From a candidate division TM6 bacterium GW2011_GWF2_30_66 (GTDB lineage Bacteria > Babelota > Babeliae > Babelales > Vermiphilaceae), in assembly GCA_000989195.1 (NCBI GenBank), contig LBOA01000004.1, forward strand, positions 1 through 50,309: DNA of 50,309 bases, read 5' to 3'. Shown piece by piece: positions 1 through 50,309 of this stretch. The notes beneath the pieces were generated by a model. It was not told where the DNA came from and did no database searches. It saw only the letters and a list, made by a program, of their open reading frames with translations. Every line of letters begins with the position of its first letter. Within the stretch, counting starts at the first letter, position 1. A program made the position numbers and the translations under genes.

Positions 1-164
1 ATTTGTGCTACTTAAATTTTACTTGTTTTGAAATTTTCTTAACAATTGAAAACAAGTAAAAGTATGCCTAGTTTTTATTTCGCATAAGCTTTAATATATG
101 AGCTTATACGTCTAGATGAAGAAAATCATTTGCTCAATACCTTTCTAAAATTGACAAAGGAAAC

Positions 165-752
165 ATGCAAATTTATAACAAAAATATTTTAAAAACCAAA
201 AACGTTTCACAGGAGAATAACAAAGTGGAAAAAATAATTCTTGTAGATGAGCATGACAATATAGTAGGACATGAAGAAAAAATGAAAGCTCATGAAAATG
301 GCGGAAAACTTCACAGAGCCTTTTCGATATTTATATTCAATAATAAAGGTGAAATGTTAATCCAACAACGATCCCTCAAAAAATATCACTTTGGGGGCCT
401 ATGGACTAATACTTGTTGTAGCCATCCTAACGAAGATGAAACTCTTAAAGATGCAACTTATAGAAAATTAAATCAAGAGTTTGGATTTAATACCAACATT
501 AAAGAAAAATTCAGTTTTATTTATAAAGAAACAGATGAAAATTCTCAATTAACAGAACATGAATTTGACCACGTTCTTACGGGTGAGTTTAATGGCAACC
601 CACAACCCAATCCCGAGGAAATAGACGATTTCAAATGGATTTCTGTTGCGAATTTAAAACAAGATATTGCACAGAACCCAGAAAAATATACCCCTTGGTT
701 TAAGATCGCTATTTCAAAATTTGACGAACTAAACATCCCATTGCAAAAATAA
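165..752 (+). CDS. idi: isopentenyl-diphosphate delta-isomerase, type 1
   Basis: Nudix-fold enzyme that interconverts isopentenyl and dimethylallyl diphosphate in isoprenoid synthesis, in the cytoplasm. The sequence shows the type 1 signature TNTCCSHP at residues 81-88, where Cys85 matches the family's catalytic cysteine. It also has a Nudix-like REL-type helix (RKLNQEFGF) and the acidic pair Glu131/Glu133 in TEHEFDHV, which fits the metal and catalytic glutamates. The start is uncertain. The ATG at 165 follows AAAGGA, but an in-frame GTG at 225 follows a better Shine-Dalgarno (AGGAGA, 211-216, 8-base spacing). That start would give about 175 residues, closer to the usual 180. The first 20 residues look unlike the family. 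The gene stands alone and a hairpin follows it. Assignment is firm. Confidence 0.93.
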   Translation: MQIYNKNILKTKNVSQENNKVEKIILVDEHDNIVGHEEKMKAHENGGKLHRAFSIFIFNNKGEMLIQQRSLKKYHFGGLWTNTCCSHPNEDETLKDATYRKLNQEFGFNTNIKEKFSFIYKETDENSQLTEHEFDHVLTGEFNGNPQPNPEEIDDFKWISVANLKQDIAQNPEKYTPWFKIAISKFDELNIPLQK

Positions 753-776
753 ATTGAAAAATTATTAATAGAAATA

Positions 777-830
777 ATAATGCGGCTAAAGCTGGTCAAT
801 TTTAGTTATGAGCAACTTGAACCGCATTAT
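777..830 (+). terminator. 9-bp stem-loop after idi
   Basis: ATAATGCGG (777-785) pairs perfectly with CCGCATTAT (822-830) around a loop of about 36 bases, and a short T run follows. It lies between idi and the kinase-like gene and probably ends idi transcription. The loop is long for a classical terminator, so a small structured RNA element remains possible. Confidence 0.45.
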
Positions 831-858
831 TTTACAAACTTATAAATATTTAATGTAG

Positions 859-1707
859 ATGAGATTAATTATTGTGAAAAAAACTTTTATTGCGATAAAT
901 AAACAAAATACAAGCATATTTTTTTTAATAGCATTGTACTCTTGTCAAATTTTTGGATTTAACTATTTAATTGCAACACATACTTTAAAAAAAATACCAT
1001 CACCCAAAATTATTGTTCTTGCCGGTCATAGCGTAACTGGAAAAGGGACATTTGGCAAATTTTTACCTGAAGTGTCAAATTTATACATACATGTCGATTT
1101 AGGTGAAATGGTAAGACGAGAAATACGCGAAAAAACAAAAATTGGCAAAGAGATACAGCCTATATATGAAAGTGGCCAATACCTTGATGGCACTCTTGAT
1201 AAAATCGTTTGGGATAAATTAATATGCAAAAAACTTGAAGATACCTTAGGGCAAAATAAAACTCCAATTATTGACGGTTTTTTAAGGTCAAAGCTATGTT
1301 TCGATTTACTACATAAATTTATAACTGATCAAAAAATAAATAACAATAGCCTACTTATACAACTTATAGCAAATGAACAAGTTTGCACTAAGCGTATTTT
1401 AACCAGAAGAGTTTGCACAAATACAAAATGTTCAAAAATTTATAACACCTTACTTCCAGAATACGAATTATTGCAAAATTCTAAAAACAGTAAAAATTTA
1501 ACAGATGTACATGATAAAACTATTAATAAACTATGTCTATGCGGCGCCGAACTTTCAAATCGAAGTAATAACACTAAAAAGTTTGCCCAAGAACGCAGAA
1601 AGCATTTTGACAAAGAAATTGAGCCCCTTTTGGCTTTTGCCAAAAACTGGTATAAATATGCCAAAATTAACACAAAAATAAACATTTACAGTTTGAATAT
1701 CATTTAA
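859..1707 (+). CDS. adenylate-kinase-like nucleoside monophosphate kinase with N-terminal hydrophobic segment
   Basis: Probable NMP kinase that transfers phosphate between ATP and AMP or another NMP. The P-loop GHSVTGKGT is at residues 56-64, a variant of the adenylate kinase GxPGAGKGT. The LID region follows RRVC with Cys186, Cys191, Cys226 and Cys228, which resembles the zinc-binding LID of many bacterial adenylate kinases, though the spacing is atypical and the insert is longer. RSNN (about 232-235) and RRKHFDKE match the conserved C-terminal Arg regions. At 282 residues it exceeds the usual 215-220 because about 50 residues precede the P-loop, with a hydrophobic stretch at about 20-37. 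That could be a signal or membrane anchor, which is unusual for this family. A GTG at 874 is an alternative start but keeps the hydrophobic part. Family is confident; substrate and location are not. Confidence 0.75.
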   Translation: MRLIIVKKTFIAINKQNTSIFFLIALYSCQIFGFNYLIATHTLKKIPSPKIIVLAGHSVTGKGTFGKFLPEVSNLYIHVDLGEMVRREIREKTKIGKEIQPIYESGQYLDGTLDKIVWDKLICKKLEDTLGQNKTPIIDGFLRSKLCFDLLHKFITDQKINNNSLLIQLIANEQVCTKRILTRRVCTNTKCSKIYNTLLPEYELLQNSKNSKNLTDVHDKTINKLCLCGAELSNRSNNTKKFAQERRKHFDKEIEPLLAFAKNWYKYAKINTKINIYSLNII

Positions 1708-1719
1708 CCCATATACCTG

Positions 1720-1747
1720 TTGACCAAGTAAATATTTGTGTTAGAAT
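1720..1747 (+). promoter_or_regulatory. sigma70-type promoter for the exported AAA+ cluster
   Basis: TTGACC (1720-1725) and TAGAAT (1742-1747) are separated by 16 bases and lie about 55 bases upstream of the first cluster gene. No other strong promoter was seen before 2293, so this could drive the first two genes. Confidence 0.5.
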
Positions 1748-1802
1748 TACTTTACAATTAAACGAAATATATAAACCTATTAATCCAATATTGGAGGATA
1801 TT

Positions 1803-2249
1803 ATGAATAATAAAAAAATACTTTCATTATTAATACTCGGCAGCATAGCTACCTCAAATATTAGTGTAAACGCAGGAATTTTTAGCAACTTATTTACACC
1901 GCCTACAACATCAGAATTAGTTTTTAAATATGCAAAAAAGGCTGGCAAATGGTCAAAAAAACAATTAAAGGCTTCGGCTAAATATGTCCCCGGAGCATTA
2001 GTTGCAGCTATCGTAGGTACAGCGGTGCACAGACTTGCAAATAAAGCCGTAGATAAATTAGAAGAAATTCCTAAAAAAATAAATTCGGCCCTAAAAATTC
2101 AAAAGCTTAAAACTTCAAAAAATGCTTTAAACAAAAAAGTTAACGAAAATTCTGGTGGAACTGTATCTTTAGCTAAAAATGATATTATAGAAATGCTTGA
2201 ATATATAAAAATTTTAGAGCAAAAATCCGGAATATCTAATAAAAGATAA
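1803..2249 (+). CDS. small exported or membrane protein of unknown function, first gene of AAA+ cluster
   Basis: Not recognised. The start is the ATG at 1803, because GGAGG (1793-1797) sits just before it; an upstream in-frame TTG at 1791 overlaps that site and is unlikely. The 148-residue product begins with a signal-like segment (MNNKKILSLLILGS...VNA). A Lys-rich stretch (YAKKAGKWSKKQLK) follows, then a hydrophobic Ala/Val-rich segment (about 60-75) and a charged helical tail. The order of signal, basic helix and Ala/Gly-rich membrane segment followed by a repeated VDKLEEIP-like helix resembles the N-terminal regions of the two AAA+ proteins encoded next. It may be a stand-alone version of that anchor domain and a partner of those ATPases. 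That link is inference from arrangement only. Confidence 0.7.
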   Translation: MNNKKILSLLILGSIATSNISVNAGIFSNLFTPPTTSELVFKYAKKAGKWSKKQLKASAKYVPGALVAAIVGTAVHRLANKAVDKLEEIPKKINSALKIQKLKTSKNALNKKVNENSGGTVSLAKNDIIEMLEYIKILEQKSGISNKR

Positions 2250-2292
2250 GTAAATTAAATAATTTTAAAAATATAATTACGGGATATTTAAT

Positions 2293-3636
2293 ATGTTTAA
2301 AAAAATAATAAATTCACTAACACTCGTAAGCTTAATACTTACAATAAATACCTATACATTTTGGGCCCCAAAAAATCCAACTTTTACAGATAAAATTGGA
2401 TACGCTACAAAAAATGTTACCAAAAAAGTTTTAAAATTAAGCAAAAAAGGCGGCACTGTTGTTGCAGCAATAATTGCAACAGGTTTTTTTGGAAAATGGT
2501 TCTTTAATCGCTTTATAGAAAAACCTTTAAATAAAGGCGGCGATGCTGCGACAGGTGCAGTTGCTGACTTTGTATCTAAAATAAGCCCTGCAACTGGCTC
2601 TTTTATAAAAAAAACATTTCTTGATAAAAAAAATAATGACGAAGATAGACTTGAAAAAGCAGGGATATCACCAGAAGATGTAACCAGAAGTTTTTCAAAT
2701 CCAGATGGCTCTATTGATAACGGAAGTATTGATGAAAAACTAAAACCATTAATAGAAATAATAGGCAACAAAAGAATGAATCCAGATAGCGATGTAAGTA
2801 TTCCTAGATGTATTATATTAGAAGGTCCATCACAAATAGGAAAATCATATTCAGCAGATTGTATATCAGAAGCATTGGGCGCAAAAAAATGCTTTCACAT
2901 CGCATCAACTTCTTTAGAAGATTCTCTTGTTGGAGGAACTAAAGACAATATACACGCAGCATTTAATACTGCAAAAAAAATAGCCACAGAAGAACACCCA
3001 TTTGTTATAATTCTTGATGAAATAGACTTCGCGGTAGATATACAAGATAAGCATGCAAAAAAAGCATTAGCTACTTTTAATGAAATACTTGATGCCATGG
3101 AAAAAGGAAATTATGAAAATGTATACTTCATAACAACTACAAACCACTGGCAAGAAATAAGAACAAATGAACCAACATTAGCAAATAGATTTATCAGAGA
3201 AGGTGGAGTAGTATCACTAAATTTACCTTCGAGAGAAAGAAGAGAATTTTGCTTAAAAAATCTAAGTAAAAAAAATAAAATAAATCTTCACGGTCAAAAA
3301 TTAAATAAAATTGCACTCAACACAGAAGGCTGTAATTTAGCAGACCTAAGCAATATAGTCAAAGGTCTTCAAACCGAAGTTTCAAATAAAAAACGAGAAT
3401 TAGAAGTAGGCGTCAATAACTTTGACATGACTAGAAATATAAACCTACAAGTTCCAAAAAGAACTTTCTTACAAAAAATTGAAACCAAACTTAAACCAAT
3501 TAAATCAATTTTCAAAAAAACAGAAAATCAAGCGCCTAATCTAATAGATATTGATAATTATGATATAAATCTTGATACTATAATATTAAAAACAACAAAG
3601 AAAGATGCAATTATTGACGAAAACGAAAACTTATAA
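2293..3636 (+). CDS. signal-bearing, membrane-anchored AAA+ ATPase (AAA-1)
   Basis: AAA+ ATPase of unknown substrate, 447 residues. An N-terminal signal or membrane segment (about 5-24) and a second hydrophobic stretch (about 54-72, VVAAIIATGFFGKWFF) precede the ATPase. Walker A is GPSQIGKS at 178-185, Walker B FVIILDEID at 237-245, sensor-1 Asn284 in TTTNHW, and a probable arginine finger is Arg299 in LANRF. Two membrane passes before the AAA module would return it to the cytoplasm, as in FtsH-like or Bcs1-like proteins. If only the signal acted, the ATPase would lie outside the cytoplasm, where ATP is not expected. No protease or other effector domain is visible. Its N-terminal half is clearly similar to that of the next protein. 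Family is certain at AAA+ level; role unknown. Confidence 0.85.
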   Translation: MFKKIINSLTLVSLILTINTYTFWAPKNPTFTDKIGYATKNVTKKVLKLSKKGGTVVAAIIATGFFGKWFFNRFIEKPLNKGGDAATGAVADFVSKISPATGSFIKKTFLDKKNNDEDRLEKAGISPEDVTRSFSNPDGSIDNGSIDEKLKPLIEIIGNKRMNPDSDVSIPRCIILEGPSQIGKSYSADCISEALGAKKCFHIASTSLEDSLVGGTKDNIHAAFNTAKKIATEEHPFVIILDEIDFAVDIQDKHAKKALATFNEILDAMEKGNYENVYFITTTNHWQEIRTNEPTLANRFIREGGVVSLNLPSRERREFCLKNLSKKNKINLHGQKLNKIALNTEGCNLADLSNIVKGLQTEVSNKKRELEVGVNNFDMTRNINLQVPKRTFLQKIETKLKPIKSIFKKTENQAPNLIDIDNYDINLDTIILKTTKKDAIIDENENL

Positions 3637-3690
3637 AAATATTTCAAAAAAGTGGGTTATAATTTTTCAGCCCACTTTTTTGAAATATTT
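3637..3690 (+). terminator. 20-bp perfect stem-loop between AAA-1 and AAA-2
   Basis: Bases 3637-3656 and 3671-3690 form a perfect 20-bp stem with a 14-base loop. The T-rich arm supplies the terminator tract. It follows the AAA-1 stop codon by one base, so AAA-2 may need its own promoter or read-through. Confidence 0.75.
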
Positions 3691-3736
3691 TGCTTAAAAT
3701 AAAAAATTAAACAAAATTAACTTCGAGGTATTTAAA

Positions 3737-5521
3737 ATGTTAAAAAAAACAAACAAATTAATTTCACTATCACTTGCAGGCTTGATGCTTACAACAAGCA
3801 TTCAACCAATTTTTGCAGCCAAACCTAAATCTTCTATCTCAATATCAAATGCTGCAGAAAAAATAGCTAAAGAAACTCTTAAATTTGCAAAAAAATTTGA
3901 TAAGGTTATTAAAATAATCGCCGCAACTGGCGTTATAGGAACAATCTTTCTTAGCCGCTTTTTTTATAAGCCAATCGACAAAGCTATGGATGATGCAGCA
4001 GGCGGAGTAGCTGGACTTGTTTCTAAAATCCCAAAAGTTGGGCCTACTGTATCTAAATTCATACAAGACTGGTTTATTTTGGATCAAAAAAAGAATGCTG
4101 ACAGAACCTTAAAGGAACAAAATATTGGAACAAGCAAGTTAAATATTAGCTTTGAAAATGACTTTCCAGAAGGAACAATAGAACCAGAAGTTCAGTCAAT
4201 AAGAGACAGAATACTTGGTGAAAAAAATAGCAAAGAACAAACAAAACTATTAGAAGAAACAATAGAAAATCTTGAGCAGGATGATGCAGTAGCAAATGCT
4301 AACGGAATAAACGAATCAAAAGAACTTATTGAAGAAATAAAAGGCTCAATAAACACTCCAAGATTTATATTACTTTATGGCCCAACACAAACAGGTAAAT
4401 CTTTTTCTGCAAAAGCGCTGGCTAAAGAATTCGGCGCAGATGAGCATATAGAATGTACAGGCGCAATGTTAAGAAACAAGTATGAAGGCGGATCTCAAGA
4501 TATAATTAGTAAACTTTTTGACAAAGCAGAAGCAATTAGCACAAAAACTAAGCCCGGCGTAATAATTATAGATGAATTTGATGGTGCAACATTTGGTAGC
4601 GAAAACGAAAAATCTAACGGATTAAGCCGAGAAATCGCACAAATGTTACAATTTAGATTAGATCCTTCTAAGTTTACGGCAGGAAAAGATTTTAAAAACA
4701 TAGTTGTTATCGCAACAACAAACTATCCTGACGATCAATCTATACCTGCTGCAATAAAATCAAGGGTTAACGCGCTTATTAAGATTGACAACCCTAACGA
4801 AGCAAAAAGAAAATGTCTTCTCAAGAGATTTTTAGAGAACGAAAAACTTGCACATACACAGCAAGATATAGATGATATTGCCGCAGATCAAAATTCAGCT
4901 GGCTGGAATGTTGCAAATCTTTCACGCTTAGTAAAAGATCTAAAATGGAGACAAACTCAAAACAAAATAGATAGAGCTAGAACGATAAATGCTCAACCAA
5001 GAAAAGCAGTAAACTTTGGCCAAAAAGCAAAACACAAAGCTAATAAATTATTCAAAAATGCAAAAAAAGTACTAGGCATGATCGCATTTTGGAATAAGAA
5101 AAAAGAAGACGTTGCACCGCAACCACAAGTAGTAGTAAATCCAGCACCAGGACAAAGATTGCTTGAAAGACTTCCTTTAGATTTTGTTGCTATAAAAGCA
5201 AAGTTTGATCTCGAAGATAAAGCTGCTAAGAAAACCGAACATTCAGAATTACAAAAACAACTTAAATTAATTAGGGATAAAAATATTAAAACAAAAACTA
5301 AAGAAATTCTGGAAGAAGAGATTCAGGAAGATGAAGCCTTAGTCGAAGAAGAAGATAATAATAGCTTGCATAATTTAAATTCAAATTTAAATATTCCTGC
5401 ATTTAAACCTAAATTTAAAAAAATTGGGGCTAAAAAACTCATGCCTAAGAATCAACAAAAGTATAAATACTCTTTGGACGACATTAATATAAAAACACAT
5501 AAACCAAACTATTCACTGTAA
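3737..5521 (+). CDS. signal-bearing, membrane-anchored AAA+ ATPase (AAA-2)
   Basis: Paralogue of AAA-1, 594 residues, unknown substrate. A clear signal-like N-terminus ends near IQPIFAAK (about 27). A hydrophobic segment (about 56-75, IIAATGVIGTIFLSRFF) is followed by a conserved Asp/Ala/Gly helix (DDAAGGVAGLVSKIP), also present in AAA-1 as GDAATGAVADFVSKI. Walker A is GPTQTGKS at 215-222, Walker B VIIIDEFD at 275-282, sensor-1 Asn329 in ATTNYP, and the likely arginine finger is Arg343 in AIKSRV. The last 190 residues are a charged tail with Pro/Val- and Glu-rich stretches, absent from AAA-1. The start ATG follows a weak GAGGT. It lies in a cluster of related exported proteins, which suggests a joint envelope function. 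Confidence 0.85.
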   Translation: MLKKTNKLISLSLAGLMLTTSIQPIFAAKPKSSISISNAAEKIAKETLKFAKKFDKVIKIIAATGVIGTIFLSRFFYKPIDKAMDDAAGGVAGLVSKIPKVGPTVSKFIQDWFILDQKKNADRTLKEQNIGTSKLNISFENDFPEGTIEPEVQSIRDRILGEKNSKEQTKLLEETIENLEQDDAVANANGINESKELIEEIKGSINTPRFILLYGPTQTGKSFSAKALAKEFGADEHIECTGAMLRNKYEGGSQDIISKLFDKAEAISTKTKPGVIIIDEFDGATFGSENEKSNGLSREIAQMLQFRLDPSKFTAGKDFKNIVVIATTNYPDDQSIPAAIKSRVNALIKIDNPNEAKRKCLLKRFLENEKLAHTQQDIDDIAADQNSAGWNVANLSRLVKDLKWRQTQNKIDRARTINAQPRKAVNFGQKAKHKANKLFKNAKKVLGMIAFWNKKKEDVAPQPQVVVNPAPGQRLLERLPLDFVAIKAKFDLEDKAAKKTEHSELQKQLKLIRDKNIKTKTKEILEEEIQEDEALVEEEDNNSLHNLNSNLNIPAFKPKFKKIGAKKLMPKNQQKYKYSLDDINIKTHKPNYSL

Positions 5522-5528
5522 ACAAACT

Positions 5529-5560
5529 AAGTAAGGGTTGAAAATTCTCAACCCTTACTT
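5529..5560 (+). terminator. 13-bp perfect hairpin after AAA-2
   Basis: AAGTAAGGGTTGA (5529-5541) pairs perfectly with TCAACCCTTACTT (5548-5560) over a 6-base loop. There is no T tract after it, so it may act as an mRNA-stabilising hairpin or a weak terminator before the next small gene. Confidence 0.55.
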
Positions 5561-5591
5561 AAAATTAAAATAAAATAGAGGTTGAAAAATT

Positions 5592-6065
5592 ATGAAAAAA
5601 ATAAAAATTCTCTCACTAACACTTGCAAGTCTTTTGCTAGTACAAACAACAGGCACGAGCTGCTTTTTTAGTAAGCTAGGCTCAATATTTTCAACAAAAA
5701 ATATTACAAAACCTGTTAAAACTAAAAGTTTTAAACTTAAAAAGCTTGTCTGGCCTACAATTATAGTCACAGCTATTGTTGCACTTTATTTCGCTACAAA
5801 AAAAAGTGGCCGAGCAGATGGATCAGTAGATAGAGAAAAATCCGGCGCAAGAATAAAAACTATTAAAGAAGTAAAAGCTGAAGAAGAAGCCTTTAATCTT
5901 GAAAATCTCTACAAAAATTTTAAAAATAATTTAAGTATATTATCAAAAAAAATATTTGGTGAAAATTTTAATACTTCTAGCGCAACAAAAACCAACAAAA
6001 AAGAAAATGAAAGCAAAAAAACTACAATAATTAATAGCCGTATTGTAAAAAAAGATAAAAAATAA
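5592..6065 (+). CDS. small membrane protein of unknown function, last gene of AAA+ cluster
   Basis: Not recognised, 157 residues. An N-terminal signal-like segment (MKKIKILSLTLASLLLVQTTG) is followed by a second hydrophobic segment at about 55-71 (LVWPTIIVTAIVALYFA), then a Lys/Glu-rich charged tail. The two-segment plan matches the N-terminal anchors of the AAA+ proteins just upstream, although it has no ATPase domain. GAGG (5577-5580) precedes the ATG with 11 bases. It is probably a membrane partner of the neighbouring ATPases, which is inferred only from position and topology. Confidence 0.65.
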   Translation: MKKIKILSLTLASLLLVQTTGTSCFFSKLGSIFSTKNITKPVKTKSFKLKKLVWPTIIVTAIVALYFATKKSGRADGSVDREKSGARIKTIKEVKAEEEAFNLENLYKNFKNNLSILSKKIFGENFNTSSATKTNKKENESKKTTIINSRIVKKDKK

Positions 6066-6107
6066 ACAAAAAAAATAAAATAACTATTACAAATTAACAA
6101 GAAAAAA

Positions 6108-6137
6108 TTGCCTTTATATACACAAACTCTTTACAAT
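6108..6137 (+). promoter_or_regulatory. possible promoter for the atpD operon
   Basis: TTGCCT (6108-6113) and TACAAT (6132-6137) are spaced by 18 bases and lie about 85 bases upstream of atpD in an otherwise gene-free gap. The match is fair, not strong. Confidence 0.4.
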
Positions 6138-6214
6138 ATATAAATCTTAAATTAGCATTATAAAATAAGAGATTTATAAAGTAATTGTAATGTCATTTCA
6201 CCTGCAGAATATAA

Positions 6215-7654
<1,440 letters not shown>

Positions 7655-7656
7655 AC

Positions 7657-7690
7657 TTGCCCCTTCGATTAACTCAGGGCGAACGGGAAG
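7657..7690 (-). repeat. REP-like palindromic core filling the atpD-atpC gap
   Basis: The spacer starts two bases after the atpD stop and runs into the atpC ribosome-binding site. Read on the minus strand it matches the G+C-rich core of the 142-bp repeat at 10625-10651 and 22847-22873, with about two mismatches over 27 bases against the first. It contains the arms CCCTTCGA and TCAGGG, which can fold weakly. From memory, palindromes of the form CCCTTCGA...TCAGGGCGAACGG are common interspersed repeats in several Gram-negative groups; I could not check this. Confidence 0.6.
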
Positions 7691-7693
7691 AAT

Positions 7694-7942
7694 ATGAAAT
7701 TAAAAATTATTAGTCCAGAAAATGAACAAGAATTTGAAGTTGCATGGTTAGATATAGAAACTTCAGCAGGAAACTTTGTAGTCCTAGAAGGCCATGTACC
7801 AATGATTGTAACTATTGACCCAAATAAACAATTTAGTTTTTGTCTTAAAAACGGAAAACAAGAGATTGTTGCTTGCGATGGCGGGATTGTTGAAATTAAC
7901 AGAGATTTAGTAAAAATACTTTTAAGCTCAGAACCTAGATAA
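7694..7942 (+). CDS. atpC: F1 ATP synthase epsilon subunit, short form
   Basis: Epsilon subunit of the F1 central stalk, linking rotation to the c-ring. The 82 residues match only the N-terminal beta-sandwich: MKLKIISPE, the GNFVVLEGHVPMI loop, and CDGGIVEINRD. The usual protein has about 130-140 residues, with a C-terminal two-helix domain that inhibits ATP hydrolysis; that domain is missing here and no continuation is seen in other frames. Similar short epsilon subunits exist in other phyla. GGAAG precedes the ATG. The gene follows atpD across the repeat core and lies four bases before the HerA-like gene. Confidence 0.88.
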   Translation: MKLKIISPENEQEFEVAWLDIETSAGNFVVLEGHVPMIVTIDPNKQFSFCLKNGKQEIVACDGGIVEINRDLVKILLSSEPR

Positions 7943-7946
7943 AAAA

Positions 7947-9560
7947 ATGCGCAAAAAACTTGGCCACATAATTTCCGGATCACTAATTGAAGGTTTTGTT
8001 CTCAGAATAAATCCAGAAATACAGCTGGAATCTATAAAAACTGGAAAATTTGTATCAATAGACGGAAAACAACATAAATTTTTTTCATTAATAACAGATT
8101 TAAAACTAGAAGTAACAAGCCAAGATATTCTATTATTTCCACCAGATCAAGATGACCAAGAAAGTCTTTTAAATTCGTTTTTAGAAAAAAAAGATATTTA
8201 TGCAACAGCTAATCTAAAACCTATGCTCATGCTGGCAAAAGACGATAAACCATCACCAGTAAAAACTATACCACCACATTTTTCACAAGTATACGAAGCA
8301 AATAATAAGGATGTCGCATTAATTTTTGGCGATGAAAACGATCCTAGCAAAAAATTTTTCAATATCGGCACCCCACTTGATATGACAACACCAGTTTGCT
8401 TAAATTTGGAAAAATTAACCGAAAGAAGCAATGGCATATTTGGAAAAACTGGAACAGGAAAAACATTTTTAACAAGATTGGTATTAGCTGGTTTAATAAA
8501 AAATGAAAAAGCTGTTAACATAATTTTTGATATGCACAGTGAGTACGGCTTACAAGCCAGAAAAGAGGGGGCCGGAGAATCTTTTGTAAAAGGCTTAAAA
8601 ACTTTATTTGGAAACAAAGTTGCAATATTTTCTTTGGATCCAGAATCTACCAGACGCAGAGGTGGCTGCCCAGATTATGAAATTAAACTTGACTATAGCG
8701 CAATAAACATAGAAGACATCTTGTCACTACAAGATGAACTAAATTTACACTCGACAGCGTTAGAAGCAGCTTATTTAATCGCTGCAAAATATAAAAGAAA
8801 TTGGCTACAAGCGCTACTAGAATCTGGAGAAAATTTAAAAGAATTCGCCCAAGAGCTCGGAGCACACCCAGAATCTATAGCAGCCCTTTATAGAAAATTA
8901 AAAAAAATAGAAAAATTACCGTTTTTTACACCTAATGTAACTGGTAAAAAAGAATTATCAGCTGTAGATCAGATGATAGAATATTTAGATAAAGGCATAA
9001 ATGTAATAGTTGAATTTGGCAATCATACATCAACATTTTGTTATTTATTAATCGCAAATATAATCACAAGAAGAATTCACTCGAAATACGTAGAAAAAAC
9101 AGAAATATTTTTAGGCTCTCAAAAAAAAGAGGACGAACCTAAAAAACTTATGATCACCATAGAAGAAGCGCATAAATTTTTAAATCCAACGGCTGCAAAA
9201 CAGACCATTTTTGGTATAATTGCGCGTGAAATGAGAAAATATTATGTTTCACTACTTGTTGTCGACCAACGCCCTTCTGGAATAGACCCTGAAATATTAT
9301 CTCAAATTGGTACAAAAATTGTAGCACAATTAAATGACGAAAGAGACATTCAAGCTGTTTTAAACGGCGTAAACGGCGCATCAAATCTAAGATCTATTTT
9401 AGCATCTTTAGATAGTAAAAAGCAGGCCTTACTCTTGGGCCATGCTCTTACAATGCCAGTTGTCATAGAAACTAGAGAATATGGCCAAGATTTTTATCGC
9501 GCCATGAGTTCAAACTTAACCCCCCTAGATATCAATAATGCAATAAACGAATTATTTTAA
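7947..9560 (+). CDS. HerA/DUF87-type ATPase
   Basis: FtsK/HerA-superfamily ATPase, 537 residues, probably cytoplasmic. An N-terminal beta-rich region like the HerA HAS-barrel (about 1-120) comes first. Walker A is GKTGTGKT at 166-173, and the Walker B-like motif MITIEEAHKF has Glu406/Glu407. A conserved DQRPSGIDPEILSQ segment and a late Arg-containing region follow, as in HerA. Archaeal HerA works with the NurA nuclease in end resection; no NurA partner is visible here. Bacterial relatives also act in DNA translocation or defence. It is translationally linked to atpC by a 4-base gap, an odd pairing with ATP synthase. The fold is confident; the cellular role is open. Confidence 0.85.
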   Translation: MRKKLGHIISGSLIEGFVLRINPEIQLESIKTGKFVSIDGKQHKFFSLITDLKLEVTSQDILLFPPDQDDQESLLNSFLEKKDIYATANLKPMLMLAKDDKPSPVKTIPPHFSQVYEANNKDVALIFGDENDPSKKFFNIGTPLDMTTPVCLNLEKLTERSNGIFGKTGTGKTFLTRLVLAGLIKNEKAVNIIFDMHSEYGLQARKEGAGESFVKGLKTLFGNKVAIFSLDPESTRRRGGCPDYEIKLDYSAINIEDILSLQDELNLHSTALEAAYLIAAKYKRNWLQALLESGENLKEFAQELGAHPESIAALYRKLKKIEKLPFFTPNVTGKKELSAVDQMIEYLDKGINVIVEFGNHTSTFCYLLIANIITRRIHSKYVEKTEIFLGSQKKEDEPKKLMITIEEAHKFLNPTAAKQTIFGIIAREMRKYYVSLLVVDQRPSGIDPEILSQIGTKIVAQLNDERDIQAVLNGVNGASNLRSILASLDSKKQALLLGHALTMPVVIETREYGQDFYRAMSSNLTPLDINNAINELF

Positions 9561-9604
9561 GTATCCTTTTATATAAACAAATAAACATAAATTTTCTAAT
9601 TTTA

Positions 9605-9634
9605 TTGCTTAGTTAAAATTACACCTGATAATAT
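9605..9634 (+). promoter_or_regulatory. possible promoter for the exported protein at 9676
   Basis: TTGCTT (9605-9610) and TAATAT (9629-9634) with 18-base spacing. A strong Shine-Dalgarno (AGGGGAG, about 9660-9667) follows before the ATG at 9676. Confidence 0.4.
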
Positions 9635-9675
9635 AAAAATATAAATAATTTAGGTTTTCAAAGGGGAGATGGGGC

Positions 9676-10434
9676 ATGAAAAAATCAGTATATTTAATAA
9701 ATATATTTTTATTTAATTTATCAGCATTTAATCTCGCGCTAGCAATAGAAACAAAATTACCAGATAATCCAAATAATTCATCCAATCAAGCTAATAAAAA
9801 TGGCCATAACTACACGTTAAGCGAAAAAGAAGCACGCGATAAGATTTATAACACTATAGGTAAAAAATTTGGAAATATAAAAAAATATTCTATAAGTCTA
9901 ATTTGGCCATTTATAACAGAAAAAATAGTCGAAGGAGTAAAGCTTACAAATAGCGAGCTAAGAGAAATAAAAAATATCGCAGAAGAAAATTTAAAATCAA
10001 GCGCTAACTCTAAAAGCGTATTAGCAAGAAAAGCATTTATAACATATGTAACACAAGTAGTAAGAAAGCCAATACAACAAACTACGATAAAATGGAAAGA
10101 AATTGAAACCTTAGTGCCAGTAACAAATTTTAAAGACGTAGAAAGAAAAAGATATGATGAAAATAAATTAAAACACAGCATTTATAGTAAAATAGTTGAA
10201 TCGATAAGTAAAAAAAGTTACGATTATACTCTAGAAAAAACTGGAAAAGCTAATATAGCCGAAACAATCCAAAAATATATTGCCAAAGATTTGTGGCAAA
10301 AAATAAAATCAGAAGGCACTTCTCTTCAAGAATTTTTAGGCAAACTTAGATGGAAAAAATTAGACCAATTAATTGATAATATCATTAAGCGTGGCTCTCC
10401 GGATAAGAACCAGCCTAACAAACCTAATAAGTGA
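9676..10434 (+). CDS. exported protein of unknown function
   Basis: Not recognised. The 252-residue product has a typical N-terminal signal (MKKSVYLINIFLFNLSAFNLALA, cleavage near residue 23) and an Asn-rich linker. A mainly helical, Lys/Glu-rich body has no cysteines and no further membrane segment, and the C-terminus is Asn/Pro/Lys-rich (PDKNQPNKPNK). It is probably periplasmic or secreted. The strong AGGGGAG ribosome-binding site suggests good expression. A strong terminator follows, so it is monocistronic. Confidence 0.75.
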   Translation: MKKSVYLINIFLFNLSAFNLALAIETKLPDNPNNSSNQANKNGHNYTLSEKEARDKIYNTIGKKFGNIKKYSISLIWPFITEKIVEGVKLTNSELREIKNIAEENLKSSANSKSVLARKAFITYVTQVVRKPIQQTTIKWKEIETLVPVTNFKDVERKRYDENKLKHSIYSKIVESISKKSYDYTLEKTGKANIAETIQKYIAKDLWQKIKSEGTSLQEFLGKLRWKKLDQLIDNIIKRGSPDKNQPNKPNK

Positions 10435-10458
10435 TACTTTATGTATAAGCCAAACTTT

Positions 10459-10486
10459 ACCACCTCCTTTTGGAGGTGGTTTTTTA
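10459..10486 (+). terminator. rho-independent terminator after 9676-10434
   Basis: ACCACCTCC (10459-10467) pairs perfectly with GGAGGTGGT (10472-10480) over a TTTT loop, followed by TTTTT. A textbook intrinsic terminator. Confidence 0.92.
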
Positions 10487-10492
10487 TTTAAA

Positions 10493-10733
10493 TATTATAA
10501 TCCCAAAATCTTCTTAGTCTCAGGAGTCAATAAACCCCTAATTTATATCATTATTATATCATTTGCCGGTAAAAAATATAACACTGTTTTATTAAATAAC
10601 GCAAGCTTGAAAATACTCACTTCTCCCGTTCGCCCCGAGTTAATCGAGGGGTCGAGGGACTTGTATTTTTGTTAAAATTTATGTAGGCAAATAGTATTAC
10701 CTGCATATTATGAGCATAACTTTCTAGTGTGCC
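10493..10733 (-). pseudogene. relic copy of the nfo 3' end, split by a repeat element
   Basis: Bases 10493-10543 repeat 10781-10831 of intact nfo with one mismatch. Bases 10696-10733 repeat the next part (from 10829 on) with about two mismatches, then similarity stops. Together this is a direct duplicate of roughly the last 86 bp of nfo, including its stop codon, lying immediately downstream of the intact gene. The 142-bp repeat plus a short flank sits exactly inside the duplicate. It may be the remnant of a second tandem nfo gene or a partial duplication. The rest of this roughly 350-bp gap holds the upstream terminator and a small CCCC-GGGG hairpin near 10750-10761. Confidence 0.85.
10556..10697. 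repeat. 142-bp inverted-repeat-ended element, copy A
   Basis: Same length as copy B at 22778-22919, with six differences (about 96% identical). The ends are ATATCATTTGCC (10556-10567) and GGCAAATAGTAT (10686-10697), an inverted repeat with two mismatches. The centre has the G+C-rich core CCCGTTCGCCCCGAG...CGAGGGG. There is no coding capacity. A flanking 11-bp partial duplication of the left end (ATATCATTATT) lies at 10545-10555. The host sequence (nfo relic) resumes at ATT on the right, suggesting at most a 3-bp target duplication. MITE-like or REP-like. Confidence 0.85.
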
Positions 10734-10782
10734 AGCAAGATCCTTTATTGCCCCGCAGGGGTAATATCACCCTTTTTTATTA

Positions 10783-11682
10783 TTATAATCCCAAAATCTT
10801 CTTAGTCTCAGGAGTTAATAAACCCCTAATTACCTGCATATTATGAGCATAACTCTCTAATGTGCCAACTGGTGTTTCCAAAATTTTTGGTATATCAAAA
10901 AAACGCTCATCATTAAAAATATGCCTAAATGGCTCAAGACCCAATTTACCATCCCCAATTTCCTCATGCCTATCAACTTTACTTCCCAACTCTTTTTTTG
11001 AGTCATTTATATGCATTGCTTTCAAATTTTTAAGCCCAATCACATTATCAAACTCTTGTATCATGTTTTCATAGTTTTTTTTTGACCTAAAATCATACCC
11101 TGCGGCAAAAATATGACAAGTATCTAGACAAACACCCAATCTTTTTTTATTCTTGCAATGGTCAAAAATAGATGCGATTTGTTCAAATGTATGCCCAACC
11201 ACTGTACCCTGTCCAGCCATAGTTTCTATTAAAATTTTGGTATCCCCGGAACTATTTTCCAGTATTTCGTCCAAAATTCTAGATATTTGCTCTATGCATT
11301 CTTCTATACTTGACTCCAAACGCGAACCAGGATGTAAAACTAAATATTTAATTCCAAGCTCTTGGCATATTTTAAGCTCATTCTCTAGAGTTATTTTTGA
11401 CTTTTTACAAGTTGCTGCATTTGGCGAACCTATATTTATAAGATAAGAACAATGCACAACAATATCTATAATATCAGAATTTTTCCAAGCACTTTTAAAG
11501 GAAGATATTTCTTGCATTGTGATGTTTTTTATCCCCCACTGTCTATTGCTTCTGGTAAACATTGCTATAGCAGTACAGCCAATTTCTTGTCCACTCAAAA
11601 TCGCATTTTCTAACCCACCAGCTATTGACATGTGTGCACCTAAAAGCAACTGATGTTTTTTTACTTTACTCTCTTTTTCCAT
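10783..11682 (-). CDS. nfo: endonuclease IV (AP endonuclease)
   Basis: Base-excision repair enzyme that cuts DNA 5' of abasic sites; a TIM barrel with three zinc ions, 299 residues. It shows the family's metal-binding set: His in VVHCSYLINIGSP, LVLHPGS, Glu in ILIETMAGQGT, Asp/His in VCLDTCHIFAAGYD, MHINDSKK, VDRHEEIGDG and the late PKILETP. The N-terminus GAHMSIAGGLENA is canonical. AAGAG precedes the ATG, and the upstream Lys-rich MEKESKVKKH is a normal extension. It stands alone on the minus strand. The sequence downstream of its stop holds a relic duplicate of its own 3' end. Confidence 0.96.
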   Translation of the reverse strand: MEKESKVKKHQLLLGAHMSIAGGLENAILSGQEIGCTAIAMFTRSNRQWGIKNITMQEISSFKSAWKNSDIIDIVVHCSYLINIGSPNAATCKKSKITLENELKICQELGIKYLVLHPGSRLESSIEECIEQISRILDEILENSSGDTKILIETMAGQGTVVGHTFEQIASIFDHCKNKKRLGVCLDTCHIFAAGYDFRSKKNYENMIQEFDNVIGLKNLKAMHINDSKKELGSKVDRHEEIGDGKLGLEPFRHIFNDERFFDIPKILETPVGTLESYAHNMQVIRGLLTPETKKILGL

Positions 11683-11783
11683 ATTTACACTCTTTTATTT
11701 TTCAAAAATTTATAATTTTAAAAATTAAACGAACCAGATTACCTATATAAAAGTATTATATTATTCTTGAAAATTAAATACAA

Positions 11784-11821
11784 AAAAAGAGAGATCCTGT
11801 AATCACAGAATCTCTCTTTTT
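11784..11821 (-). terminator. terminator for the exported coiled-coil gene
   Basis: A 12-bp stem of AAAAAGAGAGAT (11784-11795) with ATCTCTCTTTTT (11810-11821), extended inside by TGT/ACA. It has T-rich tracts on both strands, so it could work either way. It lies 27 bases past the end of the minus-strand gene at 11848. Confidence 0.85.
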
Positions 11822-11847
11822 AATTAAAATATTTTATATTATTTTAT

Positions 11848-13752
11848 TTATTTCTTTTTTAATCTTTCAAACTCAGACGCCTCTAATTTTTTAAGTTCTT
11901 CTTCTAATTTTTTAAGCCCATCTTCTGCTATTTTAAGCCCATCTTCTGCTCTTTTAAGCTCACTTTTCTCAACATCAGACAAAGTTTCTTTCTCTTTAAG
12001 TTTTTCTACTGTAGATTTAAGTCTTTTTATTTGTTCTGTTACTCCAAACTTTTTTACACCTATCTCGCTGCGAGCCCTATTATGTGATAGTACCAGTACA
12101 TCTTCTTCAGTAAAATCCCATAAATTAGAAGTATTCAATTTACTATCTTCGTCTTTATCAATCACCTTAACTTTTTCTTTTTCTATTCCAATTGGACTTG
12201 GATTCTTCTTTTGTTGAGATTTTTTATTTTCAGCTATATTTTTTACTGTTTCATCCGTCCCTTTTTCTTTAGTCCTCTTTTGATATTCTTCAAACTTCTT
12301 TTTAAGTTCGTCCGTAAAACTTACTTCGAATTTCGGCTTAACTTTCAATGATTTATCTTTGACAATTGTCGATACTTCTTTTAACTTTTTTCCACTTTCT
12401 TTTGTTTTAGTATATTGATCAAGTTCTTCAATACCCGGAGCATCTAAATCTTCTTCATCTTTAATAACTTCACCTTCTTCTTCTTCTGAAGAATCGTCCA
12501 TTGTTATTACATTTTTCTTAGATTCTTTTTTCTTAAATTCTTCTCCTTCAACTTCTTCAGGCTTAACTTCCTTTGGCACTTCAAATACTACTTTTTCTTC
12601 TCGGCCTAAGCCCATTTTTCTTACTAACCCATTTATTCTGTCGTAATAACTACGCATCCTTTTTGAAAAGCTCGCGAATAATTTAACATTTAAGTCTTCT
12701 TTTTTTACGCCAAACGCTAACTTAAATGGCTCGGTTTTTTTTACAGATGATTGGGAAACTATTTTCTGAGATTTCTGAGATTCAGGAGTCACAATAGTTT
12801 TTACGGTAAACTCTTTTCCTTCTTTGATAAGGATTTCTTTATCATGCAAATCAGAAATATTTACAATAGACTTACCTAATTCGCTAATTAAACGCTCTAA
12901 TTTTATCTTTAAATCTACTAGATATTTTCTAGATTTTTTCTCATAATTTTCAACATAATATAAAAATTTATCAAGATCACCTGTTCTTTCAAAAGAACTT
13001 TTTACCTTAGAAGTACGATCTGTAAGTTCTTTAAATCCTCTACGTGTTAAAATTTTAGTTCTCTCTAAAAAACCAATTGAATTCCATTTAGAATCTTCTT
13101 CATCACGCAATTTTCTCTCTTCAGCATTTTCCTCATCTATTTTCTCTTTTTCTTTTCTCTCAATTATTTTTGACATTTCAACAGATCGTTCTCTTATAAA
13201 CTCTTCAATTTTCTCAAAACTAGACTTAATATCTATAATTTTTTTAATATCATTAATTATTTTTGAAATATCATTATCATCTGCTGTAATTGTCATTAAA
13301 CCTCTAAATACGCCTTTACTGCTAAATATATATTGATCAAAGCTATTTGCATCATTAAAAACTATCATTTTACTAGGTGAAAAAACCCCATCAACATGAT
13401 TTATAACAACCAAAATATCTTTATTTTTACTTATAATATCTTTTAAATCTATCTTATTAAAAATACCTCCAAAATATTCATATTGCTTTCCCTTCGCAAC
13501 CTTTTGTGCATCAAAAATAAACTTTTCACAAAAAGAAACTTCCAAATCTCTCGCAACTGTATCTATTGGGATAGCTAATGCATCAAATGAACCTACCACT
13601 CTATCTTCAGTAGCATCTTTATCTTGAAGACTATAAATTAACCTTGTTTTGACAGTCTCATTAGTTAAATTTAAGAAAATAACATCACCGCATACTGCGT
13701 TTTTTATAAAAAAACTAGTTAAAAAAATTACAGCTATTTTTAGCTTATTCAT
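11848..13752 (-). CDS. large exported Lys/Glu-rich coiled-coil protein
   Basis: Not recognised, 634 residues from the ATG at 13752, chosen because GGAGG lies seven bases before it; an in-frame upstream ATG at 13812 has no such site and would bury the signal peptide. The signal is MNKLKIAVIFLTSFF...VCG. The next 100 residues (VIFLNLTNETVKTRL...) look beta-rich and resemble the N-terminus of the protein encoded at 14606. The remaining 450 residues are highly charged and helical with several predicted coiled coils, an acidic patch (DDSSEEEEGEVIKDEEDLD) and a C-terminal imperfect 7-residue repeat (KRAEDGL, KIAEDGL). It is probably periplasmic or surface-exposed; role unknown. Confidence 0.75.
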   Translation of the reverse strand: MNKLKIAVIFLTSFFIKNAVCGDVIFLNLTNETVKTRLIYSLQDKDATEDRVVGSFDALAIPIDTVARDLEVSFCEKFIFDAQKVAKGKQYEYFGGIFNKIDLKDIISKNKDILVVINHVDGVFSPSKMIVFNDANSFDQYIFSSKGVFRGLMTITADDNDISKIINDIKKIIDIKSSFEKIEEFIRERSVEMSKIIERKEKEKIDEENAEERKLRDEEDSKWNSIGFLERTKILTRRGFKELTDRTSKVKSSFERTGDLDKFLYYVENYEKKSRKYLVDLKIKLERLISELGKSIVNISDLHDKEILIKEGKEFTVKTIVTPESQKSQKIVSQSSVKKTEPFKLAFGVKKEDLNVKLFASFSKRMRSYYDRINGLVRKMGLGREEKVVFEVPKEVKPEEVEGEEFKKKESKKNVITMDDSSEEEEGEVIKDEEDLDAPGIEELDQYTKTKESGKKLKEVSTIVKDKSLKVKPKFEVSFTDELKKKFEEYQKRTKEKGTDETVKNIAENKKSQQKKNPSPIGIEKEKVKVIDKDEDSKLNTSNLWDFTEEDVLVLSHNRARSEIGVKKFGVTEQIKRLKSTVEKLKEKETLSDVEKSELKRAEDGLKIAEDGLKKLEEELKKLEASEFERLKKK

Positions 13753-13867
13753 ATTCGATCCTCCAATATTAGTATTAATATTATTACATTTATTTTTAAA
13801 AATTATCTTCATTTAATCCCCCATTTATAAGCACTAACTTATAAACACTATATACCTATATATTACA

Positions 13868-13896
13868 ACTATAGCAAAATAGCAAATTAAAGTCAA
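13868..13896 (-). promoter_or_regulatory. strong sigma70-type promoter for the 13752-11848 gene
   Basis: On the minus strand TTGACT (13896-13891), 17 bases, then TATAGT (13873-13868). Transcription would start near 13861, leaving a leader of about 110 bases before the ATG at 13752. Confidence 0.65.
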
Positions 13897-13917
13897 GCAT
13901 AATAAAATAATAAATTC

Positions 13918-13931
13918 AAATAGCGCTATTT
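13918..13931. promoter_or_regulatory. 14-bp perfect palindrome in a divergent gap
   Basis: AAATAGCGCTATTT is perfectly self-complementary and lies upstream of both divergent genes. A half copy, AATAGCG, recurs about 30 bases to the right. It could be an operator for a dimeric regulator; no regulator is encoded nearby. The rest of this roughly 300-base gap is A+T-rich with nothing else evident. Confidence 0.35.
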
Positions 13932-14051
13932 TGTCAAAAAAAACCAAATAATAGCGTGTTTTTCTAAAAAACTTGCTAAAAAAATAATATTATTTATTCT
14001 TTACTTAATTAATTAAATATTTACTTTAAAGCCTTTAATCGTGAGCATTGT

Positions 14052-14600
14052 ATGAAAAATATAAAATCCCTTATATTTATCTCGCTTTTATCAATTACAA
14101 CCTCAAACAAAGCTTATTTCGAAAATTCAACCATAGAAGATATTAAACCATTATCATTATTAATAAAAAATAAATATCAATTAACTTACAAAGTAGAACG
14201 TATCGACGCTAAAAAAGAATATTCTCAAAATAAAATAATTTACGACCACCATATTGCCACTCTAGAACTATCAAAAGAAGAAGGTAAAATAAAACCATTT
14301 TTTCATGCCTACATATGGCTTGACTACGAAAATTCTAACTACGAAAATAATAAAAACGACAAAAATATAATACTTTTAAGCGAATTTAACGACAAAAGTA
14401 TATACAAAGCAAAAATGCTTTTATATAAGTATTGGCTGAAAAAAAGCGACTACTTGGAAAAAAACAACATAAATAAAAAACTATTTAGTCCTATGATAAA
14501 AAAACAAATAAAAAAATATAAAATCTTAAGCACAGAGCCATTAAAAATAAGAAAAAAGGCTAACAAACAATACAGTAACGTCAAAATAAATTTTAGCTAA
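14052..14600 (+). CDS. exported protein of unknown function
   Basis: Not recognised, 182 residues. A signal-like start (MKNIKSLIFISLLSITTSNKA) is followed by a basic, Asn/Lys/Tyr-rich body. There are no cysteines, no repeats and no second membrane segment. The ribosome-binding site is weak (GTGAG about seven bases before the ATG). Its stop codon lies five bases from the end of the convergent metallophosphatase gene and no terminator separates them, so the two transcripts probably overlap. Amino-acid bias is strong even for this genome, which can reflect low constraint. Confidence 0.6.
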   Translation: MKNIKSLIFISLLSITTSNKAYFENSTIEDIKPLSLLIKNKYQLTYKVERIDAKKEYSQNKIIYDHHIATLELSKEEGKIKPFFHAYIWLDYENSNYENNKNDKNIILLSEFNDKSIYKAKMLLYKYWLKKSDYLEKNNINKKLFSPMIKKQIKKYKILSTEPLKIRKKANKQYSNVKINFS

Positions 14601-14605
14601 TAAAT

Positions 14606-16933
14606 TTATTTTTTTAAATCAGGCAAAATTTTTACAATATCCATAACCCATAAATTAGAATTTTCTTCAAACCTTAAAAGCGAATAAATATCATAATTAT
14701 ATTTCAAAATATTACCATAAGAAAAATTAGTATTCTTAGCCAATATAGGAGAAACTAAAAGCGTCCAAACAGAATATTGTGGTATTTTTATAGTCTTACC
14801 TGTTAAACAATCAAATTGCTCTTTATCATTAAGCCAAAGCCCATAAGCACCTGCGTGATTTAAAAGTAACTTCATCATAATTCCTGAATGCTGATGACCT
14901 CTGATTATAGCACTAACTTGATATTTTTCTTTTTTGCTGCACAAGTCAAGATATTGCCTCGTAAAATCTTTTCCAAACTCTGCAGAACTTCCCCCTCTAG
15001 CGCTAGATTTTGCAAAAGTATTTTTATCCAATATAAAATCATTAAATAAAAACCCTGGAATTACACCATTTTCAATTAATTCTGAAGAAACCTCTGCTTG
15101 CAAACCAGCTTGACCTTCTTTTTTACCTATTACGCTCTCTATAAATTTTTCTTCGCCACCCAACCAAGCCACACCCAACTCATTTATTTTTTCAGAAAGA
15201 ACATCACTTGTACTTCCCAGTAAATTATTTGGATCAAATCTAGGCTCTATACCACCATGAACAAACATCATATAATTTACAAAATTATTGCTTTTCACCC
15301 CCAAAAACAATACTGAAGGCATAGCATTATAAATTGGATTTATTATTCTAATAAAATCTAACCCTGTTAAACCAAGTTTTTTTTCTACCTCCATAAAAAA
15401 ACCACCAAATATATCTTTTCTAAGATTCATTATTATATTTTCATGATTGCCTCGTATTAACTCAACCTGATCAGGATTTTCCACCCTAAGTCTCATTGCT
15501 AAATACAAAACCTCTAGCCCATCAGGACCTCTATCTACAAAATCACCAAGAAATACTATATAAAAATCTTTTTTTATTATCTTAAATGGATTATCTTTAT
15601 CTGTATATCCACGCTTTGCAAGATCCTTTATAAGCTCTAACATAGCATATTTATCGCCATGAAAATCTGCGTGCACAGCAACAGCTGATGCTGCAGGAAT
15701 TATTCTTTTGGCCGCATAATAACCATTATTTTTATCTGATTTATAAGTTTGTAAAAATTTTTCTTTAACTAATTCAAGCTCTTTTCTTGCAAATTCTGGA
15801 CTATGTACTAAATTTTTAAACCCTAAATCATCATCTAAAATAAATTTTTTTGATTCTTTTTTTACAGGCTGCTCATTTATTATAATTTTCTTTTTTTTGT
15901 TTTCTATTTCTTTATGCTCTATATTTTCTAAATTCTCACCATCTAAAACAAACTCATAATTATTTAACTCTAACTCTAAATTTTCAATATATGATTTATG
16001 AAAATTTTCAAATAAATTAAGCGAGCTGTTTTTATCAAAGTAACTTTCTTTAACTTTTAGAGATTTATTTTTATCAAAATAACTTTTAAGACTATTACTA
16101 ATAAATTGTATATTTTTATTCAACTCTATCGAACCAGAAAATTGTTTAAGCCCATTATAATAATTTTTAAGATTTTTATAATTACTTAAAATATCTATTA
16201 ATAACTTTTCAAGATCAGATTTTTCTATTTTCTCATCTTTTAAAATAGACTTTAAATAATCTCTATCAGAAGTTATCCAAAAAGACTTTACCTTGGACTC
16301 TGCTTTTTTATAAATACCTTTAAAATATCCAGAAAATCCCAAATCGTTTATTTTATTATCTTGATTTTGTTTATGTTCTAATTTTTTATACTTTTCTGTG
16401 ATTGATGAGATTTTAAATCTATTTAATGCGTCAATACCATTTATTACTTTTATAATATTCTCAGCAAACTTTAAATTATAAGAAAAAAACATAACCCCAA
16501 TTAAATTATTATCTCTATTTATAGCCTGACCTAATTTAACTCCATTTTCATCTTTTAAAAACAATAATTTATTATTACTTCCCTCTTTTCCATCAAAAAT
16601 AACAATCAAAATATCACTTTTATTTATATTATTTAATTCTATTTTTTTGAACTTATTTTCATCTCTAAAAAACTTACTAGAAATCCAAGATTTAAACGAT
16701 TCATTTAAAAATGAAAACTCAAAATTTCGACTATTTTCTTCTATTTTCACTATTTCATACCCAAATGGGAATATATATCCAACATTTTCAATTACTTTAC
16801 CATCAAATTCTTCTAAACTAAATTCTGTTTTTATTTTTTCTTGTGTAAAATTTAAAACAACAATATTAGTCGCTAATAAGTCTTTAATAGAAAAAAACAA
16901 TACAAAAATCAAAACAATTTTTAGCTTATTCAT
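14606..16933 (-). CDS. exported protein with C-terminal metallophosphatase domain
   Basis: Calcineurin-like phosphoesterase joined to a long N-terminal region, 775 residues from the ATG at 16933 (GGAA upstream). An upstream in-frame ATG at 17014 would place a second hydrophobic stretch before the signal and is less likely. The signal is MNKLKIVLIFVLFFSIKDLLA. Residues to about 110 resemble the N-terminus of the 11848 protein. A helical region follows to about 400. The phosphatase motifs are in order: ADFHGDKY (D-x-H, about 420), GDFVDRG (about 463), RGNHE (about 493), VHGG, and GHQHSG (about 678). All metal ligands seem present, so it should be active, resembling PPP-family Ser/Thr phosphatases. 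An exported enzyme of this type could act on periplasmic or host phosphoproteins; the target is unknown. Confidence 0.85.
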   Translation of the reverse strand: MNKLKIVLIFVLFFSIKDLLATNIVVLNFTQEKIKTEFSLEEFDGKVIENVGYIFPFGYEIVKIEENSRNFEFSFLNESFKSWISSKFFRDENKFKKIELNNINKSDILIVIFDGKEGSNNKLLFLKDENGVKLGQAINRDNNLIGVMFFSYNLKFAENIIKVINGIDALNRFKISSITEKYKKLEHKQNQDNKINDLGFSGYFKGIYKKAESKVKSFWITSDRDYLKSILKDEKIEKSDLEKLLIDILSNYKNLKNYYNGLKQFSGSIELNKNIQFISNSLKSYFDKNKSLKVKESYFDKNSSLNLFENFHKSYIENLELELNNYEFVLDGENLENIEHKEIENKKKKIIINEQPVKKESKKFILDDDLGFKNLVHSPEFARKELELVKEKFLQTYKSDKNNGYYAAKRIIPAASAVAVHADFHGDKYAMLELIKDLAKRGYTDKDNPFKIIKKDFYIVFLGDFVDRGPDGLEVLYLAMRLRVENPDQVELIRGNHENIIMNLRKDIFGGFFMEVEKKLGLTGLDFIRIINPIYNAMPSVLFLGVKSNNFVNYMMFVHGGIEPRFDPNNLLGSTSDVLSEKINELGVAWLGGEEKFIESVIGKKEGQAGLQAEVSSELIENGVIPGFLFNDFILDKNTFAKSSARGGSSAEFGKDFTRQYLDLCSKKEKYQVSAIIRGHQHSGIMMKLLLNHAGAYGLWLNDKEQFDCLTGKTIKIPQYSVWTLLVSPILAKNTNFSYGNILKYNYDIYSLLRFEENSNLWVMDIVKILPDLKK

Positions 16934-17072
16934 AATAATTCCAATAAATTTATTAAAAATTATAAAATAATATATAACCCCCCTAGATTTATAAATACAA
17001 AAAAAAATAATCAAAAATCAATGAAACACTTATATTTTATAACTTTTATGCTTACAAAAAACATGCTGTTTG

Positions 17073-17100
17073 TTGACAAATAAGACAAAATCTTTATCAT
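17073..17100 (+). promoter_or_regulatory. sigma70-type promoter for the outer-membrane barrel gene
   Basis: TTGACA (17073-17078), 16 bases, TATCAT (17095-17100). Transcription would begin near 17107, about 150 bases before the ATG. Confidence 0.6.
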
Positions 17101-17185
17101 TTAATTTGTCATTAAAATTGTAAAAACAATAAATGCTATACAAATTCTTAATGATAAAAGGTCTAAGTGGCAATAGAAGAAAATT

Positions 17186-17218
17186 TTGGGATCAAATTAA
17201 AAAAATCTCAATTTTTTT
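17186..17218 (+). promoter_or_regulatory. possible leader terminator (attenuator) before the barrel gene
   Basis: TTGGGAT (17186-17192) pairs with ATCTCAA (17205-17211), with one G-T pair and a 12-base loop, followed by seven T's (17212-17218). It sits between the promoter and the coding start. Weak stem; function unproven. Confidence 0.35.
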
Positions 17219-17256
17219 ATATAAAATTTTAAACAACTTAATAAAAAAGGGTTTTT

Positions 17257-19371
17257 ATGCGTTTCATAAAAAACAAAATTTTTATATTATTTATTTTTCT
17301 TGTTTTGATTGACAATATTACTAACGCATCGATAGAATACAGAACTGGAAATGCAAGCGCTAATAGCGATAAAACCAAACTAGAAAGAATATCTGAGTAT
17401 ACATTTTCAGGAAGATTTAAGCCTGGAGACTCTTTTTACGGAAAAAATATAACATATTTAAATGATAATGAATTTTTTGATCAATTTTTTTATATTCGAC
17501 ATACTCTTGATTTAAACCTTAAATATTCATATGGATTTGCTGGTCAAGATGGAAAAATAGATAAAAACCCTGCAGCACAAATGTATTTTTCTATGAGAAA
17601 CAAGCCAAAATGGGGCTCCTTAGAAATAATCCCTACAACTAAATCTGAATCAAAAGTTCTTGATCACGTTGGGCTAGAGCACCAACACTTTATACCAAGA
17701 CACATGTTTTGGATAAGAGAAGCATGGCTAGAATTTAACTTAAATGATATTTCTGGAATAAAATTTAATGATAAAAAGCAAACATTTAAGCTCGGAGCAT
17801 TCCCATTCTTCCTTGGCCGAGGCATTGCTCTTGGTGACGCTTATGCGGTAGGAGCTGATTACTTGGGTTTTTATTCGGACAGTCTCGTAGACCAATATGC
17901 ATTTGGATTAAAACTTTCTGGTGAGATTGTCAAAAATAAATTATCTTACGATATTTATGGCGCATTATTAAATAATAAGTCTTCAAGCACTGGAGAAACT
18001 AATGCCAAAGTATCTGGCCAAGAATATGGCAAACTAAATTGTCCAGAGAGAGGCTTTGGCGTTGTAAATACTGTAGTGGCTGGAAGACTAAATATCACTG
18101 CAATAGATAATAAAGAACAGGGCAAACTAACATTTGAACCATATGTGATGGTAAACACAGATAAAGAACAATATATAGAATTTCTAGGCGACACAACAAG
18201 CAAATTGGGAACTGTAGGCTTGGCTTGTGAATATAATGGCAATAGATTTGAATTTGGTTTTGATGGCGCTGTTAATATTGGCAATCAATATGTAAAAGGC
18301 TGGGATAAAAACGTTATAGAATTACAAAATAGAAATGGTCGCCTATGCTTTGCAAACAGCCACGTTTATGTTGGAGTACAACCTTGCTCAGATACAGCTC
18401 CTTCAGATTTAAGCTTATATAAAGCATTAAACGCTGGAACAACTGAAGTAACAAATTATACTGTCGATGGAAGCTCGGTCACAACAACAAATACAATAAA
18501 CAAAGTTGGAAAAGACTCAAAAACATTAATCACAAATGCAGACAGAGACTGCAAACTTAACGGCCAGCTAATAGGAACAGTTTCAGGTTATTCAGATACA
18601 GTTGAAATGCCTGTACCTGTAGCTCCTGCATTAAAAGATCAATTTTATAATGCAAAAGATAGATTTAGAGATCCGTATAAAAACAAATATAAAGGCTTTA
18701 TGTTTGTAACTGACGGCGCAATAAACTTCTTAAATAAAGATTTAAAAGTTGCTATGACAGCAGGTTATGCATCTGGTGATGCTGATCCTAATTTTGATCG
18801 CATAGACGGAGACTACAGAGGATTTATCGGCCTACAAGAAGCATACTCTGGCGTAAGAGTAAATAGTGCATTTTATATGGGTGGCGCTGGAAAACTAAAA
18901 AGACCTATAGATACACTATCTAGCGAAGAGAAACCTGGAGAATTTGCAGAAAACGTAGCTGGATTTACTGATCTTGCATTCGTTGGTGGCGGCGTAAAGT
19001 GGGTACCAAAAAGAATAAAAAAAAGATTTAATCTAAATCCAAACGTTCTTGGATACTGGCAAACATGGGCTGATAGAAAGTTTGACCTTACTTCTGGAAA
19101 ACTTTTACCAGAAAGAGCTAGAAGATTTTTAGGTACCGAATTTAACGTATTTATGGAAAAAAATCTTATAGAAAATCTCAAAGTGTTTGCTATAGCATCA
19201 GTATTTGTTCCTGGATCACACTATGATGATGTAAAAGGTAAACCAATAAATAAAGATCAACAAAGACGCATTGACCAATTAGATAGAACTGGAAATGACG
19301 ATGATTGCATTCCAAACGTTGGAACAGACCCTGCTTATGCATTCAATATTGGTCTTGAGTATTTCTTCTAA
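17257..19371 (+). CDS. outer-membrane beta-barrel protein (porin-like)
   Basis: Predicted outer-membrane barrel, 704 residues. A signal peptide (MRFIKNKIFILFIFLVLIDNITNA) is followed by alternating short polar and aromatic beta segments, for example LKYSYGFAGQ, QTFKLGAFPFFLGRG and VDQYAFGLKLSG. The C-terminus AFNIGLEYFF ends in Phe, the usual barrel-insertion signal. The region around FFLGRGIALGDAYAVG is reminiscent of alginate-export-type porins, but I would not assign a substrate. Four cysteines fall in a central loop region (about 340-450), which may be disulphide-bonded. AAGGG precedes the ATG. It is monocistronic with its own promoter, leader and terminator, and probably a major envelope channel. 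Confidence 0.75.
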   Translation: MRFIKNKIFILFIFLVLIDNITNASIEYRTGNASANSDKTKLERISEYTFSGRFKPGDSFYGKNITYLNDNEFFDQFFYIRHTLDLNLKYSYGFAGQDGKIDKNPAAQMYFSMRNKPKWGSLEIIPTTKSESKVLDHVGLEHQHFIPRHMFWIREAWLEFNLNDISGIKFNDKKQTFKLGAFPFFLGRGIALGDAYAVGADYLGFYSDSLVDQYAFGLKLSGEIVKNKLSYDIYGALLNNKSSSTGETNAKVSGQEYGKLNCPERGFGVVNTVVAGRLNITAIDNKEQGKLTFEPYVMVNTDKEQYIEFLGDTTSKLGTVGLACEYNGNRFEFGFDGAVNIGNQYVKGWDKNVIELQNRNGRLCFANSHVYVGVQPCSDTAPSDLSLYKALNAGTTEVTNYTVDGSSVTTTNTINKVGKDSKTLITNADRDCKLNGQLIGTVSGYSDTVEMPVPVAPALKDQFYNAKDRFRDPYKNKYKGFMFVTDGAINFLNKDLKVAMTAGYASGDADPNFDRIDGDYRGFIGLQEAYSGVRVNSAFYMGGAGKLKRPIDTLSSEEKPGEFAENVAGFTDLAFVGGGVKWVPKRIKKRFNLNPNVLGYWQTWADRKFDLTSGKLLPERARRFLGTEFNVFMEKNLIENLKVFAIASVFVPGSHYDDVKGKPINKDQQRRIDQLDRTGNDDDCIPNVGTDPAYAFNIGLEYFF

Positions 19372-19393
19372 TTTTATAAATAAAACAATTAAC

Positions 19394-19430
19394 AAAAACC
19401 CTACATTAATTTGTGGGGTTTTTTATTTTT
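19394..19430 (+). terminator. rho-independent terminator after the barrel gene
   Basis: AACCCTACA (19397-19405) pairs with TGTGGGGTT (19412-19420) with one T-G pair, and a TTTTATTTTT tail follows. Confidence 0.88.
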
Positions 19431-19542
19431 AATTAGATTATTTAAGCACGCCAAACTATCCAGAATTTAAATATTAATGTATAATTCACATGAATATTTA
19501 TTAAAATTAAATTTTATTTAAAATAAATTTATATGGTGAAAT

Positions 19543-21315
19543 ATGCAATCATTTGAAAGAACCACTCTATGTGGATTAATTGACGAACAATACTTAAATA
19601 AAACTATTTCTATATGCGGCTGGGTACAAAAAAGACGTGATCATGGCGGATTAATTTTTGTAGATCTGAGAGACAGAAGCGGCTTAATGCAAATAGTTTT
19701 TAATTCAGATTTTGGAAAAGAAGCTCATAAACTAGCACATGATTTGCGTTCAGAATTCGTAATATCCGTGACCGGAAAAGTTATAGAAAGAGCGCAAGAA
19801 ACAATTAATAATAATATGCCTACAGGCAAATTTGAGCTGCAAGTAACAAATCTTGTAATACTAAATAAATCAAAAAATCCTCCATTTTCACTAGAAGATG
19901 CCCAAAACGTAGATGAAGAATTAAGATTAAAATATAGATATATAGATCTAAGACGCCCATTAATGCAAAATCGTATTCGCATAAGACATGAAGTCTGTTT
20001 TGCTGCAAGACAATATTTGCATGATCAAGGTTTTTATGAAATAGAAACTCCAATTCTAACAAAAAATACACCAGAAGGCGCAAGAGAATTTTTGGTACCA
20101 TCAAGAATAAATCAAGGCTGCTTTTACGCTATGCCTCAATCCCCTCAACAATATAAACAACTTCTAATGGCTAGCGGCATGGAAAAATACTTCCAAATCG
20201 CAAGATGCTTTAGAGATGAAGATTTAAGAGCAGATAGACAACCAGAATTCACTCAACTTGATATAGAAATGTCATTTATAAATGAAGAAGATATATATAG
20301 AATTATTGAGGGAATATTAAAAAATATATTTAAAAAGGGAATTAATGTAGATATTCCTACTCCTTTTGCTCGTATGAAATATCAAGAAGCTTTTGATTCA
20401 TATGGCTCAGATAAACCAGATCTAAGATTTGGTTTAAAAATTAAAAACTGTTCAGAAATATTCAAAGACACAGAATTAAGCTTTATAAAAGATATCCTTA
20501 AAAAAGACGGTCAAATTGGCGCAATACATATAGAAAATCATGAGTTTACAAGAGGATCACTAGACAACTTGACAGATAAAGTGCTAAAAATGGGTGCAAA
20601 AGGCCTATTATGGATAAAAATAAAAGATGACAATACTTTTGACTCTCCTGTAAAAAAATTCTTGCCTCAAGATTTTGTCTCAAGAATGAGAACATTATTT
20701 CCCGAAATTGGCGAAAATAGCACACTATTTATGGTCGCTGGCTACTATGAAAATGCATGGGATACTCTTGGCAGGTTAAGACTTGAACTTGCAAAAGAAT
20801 TAAATATTATAAATGAAAAAGAATTAAATTTTTGCTGGATTACAGATTTTCCTTTATTTGATTATGATAGAGAAACTGGAAAACTTGATGCAAAGCATCA
20901 CCCGTTTACAGCCCCACAAGACGGCTGGGAAAAACTTGAACCTAAAAACATGTTAGCTCGAGCTTATGACGTTGTATTAAATGGCACAGAGCTTGGTGGC
21001 GGATCTATCAGAATTCATGATTCTGAATTACAAGGTAAAGTATTTGAACTTTTAGGGCTTTCAAAAGATACTATGAATGCAAAATTTGGACACTTACTTG
21101 AAGCACAAGAATTAGGTTTTCCTCCTCACGGCGGGATAGCTCTTGGAATTGATAGATTAGTTATGCTCATGACCGGCTCACAATCTATTCGTGATGTTAT
21201 AGCATTCCCAAAGACATCTAGAGGTTTTGACCTTATGATGAATGCACCTACAGAAGTTGAGCCAGAAAAATTAGCAGAATATTCAATAAAAATTATGGCT
21301 AGAAAAAAGGATTAA
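19543..21315 (+). CDS. aspS: aspartyl-tRNA synthetase
   Basis: Class IIb synthetase that charges tRNA-Asp, and perhaps tRNA-Asn; 590 residues, the normal bacterial length. The N-terminal OB-fold is ICGWVQKRRDHGGLIFVDLRDR; motif 2 is FRDEDLRADRQPEFTQLDIE; the GAD insertion lies in the middle; motif 3 is GGIALGIDRLVMLMTG. In RRDHGG the residue equivalent to Pseudomonas His31 is His, which is associated with the non-discriminating form. A TATAAT box at 19480-19485 may be its -10 site. GGTGA precedes the ATG. Enolase follows after 28 bases, so the two are probably co-transcribed. Confidence 0.97.
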   Translation: MQSFERTTLCGLIDEQYLNKTISICGWVQKRRDHGGLIFVDLRDRSGLMQIVFNSDFGKEAHKLAHDLRSEFVISVTGKVIERAQETINNNMPTGKFELQVTNLVILNKSKNPPFSLEDAQNVDEELRLKYRYIDLRRPLMQNRIRIRHEVCFAARQYLHDQGFYEIETPILTKNTPEGAREFLVPSRINQGCFYAMPQSPQQYKQLLMASGMEKYFQIARCFRDEDLRADRQPEFTQLDIEMSFINEEDIYRIIEGILKNIFKKGINVDIPTPFARMKYQEAFDSYGSDKPDLRFGLKIKNCSEIFKDTELSFIKDILKKDGQIGAIHIENHEFTRGSLDNLTDKVLKMGAKGLLWIKIKDDNTFDSPVKKFLPQDFVSRMRTLFPEIGENSTLFMVAGYYENAWDTLGRLRLELAKELNIINEKELNFCWITDFPLFDYDRETGKLDAKHHPFTAPQDGWEKLEPKNMLARAYDVVLNGTELGGGSIRIHDSELQGKVFELLGLSKDTMNAKFGHLLEAQELGFPPHGGIALGIDRLVMLMTGSQSIRDVIAFPKTSRGFDLMMNAPTEVEPEKLAEYSIKIMARKKD

Positions 21316-21343
21316 GGTAAACGGACCAAAAAAAGGCGAGATT

Positions 21344-22663
21344 ATGAAAATTTCAAAAGTAATAGGCAGAGAGATATTTGATTCAAGAGGTTATCCAACA
21401 GTAGAATGTGAACTAACCTTGGAAGGCTCAAAATTAGATAATAATATGTTAAATGGCGAATCATTTGATAGTGACTCGCCAAAAATACAAGACAATCCAA
21501 TCACAGTAACAGCCTCTGTTGCAGCTGGAAAATCTACTGGAAAATATGAAGCGGTAGAATTAAGAGATGGAAAAAAAAGGTTAGATGGAAAAGGTGTAAT
21601 AAAAGCCGTAAGAAATCTAGAAAATATTATTGGTCCAGCTCTTATTGGAAAGGAACCTGATATAATCTCTCTAGACGTAGAAATGCTAGAACTTGATGGA
21701 ACAGACAATAAAAGTAATCTTGGCGCAAATACAATTCTTGCAGCAAGTCTGGCAATATTAAAAGCTCAAGCCATGGACCGACAATTGGAGATCTATGAAC
21801 TTGTAGCACATTTATGCAAACTAAATGCAGTATCGATCCCAATACCTTTTTTCAATTTTATAAATGGTGGAATGCACGCTAATAATAAAATTGATATGCA
21901 AGAATTTTTGATTATCCCAACAGAGCAACATACATTTAGATCTTGCATGGAACTCGCTGCAGAATTATTTTACAATTTAAAATCTATATTAAAAGAAAAA
22001 AATCTTGGCACATGCATTGGAGATGAAGGTGGATTTGCTCCACAATTAAGCCATGAAAAAGAAGTTTTAGATATTTTGATGCTTGCAATAGAAAAAACAA
22101 CAAACATAAGGGGTGAATTTACTATCGCAATAGACGTTGCAGCCTCAACCCTATATGACAGCAAAACAAAAAAATATTCTATTTCTGGGAAGAAATATAC
22201 CGGATCCGCACTTTGCCAGTACTACGAAGAACTTATTTCCAACTACCCTATAATCGCACTAGAAGATCCATTTGATCAGGATGATTTAGATAGCTGGAAA
22301 GAATTTACAACAAACTTTGGCACAAAAATTCAAATAATCGGTGACGATCTTTTTGCAACAAACCCTGATAGGATTTCTAATTTAGCTCCAGAAATGTTAG
22401 CAAATTCTGCAATTATAAAACCTAATCAAATAGGCACTGTAACAGAAACTCTGCAAGCGATACTCACATGCAAAGAAAATGGTCTTGATACAATAATTTC
22501 TCACAGATCTGGTGAAACTTGTGAAAGTATAATTGCAGATATTGCAATTGGCACACAAGCAGGACAAATAAAAGCCGGTGGTCTAAATCGAGGCGAAAGA
22601 CTTGCAAAATATAACAGACTATTGCGAGTTGAAGATAAATTAACAATGGAAGCATTGCAATAA
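21344..22663 (+). CDS. eno: enolase
   Basis: Glycolytic enzyme converting 2-phosphoglycerate to phosphoenolpyruvate, 439 residues. It shows IFDSRGYPTVE, GANTILAASLA, GGMHANNKIDMQEFLIIP, the catalytic GDEGGFAP, metal ligands in AIDVAAS, ALEDPFDQDD and IGDDLFATN, the catalytic Lys in KPNQIGT, and ISHRSGET. An extra segment of about 20 residues after LTLEGS (roughly residues 30-50, rich in Asn, Asp and Ser) precedes the catalytic loop, and that loop reads AAGKSTG rather than the usual PSGASTG. The key Ser is kept. AAGGCGAG precedes the ATG. It is probably in one transcript with aspS, ended by the terminator at 22697. Confidence 0.96.
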   Translation: MKISKVIGREIFDSRGYPTVECELTLEGSKLDNNMLNGESFDSDSPKIQDNPITVTASVAAGKSTGKYEAVELRDGKKRLDGKGVIKAVRNLENIIGPALIGKEPDIISLDVEMLELDGTDNKSNLGANTILAASLAILKAQAMDRQLEIYELVAHLCKLNAVSIPIPFFNFINGGMHANNKIDMQEFLIIPTEQHTFRSCMELAAELFYNLKSILKEKNLGTCIGDEGGFAPQLSHEKEVLDILMLAIEKTTNIRGEFTIAIDVAASTLYDSKTKKYSISGKKYTGSALCQYYEELISNYPIIALEDPFDQDDLDSWKEFTTNFGTKIQIIGDDLFATNPDRISNLAPEMLANSAIIKPNQIGTVTETLQAILTCKENGLDTIISHRSGETCESIIADIAIGTQAGQIKAGGLNRGERLAKYNRLLRVEDKLTMEALQ

Positions 22664-22696
22664 TTAATTAAAATTTTATACAAGTTAATAATAAAC

Positions 22697-22735
22697 AAAA
22701 AAAGCAATTAATTTAAAATTTAGTTGCTTTTTTTT
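22697..22735 (+). terminator. rho-independent terminator after eno
   Basis: AAAAAAAGCAA (22697-22707) pairs with TTGCTTTTTTT (22724-22734). The stem extends inward with one wobble, giving T-rich tails on both strands. Confidence 0.88.
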
Positions 22736-22777
22736 ACCTAAAATAATATAAATGTTTTATTGGTATAAATTTATATT

Positions 22778-22919
22778 ATACCATTTGCCGATAAAAAATA
22801 TAACACTGTTTTATTAAATAACGCAAGCTTGAAAATACTTACTTCTCCCGTTCGCCCCGAGTTGATCGAGGGGTCGAGAGACTTGTATTTTTGTTAAAAT
22901 TTATGTAGGCAAATGGTAT
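22778..22919. repeat. 142-bp inverted-repeat-ended element, copy B
   Basis: Perfect 12-bp terminal inverted repeats ATACCATTTGCC (22778-22789) and GGCAAATGGTAT (22908-22919), and about 96% identity to copy A. It fills most of the gap between the eno terminator and the ankyrin gene and ends 23 bases before that gene's ATG. Possible promoter elements at its right end are TTGTTA (22892-22897) with GGTATT/TATTAT after it. Confidence 0.85.
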
Positions 22920-22942
22920 TATTTTAATATAAGGGATATTTA

Positions 22943-23500
22943 ATGAATAAAATTATTTTATCTATTATCACACTAACAAGTCTATCAATAACAACAAGCT
23001 CTTTTACAGCAAAAAATATTTATGAAGCAATAGAATCTGACAACATACAAGAAGTAACAAAATTTATTAAAGACGCTAATATAAGCGACAATAATGGCAA
23101 AACGCCACTACATGTTGCAGCAGGCAAAGCAAATATAAATATTATAAAACTTTTAATACAAAACAGAACTACAGAGTCTCTTAATAAAACTGACAAAAAT
23201 GGCTTAACGCCACTACACTATGCTTGCAAAGGTGACGATACAGAAGCTATAAAATTAATTTTACAAAACGGATCCAAAGATTTAATTAATAAAGCTGATA
23301 AATTTGGCAATACACCACCATACTATGCTTGCGCTGGCTCAAAAAATAGAAACAGCCTAGATGTTGTTATGGTTTTATTAAGCAATGGAGCCAATATTGA
23401 TATAAAATCTCGTTCAATTGCCGCTAGAAAACCAGAAATAAAAGAATATTTTAAACTTATCGAAAACCAATCAGAAAATAAAAAAATTAAAGCTAAATAA
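22943..23500 (+). CDS. exported ankyrin-repeat protein
   Basis: 185 residues with a signal-like start (MNKIILSIITLTSLSITTSSF) and three to four ankyrin repeats: NNGKTPLHVAAGKANINIIKLLIQ, KNGLTPLHYACKGDDTEAIKLILQ, and a more diverged KFGNTPPYYACAG...VVMVLLSNGA. Ankyrin repeats bind proteins. With a signal peptide, such proteins in host-associated bacteria are often placed in the periplasm or secreted toward the host, but no target can be read from the sequence. AAGGGAT precedes the ATG. The gene lies directly after repeat copy B, which may supply its promoter. Confidence 0.88.
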   Translation: MNKIILSIITLTSLSITTSSFTAKNIYEAIESDNIQEVTKFIKDANISDNNGKTPLHVAAGKANINIIKLLIQNRTTESLNKTDKNGLTPLHYACKGDDTEAIKLILQNGSKDLINKADKFGNTPPYYACAGSKNRNSLDVVMVLLSNGANIDIKSRSIAARKPEIKEYFKLIENQSENKKIKAK

Positions 23501-23538
23501 TTTTTTATTTTTTAATTATTAATTAATTTAAATTTAAC

Positions 23539-23576
23539 AAAAAAAGCAGCTGATATTAAAGTTAGTTGCTTTTTTT
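23539..23576 (+). terminator. rho-independent terminator after the ankyrin gene
   Basis: AAAAAAAGCA...CT pairs with AG...TGCTTTTTTT across a short A+T loop, with a seven-T tail. It closely resembles the terminator after eno. Confidence 0.85.
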
Positions 23577-23699
23577 ATTCAAAATTTTATATATTTTTTA
23601 TATATTTAATTAATTTACAAAAATCTTGCTTTTGCGAAACTAGTTATAAATAATTTAAAATAATTAGTTTGCTTGTAGAAACTGAATTCAGGGGCTAAA

Positions 23700-25505
23700 A
23701 TGTTTTATAAATCAAAAATTAAAATTTTTATTACGATAGCACTTTTAAAGATTTCAATTTTGCACGCCAACTGGCCAGAAGAAACTTTACAAAAATTAAG
23801 CTTAGATGAAAAAATTGGCCAACTATTTATTAGCGCAGTTATAATAAATCCAGACATAAATGATCCAATAATACAAGAAGCATTAAAAAGAATAGATCAA
23901 ACACCTGTCGCAGAATTAATAACAAAATATCATGTTGGTGGAATAATTTTTGATAGAAAAACAACCACGCCAAAAGTAGAATATAATTTTATAAATAAAC
24001 TACAGAAACTGAGCAATATAGAACTACTTATTGCTCAAGATCTAGAATGGGGCTTGGATATGCGCTTAAATGGTGCTATAAAATTTCCATATAATATTAC
24101 ATTAGGCTCAATAAAAGATAATGAATTAATTTACAAACTTGGAAAAGAAATAGGCAGACAATGCCAAATGATTGGCGTTAATTTTAATTTAGCACCAGTT
24201 TGTGATGTTAATACAAATGAGCAAAATCCAGTTATAAATCACAGATCTTTTGGCGAAAATCAAAATAATGTTGCACAAAAATCAATCGCTTTTATGCTAG
24301 GACTACAGGCGGCAGGACTTATAGCTTGCGCAAAGCACTTTCCTGGCCATGGTGATGCAAGACTAGATTCACACTTAGATTTACCATTAATAGAACACGA
24401 TCTAGAAAGACTTAAAAACATTGAACTTTACCCTTTTGATAAAATTATAGAATATAACATTATGAGCATAATGATTGGACACTTACAAGTCCCAGCTATA
24501 GAACCAGAAGCCAACACCCCCGCAACAATATCTTATAAAATAACTACTGAACTTTTAAAAAAAGAGTTAGGATTTGCCGGTCTTGTAATAACAGATGCAC
24601 TAAACATGGAAGGCGCCTTAAAATATTACGAGCCTGGGAAATTAGAATTAAAAGCATTAATTGCCGGTGCAGATATTTTATTAAGCCCACGTGATACTCC
24701 ACTTGCAATTGCAACTATAAAAGAAGCTATCATAAATGGCGAACTCTCAGAAAGTGCGCTTGATAAAAAAGTTTTAAAAATTCTAAAAGCAAAAGAATGG
24801 ATTGCAAAAAATAAAAATTTAAATAACTCTGGAAATAACACAAACTCATCTGCTAATTTTATGGCTAAATTAAACAGCAAAGAAGCCTATGAACTTAATC
24901 AAAAAATATATAAATATGCTGTTACACTAGTACAAAATACAAATGATATTATCCCATTATCGAAAAAACTAGCACCAGAAAACAGTCAAATAGTTGCGCA
25001 AGAAGCAGTTATGCAAGAAATTGCTATCAAAAAAATAAAAAACAATATTGCCTGCGTCCAAATTAGCGATAAAAAAACCCAAAAAGAATTTTTCAAGGCC
25101 CTAAAAAATAATTTAAACTTTGATAAATTTTATTTATCAAACAATGCAACCATACAAAATGTTCAAAAATTAATATTCAATTTAAAAAAATATGAAACAA
25201 TAATAATTGGTTTATATAACATGAATAATAATTTAAACGAAAATTTTGGAATTAATGATTTAATTTCAGAATTTATTAAAAATTTGAGTACAAGTAACAA
25301 TATAATTTTGGCAATATTTGGAAACCCTTACAGTTTAAAACTTTTTGAAAATTATAATTTAAGCGCAATAATTGAAGGGTATGAAGAAGATATTAATGCT
25401 CAGAATTTTGCAGCTAAAATAATCACAGGCGAAATAAAACCATTTGGGACACTGCCTGTATCGGCATCAAAAAAATATTACGCCTCACTCGGCCTAACGT
25501 TTTGA
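23700..25505 (+). CDS. glycoside hydrolase family 3, beta-N-acetylhexosaminidase-like
   Basis: Exported GH3 enzyme, 601 residues, likely removing terminal beta-linked sugars such as GlcNAc from peptidoglycan fragments or host glycans. A signal (MFYKSKIKIFITIALLKISILHA) precedes the mature start. The NagZ-type signature KHFPGHG is at 212-218, followed by DSHLDLP, which carries the His/Asp general acid pair of that subgroup. The nucleophile is Asp299 in VITDALNMEG. A C-terminal alpha/beta region (about 400-600) corresponds to the second GH3 domain, absent from the short cytoplasmic NagZ. AGGGG precedes the ATG. It is monocistronic. A role in envelope recycling or host-glycan use is inference. 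Confidence 0.9.
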   Translation: MFYKSKIKIFITIALLKISILHANWPEETLQKLSLDEKIGQLFISAVIINPDINDPIIQEALKRIDQTPVAELITKYHVGGIIFDRKTTTPKVEYNFINKLQKLSNIELLIAQDLEWGLDMRLNGAIKFPYNITLGSIKDNELIYKLGKEIGRQCQMIGVNFNLAPVCDVNTNEQNPVINHRSFGENQNNVAQKSIAFMLGLQAAGLIACAKHFPGHGDARLDSHLDLPLIEHDLERLKNIELYPFDKIIEYNIMSIMIGHLQVPAIEPEANTPATISYKITTELLKKELGFAGLVITDALNMEGALKYYEPGKLELKALIAGADILLSPRDTPLAIATIKEAIINGELSESALDKKVLKILKAKEWIAKNKNLNNSGNNTNSSANFMAKLNSKEAYELNQKIYKYAVTLVQNTNDIIPLSKKLAPENSQIVAQEAVMQEIAIKKIKNNIACVQISDKKTQKEFFKALKNNLNFDKFYLSNNATIQNVQKLIFNLKKYETIIIGLYNMNNNLNENFGINDLISEFIKNLSTSNNIILAIFGNPYSLKLFENYNLSAIIEGYEEDINAQNFAAKIITGEIKPFGTLPVSASKKYYASLGLTF

Positions 25506-25626
25506 TTTTGCTTAATAAACTTAAAAAATAAAAATCTAATTAAGCCTTTTAAATTAGAATAAATTACTGTTGCATTAGCGACTTGAATTTACCTTATTTT
25601 TGCCAATATAAGAAAAAATTAATTGT

Positions 25627-25657
25627 TTGACATTTTTTTATTGTATGGTAGTATATT
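25627..25657 (+). promoter_or_regulatory. possible promoter for AAA-3
   Basis: TTGACA (25627-25632) with TATATT (25652-25657) at 19-base spacing, or an overlapping TAGTAT (25649-25654) at 16. A small imperfect palindrome, TAGCTG...CAGCTA (25687-25704), lies between it and the ribosome-binding site. Confidence 0.45.
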
Positions 25658-25721
25658 AAGTATATATATATTTTAAACAAAAATACTAGCTGTAATTGCA
25701 GCTAAAAATGAAGGGTATATC

Positions 25722-27665
25722 ATGTTAAAAAAGACCATAACCAAATTATTCCAAAAAAAGCTTCAATTGCTTACCGCAATGTTGTTTTTACTTAATATTA
25801 CACCAATAGCAAAAGCTAGAGGAGGGGGAGAATCTGTTGATGAGGCAATTTACAACAAAATTGACTACGCATATACATTCGATCAAAGTAATATACTGTC
25901 AAAATATCCAGAAGTTTTGATCAATGAAGGGCTTAATCCTATAACCGAAGGTCAAAAATCAAATAAAATATCTAAAGAATCATCTTGCAGTAAAGCCATT
26001 AAAGATCAAGGGGTAAAAATACTAAAAAAACTTCTTGCATCAATAGATTTCTGCAATATGTGTACATATAAAAATTCAAAAAAATGTTATGGAAAAATTA
26101 GCAATTGCTGTAAAAAACATAATAATTCAGCTAATTATACCCAATTGCCTACAAATGATATTGATGATCCTATAAATAATATTGCAAACAATTTAACAGA
26201 CGACGCAGAAGAGCTTAAAACAGAAAATGGCTCTAGAGAAGAACCTAAATTTATTACAGAAATAGAAGAAAATAACTACGAAGAAAACAAAAAAGCATCA
26301 GAAAAACTCGATCAAGAATTGCTTCAAGATTATAGAGCTAAGAAAAAACTTTCGATGTTAATTTCTTTAGGCGAACCAATATTCAGATTTGGAACATATG
26401 GAGCATTTTTTGGTACCGCATCGTGCTTATTAAAAGAAAGTTTTGGCTTTAGTGCAGGTATCTTTGTAAACATAATTGCTAACGCTTTTGAAGAATTTAC
26501 AAAAGCATTTTGCAACGTTTTTGGTTTCGAGCCAAATGATTCCCTAAAAATTTATGAAGAACTATATACCAATAAAAAGCGATTTTTACATCCAACGCTG
26601 CAAAAATCAATAGAAAATAATTTTAGATTGGGCAGAGAATGTAAAAACGCACTAGGAGAAATTACTAGGTATTTTGATATAGCACTAAATGTCCCTCTAA
26701 AGAGCCATAAAATTAAACATCCAAGCAAATATAAAAATGAATTAAATAACTTACTTGACTGTTATGACTATCAGGTAAAAGAAGATTTGCTAACAGCAAT
26801 ACAAGGCCATCATGATAGATTTTCTTCTGTTGCAAAATCCAATGCTAGACAAAAAATAATATTATACCTTCAAGGGCCTCCAGGATTAGGAAAAACATTT
26901 GTTACTCAGTCAATATCAAAGTTAATGGGACTGCCAATAATATCTCTAGATGCAACAGATAATATAATTGGAAATTCAAAAGAGCCTGGAAAATTACTCG
27001 AAGCTATTTGCTCTCCAGACACCCCTAGAAATGCGATAATATTTATAGATGAAGCAAACCACCTTATCGAAGATGGAAAAGATCTTGCTGCAATCAAATC
27101 TCTTCTAGAACCATCTAAAACACATTTCAAAAGTCCTTATCTAAATGCAGAAATTGATATAAGTCACTTTTGTTTCATTCTTGCTGGAAACTCAGAAATT
27201 AAAGTGAATAAAGAAAAAGATAACGGAGCTTTACTATCTAGATTTAAAACTATTCATATAAACAAAATGGATGAAACAAGCAAAACGAAAATTATACTTG
27301 ATACATTTAATAAAATAGTTGGTCTTAACAATGAAAAAACACTGTTAGAAGAATTAAGTAAACTCATTATCTCGCGTATTTCAGAAAATAAAAATCCAGG
27401 AGTTAGAGAAATATTAACCGAAGGAGAAGCATTTATTGATAATTATAGAAGAAACAAAAATACTGAAATTTTAAGCGAAGAAACAAAAAAAGCAATACTT
27501 GAGCGTACATTAAAAGAAAAAGAAAAAAATGAATACGATGAGAAAGAACGTAAGCTTGACGAAGAAATGGCAAAACTAGAAAAAGTAAAAAAGATAATGG
27601 AAAAAAGCAAAAATCTAATTAAGCTAAAAGAAGAAATCGAAGAATTTAACAAAAAAAATCAATAA
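25722..27665 (+). CDS. signal-bearing AAA+ ATPase with Cys-rich N-terminal segment (AAA-3)
   Basis: Unknown substrate, 647 residues. A signal-like start (QLLTAMLFLLNITPIAKA) is followed by a Cys-rich stretch at about 87-131 with several cysteines including an adjacent pair. One or two hydrophobic segments lie around 212-260. Walker A is GPPGLGKT at 385-392 and Walker B IIFIDEANHL has Asp443/Glu444. A sensor-1-like AGNSE follows, then LLSRFKTIHI with a probable arginine finger, and a Glu/Lys coiled-coil tail. As with AAA-1 and AAA-2, the membrane segments between signal and ATPase could return the ATPase to the cytoplasm. It differs from them outside the AAA core and is encoded alone with its own promoter and terminator. 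Confidence 0.83.
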   Translation: MLKKTITKLFQKKLQLLTAMLFLLNITPIAKARGGGESVDEAIYNKIDYAYTFDQSNILSKYPEVLINEGLNPITEGQKSNKISKESSCSKAIKDQGVKILKKLLASIDFCNMCTYKNSKKCYGKISNCCKKHNNSANYTQLPTNDIDDPINNIANNLTDDAEELKTENGSREEPKFITEIEENNYEENKKASEKLDQELLQDYRAKKKLSMLISLGEPIFRFGTYGAFFGTASCLLKESFGFSAGIFVNIIANAFEEFTKAFCNVFGFEPNDSLKIYEELYTNKKRFLHPTLQKSIENNFRLGRECKNALGEITRYFDIALNVPLKSHKIKHPSKYKNELNNLLDCYDYQVKEDLLTAIQGHHDRFSSVAKSNARQKIILYLQGPPGLGKTFVTQSISKLMGLPIISLDATDNIIGNSKEPGKLLEAICSPDTPRNAIIFIDEANHLIEDGKDLAAIKSLLEPSKTHFKSPYLNAEIDISHFCFILAGNSEIKVNKEKDNGALLSRFKTIHINKMDETSKTKIILDTFNKIVGLNNEKTLLEELSKLIISRISENKNPGVREILTEGEAFIDNYRRNKNTEILSEETKKAILERTLKEKEKNEYDEKERKLDEEMAKLEKVKKIMEKSKNLIKLKEEIEEFNKKNQ

Positions 27666-27686
27666 ACATTAATCTTAAAATTTAAT

Positions 27687-27726
27687 AAAAAACCCTGTAA
27701 TAAATACAATATTACAGGGTTTTTTT
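27687..27726. terminator. bidirectional terminator between convergent genes
   Basis: AACCCTGTAAT (27691-27701) pairs perfectly with ATTACAGGGTT (27711-27721), flanked by A and T runs. It serves the plus-strand AAA-3 gene and the minus-strand DUF1186 gene. Confidence 0.92.
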
Positions 27727-27742
27727 GTGCTTTGCGATAATA

Positions 27743-28588
27743 TCAAAATTTTACAACATCATCTTCTTTTTTGTCATCTTCACATTCTGAATCTAAATCG
27801 TCCTCATCTTTTCCAAATAACCAACCCATATCTTTTTGCAAATCATCTATAAAATCATGTACAGGCCGATTTCTCATTTCTTCTAAAGCCTCTTCTAATG
27901 AAACAGAAAAAGACTTTTTTATTTCTTTAAGCCCAATAAAACTGTCATCTACTACATTTTTTTCAAAATATTTTTCAATTTTGTCAAAAAGTTCAACAGC
28001 ACAAATATCATTACATTTACAAACCAAAAAAGTAGGCGCACATGAAAAATCATCATAAAGCTCATCAAATAACTTGGAAAATATCTCTATTATTTGCTCA
28101 CGAGACATTATATTATGCATATATAAAATACCATATGCATCTATAACTGATAAACGCGAATATTCTTCAAAATGTTGGTTAGCTATAATAGAGTAAAGTT
28201 CTTGCCAATCACCATTAAATGTTGATGCTAAAAATTCTGGAAGATTCTCTGTTGTAATATCTCCAAAAATTGTATTTACTGATTTATATGGAAATTTACA
28301 AAGACGTACAACAAGTTGAAACGCTTTTTGCTCTCTAAACTTTGACAATATAAAAAAAGCAACCATCGCTTCACGCCATTGTTCATAGGTTATATCGCGA
28401 TGCGAATATGTAAAAAATTTTTCCGCAATTTCAAGAAGTTTTGGAGTTGATTCTTCTCGCTGCGCAACAACTTTTTCTATAAGATCTTTTGGGTAATCTA
28501 TATCTGAAATTGTAATATATTTCTGCAATTCTTGCACAGCACCTACAATAGCTACTTCTTCAATTTTTACTTTATTTAAATAACTCAT
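27743..28588 (-). CDS. DUF1186-family protein without SEC-C motif
   Basis: 281 residues, no signal peptide, so probably cytoplasmic. It aligns throughout with its upstream neighbour: AVQELQKYI, DYPKDLIEKV, YEQWREAMVAFFILSKFREQKAF, FLASTFNGDWQELYSII, SRLSVIDAYGILY, LFDELYDDFS, and a Cys pair in LVCKCNDICAVEL. This is the helical repeat-like DUF1186 domain. The C-terminus is acidic (DEDDLDSECEDDKKEDD) and lacks the SEC-C zinc motif carried by the neighbour. AAAGAGA precedes the ATG. Function unknown; it is a likely tandem duplicate. Confidence 0.8.
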   Translation of the reverse strand: MSYLNKVKIEEVAIVGAVQELQKYITISDIDYPKDLIEKVVAQREESTPKLLEIAEKFFTYSHRDITYEQWREAMVAFFILSKFREQKAFQLVVRLCKFPYKSVNTIFGDITTENLPEFLASTFNGDWQELYSIIANQHFEEYSRLSVIDAYGILYMHNIMSREQIIEIFSKLFDELYDDFSCAPTFLVCKCNDICAVELFDKIEKYFEKNVVDDSFIGLKEIKKSFSVSLEEALEEMRNRPVHDFIDDLQKDMGWLFGKDEDDLDSECEDDKKEDDVVKF

Positions 28589-28630
28589 TTAGTCTCTTTC
28601 AAAAAATTACAATATTTTAATTTAAAATTT

Positions 28631-29617
28631 TTAATTTATTAAACAGCACTTCTTATATTTTTTACCACTGCCACAAGAACACACATCATTACGGCCAATT
28701 TTTGGTCCTGTGCGAACAACTTGAGTTGAAACATAAAAAGGATCATAATCATCTTTGCTGCTTTCTAGCTGTCTAGTATACAATGCACATGCAGCTCTTT
28801 TAAATTCTTCATCATAAACTTCTGATTCTTCTTCTTTCCTAAAAAGCCACTTACTTTTATATTCTATATCATCAATAAAATCATAATATGCCGAATCATT
28901 GTGTAATTCTTTTAATACTATGCCCGGAGCTTTAGAAAAAGATTCTTTTATTCTTCCACGACTAGAAAATTCATAAGAAATAAAATTGCCAGCAAAATAT
29001 CTTTCTATCTTTTCAGAAAGCTCAATTGCTTGAATATCCGAACAATTAGAAACTAACTGACTAGGTATAAGCGAAAAATCGTCATAAAGTTCATCAAAAA
29101 AACCCGAAAAATCTTCTATTATTTCTTTGCGAGATATTATATTATTTGCATATAATACAATATAAGCATCCAAAGCTGCCCAACGAGAATATTCCCACAA
29201 ATACTGATTTATTATTATAGAATAAAGCGCTTTTAAATCTCCATTAAATGTTGATGCCAATAACCTATGAGCATTGTCTTTTATAAATTCATCAACATAA
29301 TGTTCAACTATCTTATGTGGCATTGAGCACAAACGAACAACATATGGAAATGCCTTTGGTTCACGCAATTTTGCAAGTATTAAAATTACAAAAATTCCTT
29401 CGCGCCATTTAATAGTCGATATATTTCGTGGTGAAGACATAAGAAATTCTTCCAAGATAGTCAACAATTTTGGAACTGCATGCTCTCGCTGCTCAATAAT
29501 TTTTTCTACAAGATCGCTAGGATAGTCTGCATCTTGATTTGCAAGACGCTTTTGCAACTCCTGTACAGCATCAACTAAAACCGCTTCTTCATTTTTTTCT
29601 TTATCTAAATTAATCAT
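28631..29617 (-). CDS. DUF1186-family protein with C-terminal SEC-C metal-binding motif
   Basis: 328 residues, cytoplasmic by lack of a signal. The DUF1186 region fills residues 1 to about 270, and the SEC-C motif CSCGSGKKYKKCC closes the protein, with cysteines spaced as in the SecA C-terminus for one zinc ion. SEC-C is found on SecA and on many accessory proteins and helps bind SecB or ribosomes in SecA. Here it suggests contact with similar partners, which is inference. AAGGT precedes the ATG. A 42-base gap separates it from the downstream paralogue, so they are likely co-transcribed. Confidence 0.85.
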   Translation of the reverse strand: MINLDKEKNEEAVLVDAVQELQKRLANQDADYPSDLVEKIIEQREHAVPKLLTILEEFLMSSPRNISTIKWREGIFVILILAKLREPKAFPYVVRLCSMPHKIVEHYVDEFIKDNAHRLLASTFNGDLKALYSIIINQYLWEYSRWAALDAYIVLYANNIISRKEIIEDFSGFFDELYDDFSLIPSQLVSNCSDIQAIELSEKIERYFAGNFISYEFSSRGRIKESFSKAPGIVLKELHNDSAYYDFIDDIEYKSKWLFRKEEESEVYDEEFKRAACALYTRQLESSKDDYDPFYVSTQVVRTGPKIGRNDVCSCGSGKKYKKCCLIN

Positions 29618-29735
29618 AAATTTTAACCTTAAATTTATTCGCTAATATTGTCATTAAATAATAATTATTTTATAAATAAAACACTCTAAATATTTTAACA
29701 ACATCATATTCTACATACAATTTTTAATATGATTA

Positions 29736-30452
29736 TTATTTTTTAAATTTTACATAATGCAAATATAAATCACGTAAATTATCATGATCTTCTTTTGTAA
29801 ATTTATCTTTACTCTCACTTGATATATCTTGAAACTTAACATCACATATATTTAAAGCTTTTACTAATTCTGCAGAGTTAATAGCTTTTTGCTCTTCAAA
29901 GTAGCGTTGTTTCTCAACTTTATGGACCTTTACACTCATTGCAATAAAGCCACTAATAAGAGAAAAGTCCAAAATCCATTTATTTGTAAACATTTGCCAA
30001 AAACCATTTACCAGGTACTCTAACCTACCTTCTAGCGGCCGATAACTATCTAATAGAACCATCATTATCCCAAGAGGTAGAAAAATCAAGGCAGGCTTAA
30101 ATTCTACAAAATCTTTGCGTATAGAAGCAAGAATTGCCATTCCCAAAATAACCTGAATAGCCCTGATCTTATTTTTTTTACTTTGCAACTTATTAGCTTC
30201 TTTGAATAATTCATTCTTCGTTATTTTTGCATATTCGTAAGCGCTTTGAATTTCCATAAGCTTTTTTTTGACACTAGATAAACCTTCACTTCTATTCTCT
30301 TCTTTTTGCCAGACCGATTCAATCATTTTTTCCATACAATTGATACCACCAACAGAAAGTAAAAGAGCAAAAACACTTGAAAGTAAAATTATTTTCCATG
30401 TTCGACCATCTAAAACTCTTAATTTACAGGCCATTTGTATATTATGACTCAT
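29736..30452 (-). CDS. membrane protein of unknown function
   Basis: Not recognised, 238 residues. Hydrophobic segments lie at about 20-40 (WKIILLSSVFALLLSVGG), near 98-110, about 117-135 (ALIFLPLGIMMVLLDSY) and about 160-175. A charged helix (about 45-90) sits between the first two and a charged C-terminal tail follows. Probably an inner-membrane protein with up to four passes. AAGGG precedes the ATG at the right spacing. It lies between the DUF1186 pair and the ABC exporter, on the same strand, but gaps of over 100 bases make one operon doubtful. Confidence 0.65.
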   Translation of the reverse strand: MSHNIQMACKLRVLDGRTWKIILLSSVFALLLSVGGINCMEKMIESVWQKEENRSEGLSSVKKKLMEIQSAYEYAKITKNELFKEANKLQSKKNKIRAIQVILGMAILASIRKDFVEFKPALIFLPLGIMMVLLDSYRPLEGRLEYLVNGFWQMFTNKWILDFSLISGFIAMSVKVHKVEKQRYFEEQKAINSAELVKALNICDVKFQDISSESKDKFTKEDHDNLRDLYLHYVKFKK

Positions 30453-30617
30453 GCGAATGCCCTTAAAACATTTAAACTATTATTAATTTAACTTGCATAA
30501 ATTATACGCCAATATTTTAATTTATAAACAAATTTATTATTTTGAAATCTCGCAAAAGATAATAATAAAATTTTCTATCGCTATCTCTCGAATCATAAAT
30601 TTATATCACCAATTTTA

Positions 30618-31400
30618 CTATACAAGATCTAACTTACTTCTAAAGCGTCTTATCGAATCAAAAAACATTACAAAACCAAATAATAATAATACGCCTATAC
30701 AAAGCCAAGAATTTAAAAAATTTCCACCTACTAGCGCACTTCTCACGCCCTCAGTAGCATAAGTAACTGGATTTATAAGCATTAAATACGAAAACATTGG
30801 CCACACACCTTTGGTAGATGCATAAGAAAATTGAAAACCACCAAAAAACCACATTGGCCAAATAACACGCATCCATACATTTCCAATTTTTTCCATAGAA
30901 CCAACAATACTTGCTGTCCATAGTGCCAATGTAGCAAAAAGCAAATTAGCCACAATTATTACACCGAGTAATGGAACCCACGAAATATTTGTTATCAAAA
31001 ACTGATTCCATAAAAGAACTTTTCCTAGTGGCAATATTAACACACTAATCAATATAGTATAAAACGTTTGAGCAAAAATATATGCCAAAAAAACTGTATA
31101 CAAAGAACATGTAAGAGATGCATGATAACCAAAAAGATTATCCCCTTCAATATCTACTAAAAGCTTTGTTATCATTGGCCATAACTCAAAAATACCCGAA
31201 ACACCCAAAATACCTCCAAACATAAATATACCATAATCATCTTTTAGACCAAATGATTTCATCAAATATCCCATAACCAAAATCGTACCAGAAACCCAGA
31301 TTATTTTATCTATTAAATCATCAATAAACGTTGATTTCGCAGAAAAAAGCCTGTACTGAATTAAAGATTTTAAAACTGAGAGTTCATTTTTTAATATCAT
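30618..31400 (-). CDS. ABC-2-type transporter permease
   Basis: Membrane half of an ABC exporter, 260 residues with about six hydrophobic segments. The LWTASIVGSMEKIGNVWMRVIWPMWFFGGFQF region and the following MLINPVTYATEGVRSALVG segment are typical of the ABC-2/NodJ/DrrB family. AAAGGT precedes the ATG. It is encoded 38 bases after its ATPase partner. Family members export drugs, polysaccharides or lipids; the substrate cannot be read here. Confidence 0.88.
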   Translation of the reverse strand: MILKNELSVLKSLIQYRLFSAKSTFIDDLIDKIIWVSGTILVMGYLMKSFGLKDDYGIFMFGGILGVSGIFELWPMITKLLVDIEGDNLFGYHASLTCSLYTVFLAYIFAQTFYTILISVLILPLGKVLLWNQFLITNISWVPLLGVIIVANLLFATLALWTASIVGSMEKIGNVWMRVIWPMWFFGGFQFSYASTKGVWPMFSYLMLINPVTYATEGVRSALVGGNFLNSWLCIGVLLLFGFVMFFDSIRRFRSKLDLV

Positions 31401-31438
31401 ATTTTACCTTTATGTTAAACTAAATTATTTAGATAATA

Positions 31439-32188
31439 TTATTTTGGTAAAGCACATGTATCAGACATAAGCTCCAAAAAAACATCTTCTAAATTATTTT
31501 TTGCAAAACTATTTTTCAGATTCTCTGGTTTATCTATTGCAATAATAGCGCCTTTATCCAAAATACATACTCGATCTGACAAAAACTCAGCTTCATCCAA
31601 ATAATGCGTTACCAGAACTATTGTAACACCATCACGCTTCAAATTTTCTATTAATTGCCATAATTGACGCCTAATATGAGGGTCTAGACCAACAGTTGGT
31701 TCATCTAGCAAAAGTAGTTTTGGAGAATGCATTAAAGATCTTGCAATAGAACAACGTTGTACATAACCACCAGAAAGTTCATCTATTTTAATATTCATGT
31801 ATCCCTGCAGGCCAAGCATATAACTGACTTGCTCTATACGTAATTTAATAGCCTCATCGCTAAGTCCAAAAAATTTACCTGCAAAATATAAATTTTTTTC
31901 TACAGTTAACTTTTTGTCCAAACTTGGCTTTTGTGGGCACAAACCAATTATTTTACGATACTCAAGTAAATTATCGTAAATAGAAACACCATCCCACAAA
32001 ATAGTCCCTGAAGTTACAGGGTGTTGAGTAGCAATCATAGAAAAAGTTGTGCTTTTCCCTGCACCATTTACCCCAAGAAGTGAAAAAATTTCATTAGATT
32101 TAATCTCAAAAGATACGTCACGCACGGCATCTTTACTAGCGCCCTTGTATCTTTTTGAAACATTTTTTAACGCAATAAGTGAAGACAT
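31439..32188 (-). CDS. ABC transporter ATP-binding protein (exporter type)
   Basis: Nucleotide-binding subunit paired with the ABC-2 permease, 249 residues. Walker A is GVNGAGKST, the Q-loop is in GLCPQKPSLDKKLT, the signature is LSGGYVQRCSIARSL (Tyr in place of the usual Gln), Walker B is LLLLDEPTVGLD, and the switch His is in VTHYLDEAEF. This resembles the CcmA/DrrA/NodI group. The first gene of the pair; a gap of about 150 bases before it holds A+T-rich sequence with no other clear feature. Confidence 0.92.
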   Translation of the reverse strand: MSSLIALKNVSKRYKGASKDAVRDVSFEIKSNEIFSLLGVNGAGKSTTFSMIATQHPVTSGTILWDGVSIYDNLLEYRKIIGLCPQKPSLDKKLTVEKNLYFAGKFFGLSDEAIKLRIEQVSYMLGLQGYMNIKIDELSGGYVQRCSIARSLMHSPKLLLLDEPTVGLDPHIRRQLWQLIENLKRDGVTIVLVTHYLDEAEFLSDRVCILDKGAIIAIDKPENLKNSFAKNNLEDVFLELMSDTCALPK

Positions 32189-32342
32189 AATTTGCCCTTT
32201 AAATTTGCAATTAATTTATAAAAAACATATGATTATAGAAAAACAAAAAATTTATAAGTTAATTAAATAGACATAGGCTTACTTAGCTTTATAATAAACT
32301 AAAATATTCAGGAAGCTATTTTCCATATTTTATATCGTATTA

Positions 32343-35228
32343 TTAGCCAGAAATAAATGGGTTCTCGACTTGCTGAAGTAAACTTCTCAATTTGTCATCG
32401 CTGTTTAAATAAGCGCACGAATTACTTTTTTTAGAGCTATTAAATTCTTTATTTTTTGCCAAAATAACATTAACATCTTCTGTTGAAATTACATTATTAT
32501 TTACATCTTTTGTTGCTTGAACGACTGGGTCAAGATTTACCGAGCAACTTGAATTTACCAGCAAATCATCTTGCCTGCAAACCTCTTCAATCAACTCATA
32601 AGAGTTTTGACTTGCAATATCTTGCCCATCTTTTAATTCAATTATATCACAATTAGAAGCATTTATATTAGATAAATCACTAGAAACTAAATCACTAGCC
32701 GTATTTTTATTTAACACGTTTTTACTAAATCCATACCTGTCTTTGCGAGATCTGCCTTTTAATAAATCATTATTAGCCAACATAGACTCTTTATTTGAGC
32801 CAAATTTTGATTGGGCAAATCTCAATTCTTCATTTGAAATAACTTTTTTGTTAATTAAAGTAAATTCATCTATGCGGTCTACTCCATCATCTTTTGAATC
32901 AAAAAACCATCTTGTAATAGGATCTCTTAGCTCGTCAAACAAACCGCCATCTTTTGAACAATTTTTTGCAACATTTATATAGTCTTTAGTATAAGTATCC
33001 ATCCTTCCCATATTTTGTGGTTCTACAACTGTAGCTCTTATAAATACAGTAAGATTTCTTCTCTCTTTCTCTGATCGTCTCGACTTAAAAAGCAATCCTA
33101 TACCAGGAATTTTACCTAAAATTGGTGTTCTGCCTTCAGAATTTTTTGAATCGGTTCTTATTAAACCGCCTAAAGCCAAAATTTCACTATTTTTAATATT
33201 AGCATTAGTGGAAATTTTTCGTATATTCTGTGGATTCTGACCTGTTTGATTAACGTCAACAGTAGTAGATTGGAATTCATTTATATCGATACTAACTTGT
33301 AAATTTACCGAAGACTCTCCATCAGCACCAACTCCACCAATTCTTGGCGTAACTTCAACTTTAATATCCGCCTTTACTGGAATAATTTGAACAGAAACTG
33401 TACCACCAGATGTACCAGCCGCATCACCTTGTAGCATTTTCTCTACACCAACTGATACGGTTGCAGTCTTGTTATTAATAGCAACAATGTATGGATGAGA
33501 AAGAACCTTTACATTGTTATATTTATCAAGGACCTTTAAAACACTCCATGTCCATCCATTTTTATCGCTTATTGTAAACAATGTTGACCCTTCATCACCA
33601 CTTACAAATGGATTTATTGTTTTCCCAGCAGAATCCACTCCGTCCTGCATCAAATCTGCCGCTAAAGTTTTTGATGTTGAAGAGCAATCCTCTGGGCATA
33701 TGGATGTTTGTAATGGCGCTAACTGTGCAGACTGAGCATTCATAGGTCGACCATTTTGGGATATATTAAAAAGTGGCGCAAGCGCTGGATTTCTCGTCTG
33801 AGAGCCCAAAAATCTATTTCCTTCCATTACCAAGTCTACAATCAATACTTCTATAATTACCTGCCTTAAAGGCTTGTCCAGCTTTTCTACCAATTCTTTA
33901 ATTTTAATCCAATCATCATTTTTTGCCGCCACTAATATACTGTTGGTTCCAGAATACTTATATTGACCACTCTTATCGCTGTCAACGCCACTATCTTGTT
34001 TAGGCCGATCTGTCTCTATTTGTATTCCTTCTGAAAAAAATCTTTCTGGCCCTGATCCTGTAGCGCCAGCTCTTGCTTGAGAACCATCTTCTGGAGCTTG
34101 AGCAACAATTTTTGTCAAAACTTCTCTTAATTTATCACAATCTAAATAATCTAATTTCTTTCTATGCAAAATAGATCTACCACCTTCAATTGGTATATCT
34201 ATAAATCTATAAATAAATTCTTTAATTCTATCTATCGCTTCTTTATTTCCCATTAAAATCAAGGAATTTGATTTTGGCTCAGCTACAACTTTAGTTTCTT
34301 TATCAAAATAGTTTTTCTTACTTTTTCTTTTTTTGCCTAGTCTATAAGTTGTTTTAGCTTTTTTACCAATAATTCCTTTGTCAGCATCAGTAAACATATT
34401 TGCAACCGTTTCTGCAGAAACATGTTCTAATCTTATTTTCTCTAAAGATTCTTTAAATCCAGCCTTATCTAACTCACTAAATATTTTCATCATAGAGCGA
34501 ATATTAATTGCTTTATCAACAATTACAACGCCATTTGCTCCAGGAATAAATCTAAATGAAGCTGTTCCGCCTATAGAATTAGGGCCAACCTTATCTCCTG
34601 TATATATTTGAATAACCTGCTGAATTACATTACCTCCGTCAGCAGATTGGTCGGATTGCGGAACTTGAATATTGTCAAAATAACCAAGAAAAATTATTCT
34701 CTCATCTGTTTCTGGAATATCTTTATAATCGGTATCAACAAAAATACTAGACTGCTCTTCTTTAAAAATTCTAAACGCATTTTTTACTAGATTTTCATCT
34801 TTTTTTACAATTTTACGCATGTCGCCCTGTAAGCTCATTGCATAACCAGCAACATCCAAAACTGTATTTAAAGTATCCCAAGCCTCATCTAATGATAATT
34901 TTTCAGGGATATCTATTGTTAATTTAGATTTTATAGAATCTTGACCTGAAGGCAAAATAACATTTTCACATTTTTCAGCTGCAATTATATTTATAACATC
35001 TACTAAATCAAAATCTTTAAATCTAAAATCTATTTTTTTAAAAGAAGCTTTTTTGCTATTATCTGCTTTATTAAAATTAAATTTATCTTTTATAGTATTT
35101 TCGATAGATCCATCTAAATCGAAAGCTGGACATACTGCCAAATCTGTGTAAGAAAAAATAAAACTATTAATACCAAATAATAAAAGTGAATAATTCACAA
35201 ATAAAAATAGAATATTAAAATTTTTCAT
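32343..35228 (-). CDS. secretin, second copy (GspD/PilQ family)
   Basis: Outer-membrane channel subunit, about 961 residues. The start is the ATG at 35228, with AGAGGAA just upstream; a TTG one codon earlier is not needed. A signal peptide (FNILFLFVNYSLLLFGINSF) is followed by an N0/STN-like domain (FRFKDFDLVDVINIIAAEKC). Two or more N-type KH-like repeats follow (KIRLEHVSAETVANMF, KLDYLDCDKLREVL, ILVAAKNDDWIKIKELVEKLDKP). The secretin core has GGLIRTDSKNSEGRTPILGKIPGIGLLFKSRRS, the family signature. The last 220 residues are polar and may bind a pilotin or other partner. It is the last gene of the locus. The family is certain; whether it serves type II secretion or type IV pili is not. Confidence 0.92.
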   Translation of the reverse strand: MKNFNILFLFVNYSLLLFGINSFIFSYTDLAVCPAFDLDGSIENTIKDKFNFNKADNSKKASFKKIDFRFKDFDLVDVINIIAAEKCENVILPSGQDSIKSKLTIDIPEKLSLDEAWDTLNTVLDVAGYAMSLQGDMRKIVKKDENLVKNAFRIFKEEQSSIFVDTDYKDIPETDERIIFLGYFDNIQVPQSDQSADGGNVIQQVIQIYTGDKVGPNSIGGTASFRFIPGANGVVIVDKAINIRSMMKIFSELDKAGFKESLEKIRLEHVSAETVANMFTDADKGIIGKKAKTTYRLGKKRKSKKNYFDKETKVVAEPKSNSLILMGNKEAIDRIKEFIYRFIDIPIEGGRSILHRKKLDYLDCDKLREVLTKIVAQAPEDGSQARAGATGSGPERFFSEGIQIETDRPKQDSGVDSDKSGQYKYSGTNSILVAAKNDDWIKIKELVEKLDKPLRQVIIEVLIVDLVMEGNRFLGSQTRNPALAPLFNISQNGRPMNAQSAQLAPLQTSICPEDCSSTSKTLAADLMQDGVDSAGKTINPFVSGDEGSTLFTISDKNGWTWSVLKVLDKYNNVKVLSHPYIVAINNKTATVSVGVEKMLQGDAAGTSGGTVSVQIIPVKADIKVEVTPRIGGVGADGESSVNLQVSIDINEFQSTTVDVNQTGQNPQNIRKISTNANIKNSEILALGGLIRTDSKNSEGRTPILGKIPGIGLLFKSRRSEKERRNLTVFIRATVVEPQNMGRMDTYTKDYINVAKNCSKDGGLFDELRDPITRWFFDSKDDGVDRIDEFTLINKKVISNEELRFAQSKFGSNKESMLANNDLLKGRSRKDRYGFSKNVLNKNTASDLVSSDLSNINASNCDIIELKDGQDIASQNSYELIEEVCRQDDLLVNSSCSVNLDPVVQATKDVNNNVISTEDVNVILAKNKEFNSSKKSNSCAYLNSDDKLRSLLQQVENPFISG

Positions 35229-35289
35229 CAAATATTCCTCTGTTCCTAATTTCTAAATTGTCTAAAACTATATAAATTGTCTATATCGC

Positions 35290-35856
35290 CTATACTGCAG
35301 CTTCTGTTTTAAGCAAAAGCGTAGATATTTTTAAATGAACATCTATCGCATCAGATTTATTTTGAGACTTTTGAATCTCTAATAAATTTATATTAATTCT
35401 TTTTGTTTTTTCAAGTTCTTCTAAAAGAGCACATAACTGCGCCATATCCATACCATCAAGATCAATAGCAAATTCTAGCTCTCTGTATTTATCATCAATC
35501 TCTTTTTCTGTAACATTGCCATCTTCTCTCCTATACTCAAATAAATTAAACTTTTTAAGCAAATCTTCAAAATAACCTTTAATCTGAAAATCTGTTCCTT
35601 TTTTTAGCATGTCATCAGCTTCTTTTTGCTGAATTTCAACAATTTTTGACTCAGAAATAAGCCTTTTAACAATATCACGTCTTTTATCATTAATTTCTTC
35701 TATCTGCTGAGTATATGTACTTACCTGACTGTAATAACTATAAATCATAAAGGAAATAATAATAAATATTAAACCGAACAATAATCCTATATATTTATAA
35801 AAATCTTTCACATCTAAGTCTTGTATAAAATCTGTAATTTTTTTAAAAAACTCCAT
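35290..35856 (-). CDS. PilO/GspM-like inner-membrane platform protein
   Basis: 188 residues with one N-terminal membrane segment (about 21-41, LLFGLIFIIISFMIYSYYS), a coiled-coil stalk (QIEEINDKRRDIVKRLISE) and a small alpha/beta C-terminal domain (REDGNVTEKEIDDKYRELEFAIDLDGMDMAQLCALLEELEKT). That layout matches PilO and GspM, which pair with PilN or GspL in the periplasm. AGGA precedes the ATG. It is encoded 9 bases after the GspL-like gene. Confidence 0.82.
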   Translation of the reverse strand: MEFFKKITDFIQDLDVKDFYKYIGLLFGLIFIIISFMIYSYYSQVSTYTQQIEEINDKRRDIVKRLISESKIVEIQQKEADDMLKKGTDFQIKGYFEDLLKKFNLFEYRREDGNVTEKEIDDKYRELEFAIDLDGMDMAQLCALLEELEKTKRININLLEIQKSQNKSDAIDVHLKISTLLLKTEAAV

Positions 35857-35865
35857 CTGTAAATC

Positions 35866-37488
35866 CTATACTTTTTTAGCCAATTCAATCTTCATTTCAA
35901 ACTTCTTGTCCGACACAGGCTTTACATGACTAAACGAATCTTTTCTCGCCCTAATATCTCTAGTTAGCTTGTTAAGCGCATCAAAATCTCTAACTTCTGC
36001 ACTCAATACTATGCTTTCATCAGGTTGCGAAATTGTCAATTTAGAAACCTTTATTCCTGTTCCCTCTATATCAATAGCATCTTTAAGTGCAAGCAAATTT
36101 CTTAAAAATGAAAATCTATCTTTACCTATAAAACCAAAATACTTTTTCTTCTCTTCAATTTGTGTTGTAGCACTTGTAATAGCTTCATCAAGCGTATTTT
36201 CTGTTTCAGAAATCTTAAATTTTGCTTTTTTTAATTTTTCTATAGCCTCTTGTTCAGAGCTTTCAATCTCTGCTTTAAGTTTACCAATTTTTATATAATT
36301 ATTAACAAAAAGCATAGTAATAATAATTATTATACAAAAAAACGCAATAACAAGTTGCTTAACAATTAATCTTTCGCTTTCCAAATTCTCTGAAAACTTA
36401 TACAAATTAAATTTATCCATTATAACAGAAGGAAAAACTGTCGCTAAACTAATTATATTACTGCTTGGGATTGTTAAAGAATTTTTTATTTGAACATTAG
36501 GATTATTAGTTAAACTTGCAGTTCTAAACAATTGGCAATCAACACTCAAAAAATTTCCAACAAACTCTGTAATCCCGACTATCTTAGCCCCTTGACCAAG
36601 AATTAAAACTTTTGAAATCTCTAAATTATCTGGCAACTTAGAAATAAAAGACTGAATTGTAAATCTTATATCTGACCAAAAACTTGATGCAACAGAATCT
36701 ATAGCCTGTTTATATTTAGAATCCTCTTCTTTTTGATACCCATATCGCATAATCATTTCAGCTGCTTCATTTTGAGTTATAGAATATATTTTTGCTAAAT
36801 CTTTCGCCTGACTAAATATTCCTTTAGGAAAGGTCCTAACAAAAACTATTTGGCCATTATTTATAAAAGAAAGTCTAGTAAGATTAAATCCTACATCAAT
36901 CAAAACAACGCTTGAAAGAGTATTTTCATATTCTGGTATGTTTTTATAAAAAGAATAAAGAGCTAATAAATCTACAACAACTTTTGTTGGAGAGATTCCA
37001 GCATCCGTAAACATTTTTACATGTTCTTGAACCGTATTTTCCTGAACTGCTGCAACCATAACCTCTGAACTATTTTCTGCAGGAATTTCTTTTGTAATAA
37101 TAAAATCTATTAATGCTTGATTTGCAGCAAATGGTAGCAATGGCTCAACTTCATAATTTATTATACTTTTTATTTTTTCATATTTAACAAATGGAAGTCT
37201 TAACGATTTAAAAATAACATTCAAACTTGATATTGAAGTATAAACCTCATCAAATTTATCTAGCGAATTAATTATATTTTTTATAGCCTTTGTAACTTTT
37301 TCTTCATAAGTTAATTCATTGCCGGTATCAAGAATTTCATCTAAACAACGCTCTATTACTATTGCTTTACCCTTGAGATAGACTTGCGTAGCTGTAACAT
37401 GAGTTTTATCTATATCAAATCCAACAATACGCTTTTGGAATATGTAATAATTTCCTAGTCTCTCTGGAATTAATATATTTTTGATCAT
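35866..37488 (-). CDS. GspL-like fusion of PilM and PilN domains
   Basis: Inner-membrane platform protein, 540 residues from the ATG at 37488, preferred because AGGG lies eight bases upstream; in-frame GTG and TTG codons at 37494 and 37491 are weaker. Residues 1 to about 340 form an actin-like PilM domain (VGFDIDKTHVTATQVYLKG, PFVKYEKIKSIINYEVEPLLPF, VLIDVGFNLTRLSF). One membrane helix lies at about 364-386 (LVIAFFCIIIIITMLFVNN). A coiled coil and a PilN-like domain (DRFSFLRNLLALKD, ISQPDESIVLSAEVRDFDALNKLTRDI) complete it. In pili these are separate proteins; the fusion is the GspL arrangement. It recruits the motor ATPase in relatives; that ATPase is not in the window. Confidence 0.85.
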   Translation of the reverse strand: MIKNILIPERLGNYYIFQKRIVGFDIDKTHVTATQVYLKGKAIVIERCLDEILDTGNELTYEEKVTKAIKNIINSLDKFDEVYTSISSLNVIFKSLRLPFVKYEKIKSIINYEVEPLLPFAANQALIDFIITKEIPAENSSEVMVAAVQENTVQEHVKMFTDAGISPTKVVVDLLALYSFYKNIPEYENTLSSVVLIDVGFNLTRLSFINNGQIVFVRTFPKGIFSQAKDLAKIYSITQNEAAEMIMRYGYQKEEDSKYKQAIDSVASSFWSDIRFTIQSFISKLPDNLEISKVLILGQGAKIVGITEFVGNFLSVDCQLFRTASLTNNPNVQIKNSLTIPSSNIISLATVFPSVIMDKFNLYKFSENLESERLIVKQLVIAFFCIIIIITMLFVNNYIKIGKLKAEIESSEQEAIEKLKKAKFKISETENTLDEAITSATTQIEEKKKYFGFIGKDRFSFLRNLLALKDAIDIEGTGIKVSKLTISQPDESIVLSAEVRDFDALNKLTRDIRARKDSFSHVKPVSDKKFEMKIELAKKV

Positions 37489-37521
37489 CAACACAACCCT
37501 ATCATAAAACCGCTTTATTAA

Positions 37522-40500
37522 TTATGCCCCAAGTCCCATTTCTACCTTTATTTCTTCTAACTTCTTTTTTCCCATCATGCGCCCCTGTTCAATCTTCCAA
37601 GCATTGTTTGCTTGCTCTTGATTAACTATAACTGGTGCAATTACATCTTCTTTTTTATTTAACTTATTACTGCTTTTAATATTTTTTCTTTCTGTTTTTT
37701 TTGATTTAATTCGCTCAATATTTTTTCTTTTTTTATTTTCTCTTTCTATCTTTTTATTTTCTTTAGCTGCTTTAGCTATTTTTTTATCTTCTTGCGCAGC
37801 CCGTTTTGGAGCTTTTACTTTTTCTTTTTTTACTTTTTCTTTTTTTACTTTTTCTTTTTTTACTTTTTCTTTTTTTACTTTTTCTTTTTTTACTTTTTCT
37901 TTTTTTACTTTACCCGTTTTTTTATCTGTAAATTCTTGTTTATTCTTAACTACCGGATTCATATTAGTTATAGAACTTGAAGCTTGCGTTACTCCTTCAT
38001 CAGCCATAATGCGACCTTCTGACCCTCTTGCAAAAATATAATTATCGAGCTTATACTCAGAAGGCTTTTCTTTAAAGAAAGATCTATCAACAGGATCCTT
38101 AGATAATTTAATAGCCTCAAATTCATCCAGTGTATCTTTATATTCCTTTAAATGCCTTCTTGTATTTTCTTTTATTTTTTCATCAGGATCAACAATATGA
38201 GTATTTACAAGAATCAAAAGATCATCTTTCTTTTTAGTTTTATTTTTATTTTTAAATAACCAACCAATAATCGGTATTTTACCCAAAATAGGCACTTGAC
38301 TTAATGTATCATCTGTTCTGTCTTTAAGAAGTCCGCCAAGAGCTAAAACTTCATTATTAGAAAGAACAACTGTTGTTTGTATTTTTCTAGAATTTTTTGA
38401 TTTAACCGTACCATCCGTACCAACTATAAAATCATCATATAAAACAACTAACTCTGTAACTATCATTCCATCTGAGTTAATTTTTGGAGTAACAGTAACA
38501 TCTATAAATGCATCATAATTAGAATAAGCATCCGTTGTTGTAGTACCTACAACCTTTTGCGTAACAATACGCTCAGTTTCTCCAAGTTTTACATTAGCTT
38601 TTGTATTATTTGTAACTGTTAAAAATGGATTTGCAACTACCTGAGTATTTGTAATCTGATCAAGAACTCCAAATACACCCCAGATGCCATATTTATCACT
38701 TCCCAAAGTGACAGCTGTAACACCCGCAGAAGAACCGCCCGTTACCAAACTAATCAAATCACCAAGAAGCCTAAAGGCTCCACTTCCAGGCGTGCTTGCA
38801 CTTTGATTAACAACTATCTGCTTTGCAGAGCCTCCCAAATTAAGTCCAGAAGTTTGAAAATTTAAAGGCGTTCCATTTGGAGATTTAAACTGATTTCTTA
38901 GCTGCGCTCCAAGTTTTTTTTCATCTAAAACTTCAACAGACAAAATCAATATCTCCACTGCAACTTGTTTGGGCGCTTCATCTATGCCATCGATTATATC
39001 TTTTACTTTTAAATAATCGTCGTAATCACCACGAATTATAATTCTATTGTTTTCTGTCTCTGGCGTAAAAGTCATATTTTTGAAATATTTATCACCACCA
39101 CGCAGAGCGCCCTTGCCGCCCTTGCCAGAATCCCCAAACTTAACCAAATTTGTCATCAAATTTGCAACATCCTGCGCATTAGCATATTTAAGATCATAAA
39201 TATAAAGTGGCGAATAGGGCGTATCAATATCTATATCAATATATTTTCTTACAAAATCTTCTATCGTACCTATAGCTTCTATAGTTCCTAACAATATCAG
39301 AGAGTTAGTTCTTTCATCAACTATTACTTTTGCTTTCTTTGGAAAATATAAAGTCTTGGATGGATTTTTTGGACCAAACAACCTTGCTGCTACAGCACTA
39401 TTTTCGCCTTCAGCAATAAGTTTTTCATAAATTTCTTTTGCATAAGTAGCTTCGCCCTTATATAAACGCAAAACAGACATTGTTTGAGGCATCGTAACTT
39501 TATCAAGCTCTCTTACAATTTTCATAAGTATTTTTATATTATACGCATCGTCTGTTATTATAAACGCATTATGATCATTTAACATTAGAAGATCTGAAGA
39601 CGAACCTTTTAACGATTCAATAACGGTTTTTATCGTATCTAATGGGCAATCTTTTACAAAATATCCATAACGAATTATTCCACTATCAGGCAAATTATCT
39701 GTGTTAATATAAACTGGAATAGCAGATTTTTTTGCCTCTGCTATCAACTCTATTCTATGAAATTTTGGATCTGCCATTGGAACAAGAGCAAATCCAGCCA
39801 TATTTAAAAATGTAACAAAAAGACTCCAAGCCTGCTTTTTCGTCAAAGGCCTTTGAGTTTTAAATGAAATTTTATTTCCTGACAAAGCTTTTGAATTTTG
39901 TGCTACCGGAGTTATTGCCTCAGGAGTTATGAACGTAACTTTAAATATTGTTTCAACATAAGCTGCAACATTTGCCAAATCAACATCTTCAAAATTAAAT
40001 ACCACTGTTTCTTCATCATCATTTTCTATTTTTTCTTTAACTACTTTTTGTTGTCCCGCCTGATCTAATAAGTTTTTTTGTGCGATATTATTTGACTTTG
40101 GAAATTTGAAAACTTTTCTTAAATTTTTTGCCTCTGGCGCTACATTTTTATTCAAATCTACTTTTATCCCAGACTTTTCCTGCCCTTGCTCTGGCTGCAA
40201 TTCTTGCTTTTGCTCAGACTTTTCCTCTGAAGTAACCTTTTCTGTTTGCAAAACTTGCGCTTCAATCTTTACTGGATCTTGTTGATTTTTTTCAACCACA
40301 TCCACAGAAGCTGCCCCTTGTAAAGGCTCTTGATTGCTAACATTAGCATCTAAATTTGCTGAATTATTAATACTAGCTTTAATATTTTCGGCTAATAAAC
40401 TTTTTTTCTTAATATTTTTATTTGCCTTCTCTGAAATAACAGAATGTGATAATTGGCCACCAGAAGTTAACCTGCCTCTGCACTCTAAATAAGTTGGCAT

Positions 40501-40572
40501 AAAAATATTAAAAACAAAACTAAATAAAAGAACTAAAATCTTAAATTTAAATAAAAATTTATTTATTCTCAT
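37522..40572 (-). CDS. gspD: secretin, first copy (GspD-like), with Lys-rich repeat tail
   Basis: Outer-membrane channel subunit, 1016 residues. The signal is KFKILVLLFSFVFNIFMPTYLEC. A Gln/Glu-rich linker follows (about 90-165), then N0 (VVFNFEDVDLANVAAYVETIF), N1-N3-type repeats (VLRLYKGEATYAKEIYEKLI, YIYDLKYANAQDVANLM, PETENNRIIIRGDYDDYLKVKDII) and the secretin core with ALGGLLKDRTDDTLSQVPILGKIPIIGWLF. Near residues 885-925 is a pure KVKKE tandem repeat, and the tail after it is very basic. AAGGAAAT precedes the ATG, 6 bases after the GspC-like gene. Gene symbol rests on family and neighbours. Confidence 0.92.
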   Translation of the reverse strand: MRINKFLFKFKILVLLFSFVFNIFMPTYLECRGRLTSGGQLSHSVISEKANKNIKKKSLLAENIKASINNSANLDANVSNQEPLQGAASVDVVEKNQQDPVKIEAQVLQTEKVTSEEKSEQKQELQPEQGQEKSGIKVDLNKNVAPEAKNLRKVFKFPKSNNIAQKNLLDQAGQQKVVKEKIENDDEETVVFNFEDVDLANVAAYVETIFKVTFITPEAITPVAQNSKALSGNKISFKTQRPLTKKQAWSLFVTFLNMAGFALVPMADPKFHRIELIAEAKKSAIPVYINTDNLPDSGIIRYGYFVKDCPLDTIKTVIESLKGSSSDLLMLNDHNAFIITDDAYNIKILMKIVRELDKVTMPQTMSVLRLYKGEATYAKEIYEKLIAEGENSAVAARLFGPKNPSKTLYFPKKAKVIVDERTNSLILLGTIEAIGTIEDFVRKYIDIDIDTPYSPLYIYDLKYANAQDVANLMTNLVKFGDSGKGGKGALRGGDKYFKNMTFTPETENNRIIIRGDYDDYLKVKDIIDGIDEAPKQVAVEILILSVEVLDEKKLGAQLRNQFKSPNGTPLNFQTSGLNLGGSAKQIVVNQSASTPGSGAFRLLGDLISLVTGGSSAGVTAVTLGSDKYGIWGVFGVLDQITNTQVVANPFLTVTNNTKANVKLGETERIVTQKVVGTTTTDAYSNYDAFIDVTVTPKINSDGMIVTELVVLYDDFIVGTDGTVKSKNSRKIQTTVVLSNNEVLALGGLLKDRTDDTLSQVPILGKIPIIGWLFKNKNKTKKKDDLLILVNTHIVDPDEKIKENTRRHLKEYKDTLDEFEAIKLSKDPVDRSFFKEKPSEYKLDNYIFARGSEGRIMADEGVTQASSSITNMNPVVKNKQEFTDKKTGKVKKEKVKKEKVKKEKVKKEKVKKEKVKKEKVKAPKRAAQEDKKIAKAAKENKKIERENKKRKNIERIKSKKTERKNIKSSNKLNKKEDVIAPVIVNQEQANNAWKIEQGRMMGKKKLEEIKVEMGLGA
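37817..37911 (-). repeat. 15-bp tandem repeat encoding KVKKE
   Basis: Six full and one partial copies of a 15-bp unit lie inside the first secretin gene, almost identical to each other and giving an in-frame KVKKE array. The unit length is a multiple of three, so copy-number change would keep the frame. Confidence 0.9.
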
Positions 40573-40578
40573 ATTTCC

Positions 40579-41697
40579 TTACTCTGCAAGTTTATAATTT
40601 TGTTGTTGCATAGGCTTGCCACCAAATCCAAACATATTTTGCCTATCTCGTCGTTTTATTTCATTTTCAGTTGGAGCAAATTGATATTTTTCTCTCAACA
40701 TTTTATCTTGCTCCTGCTTAATCTGAGCGGGAGTAATATTAGCAGCTCCAGGAAGAGATACTCTTTTTTCCGACTGTACAAATTCTTCCAATTTATAACT
40801 CAAAGTATAAACATCTCTTTCTCTCTGCACTTTTACAATAAAAGAATCATTTTGATTAAGTTCTGTTATTTTCTTGTAAATCTCTAACCTATTTCTTGTA
40901 TTAATTGGCTCTATTCCAATAACAGATAAAACTATGTCTCCTGGCTTTAATCCAAGCTTATAGCCCAATGAATCTTTTTCTATATCACCTATTCTACAGC
41001 CAACGCTTTTTCCTTTATAATATGCAGAAGTCAAATGTAAAAGCTCAATAAATTGTGCCAAATTATCTATTCTATCAGCAAACATCGCTTTACTTACAAG
41101 ATAACTATTTGGCGCATCTTTTTTAACAATTCCATTCCAATCATCAATATTCAAGAATGATGAATCGCTTTGCGCATCTCTTTCTCTTAAATAAAATACT
41201 TCTTGCTGTCCATTTGATCTTACAAAAATAATTTTATTATTAAATATTCTTATTAACTGAGCGTCTTCTATTTTATCTCCAACTTTATATACAGCTTCTC
41301 TCTTTGTTTTATTATCAGAAATTATTGCGGAACTATTAGATCCATTACCTATCGAGACAATTCCTTTCAAAGTTAAATCTAATGGATCAAAAAATTTTGG
41401 CTCCACTACTTCTGGAATTACCACAGGCGAAGACTCCGGAGGCTCTGGCAGAGCTGCAATTTCACCTTTTTTTTCTTTTGAATGCACAACTTTTTTATAC
41501 GTGCCAAAAATATCTTCCGGCTCATATATTTTTTTAATATTAACTGTTGAGATTTCTTTTACTGTTTCTTTTTTTGACACATCTGGCTCAATGCTCTTTC
41601 GAACATCAATATAAACACCAGAAAAAAACATAAAAATTAAAATAATAATTATCAAAAAAAATAAAACACTATTTAAAATCCATAAAGGCTGTCTCAT
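40579..41697 (-). CDS. gspC: GspC-like protein with HR and PDZ domains
   Basis: Inner-membrane protein linking the secretin to the platform in type II secretion, 372 residues from the ATG at 41697 (AGGGA eight bases upstream); an upstream in-frame start at 41748 would precede the membrane segment by 17 extra residues. One membrane helix lies at about 4-30 (WILNSVLFFLIIIILIFMFF). A Pro/Glu linker follows. The HR/PilP-like domain is LTLKGIVSIGNGSNSSAII...YKVGDKIEDAQLIRIFNNKI. The PDZ domain is GDIEKDSLGYKLGLKPGDIVLSVIGIEP. This order is diagnostic for GspC. It is the first gene of the secretion locus. Confidence 0.88.
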   Translation of the reverse strand: MRQPLWILNSVLFFLIIIILIFMFFSGVYIDVRKSIEPDVSKKETVKEISTVNIKKIYEPEDIFGTYKKVVHSKEKKGEIAALPEPPESSPVVIPEVVEPKFFDPLDLTLKGIVSIGNGSNSSAIISDNKTKREAVYKVGDKIEDAQLIRIFNNKIIFVRSNGQQEVFYLRERDAQSDSSFLNIDDWNGIVKKDAPNSYLVSKAMFADRIDNLAQFIELLHLTSAYYKGKSVGCRIGDIEKDSLGYKLGLKPGDIVLSVIGIEPINTRNRLEIYKKITELNQNDSFIVKVQRERDVYTLSYKLEEFVQSEKRVSLPGAANITPAQIKQEQDKMLREKYQFAPTENEIKRRDRQNMFGFGGKPMQQQNYKLAE

Positions 41698-41837
41698 AAG
41701 GCGTTCCCTTTTTTTATTTATTCTTCTACACAATACCCATAGTAACAATATTTTGTCAAGAATAAATTAAAAATTTATAGCGAACTAATTTTTCATGTCA
41801 AAACTTTTAAATAAAATCGACTTTTTATAAATCTCTA

Positions 41838-42821
41838 TTATGGCGAAGGAACTTTTTCCAATATTTTTTGTATAATATATTCCGTATTTATTTCTTCTGC
41901 CTCAGCTTCATATGTCAATAATATCCTATGTCTAAAAATAGCAGGCAAAACAAATTTTACATCATCTGGCGTAACAAAATGCCTTTTTCTTAAAAATGCT
42001 TGCGCTCTAGATGCCTTATTTAATGCCAATGTTGCGCGAGGTGAAACTCCATATTGAATAAATGGTTTAATTTTTTGCAGATTAAATTCATCTGGCATTC
42101 TAGTTGCAAAAACAAGATTAACTATATAATCTGTCACCTTATCATCCATATGCACTTGCTCAACAAGACTTTGAGCATTAAATATATCTTCTTTTGTTAA
42201 AACCTGACCTACATTTTCTATATTAAAACTATTTAGCACTATCTTTTTTTCTTGATCTTTAGTTGGGTAACCTATCAATAATTTAAATAAAAATCTATCA
42301 AGTTGAGCTTCTGGTAGACGGTATGTGCCTTCTTGTTCTATTGGATTTTGCGTTGCAAAAACTAAAAATGGCTCGTCTAAACCATATGTGTTAGAGCCAA
42401 TTGTAACCTGATGCTCTTGCATAGCCTCCAGTAAAGCTGATTGCACCTTTGCTGGAGCACGATTAATTTCATCCGCTAAAACTAAATTTGCAAAAATTGG
42501 ACCAAATTTCGTTTCAAAATCTTGTGTCTTTGGATTGTAAATTAATGTTCCCACTACATCAGAAGGCAAAAGATCTGGGGTAAATTGAATACGATTAAAC
42601 TTTAAGCCAAGTGCTTTTGTAATAGCTTTTATCATTGTTGTTTTTGCAACTCCAGGCACACCCTCTAGCAAGATATGACCGCTACTTAAAATCGCAATCA
42701 AAACTGAGTTTATGTTTTCTTGTTGCCCAACAATAACTTTTGAAACTTCATAGCTCAGGCCCTGAAATTTTAAACTTTCTTCTTTAATTTTTTCTATTAT
42801 CAAATTAGATCCGTCTATCAT
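41838..42821 (-). CDS. MoxR-family AAA+ ATPase
   Basis: Cytoplasmic AAA+ chaperone-like ATPase, 327 residues. Walker A is GVPGVAKTTM (Ala for the usual Gly before Lys, common in MoxR), Walker B is LVLADEINRAPAKVQSALLEAM, sensor 1 is FATQNP, then EAQLDRFLFK with the arginine finger. The C-terminal lid has GVSPRATLALNKASRAQAFLRKRHFVTPDDV. MoxR proteins usually work with VWA-domain proteins and DUF58 proteins in a conserved cluster; none are in this window. AAGGA precedes the ATG. It is divergent from dcd across a 139-base gap. Confidence 0.93.
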   Translation of the reverse strand: MIDGSNLIIEKIKEESLKFQGLSYEVSKVIVGQQENINSVLIAILSSGHILLEGVPGVAKTTMIKAITKALGLKFNRIQFTPDLLPSDVVGTLIYNPKTQDFETKFGPIFANLVLADEINRAPAKVQSALLEAMQEHQVTIGSNTYGLDEPFLVFATQNPIEQEGTYRLPEAQLDRFLFKLLIGYPTKDQEKKIVLNSFNIENVGQVLTKEDIFNAQSLVEQVHMDDKVTDYIVNLVFATRMPDEFNLQKIKPFIQYGVSPRATLALNKASRAQAFLRKRHFVTPDDVKFVLPAIFRHRILLTYEAEAEEINTEYIIQKILEKVPSP

Positions 42822-42960
42822 AGCTAATCCTTAAATACTGCTCTAAACTTTATATTTAATATATTAATATATTAACAAGATTTTATAAATATTGCCAAAA
42901 TCTTGTAAATTCATAAAACTATAAATAAATATATTTTATAAAAAATAAACTGGAGAAAAA

Positions 42961-43494
42961 ATGATACTTTCAGGAAAAAATATAAAATCAAAACTAGGAA
43001 ATGAAATATCAATAGAGCCATTTTGCGAAAGCCAGCTAAACCCAAACAGTTATAACTTAAGATTAAATAACGAACTACTAGTTTATAAAAATAAAAATCT
43101 TGATATGAAAAAAATAAACGAAGTAGAAAAAATAATAATTCCAGAAAATGGAATTATTATTGAACCAGGAAAATTATATTTGGGTAGAACTTATGAATAT
43201 ACAAAAACAGATTGCTATGTGCCAATGCTAGAAGGCAGATCTTCAATTGGCAGATTAGGATTATTTATTCACGTAACAGCAGGATTTGGCGACGTTGGAT
43301 TTAATGGTTTCTGGACCCTTGAAATTATGAGTATACAACCGATACGCATATATCCATTTGTCGAAATTTGCCAAATATTTTATCACTCAATAGATGGCGA
43401 ATATACAAAATACAAAAGCAACAAATATCAAGATAATAAAGATATACAGCCCAGTTTGCTTTACAAAGATTTTGAAGAAGAAGCTGGTTTATAA
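42961..43494 (+). CDS. dcd: dCTP deaminase
   Basis: Converts dCTP to dUTP and ammonia in pyrimidine deoxynucleotide synthesis; trimeric dUTPase-fold enzyme, 177 residues. The core signature EGRSSIGRLGLFIHVTAGFGDVGFNGFWTLE carries the catalytic Arg/Ser and Glu equivalents, and QLNPNSYNLRL matches the N-terminal substrate loop. Some family members are bifunctional dCTP deaminase/dUTP diphosphatases; the sequence alone does not decide this. GGAGA precedes the ATG. It is convergent with mlaF and separated by only 23 bases. Confidence 0.93.
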   Translation: MILSGKNIKSKLGNEISIEPFCESQLNPNSYNLRLNNELLVYKNKNLDMKKINEVEKIIIPENGIIIEPGKLYLGRTYEYTKTDCYVPMLEGRSSIGRLGLFIHVTAGFGDVGFNGFWTLEIMSIQPIRIYPFVEICQIFYHSIDGEYTKYKSNKYQDNKDIQPSLLYKDFEEEAGL

Positions 43495-43517
43495 AAAATA
43501 AAAAATTTTTATAAAAT

Positions 43518-44285
43518 TTAATAAGCATCTCTAGACGTTGGCTTTTCAGTTTGAATTGGACCATCAGCAAGGCCTCGTATAAACTGATGAATATATGGAT
43601 TATCACTTTCCCAAATTGTTGAAGCATCTCCAAAAAATTTAATTATTCCATCATTAAGCAATGCAACTTTATCAGCATAATCAAAAATCTTAACGTCATG
43701 CGTAATAACTACAGAAGTTAAACCAAATTTTTTTTGAGTATTGTACATAAGTTCATGAATAACTCTTGATGTTATTGGATCCAAACCAGTTGTTGGCTCA
43801 TCATACAATATAACTTGAGGATTTGTAACAAGAGTACGAGCTAGACCAACTCGTTTTTTCATACCACCAGAAAGTTCTGATGGAAATTTATAAAGATTAT
43901 TTTCTGTTAAATTTACTAATTCAAGACTTTTTTTAACTATAGGTAAAACATCTTTAATAGATTGACCATTTTCTAAAAGCTTAATACCAATATTTTCAAA
44001 AACGTTTAAAGAATCAAGTAGTGCCGCAAATTGAAAAACATAACCAAATTTTTCCAAATGCTCTCTTCTGTCATGCTCATTCATGGCAATAATATCTTGC
44101 CCATCTACAAGTATTTTTCCAGACGTTGGCTCAATAAGACCAATAATTTGTTTTAACAGTACAGATTTACCCTCACCAGATCGACCAATTATACATGTCA
44201 TTTTTCCAGACGGTATTTTTAAATTAACACCATCTGTAACCCATCTGTCATCAAATTTTTTTTTTAAATTAACTAGTTCGATCAT
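43518..44285 (-). CDS. mlaF: phospholipid-transport ABC ATPase, MlaF-like
   Basis: ATPase of an MCE-type lipid transporter that moves phospholipids between the inner and outer membranes, 255 residues. Walker A is GRSGEGKSVLL, signature LSGGMKKRVGLARTL, Walker B VILYDEPTTGLDP, switch His in VVITHDVK. LSGGMKKRV and the GRSGEGKSV loop are typical of the Mla/Ttg2A/Mkl group. It is encoded 23 bases after mlaE. The substrate-binding MCE protein MlaD and the periplasmic MlaC are not in this window. Confidence 0.93.
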   Translation of the reverse strand: MIELVNLKKKFDDRWVTDGVNLKIPSGKMTCIIGRSGEGKSVLLKQIIGLIEPTSGKILVDGQDIIAMNEHDRREHLEKFGYVFQFAALLDSLNVFENIGIKLLENGQSIKDVLPIVKKSLELVNLTENNLYKFPSELSGGMKKRVGLARTLVTNPQVILYDEPTTGLDPITSRVIHELMYNTQKKFGLTSVVITHDVKIFDYADKVALLNDGIIKFFGDASTIWESDNPYIHQFIRGLADGPIQTEKPTSRDAY

Positions 44286-44308
44286 TTAACAACACCCAAA
44301 CAAAAATT

Positions 44309-45112
44309 TTATAAATTTTCTAAAATTTTTGTTATAAAATAATTTGATACTAAAACCATAATCGAAGACATAACAACACTTTTAGTCGTAGATTCACCAA
44401 CGCCTCTTGCGCCACCATGAGTTCCATAACCCTTGTATGTTCCAACCCAAGTCAAAATTAAACCAAAAATACTTGCTTTAAACATGCCTCCATAAATGTC
44501 TGACATCTCAACGTATCCCCTTATTGCCGACTGATAATCCTCTGGACTCAATCCCAAGGTGTAAACACATACGATATAGCCGCCAATAATTCCACAAAGC
44601 ATTGTAAACAACGCCAATAAAGGCATAACAATAATACTAGCTAAAACCCTAGGAACCATCAAATATTGAAATATATTTATTCTCAAAGTACGCAATGCAT
44701 CTATCTGTTCAGTAATTTGCATTGTTCCAATTTCAGCCGTAATTGCGGATCCAGCCCTACCGGTAACCATCAAGCCAGTTAAAACTGGCCCAAGTTCACG
44801 AATCATACCAAGGGCAACTATCGCACCAATCATATGTTCGCCACCAATACGTCTAAAACCTATATATGATTGCAAAGCTAAAGCCATACCAGAAGAAGCT
44901 CCAGTAAGTGCTACAACAGCCATAGATGATGAGCCTATTTGGACCATTTGAGTTAAAAGTTTAGATATTTTGAGCTTAGTAGAAAATAAGGTTATAAATA
45001 TTCTTGCAAAAAATATTACAAAAGCACCTGCCGCATTGCAAGTATTTATAACACTTCGACCAACAAATTCAAAAAAATTTGAAATCATTCGCCTTATTAC
45101 TCCTATACTCAT
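44309..45112 (-). CDS. mlaE: MlaE-family lipid ABC transporter permease
   Basis: Inner-membrane permease paired with MlaF, 267 residues with five or so hydrophobic segments. It shows the family's GSSSMAVVALTGASSGMALALQ, the signature LMVTGRAGSAITAEIGTMQITEQIDAL, and YGTHGGARGVGESTTKSVV near the end. The ribosome-binding site is weak. It is encoded 43 bases after secG and probably belongs to one transcript with tpiA, secG and mlaF. Confidence 0.95.
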   Translation of the reverse strand: MSIGVIRRMISNFFEFVGRSVINTCNAAGAFVIFFARIFITLFSTKLKISKLLTQMVQIGSSSMAVVALTGASSGMALALQSYIGFRRIGGEHMIGAIVALGMIRELGPVLTGLMVTGRAGSAITAEIGTMQITEQIDALRTLRINIFQYLMVPRVLASIIVMPLLALFTMLCGIIGGYIVCVYTLGLSPEDYQSAIRGYVEMSDIYGGMFKASIFGLILTWVGTYKGYGTHGGARGVGESTTKSVVMSSIMVLVSNYFITKILENL

Positions 45113-45155
45113 ATGTAAAAAATTATAAAATTTACAATAATTTTATAATTTTAAT

Positions 45156-45542
45156 TTATTGTTTTGATGCTTCGCTTGCTGTATTATCCGTTTGCTCAAC
45201 AGGAGCTTCTGTTTTAGGTGTTTTTTTTGCTATATCAGCTGTAGGAGCAATTGGCATTTGTACTTGTTTTTTTGCATACTTATTTTTACCTAAAAAAGTA
45301 TCATAATTAGCCACTTTTGAACCTAATAAAAATAAACCTAAAGAGCCAAACATAAAAATCAAACCTAATACCCATGTAATTTTTTGAAATATATCCTGTC
45401 CACCAGATCCACCAAAAAGCATTTGAGCTCCGCCAAAACTGCTTCCAAGTCCAATTCCGCCCTTGCCTTGCTGAATCAAAATAACCAAGATTAATAATAA
45501 ACAAACAATAATTAAAAATGCAACTAATAATCCGTATAACAT
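45156..45542 (-). CDS. secG: protein translocase subunit SecG
   Basis: Small subunit of the SecYEG channel, 128 residues from the ATG at 45542, with GGGGAA upstream; an in-frame TTG at 45557 overlaps that site and is unlikely. Two membrane helices (about 2-22 and 52-72) flank the conserved loop QQGKGGIGLGSSFGGAQMLFGGSGGQDIFQKITW. The C-terminal 45 residues are a Lys/Pro/Thr-rich polar tail, longer than in many SecG proteins. It follows tpiA, a gene order seen in many bacteria. Confidence 0.93.
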   Translation of the reverse strand: MLYGLLVAFLIIVCLLLILVILIQQGKGGIGLGSSFGGAQMLFGGSGGQDIFQKITWVLGLIFMFGSLGLFLLGSKVANYDTFLGKNKYAKKQVQMPIAPTADIAKKTPKTEAPVEQTDNTASEASKQ

Positions 45543-45648
45543 TATCTTATTCCCCAAAAAAATAATAAAAATTTTAACATCTCAAGCCCATTATATAACT
45601 ATATAAGTTCTATCGCAAGCATGCATAATTATATAATTAAAATATATA

Positions 45649-46392
45649 CTACAATTCTACTATTTTTTTAAACTTTTTAAAATCTAAACTTGCGCTTCCA
45701 ATCAAAAATCCACTTAAATTTTTTATTTTTTTAAAGTTTTGCACGTTTTTTTCGTCTACACTGCCACCATACATAAGCTTTATTTTATTATCTAATTTAA
45801 ATTTACATGCAACTTGCAAAATAAGGTCAAAAACTTCTTCAACATGACAAATTTCTGGCATCATGCCAGTACCAATAGAATAAACTGGTTCATATGCGAT
45901 ATAAAAATCAATATCGCAATAGCCTGCTATAAGTTCAAATACTGCTTCAAGTTGCTCTCTTATTACAATATCATATTTTTTCCCCAAAAAATCTTGCAAA
46001 AACTCTCCTACACAAAAAATTGGTGTTATTTTACTATCTGATAAACGCAATATTTTTACAGCTAACTCTTCAGGAGTCTCTCTTATATATTCTCTAACTT
46101 CACTATGCCCAATAATACAATAAATACAACCAATTTGAGCCAAAGATTCAACCGAAACTTGCCCCGTAAAAGCGCCAGGCTCATTTACAGAACAATCTTG
46201 AGCCCCAATGGATATCTTTGTATCTTTAAATATATCATGAATGCTTTTTATCTGAGTAAACTCTGGAAATAAAACAATTTTTTTATCTTTCAAGCCAGAA
46301 ATAGCTACAAAATCTTCATAATTTTCACCACAAAAACCAATCGCCTTATCAAAAGACATATTCATCTTCCAATTTGCTGCATATATAAACAT
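45649..46392 (-). CDS. tpiA: triosephosphate isomerase
   Basis: Glycolytic enzyme interconverting dihydroxyacetone phosphate and glyceraldehyde 3-phosphate, 247 residues of TIM barrel. The N-terminal substrate residues are ANWKMN, the catalytic His is in IIGHSEVR, the catalytic Glu in AYEPVYSIGTG (Tyr for the usual Trp before the flexible loop), and the phosphate-binding YGGSV and GFLIGSASL close it. It starts a minus-strand group with secG, mlaE and mlaF. Together with eno it indicates that at least lower glycolysis is retained. Confidence 0.96.
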   Translation of the reverse strand: MFIYAANWKMNMSFDKAIGFCGENYEDFVAISGLKDKKIVLFPEFTQIKSIHDIFKDTKISIGAQDCSVNEPGAFTGQVSVESLAQIGCIYCIIGHSEVREYIRETPEELAVKILRLSDSKITPIFCVGEFLQDFLGKKYDIVIREQLEAVFELIAGYCDIDFYIAYEPVYSIGTGMMPEICHVEEVFDLILQVACKFKLDNKIKLMYGGSVDEKNVQNFKKIKNLSGFLIGSASLDFKKFKKIVEL

Positions 46393-46476
46393 ATTTACGC
46401 CAATCTTTAATTATAAATTATATAAAAATAACCATATTATATTCTCATACAATTTATAACATCGACAATTTAAAAA

Positions 46477-46519
46477 TAAAAGAGCATAAAACTTAAATTT
46501 TAAGTTTTATGCTCTTTTA
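46477..46519. terminator. 21-bp perfect inverted repeat, bidirectional terminator
   Basis: Bases 46477-46497 are exactly complementary to 46499-46519, with A- and T-rich outer arms. It lies just past the end of the minus-strand gene at 46543. Confidence 0.9.
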
Positions 46520-46542
46520 ATAAATATTTTAATAAATACCTA

Positions 46543-47103
46543 TTATCTCACTTCAATTTTAGCTAAATCACTATATAAAGACTGTATTTGAGGTTTTATT
46601 CTCTTTATATCTGCTGCATAGGATTTATTTTTATACGCAGATAAACCTTCCATCAATTTGTTTCTTAAAGATATAATTTGACTATCATATTTATCAGTAA
46701 TTTCATCTGCCACTAAACCTTTAACTTCTGTTGCTATTCCAGCGCCTTCTAAGCCCCACCACCACCAATACAAATATGATCCTCCTTCAGGAAGTAAAAA
46801 TAAGGATTTTGGAACAGGTATCATTTTAGACCTATAAACTATAGGGAAAATACCATCAACAAGTCTTACCCATTTAACCATTGTATCTCTACGCCCAAAA
46901 GATATTCCATCTAAACTTTTACCTTCTTTCAATTCAACTTTAAAGATTGCCTTTCCACCAACTGGTATTTCTTTGGTAATACCTTCCACAGAGACAATAA
47001 CTGGATCTCCTGTCTGATTATTTATATCAAAATCGCAAAATAAATTTGCAGAAAACAGCATCAAAAACATTGCATCTGTTAAAATATACACCTTTTTCAT
47101 CAT
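46543..47103 (-). CDS. exported protein of unknown function
   Basis: Not recognised, 186 residues. A hydrophobic signal (about 5-22, ILTDAMFLMLFSANLFC) is followed by a beta-rich domain (FDINNQTGDPVIVSVEGITKEIPVGGKAIFKVELKEG), an aromatic patch (SYLYWWWWGLEGAG, four Trp in a row) and a helical C-terminus. The N-x-T plus IPxGG pattern loosely recalls the N-terminal domain of the two exported proteins at 11848 and 14606, perhaps a shared beta-sandwich. Two adjacent ATG codons both fit AAGGGG. Likely periplasmic; role unknown. Confidence 0.7.
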   Translation of the reverse strand: MMKKVYILTDAMFLMLFSANLFCDFDINNQTGDPVIVSVEGITKEIPVGGKAIFKVELKEGKSLDGISFGRRDTMVKWVRLVDGIFPIVYRSKMIPVPKSLFLLPEGGSYLYWWWWGLEGAGIATEVKGLVADEITDKYDSQIISLRNKLMEGLSAYKNKSYAADIKRIKPQIQSLYSDLAKIEVR

Positions 47104-47178
47104 AAACGTACCCCTTTTGGTTAAAATATTAAAAATATAAATACAACAACTTTTTCTATTATTTCTTTATCTATTATC

Positions 47179-47208
47179 ATGATAACAAATAATATTTACA
47201 AATTGCAA
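47179..47208 (-). promoter_or_regulatory. possible promoter with overlapping palindrome, for the 47103 gene
   Basis: On the minus strand TTGCAA (47208-47203), then 17 bases to TTATCA (47185-47180) or 18 to TATCAT. The perfect palindrome TTATCATGATAA (47174-47185) overlaps the -10 site and could be an operator. Confidence 0.4.
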
Positions 47209-47249
47209 TAGTTTTTTTGTTAAAAGAAAAATTTTTTTGATTTAATAAC

Positions 47250-48539
47250 CTAAAAAGCTTTGTTTCGACGCTGCCTATGATAATTTACAGCAAAATGATG
47301 CGCATAATCCCTTAAGGCGATTAATAATCTACCTATGTCTGTTTTTAGATCAAGATTCACCCCTTCTGGCAAGTTTTTACTAAAAATAGTTTCCTCTCGC
47401 TTTGCCAAACTTGCACAAGGCACATTTTTAACCAAATCAAGAGATAAAATTGCATTTAACTGACCCTTGCCTCCATCAATTAATATAAGATCAGGAAAAT
47501 CTTCCTTTAGCTTATACCTTCTTAAAACAATCTCTTGAAGTGCTGCATAATCATTTTGCTCTTTTATAGAATTTATTTTAAATTTTCTAAATTTATTTTT
47601 ATCTGGTCTACCATTTGTAAATCTAACACATGACCCAACCAAAAAACTGCTTTGAAAATGAGATATATCAAAACAATCTATAGATCTAATTGGCTCATCT
47701 AGCTTAAAAAACTCTTGTAACTTAAGATCAAGCCCCTCAATAGAGTTATAAATCTTACCAACTTGCGATACAGAATCAAAAATCTGATTCTCAAACTTAT
47801 CTTCACTAAATTTTGTTTTTATTGTATTTAAAATAACATCCAAAGTGTCAACATATTCCTGCATATGCTTAGATTTTTCAAACTCTAAATTTTTATTATA
47901 AGTCACAATTTTTTCGTTTAAATCTAATAATATTTTTTTATGATCTTTTTTTAATACATCATGCGCCAACTGGACCCTAAAAAGATAATTTTCTCTATCA
48001 AAATCGCTTTTACAATTTCCAGCACAAAGTCCCAAATGATAATCCAAGCAACCATTTTCAACAAGCTTATTACATAAATTAAGCCTAAAAGTGCATACCA
48101 GATACTCAAACATCTTTTTAGCCTGAAATTTATGTAAAAATGGCCCAAAATAGCGACCCTTAATATCTTTATTTCTAACAAAACTAATTTTTGGTAAATC
48201 TTCATCTGTAAAAACTATATACACAAAAGGCTGTCCATCTTTTAAAAGAATATTAAATTTTGGCTGATATTCTTTGATCAATTGCGCCTCTAAAAGCAAA
48301 GCCTCTGTTTCACTTTTAGTAATTATATAATCTATAGACTCATGTTCTGCAATAAGCATATTAACTTTATGCTCCAAATGGCTTTTTTGAAAATATGAAC
48401 TTACACGCTTTCTTATAGATTTGGCCTTACCAATATAAATAACGCAACCATTTTTATCTTTAAATATATAAATCCCGGACAATTTTGGCAATAACGTTAG
48501 ATCTACCATACTATTAACACTCCATGCAAAACACTCCAT
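47250..48539 (-). CDS. uvrC: excinuclease ABC subunit C, lacking the C-terminal HhH region
   Basis: Nucleotide-excision repair nuclease that makes both incisions with UvrA and UvrB. At 429 residues it is well short of the usual 600. The GIY-YIG domain is at residues 22-37 (GIYIF...IYIG), then the Cys-rich and UVR regions. The RNase H-like 3' half has the catalytic Asp in CFDISHF, Asp in LILIDGGKGQLNA and His in RDYAHHFAVNYHRQRR. The tandem helix-hairpin-helix domain that normally follows is absent, and the protein ends right after the His motif with no in-frame remnant downstream. Start may be ATG 48539 or ATG 48509, the latter having GGAGT before it. Confidence 0.9.
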   Translation of the reverse strand: MECFAWSVNSMVDLTLLPKLSGIYIFKDKNGCVIYIGKAKSIRKRVSSYFQKSHLEHKVNMLIAEHESIDYIITKSETEALLLEAQLIKEYQPKFNILLKDGQPFVYIVFTDEDLPKISFVRNKDIKGRYFGPFLHKFQAKKMFEYLVCTFRLNLCNKLVENGCLDYHLGLCAGNCKSDFDRENYLFRVQLAHDVLKKDHKKILLDLNEKIVTYNKNLEFEKSKHMQEYVDTLDVILNTIKTKFSEDKFENQIFDSVSQVGKIYNSIEGLDLKLQEFFKLDEPIRSIDCFDISHFQSSFLVGSCVRFTNGRPDKNKFRKFKINSIKEQNDYAALQEIVLRRYKLKEDFPDLILIDGGKGQLNAILSLDLVKNVPCASLAKREETIFSKNLPEGVNLDLKTDIGRLLIALRDYAHHFAVNYHRQRRNKAF

Positions 48540-48625
48540 AATTAATATTATTTACAAATATAATATAACATTATTAACAAATAAATGCAAAAACCCTTTA
48601 AATTAAGCACTAAAAACCCCCCCTT

Positions 48626-48653
48626 TTGACTTATGTTCGTAAAAATATATTAT
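48626..48653 (+). promoter_or_regulatory. sigma70-type promoter for the 48712 gene
   Basis: TTGACT (48626-48631), 16 bases, TATTAT (48648-48653). About 55 bases before the ATG. Confidence 0.6.
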
Positions 48654-48711
48654 TTTAAATAAGAAAGTTAAAATTTTTAAACAAATAATAATATTTTTAA
48701 TGGAGGACAAT

Positions 48712-50214
48712 ATGAAAAATACATATTTTTCAAAAATTTCGCTAATATTTTTACTATCAATAGGCTTTTATTCCAATAATTTATTATCTATGGGCAATAA
48801 TCAAGAAGAGATATTAAAACAAATACAACAACAAGAACTAGACAAAATAAATACAATAATAAGTCTAGTTAAAGAAAGCCCATCAATAACATTAGATAAC
48901 TTAATAAAAATGGAATTTAATTTAAGTAATATCGAAAAAGCAAACTTACAATTGAGTAATAATAATTTAGCGACAGAAATAGCACAAAAAAAACAAGACA
49001 ATAAGAATAAACAAACTTCAATAAAACCAGAAAATTCAGATCAACCAAGAGAAGATACTATTGCTAGATTTATCATGGGAGCAGATGGAATAAAAATCCC
49101 TATAGACGATGATAAAACAGATAATTGCGATTTAGCATGTGAAATATTAAATAATCCACAAATAACTGATAAAATTAATTACATTATTGATACGTTAAAT
49201 ATAACGATGGATGAACTTAATTCAATTAAAAAATATTGCGCTAAAAATAAACTAAATATCTTTAATGAAGAAATATGCAATGAAATAGATAAAAAACAGG
49301 AAGAAATTACGAAAAATGAAAGAAAAAAAGATCTAGAAGAAGCTTTAGAAGCGCAACGAAAGCTCGTAGAAGAAGAAGAGTTAAAAGAAAAGTTAAAAAA
49401 AGAAGAAGAAAAAGCAAAAAATCTTGAGCAAAAAAAAGAAGAAATTATAGAGCCAGAAGTTGTTGCCGTGCCTTTAACTCCAGAAGAATTAAGAAAAAAG
49501 AGACTAGAAGCTTTTAACAATAAACAAAAACAAGAAGTAACAGTTGAACCAAAAGTTAATAAACCAGAAGAAATTAAAAAAGAAGTACTTGTTGAACAAA
49601 CTATAACACCAGAACAAAAGGCACTTGAAAAAGAAAAGCTAAAAGCTGAGAAAAAAAATAGAATTAAAGCAAAAAAAGAAAAAATACTAGAAATAATTAG
49701 GCTTTCTAAAAATCTAAAAAATCAAGAAATAATAAATACTCTTGAACAATTAGGCTATAAAGAGAAAAATTTACTTAAATTCATTAATGATAATATAGAA
49801 AAAATAAAACTTGAAAAAGAAACAGAAGAAAAAGATAAAAATAAGAATCCAGAAACAATAAAAGACGAACAATCAGAACTAAACATGGCGCAATTGGCAC
49901 AAGAAAGACTAAGAAAACAATTAACTCAAAAAGAACAAAAAGCTAAAAAAATAGAAGAAGAAACGAAAAAAGATCCAGAAGTAAAGCCTGAAATAAAAAA
50001 ATCGGCTTCTCCTGAAACTACAAAAACTGACACAGACAAAAATAAGACGGCAACTGAAACTCCAAATGGTGAGAATGAGCCTAAAGAAGAAGATTCTAGC
50101 GCAAAAGCAAATTTTAATGACATTGTATCAGACAATAAAGCTATTAAAATTGCACTAGCTATCGCAGCTTCAGTTGCCATAGTATATATATACAGACTTT
50201 TTGCCGATAAATAA
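48712..50214 (+). CDS. exported, C-terminally anchored Lys/Glu-rich coiled-coil protein
   Basis: Not recognised, 500 residues. The start is the ATG at 48712, because GGAGG (48702-48706) precedes it; an ATG at 48700 overlaps that site. A signal-like segment (KISLIFLLSIGFYSNNLL) begins the protein. A helical region to about 160 contains a Cys pair (about 144-149). Next comes a very Glu/Lys-rich coiled coil with repeated EEELKEKLKKEEEKAK blocks. A single hydrophobic helix lies at about 477-493 (IALAIAASVAIVYIYRLF), followed only by ADK. It may span the envelope as a stalk or be tail-anchored. Its stop codon coincides with the apparent 3' end of a group II intron on the other strand, so the original terminus may have been altered. 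Confidence 0.75.
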   Translation: MKNTYFSKISLIFLLSIGFYSNNLLSMGNNQEEILKQIQQQELDKINTIISLVKESPSITLDNLIKMEFNLSNIEKANLQLSNNNLATEIAQKKQDNKNKQTSIKPENSDQPREDTIARFIMGADGIKIPIDDDKTDNCDLACEILNNPQITDKINYIIDTLNITMDELNSIKKYCAKNKLNIFNEEICNEIDKKQEEITKNERKKDLEEALEAQRKLVEEEELKEKLKKEEEKAKNLEQKKEEIIEPEVVAVPLTPEELRKKRLEAFNNKQKQEVTVEPKVNKPEEIKKEVLVEQTITPEQKALEKEKLKAEKKNRIKAKKEKILEIIRLSKNLKNQEIINTLEQLGYKEKNLLKFINDNIEKIKLEKETEEKDKNKNPETIKDEQSELNMAQLAQERLRKQLTQKEQKAKKIEEETKKDPEVKPEIKKSASPETTKTDTDKNKTATETPNGENEPKEEDSSAKANFNDIVSDNKAIKIALAIAASVAIVYIYRLFADK

Positions 50215-50309
50215 TCGGGTAGGAGGAAGTGAGATTACTCACTTCCGACCTCCCACACCACCGTACGTACCGATCGGTATACGGCGGTTCATAAAGCTTC
50301 ACACAGCTC
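50214..50309 (-). mobile_element. 3' end of a group II intron (domains V and VI), truncated by the window edge
   Basis: Read on the minus strand, 50288-50257 folds as a 32-base hairpin with a 9-bp lower stem, a two-base CG bulge and a 4-bp upper stem closing GATC. This is the domain V layout, with CGC as the catalytic triad, as in class IIC introns. It is followed by a domain VI-like stem (GGAAGTGAG at 50225-50233 with CTCACTTCC at 50238-50246). The sequence then ends CCTACCCGAT, the usual 3' boundary. G+C content here is far above the surroundings. The intron's body and any reverse transcriptase lie beyond the window. Confidence 0.72.

Follow-up and report, generated by a model that had tools for sequence, protein, structure and literature searches.

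Two predicted exported proteins of a TM6 bacterium with a common front end, one of them joined to a PP1-like phosphatase domain

Genes at the locus

The stretch of DNA analysed here (the window, 50,309 nucleotides) corresponds to contig C4 in a draft genome that totals 1.11 Mb over 53 contigs and is 94.7% complete. Its minus strand carries genes A and B close together, separated by a short unassigned ORF on the plus strand (14052-14600). Gene A (11848..13752) encodes 634 amino acids counted from MNKLKI; its ORF reaches 13812, and a GGAGG stretch is found 5' of the ATG at 13752. Gene B (14606..16933) encodes 775 amino acids on the same count, within an ORF that reaches 17014. The coordinates given in the initial annotation were borne out by the stop of A at 11848 and the MNKLKI start of B at 16933. 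A sequence scan placed a terminator-like hairpin of 17 pairs after A (11784..11821, minus strand), and the region held two such hairpins compared to 1.7 expected in shuffles.

Both proteins start with MNKLKI followed by a hydrophobic stretch. The signal peptides, delimited by eye, run from MNKLKI to AVC in A (13690..13752, minus strand) and from MNKLKI to LLA in B (16871..16933, minus strand), and the DNA of each resembles that of the other and that of a third gene, T. A front domain, predicted as a beta-sandwich, comes next, at residues 22 to ~151 of A (13300..13689, minus strand; model m9b70eca09a08), where it is similar to B, and at residues 22 to ~138 of B (16520..16870, minus strand; model m6d2eecc28b32). 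Protein A continues as a long charged helical region (11851..13275, minus strand; K/R 0.22-0.23, D/E 0.18-0.25), whose helix starts within the model and for which no Pfam family was matched. In B the front domain is followed by a long helix (16337..16495, minus strand; model residues 126-178) and by a PP1-like phosphatase domain (14609..15721, minus strand) recognised from profile matches and motifs.

The aspartyl-tRNA synthetase (AspRS) of the window was 58% identical to its counterpart in a Babeliales bacterium, and 64% and 58% identical on fragments of a Dependentiae MAG. Identity was 47% to two genomes with Verrucomicrobia-type loci (L067, L074), and one TM6 genome offered a paralogue only. 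On these AspRS identities we assign the genome to the Dependentiae.

The common front end and its range

The initial annotation described A and B as two exported paralogues with a common N-terminal part and different C-terminal parts, and this description was supported. Over the N-terminal 190 residues, signal peptide included, the pair had a BLOSUM62 local score of 133, with 79 the highest value in 2000 shuffles; the mature part without the signal peptide scored 82, with 72 the highest value in 2000 shuffles. The first mature block, A residues 22-110 aligned with B residues 22-105, scored 56, which none of 2000 block shuffles reached. With A as the query this score was reached by 0 of 623 segments from the same genome, and with B as the query by 1 of 623, a UvrC-like stretch that scored 74 out of register; among 2641 segments from other loci it was reached by none with either query. 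At the level of DNA, the A-B score for the mature block was reached by 0/81 and 1/81 other genes of the genome. In A the motif noted earlier reads NLTNETVKT, and its counterpart in B is NFTQEKIKT.

The likeness had been placed in the signal peptide and the next 100 residues. It was retained for the signal peptide and the first mature block, and not for residues ~100-200, which were not significant when compared alone (score reached by 206 of 2000 block shuffles); the alignment continues in register past the first block without significance. The full mature proteins did not match each other by composition-adjusted BLASTP or phmmer. Unadjusted BLASTP returned E 1.5e-6, and since this match spans 464 columns at 23% identity it looks like shared composition. 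From these sequence comparisons we confirmed that A and B have the signal peptide and about 75 first mature residues in common, with a modest likeness in the mature part, and a signal peptide plus front domain shared by both suggests one front module reused on two exported proteins.

A genome-wide scan with a degenerate pattern for MNKLKI matched at exactly three sites, those of A, B and T, and the reversed control pattern matched nowhere. Gene T (contig C30, 2641-3585) encodes an exported protein of 314 amino acids that starts with MNKLKI and carries no phosphatase. Pairwise DNA scores over the first 66 bases were 31 for A-B, 31 for A-T and 22 for B-T, and 0 of 81 other genes of the genome, with starts taken as mechanical ORF starts, reached these values. 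The 5' untranslated DNA of the three genes was not alike beyond other genes, or for B and T weakly so (2-3/80). Mature T was not significantly similar to A or to B (scores reached by 423 and 163 of 2000 block shuffles, respectively) and obtained a probability of 0.4% by hhalign; the score of B against whole mature T was reached by 25 of 2000 plain shuffles. A profile built from A and B, in which T was not a row, found T in the genome at E 3e-5, with the signal peptide contributing to the score. On this evidence T has the signal peptide in common with A and B, and its mature part is not detectably related to theirs.

Proteins A, B and T were the only matches to the A-B profile in their own genome, and a search of 101 genomes of the class returned one match outside it (genome G018, E 0.009). 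That match was rejected as a member of the front module, as it lies antisense to an OmpA/Pal-like ORF. Protein A as a whole was observed in its own genome only (1 of 101 class genomes), and the front domain had no known family among Pfam, NCBIfam, PHROGs and PDB sequences. A weaker echo of the motif had been reported in the protein at 46543. We rejected this protein as well, given that shuffles reached its score with A in 949 and with B in 1295 of 2000 cases and that hhalign ranked it no better than a control protein. Its likeness to T scored 42, above all non-self values of 623 segments, yet 135 of 2000 shuffles reached that score. The narrow range of the module may reflect fast change rather than recent origin.

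AlphaFold2 was run on three-row alignments, the models of A and B sharing their rows. The front-domain model of B had a pLDDT of 58.6 overall and 67-81 in the first ~50 residues, and that of A a pLDDT of 49.2. Both low-confidence models have the same element order, in which strands, a short helix and more strands lead into a long helix. The initial annotation held that differing predicted structures of the N-terminal regions would reduce the likeness to signal peptides and composition, and with the same element order in both models such a difference was not observed. The models use the same rows and are therefore not independent, so that their agreement is weak support. Second-look structure alignments returned the same kinds of beta-sandwich for both (pneumolysin domain 4, transthyretin, PUD-1, HGSNAT), and the general arrangement of domain 4 of the CDCs, transthyretin, TssJ and PUD-1 was found in one or both low-confidence models. 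Against 5cr8, a CDC domain 4, B had Z 7.8 (90 residues, rmsd 2.4) and A had Z 5.5 (93 residues, rmsd 3.0) at 8-10% sequence identity, Z values at a chance-like level often reached by unrelated folds, and weak PDB rows of this kind were not counted as kinship. Neither model had a Foldseek match at E 0.001 or better. A beta-sandwich is the likeliest fold of the front domain by both models; of the new beta-sandwich family that had been proposed, the fold stands as a prediction and the wider membership is not supported.

The phosphatase of B and its relatives

Residues 405-775 of B, counted from MNKLKI, matched PF00149 at E 8e-14 with 52.9 bits compared to a cut-off of 21.5. B agrees with the PPP motif set of GDxHG, GDxxDRG, GNHE, HGG and RxHQ. 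In the first motif, ADFHGD (DFHGD at 15667-15653), the first G is replaced by A and the D and H are kept; the others are GDFVDRG (15547-15527), RGNHE (15454-15440), HGG (from 15259) and RGHQH (14902-14888). FNDF and ARGGSSAEFG of B are in the right order for the Asp and the second clamp Arg that mark the EukaryoticPPP-like group in the loop between motifs 4 and 5, at a place where the profile alignment yields ~0 bits. A phmmer search of the PDB with B matched BSU1, RdgC, PP1 and PP5, and a profile of the phosphatase family matched BSU1 at E 6e-25 and PP1 at E 4e-24. The complete PPP-type phosphatase reported for B was therefore upheld by PF00149 and the kept motifs, and by sequence B is a PP1-like PPP phosphatase with its metal-binding residues intact and a predicted activity.

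Kerk et al. 2021 (PMC8249667) describe the PPP family with six motifs and a group of EukaryoticPPP-like bacterial phosphatases. B is like this group, so far as it is covered there, in its best PDB matches (BSU1, RdgC, PP1) and in GDxxDRG, GNHE, HGG and RxHQ, and differs in being exported and in the long additional module at its front. A word search of the main text of that paper found no mention of Verrucomicrobia, Planctomycetes or Dependentiae.

Relatives of the phosphatase were found by profile in 72 of 101 class genomes, including 51 of the 68 good ones, with at most 12 matches per genome, and all 28 of the full-length relatives scanned matched Metallophos. When the phosphatase alignment was searched against named genomes, 329 of 588 stretches were confirmed, and the best 80 of the 329 were listed. 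Among the matches listed, the best relatives were from Verrucomicrobia, together with Planctomycetes, Babeliales, TM6 and one Parachlamydiaceae, followed mostly by archaea; the genome studied here was not among the matches listed in that scan. Many relatives have an N-terminal hydrophobic stretch followed by a motif resembling F-x-x-W-x-x-AC-x-x-LP (by eye), a motif B does not have. This distribution of sequences indicates that the exported phosphatase family of B is old and widespread in the class Babeliae of the phylum Dependentiae. PP1-like phosphatases in 72 of 101 class genomes, many with signal-peptide-like starts, suggest that members of the group commonly dephosphorylate proteins outside their own cytoplasm.

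Probable direction of gain and possible role

A quick tree was built from 46 of the 77 catalytic domains left after deduplication; it has several long branches and SH-aLRT as its sole support. In it the four members from this genome clustered, and B was sister to a paralogue on contig C19 (SH-aLRT 93). The C19 paralogue, in which the catalytic domain begins at residue 178, has no front module, nor do the two phosphatase paralogues on contig C12. The catalytic domain of B begins unusually far into its ORF, at residue 432; among the 77, one other begins at 456 and the rest at or before 272. Because the phosphatase is old and widespread, the module is found in this genome only and the nearest paralogue of B is without it, we infer that the phosphatase gene most likely gained the module. 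The earlier statement that one of the two proteins gained a metallophosphatase is thus probably the reverse of what happened.

Our explanation of the whole, to which we assign a probability of about one half, is that B is a Sec-exported PP1-like phosphatase that gained a front module common with A, that the module places both proteins, and that B acts on host or envelope phosphoproteins. In this lineage, recombination or tandem duplication would have brought a copy of the module (signal peptide, small beta-sandwich and long helix) to a phosphatase gene. Both proteins would be carried across the inner membrane by Sec and may then exit through a type II system. Two secretins, a T2SSC and a PilM protein are encoded in the window, and in Babela massiliensis no secretion system other than type II was found (PMC4378268). 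The beta-sandwich and helix might place or dimerise A and B at the cell surface or at a host structure, where B would dephosphorylate host or envelope phosphoproteins and A, with the same front end, would serve as a non-enzymatic structural or binding partner. WipB of Legionella (PMC5572681) is a modular PPP-family phosphatase in which a separate domain determines placement in the host cell. It resembles B in outline, as an intracellular bacterium's protein that links a PPP-type phosphatase domain to a non-catalytic one, but is translocated by the Dot/Icm type IV system and has a C-terminal targeting domain, whereas the signal peptide of B is of the Sec type and its extra domain is N-terminal.

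The pair could also have arisen with the module already in the ancestor of B, A deriving from a B-like gene that lost its phosphatase part, or had it replaced, after tandem duplication. The nearness of the genes on one strand and the in-register alignment beyond the first block, not itself significant, would fit such an origin, but we consider it unlikely, as the paralogues closest to B are without the module, a Pfam scan found no phosphatase trace in the tail of A, and T has the signal peptide and no phosphatase. Less likely again is that gene copying shared the signal peptide only and that the mature likeness reflects composition and a common small type of beta-sandwich. T, with the signal peptide DNA and not the mature part, would be an instance of such copying, the composition-adjusted searches did not match A to B, and the chance stretch scored 74 against B; however, the A-B alignment runs from the first mature residues, the first mature block outscores all of 2000 block shuffles and all of 2641 natural segments, and its DNA score is matched by at most one of 81 other genes.

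A different question is where B would act. A role in the bacterium's own envelope, such as phosphate scavenging or periplasmic signalling, is a doubtful but serious alternative to action on the host. Relatives in Verrucomicrobia and Planctomycetes, many with an N-terminal hydrophobic stretch among the matches listed, indicate that the phosphatase family does not require life in a host. Against this, isolates of the Dependentiae live as parasites inside protist cells and have large secretomes (PMC6561590).

The reading we favour, a phosphatase that gained a placing module, has a more speculative extension, to which we give little credence, in which the front cassette moves between genes as a ready-made module for export and placement, and A is an enzyme-less partner or decoy of B at the same host place. 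A search of a limited literature library found no prior description of a shared front end with different payloads or of class-wide PP1-like phosphatases. Dependentiae have many secreted proteins without known function; in the isolate Chromulinavorax destructans, 44% of genes have signal sequences (PMC6561590). The same front end with a different payload is one way in which such secretomes may be assembled. Elsewhere, on contig C2, we observed a conserved gene pair of a channel and a receptor-phosphatase that looks more remarkable than A and B.

Channel-like and receptor-phosphatase genes on contig C2

A cluster of channel-like and receptor-phosphatase genes was observed on another contig of the same genome, within locus L048 (G000:C2:20000-36000, local positions 2513-13783), where two channel-like genes are interspersed among genes for four proteins of 736-790 aa. 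The first channel-like gene matched GLIC in a phmmer search of the PDB (E 2e-5), and the second is a 44% relative of the first. Each of these four proteins combines a membrane anchor, recognized by eye, with a Peripla_BP_6 domain; three of the four also have a Metallophos match, and the fourth is degenerate. Peripla_BP_6 was also observed on three of four long phosphatase proteins scanned from other genomes.

Relatives of the L048 channel were found in 63 of the 101 class genomes (Babeliae). Among the papers searched, none mentions Dependentiae together with ligand-gated ion channels. A same-strand phosphatase match lay 246-582 bp downstream for 40 of the 48 channel matches checked (34 genomes), a pairing that cannot serve as a rate because these 48 were picked largely for shared contigs.

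Shared or possibly similar front ends among other exported proteins

Two near neighbours in locus L056 of the same genome, exported proteins of 780 aa (local 253-2595, + strand) and 132 aa (6750-7148, + strand), have a common front end, in which the signal peptide is followed by AVQTDPKEFEAKRK, yet unlike lengths. This is a second case resembling A and B, the exported non-enzymatic protein and exported phosphatase of the window. The front part of the exported protein at 46543-47103 (- strand) scored 42 against that of the exported protein at L056:2641-3585, higher than all non-self segments among the 623 of the own-genome comparison set, but 135 of 2000 shuffles attained this score.

Neighbours of A and B, and secretion genes

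Between A and B lies a 182-aa ORF on the opposite strand (14052-14600, +) with a signal-peptide-like start, for which family searches returned no family. Adjoining B is an exported 704-aa protein (17257-19371, +) with a weak NCBIfam autotransporter-barrel match (E 0.0023). The stretch 32343-41748 (- strand) holds genes of a type II secretion system or a type IV pilus: two secretins, a T2SSC with PDZ and a PilM-like gene. Two AAA ATPase proteins (3737-5521 and 25722-27665, both + strand) have starts that resemble signal peptides by eye; their export from the cell, if it occurs, would be odd. In Babela massiliensis, AAA-Ulp1 fusions carry predicted signal peptides (PMC4378268).
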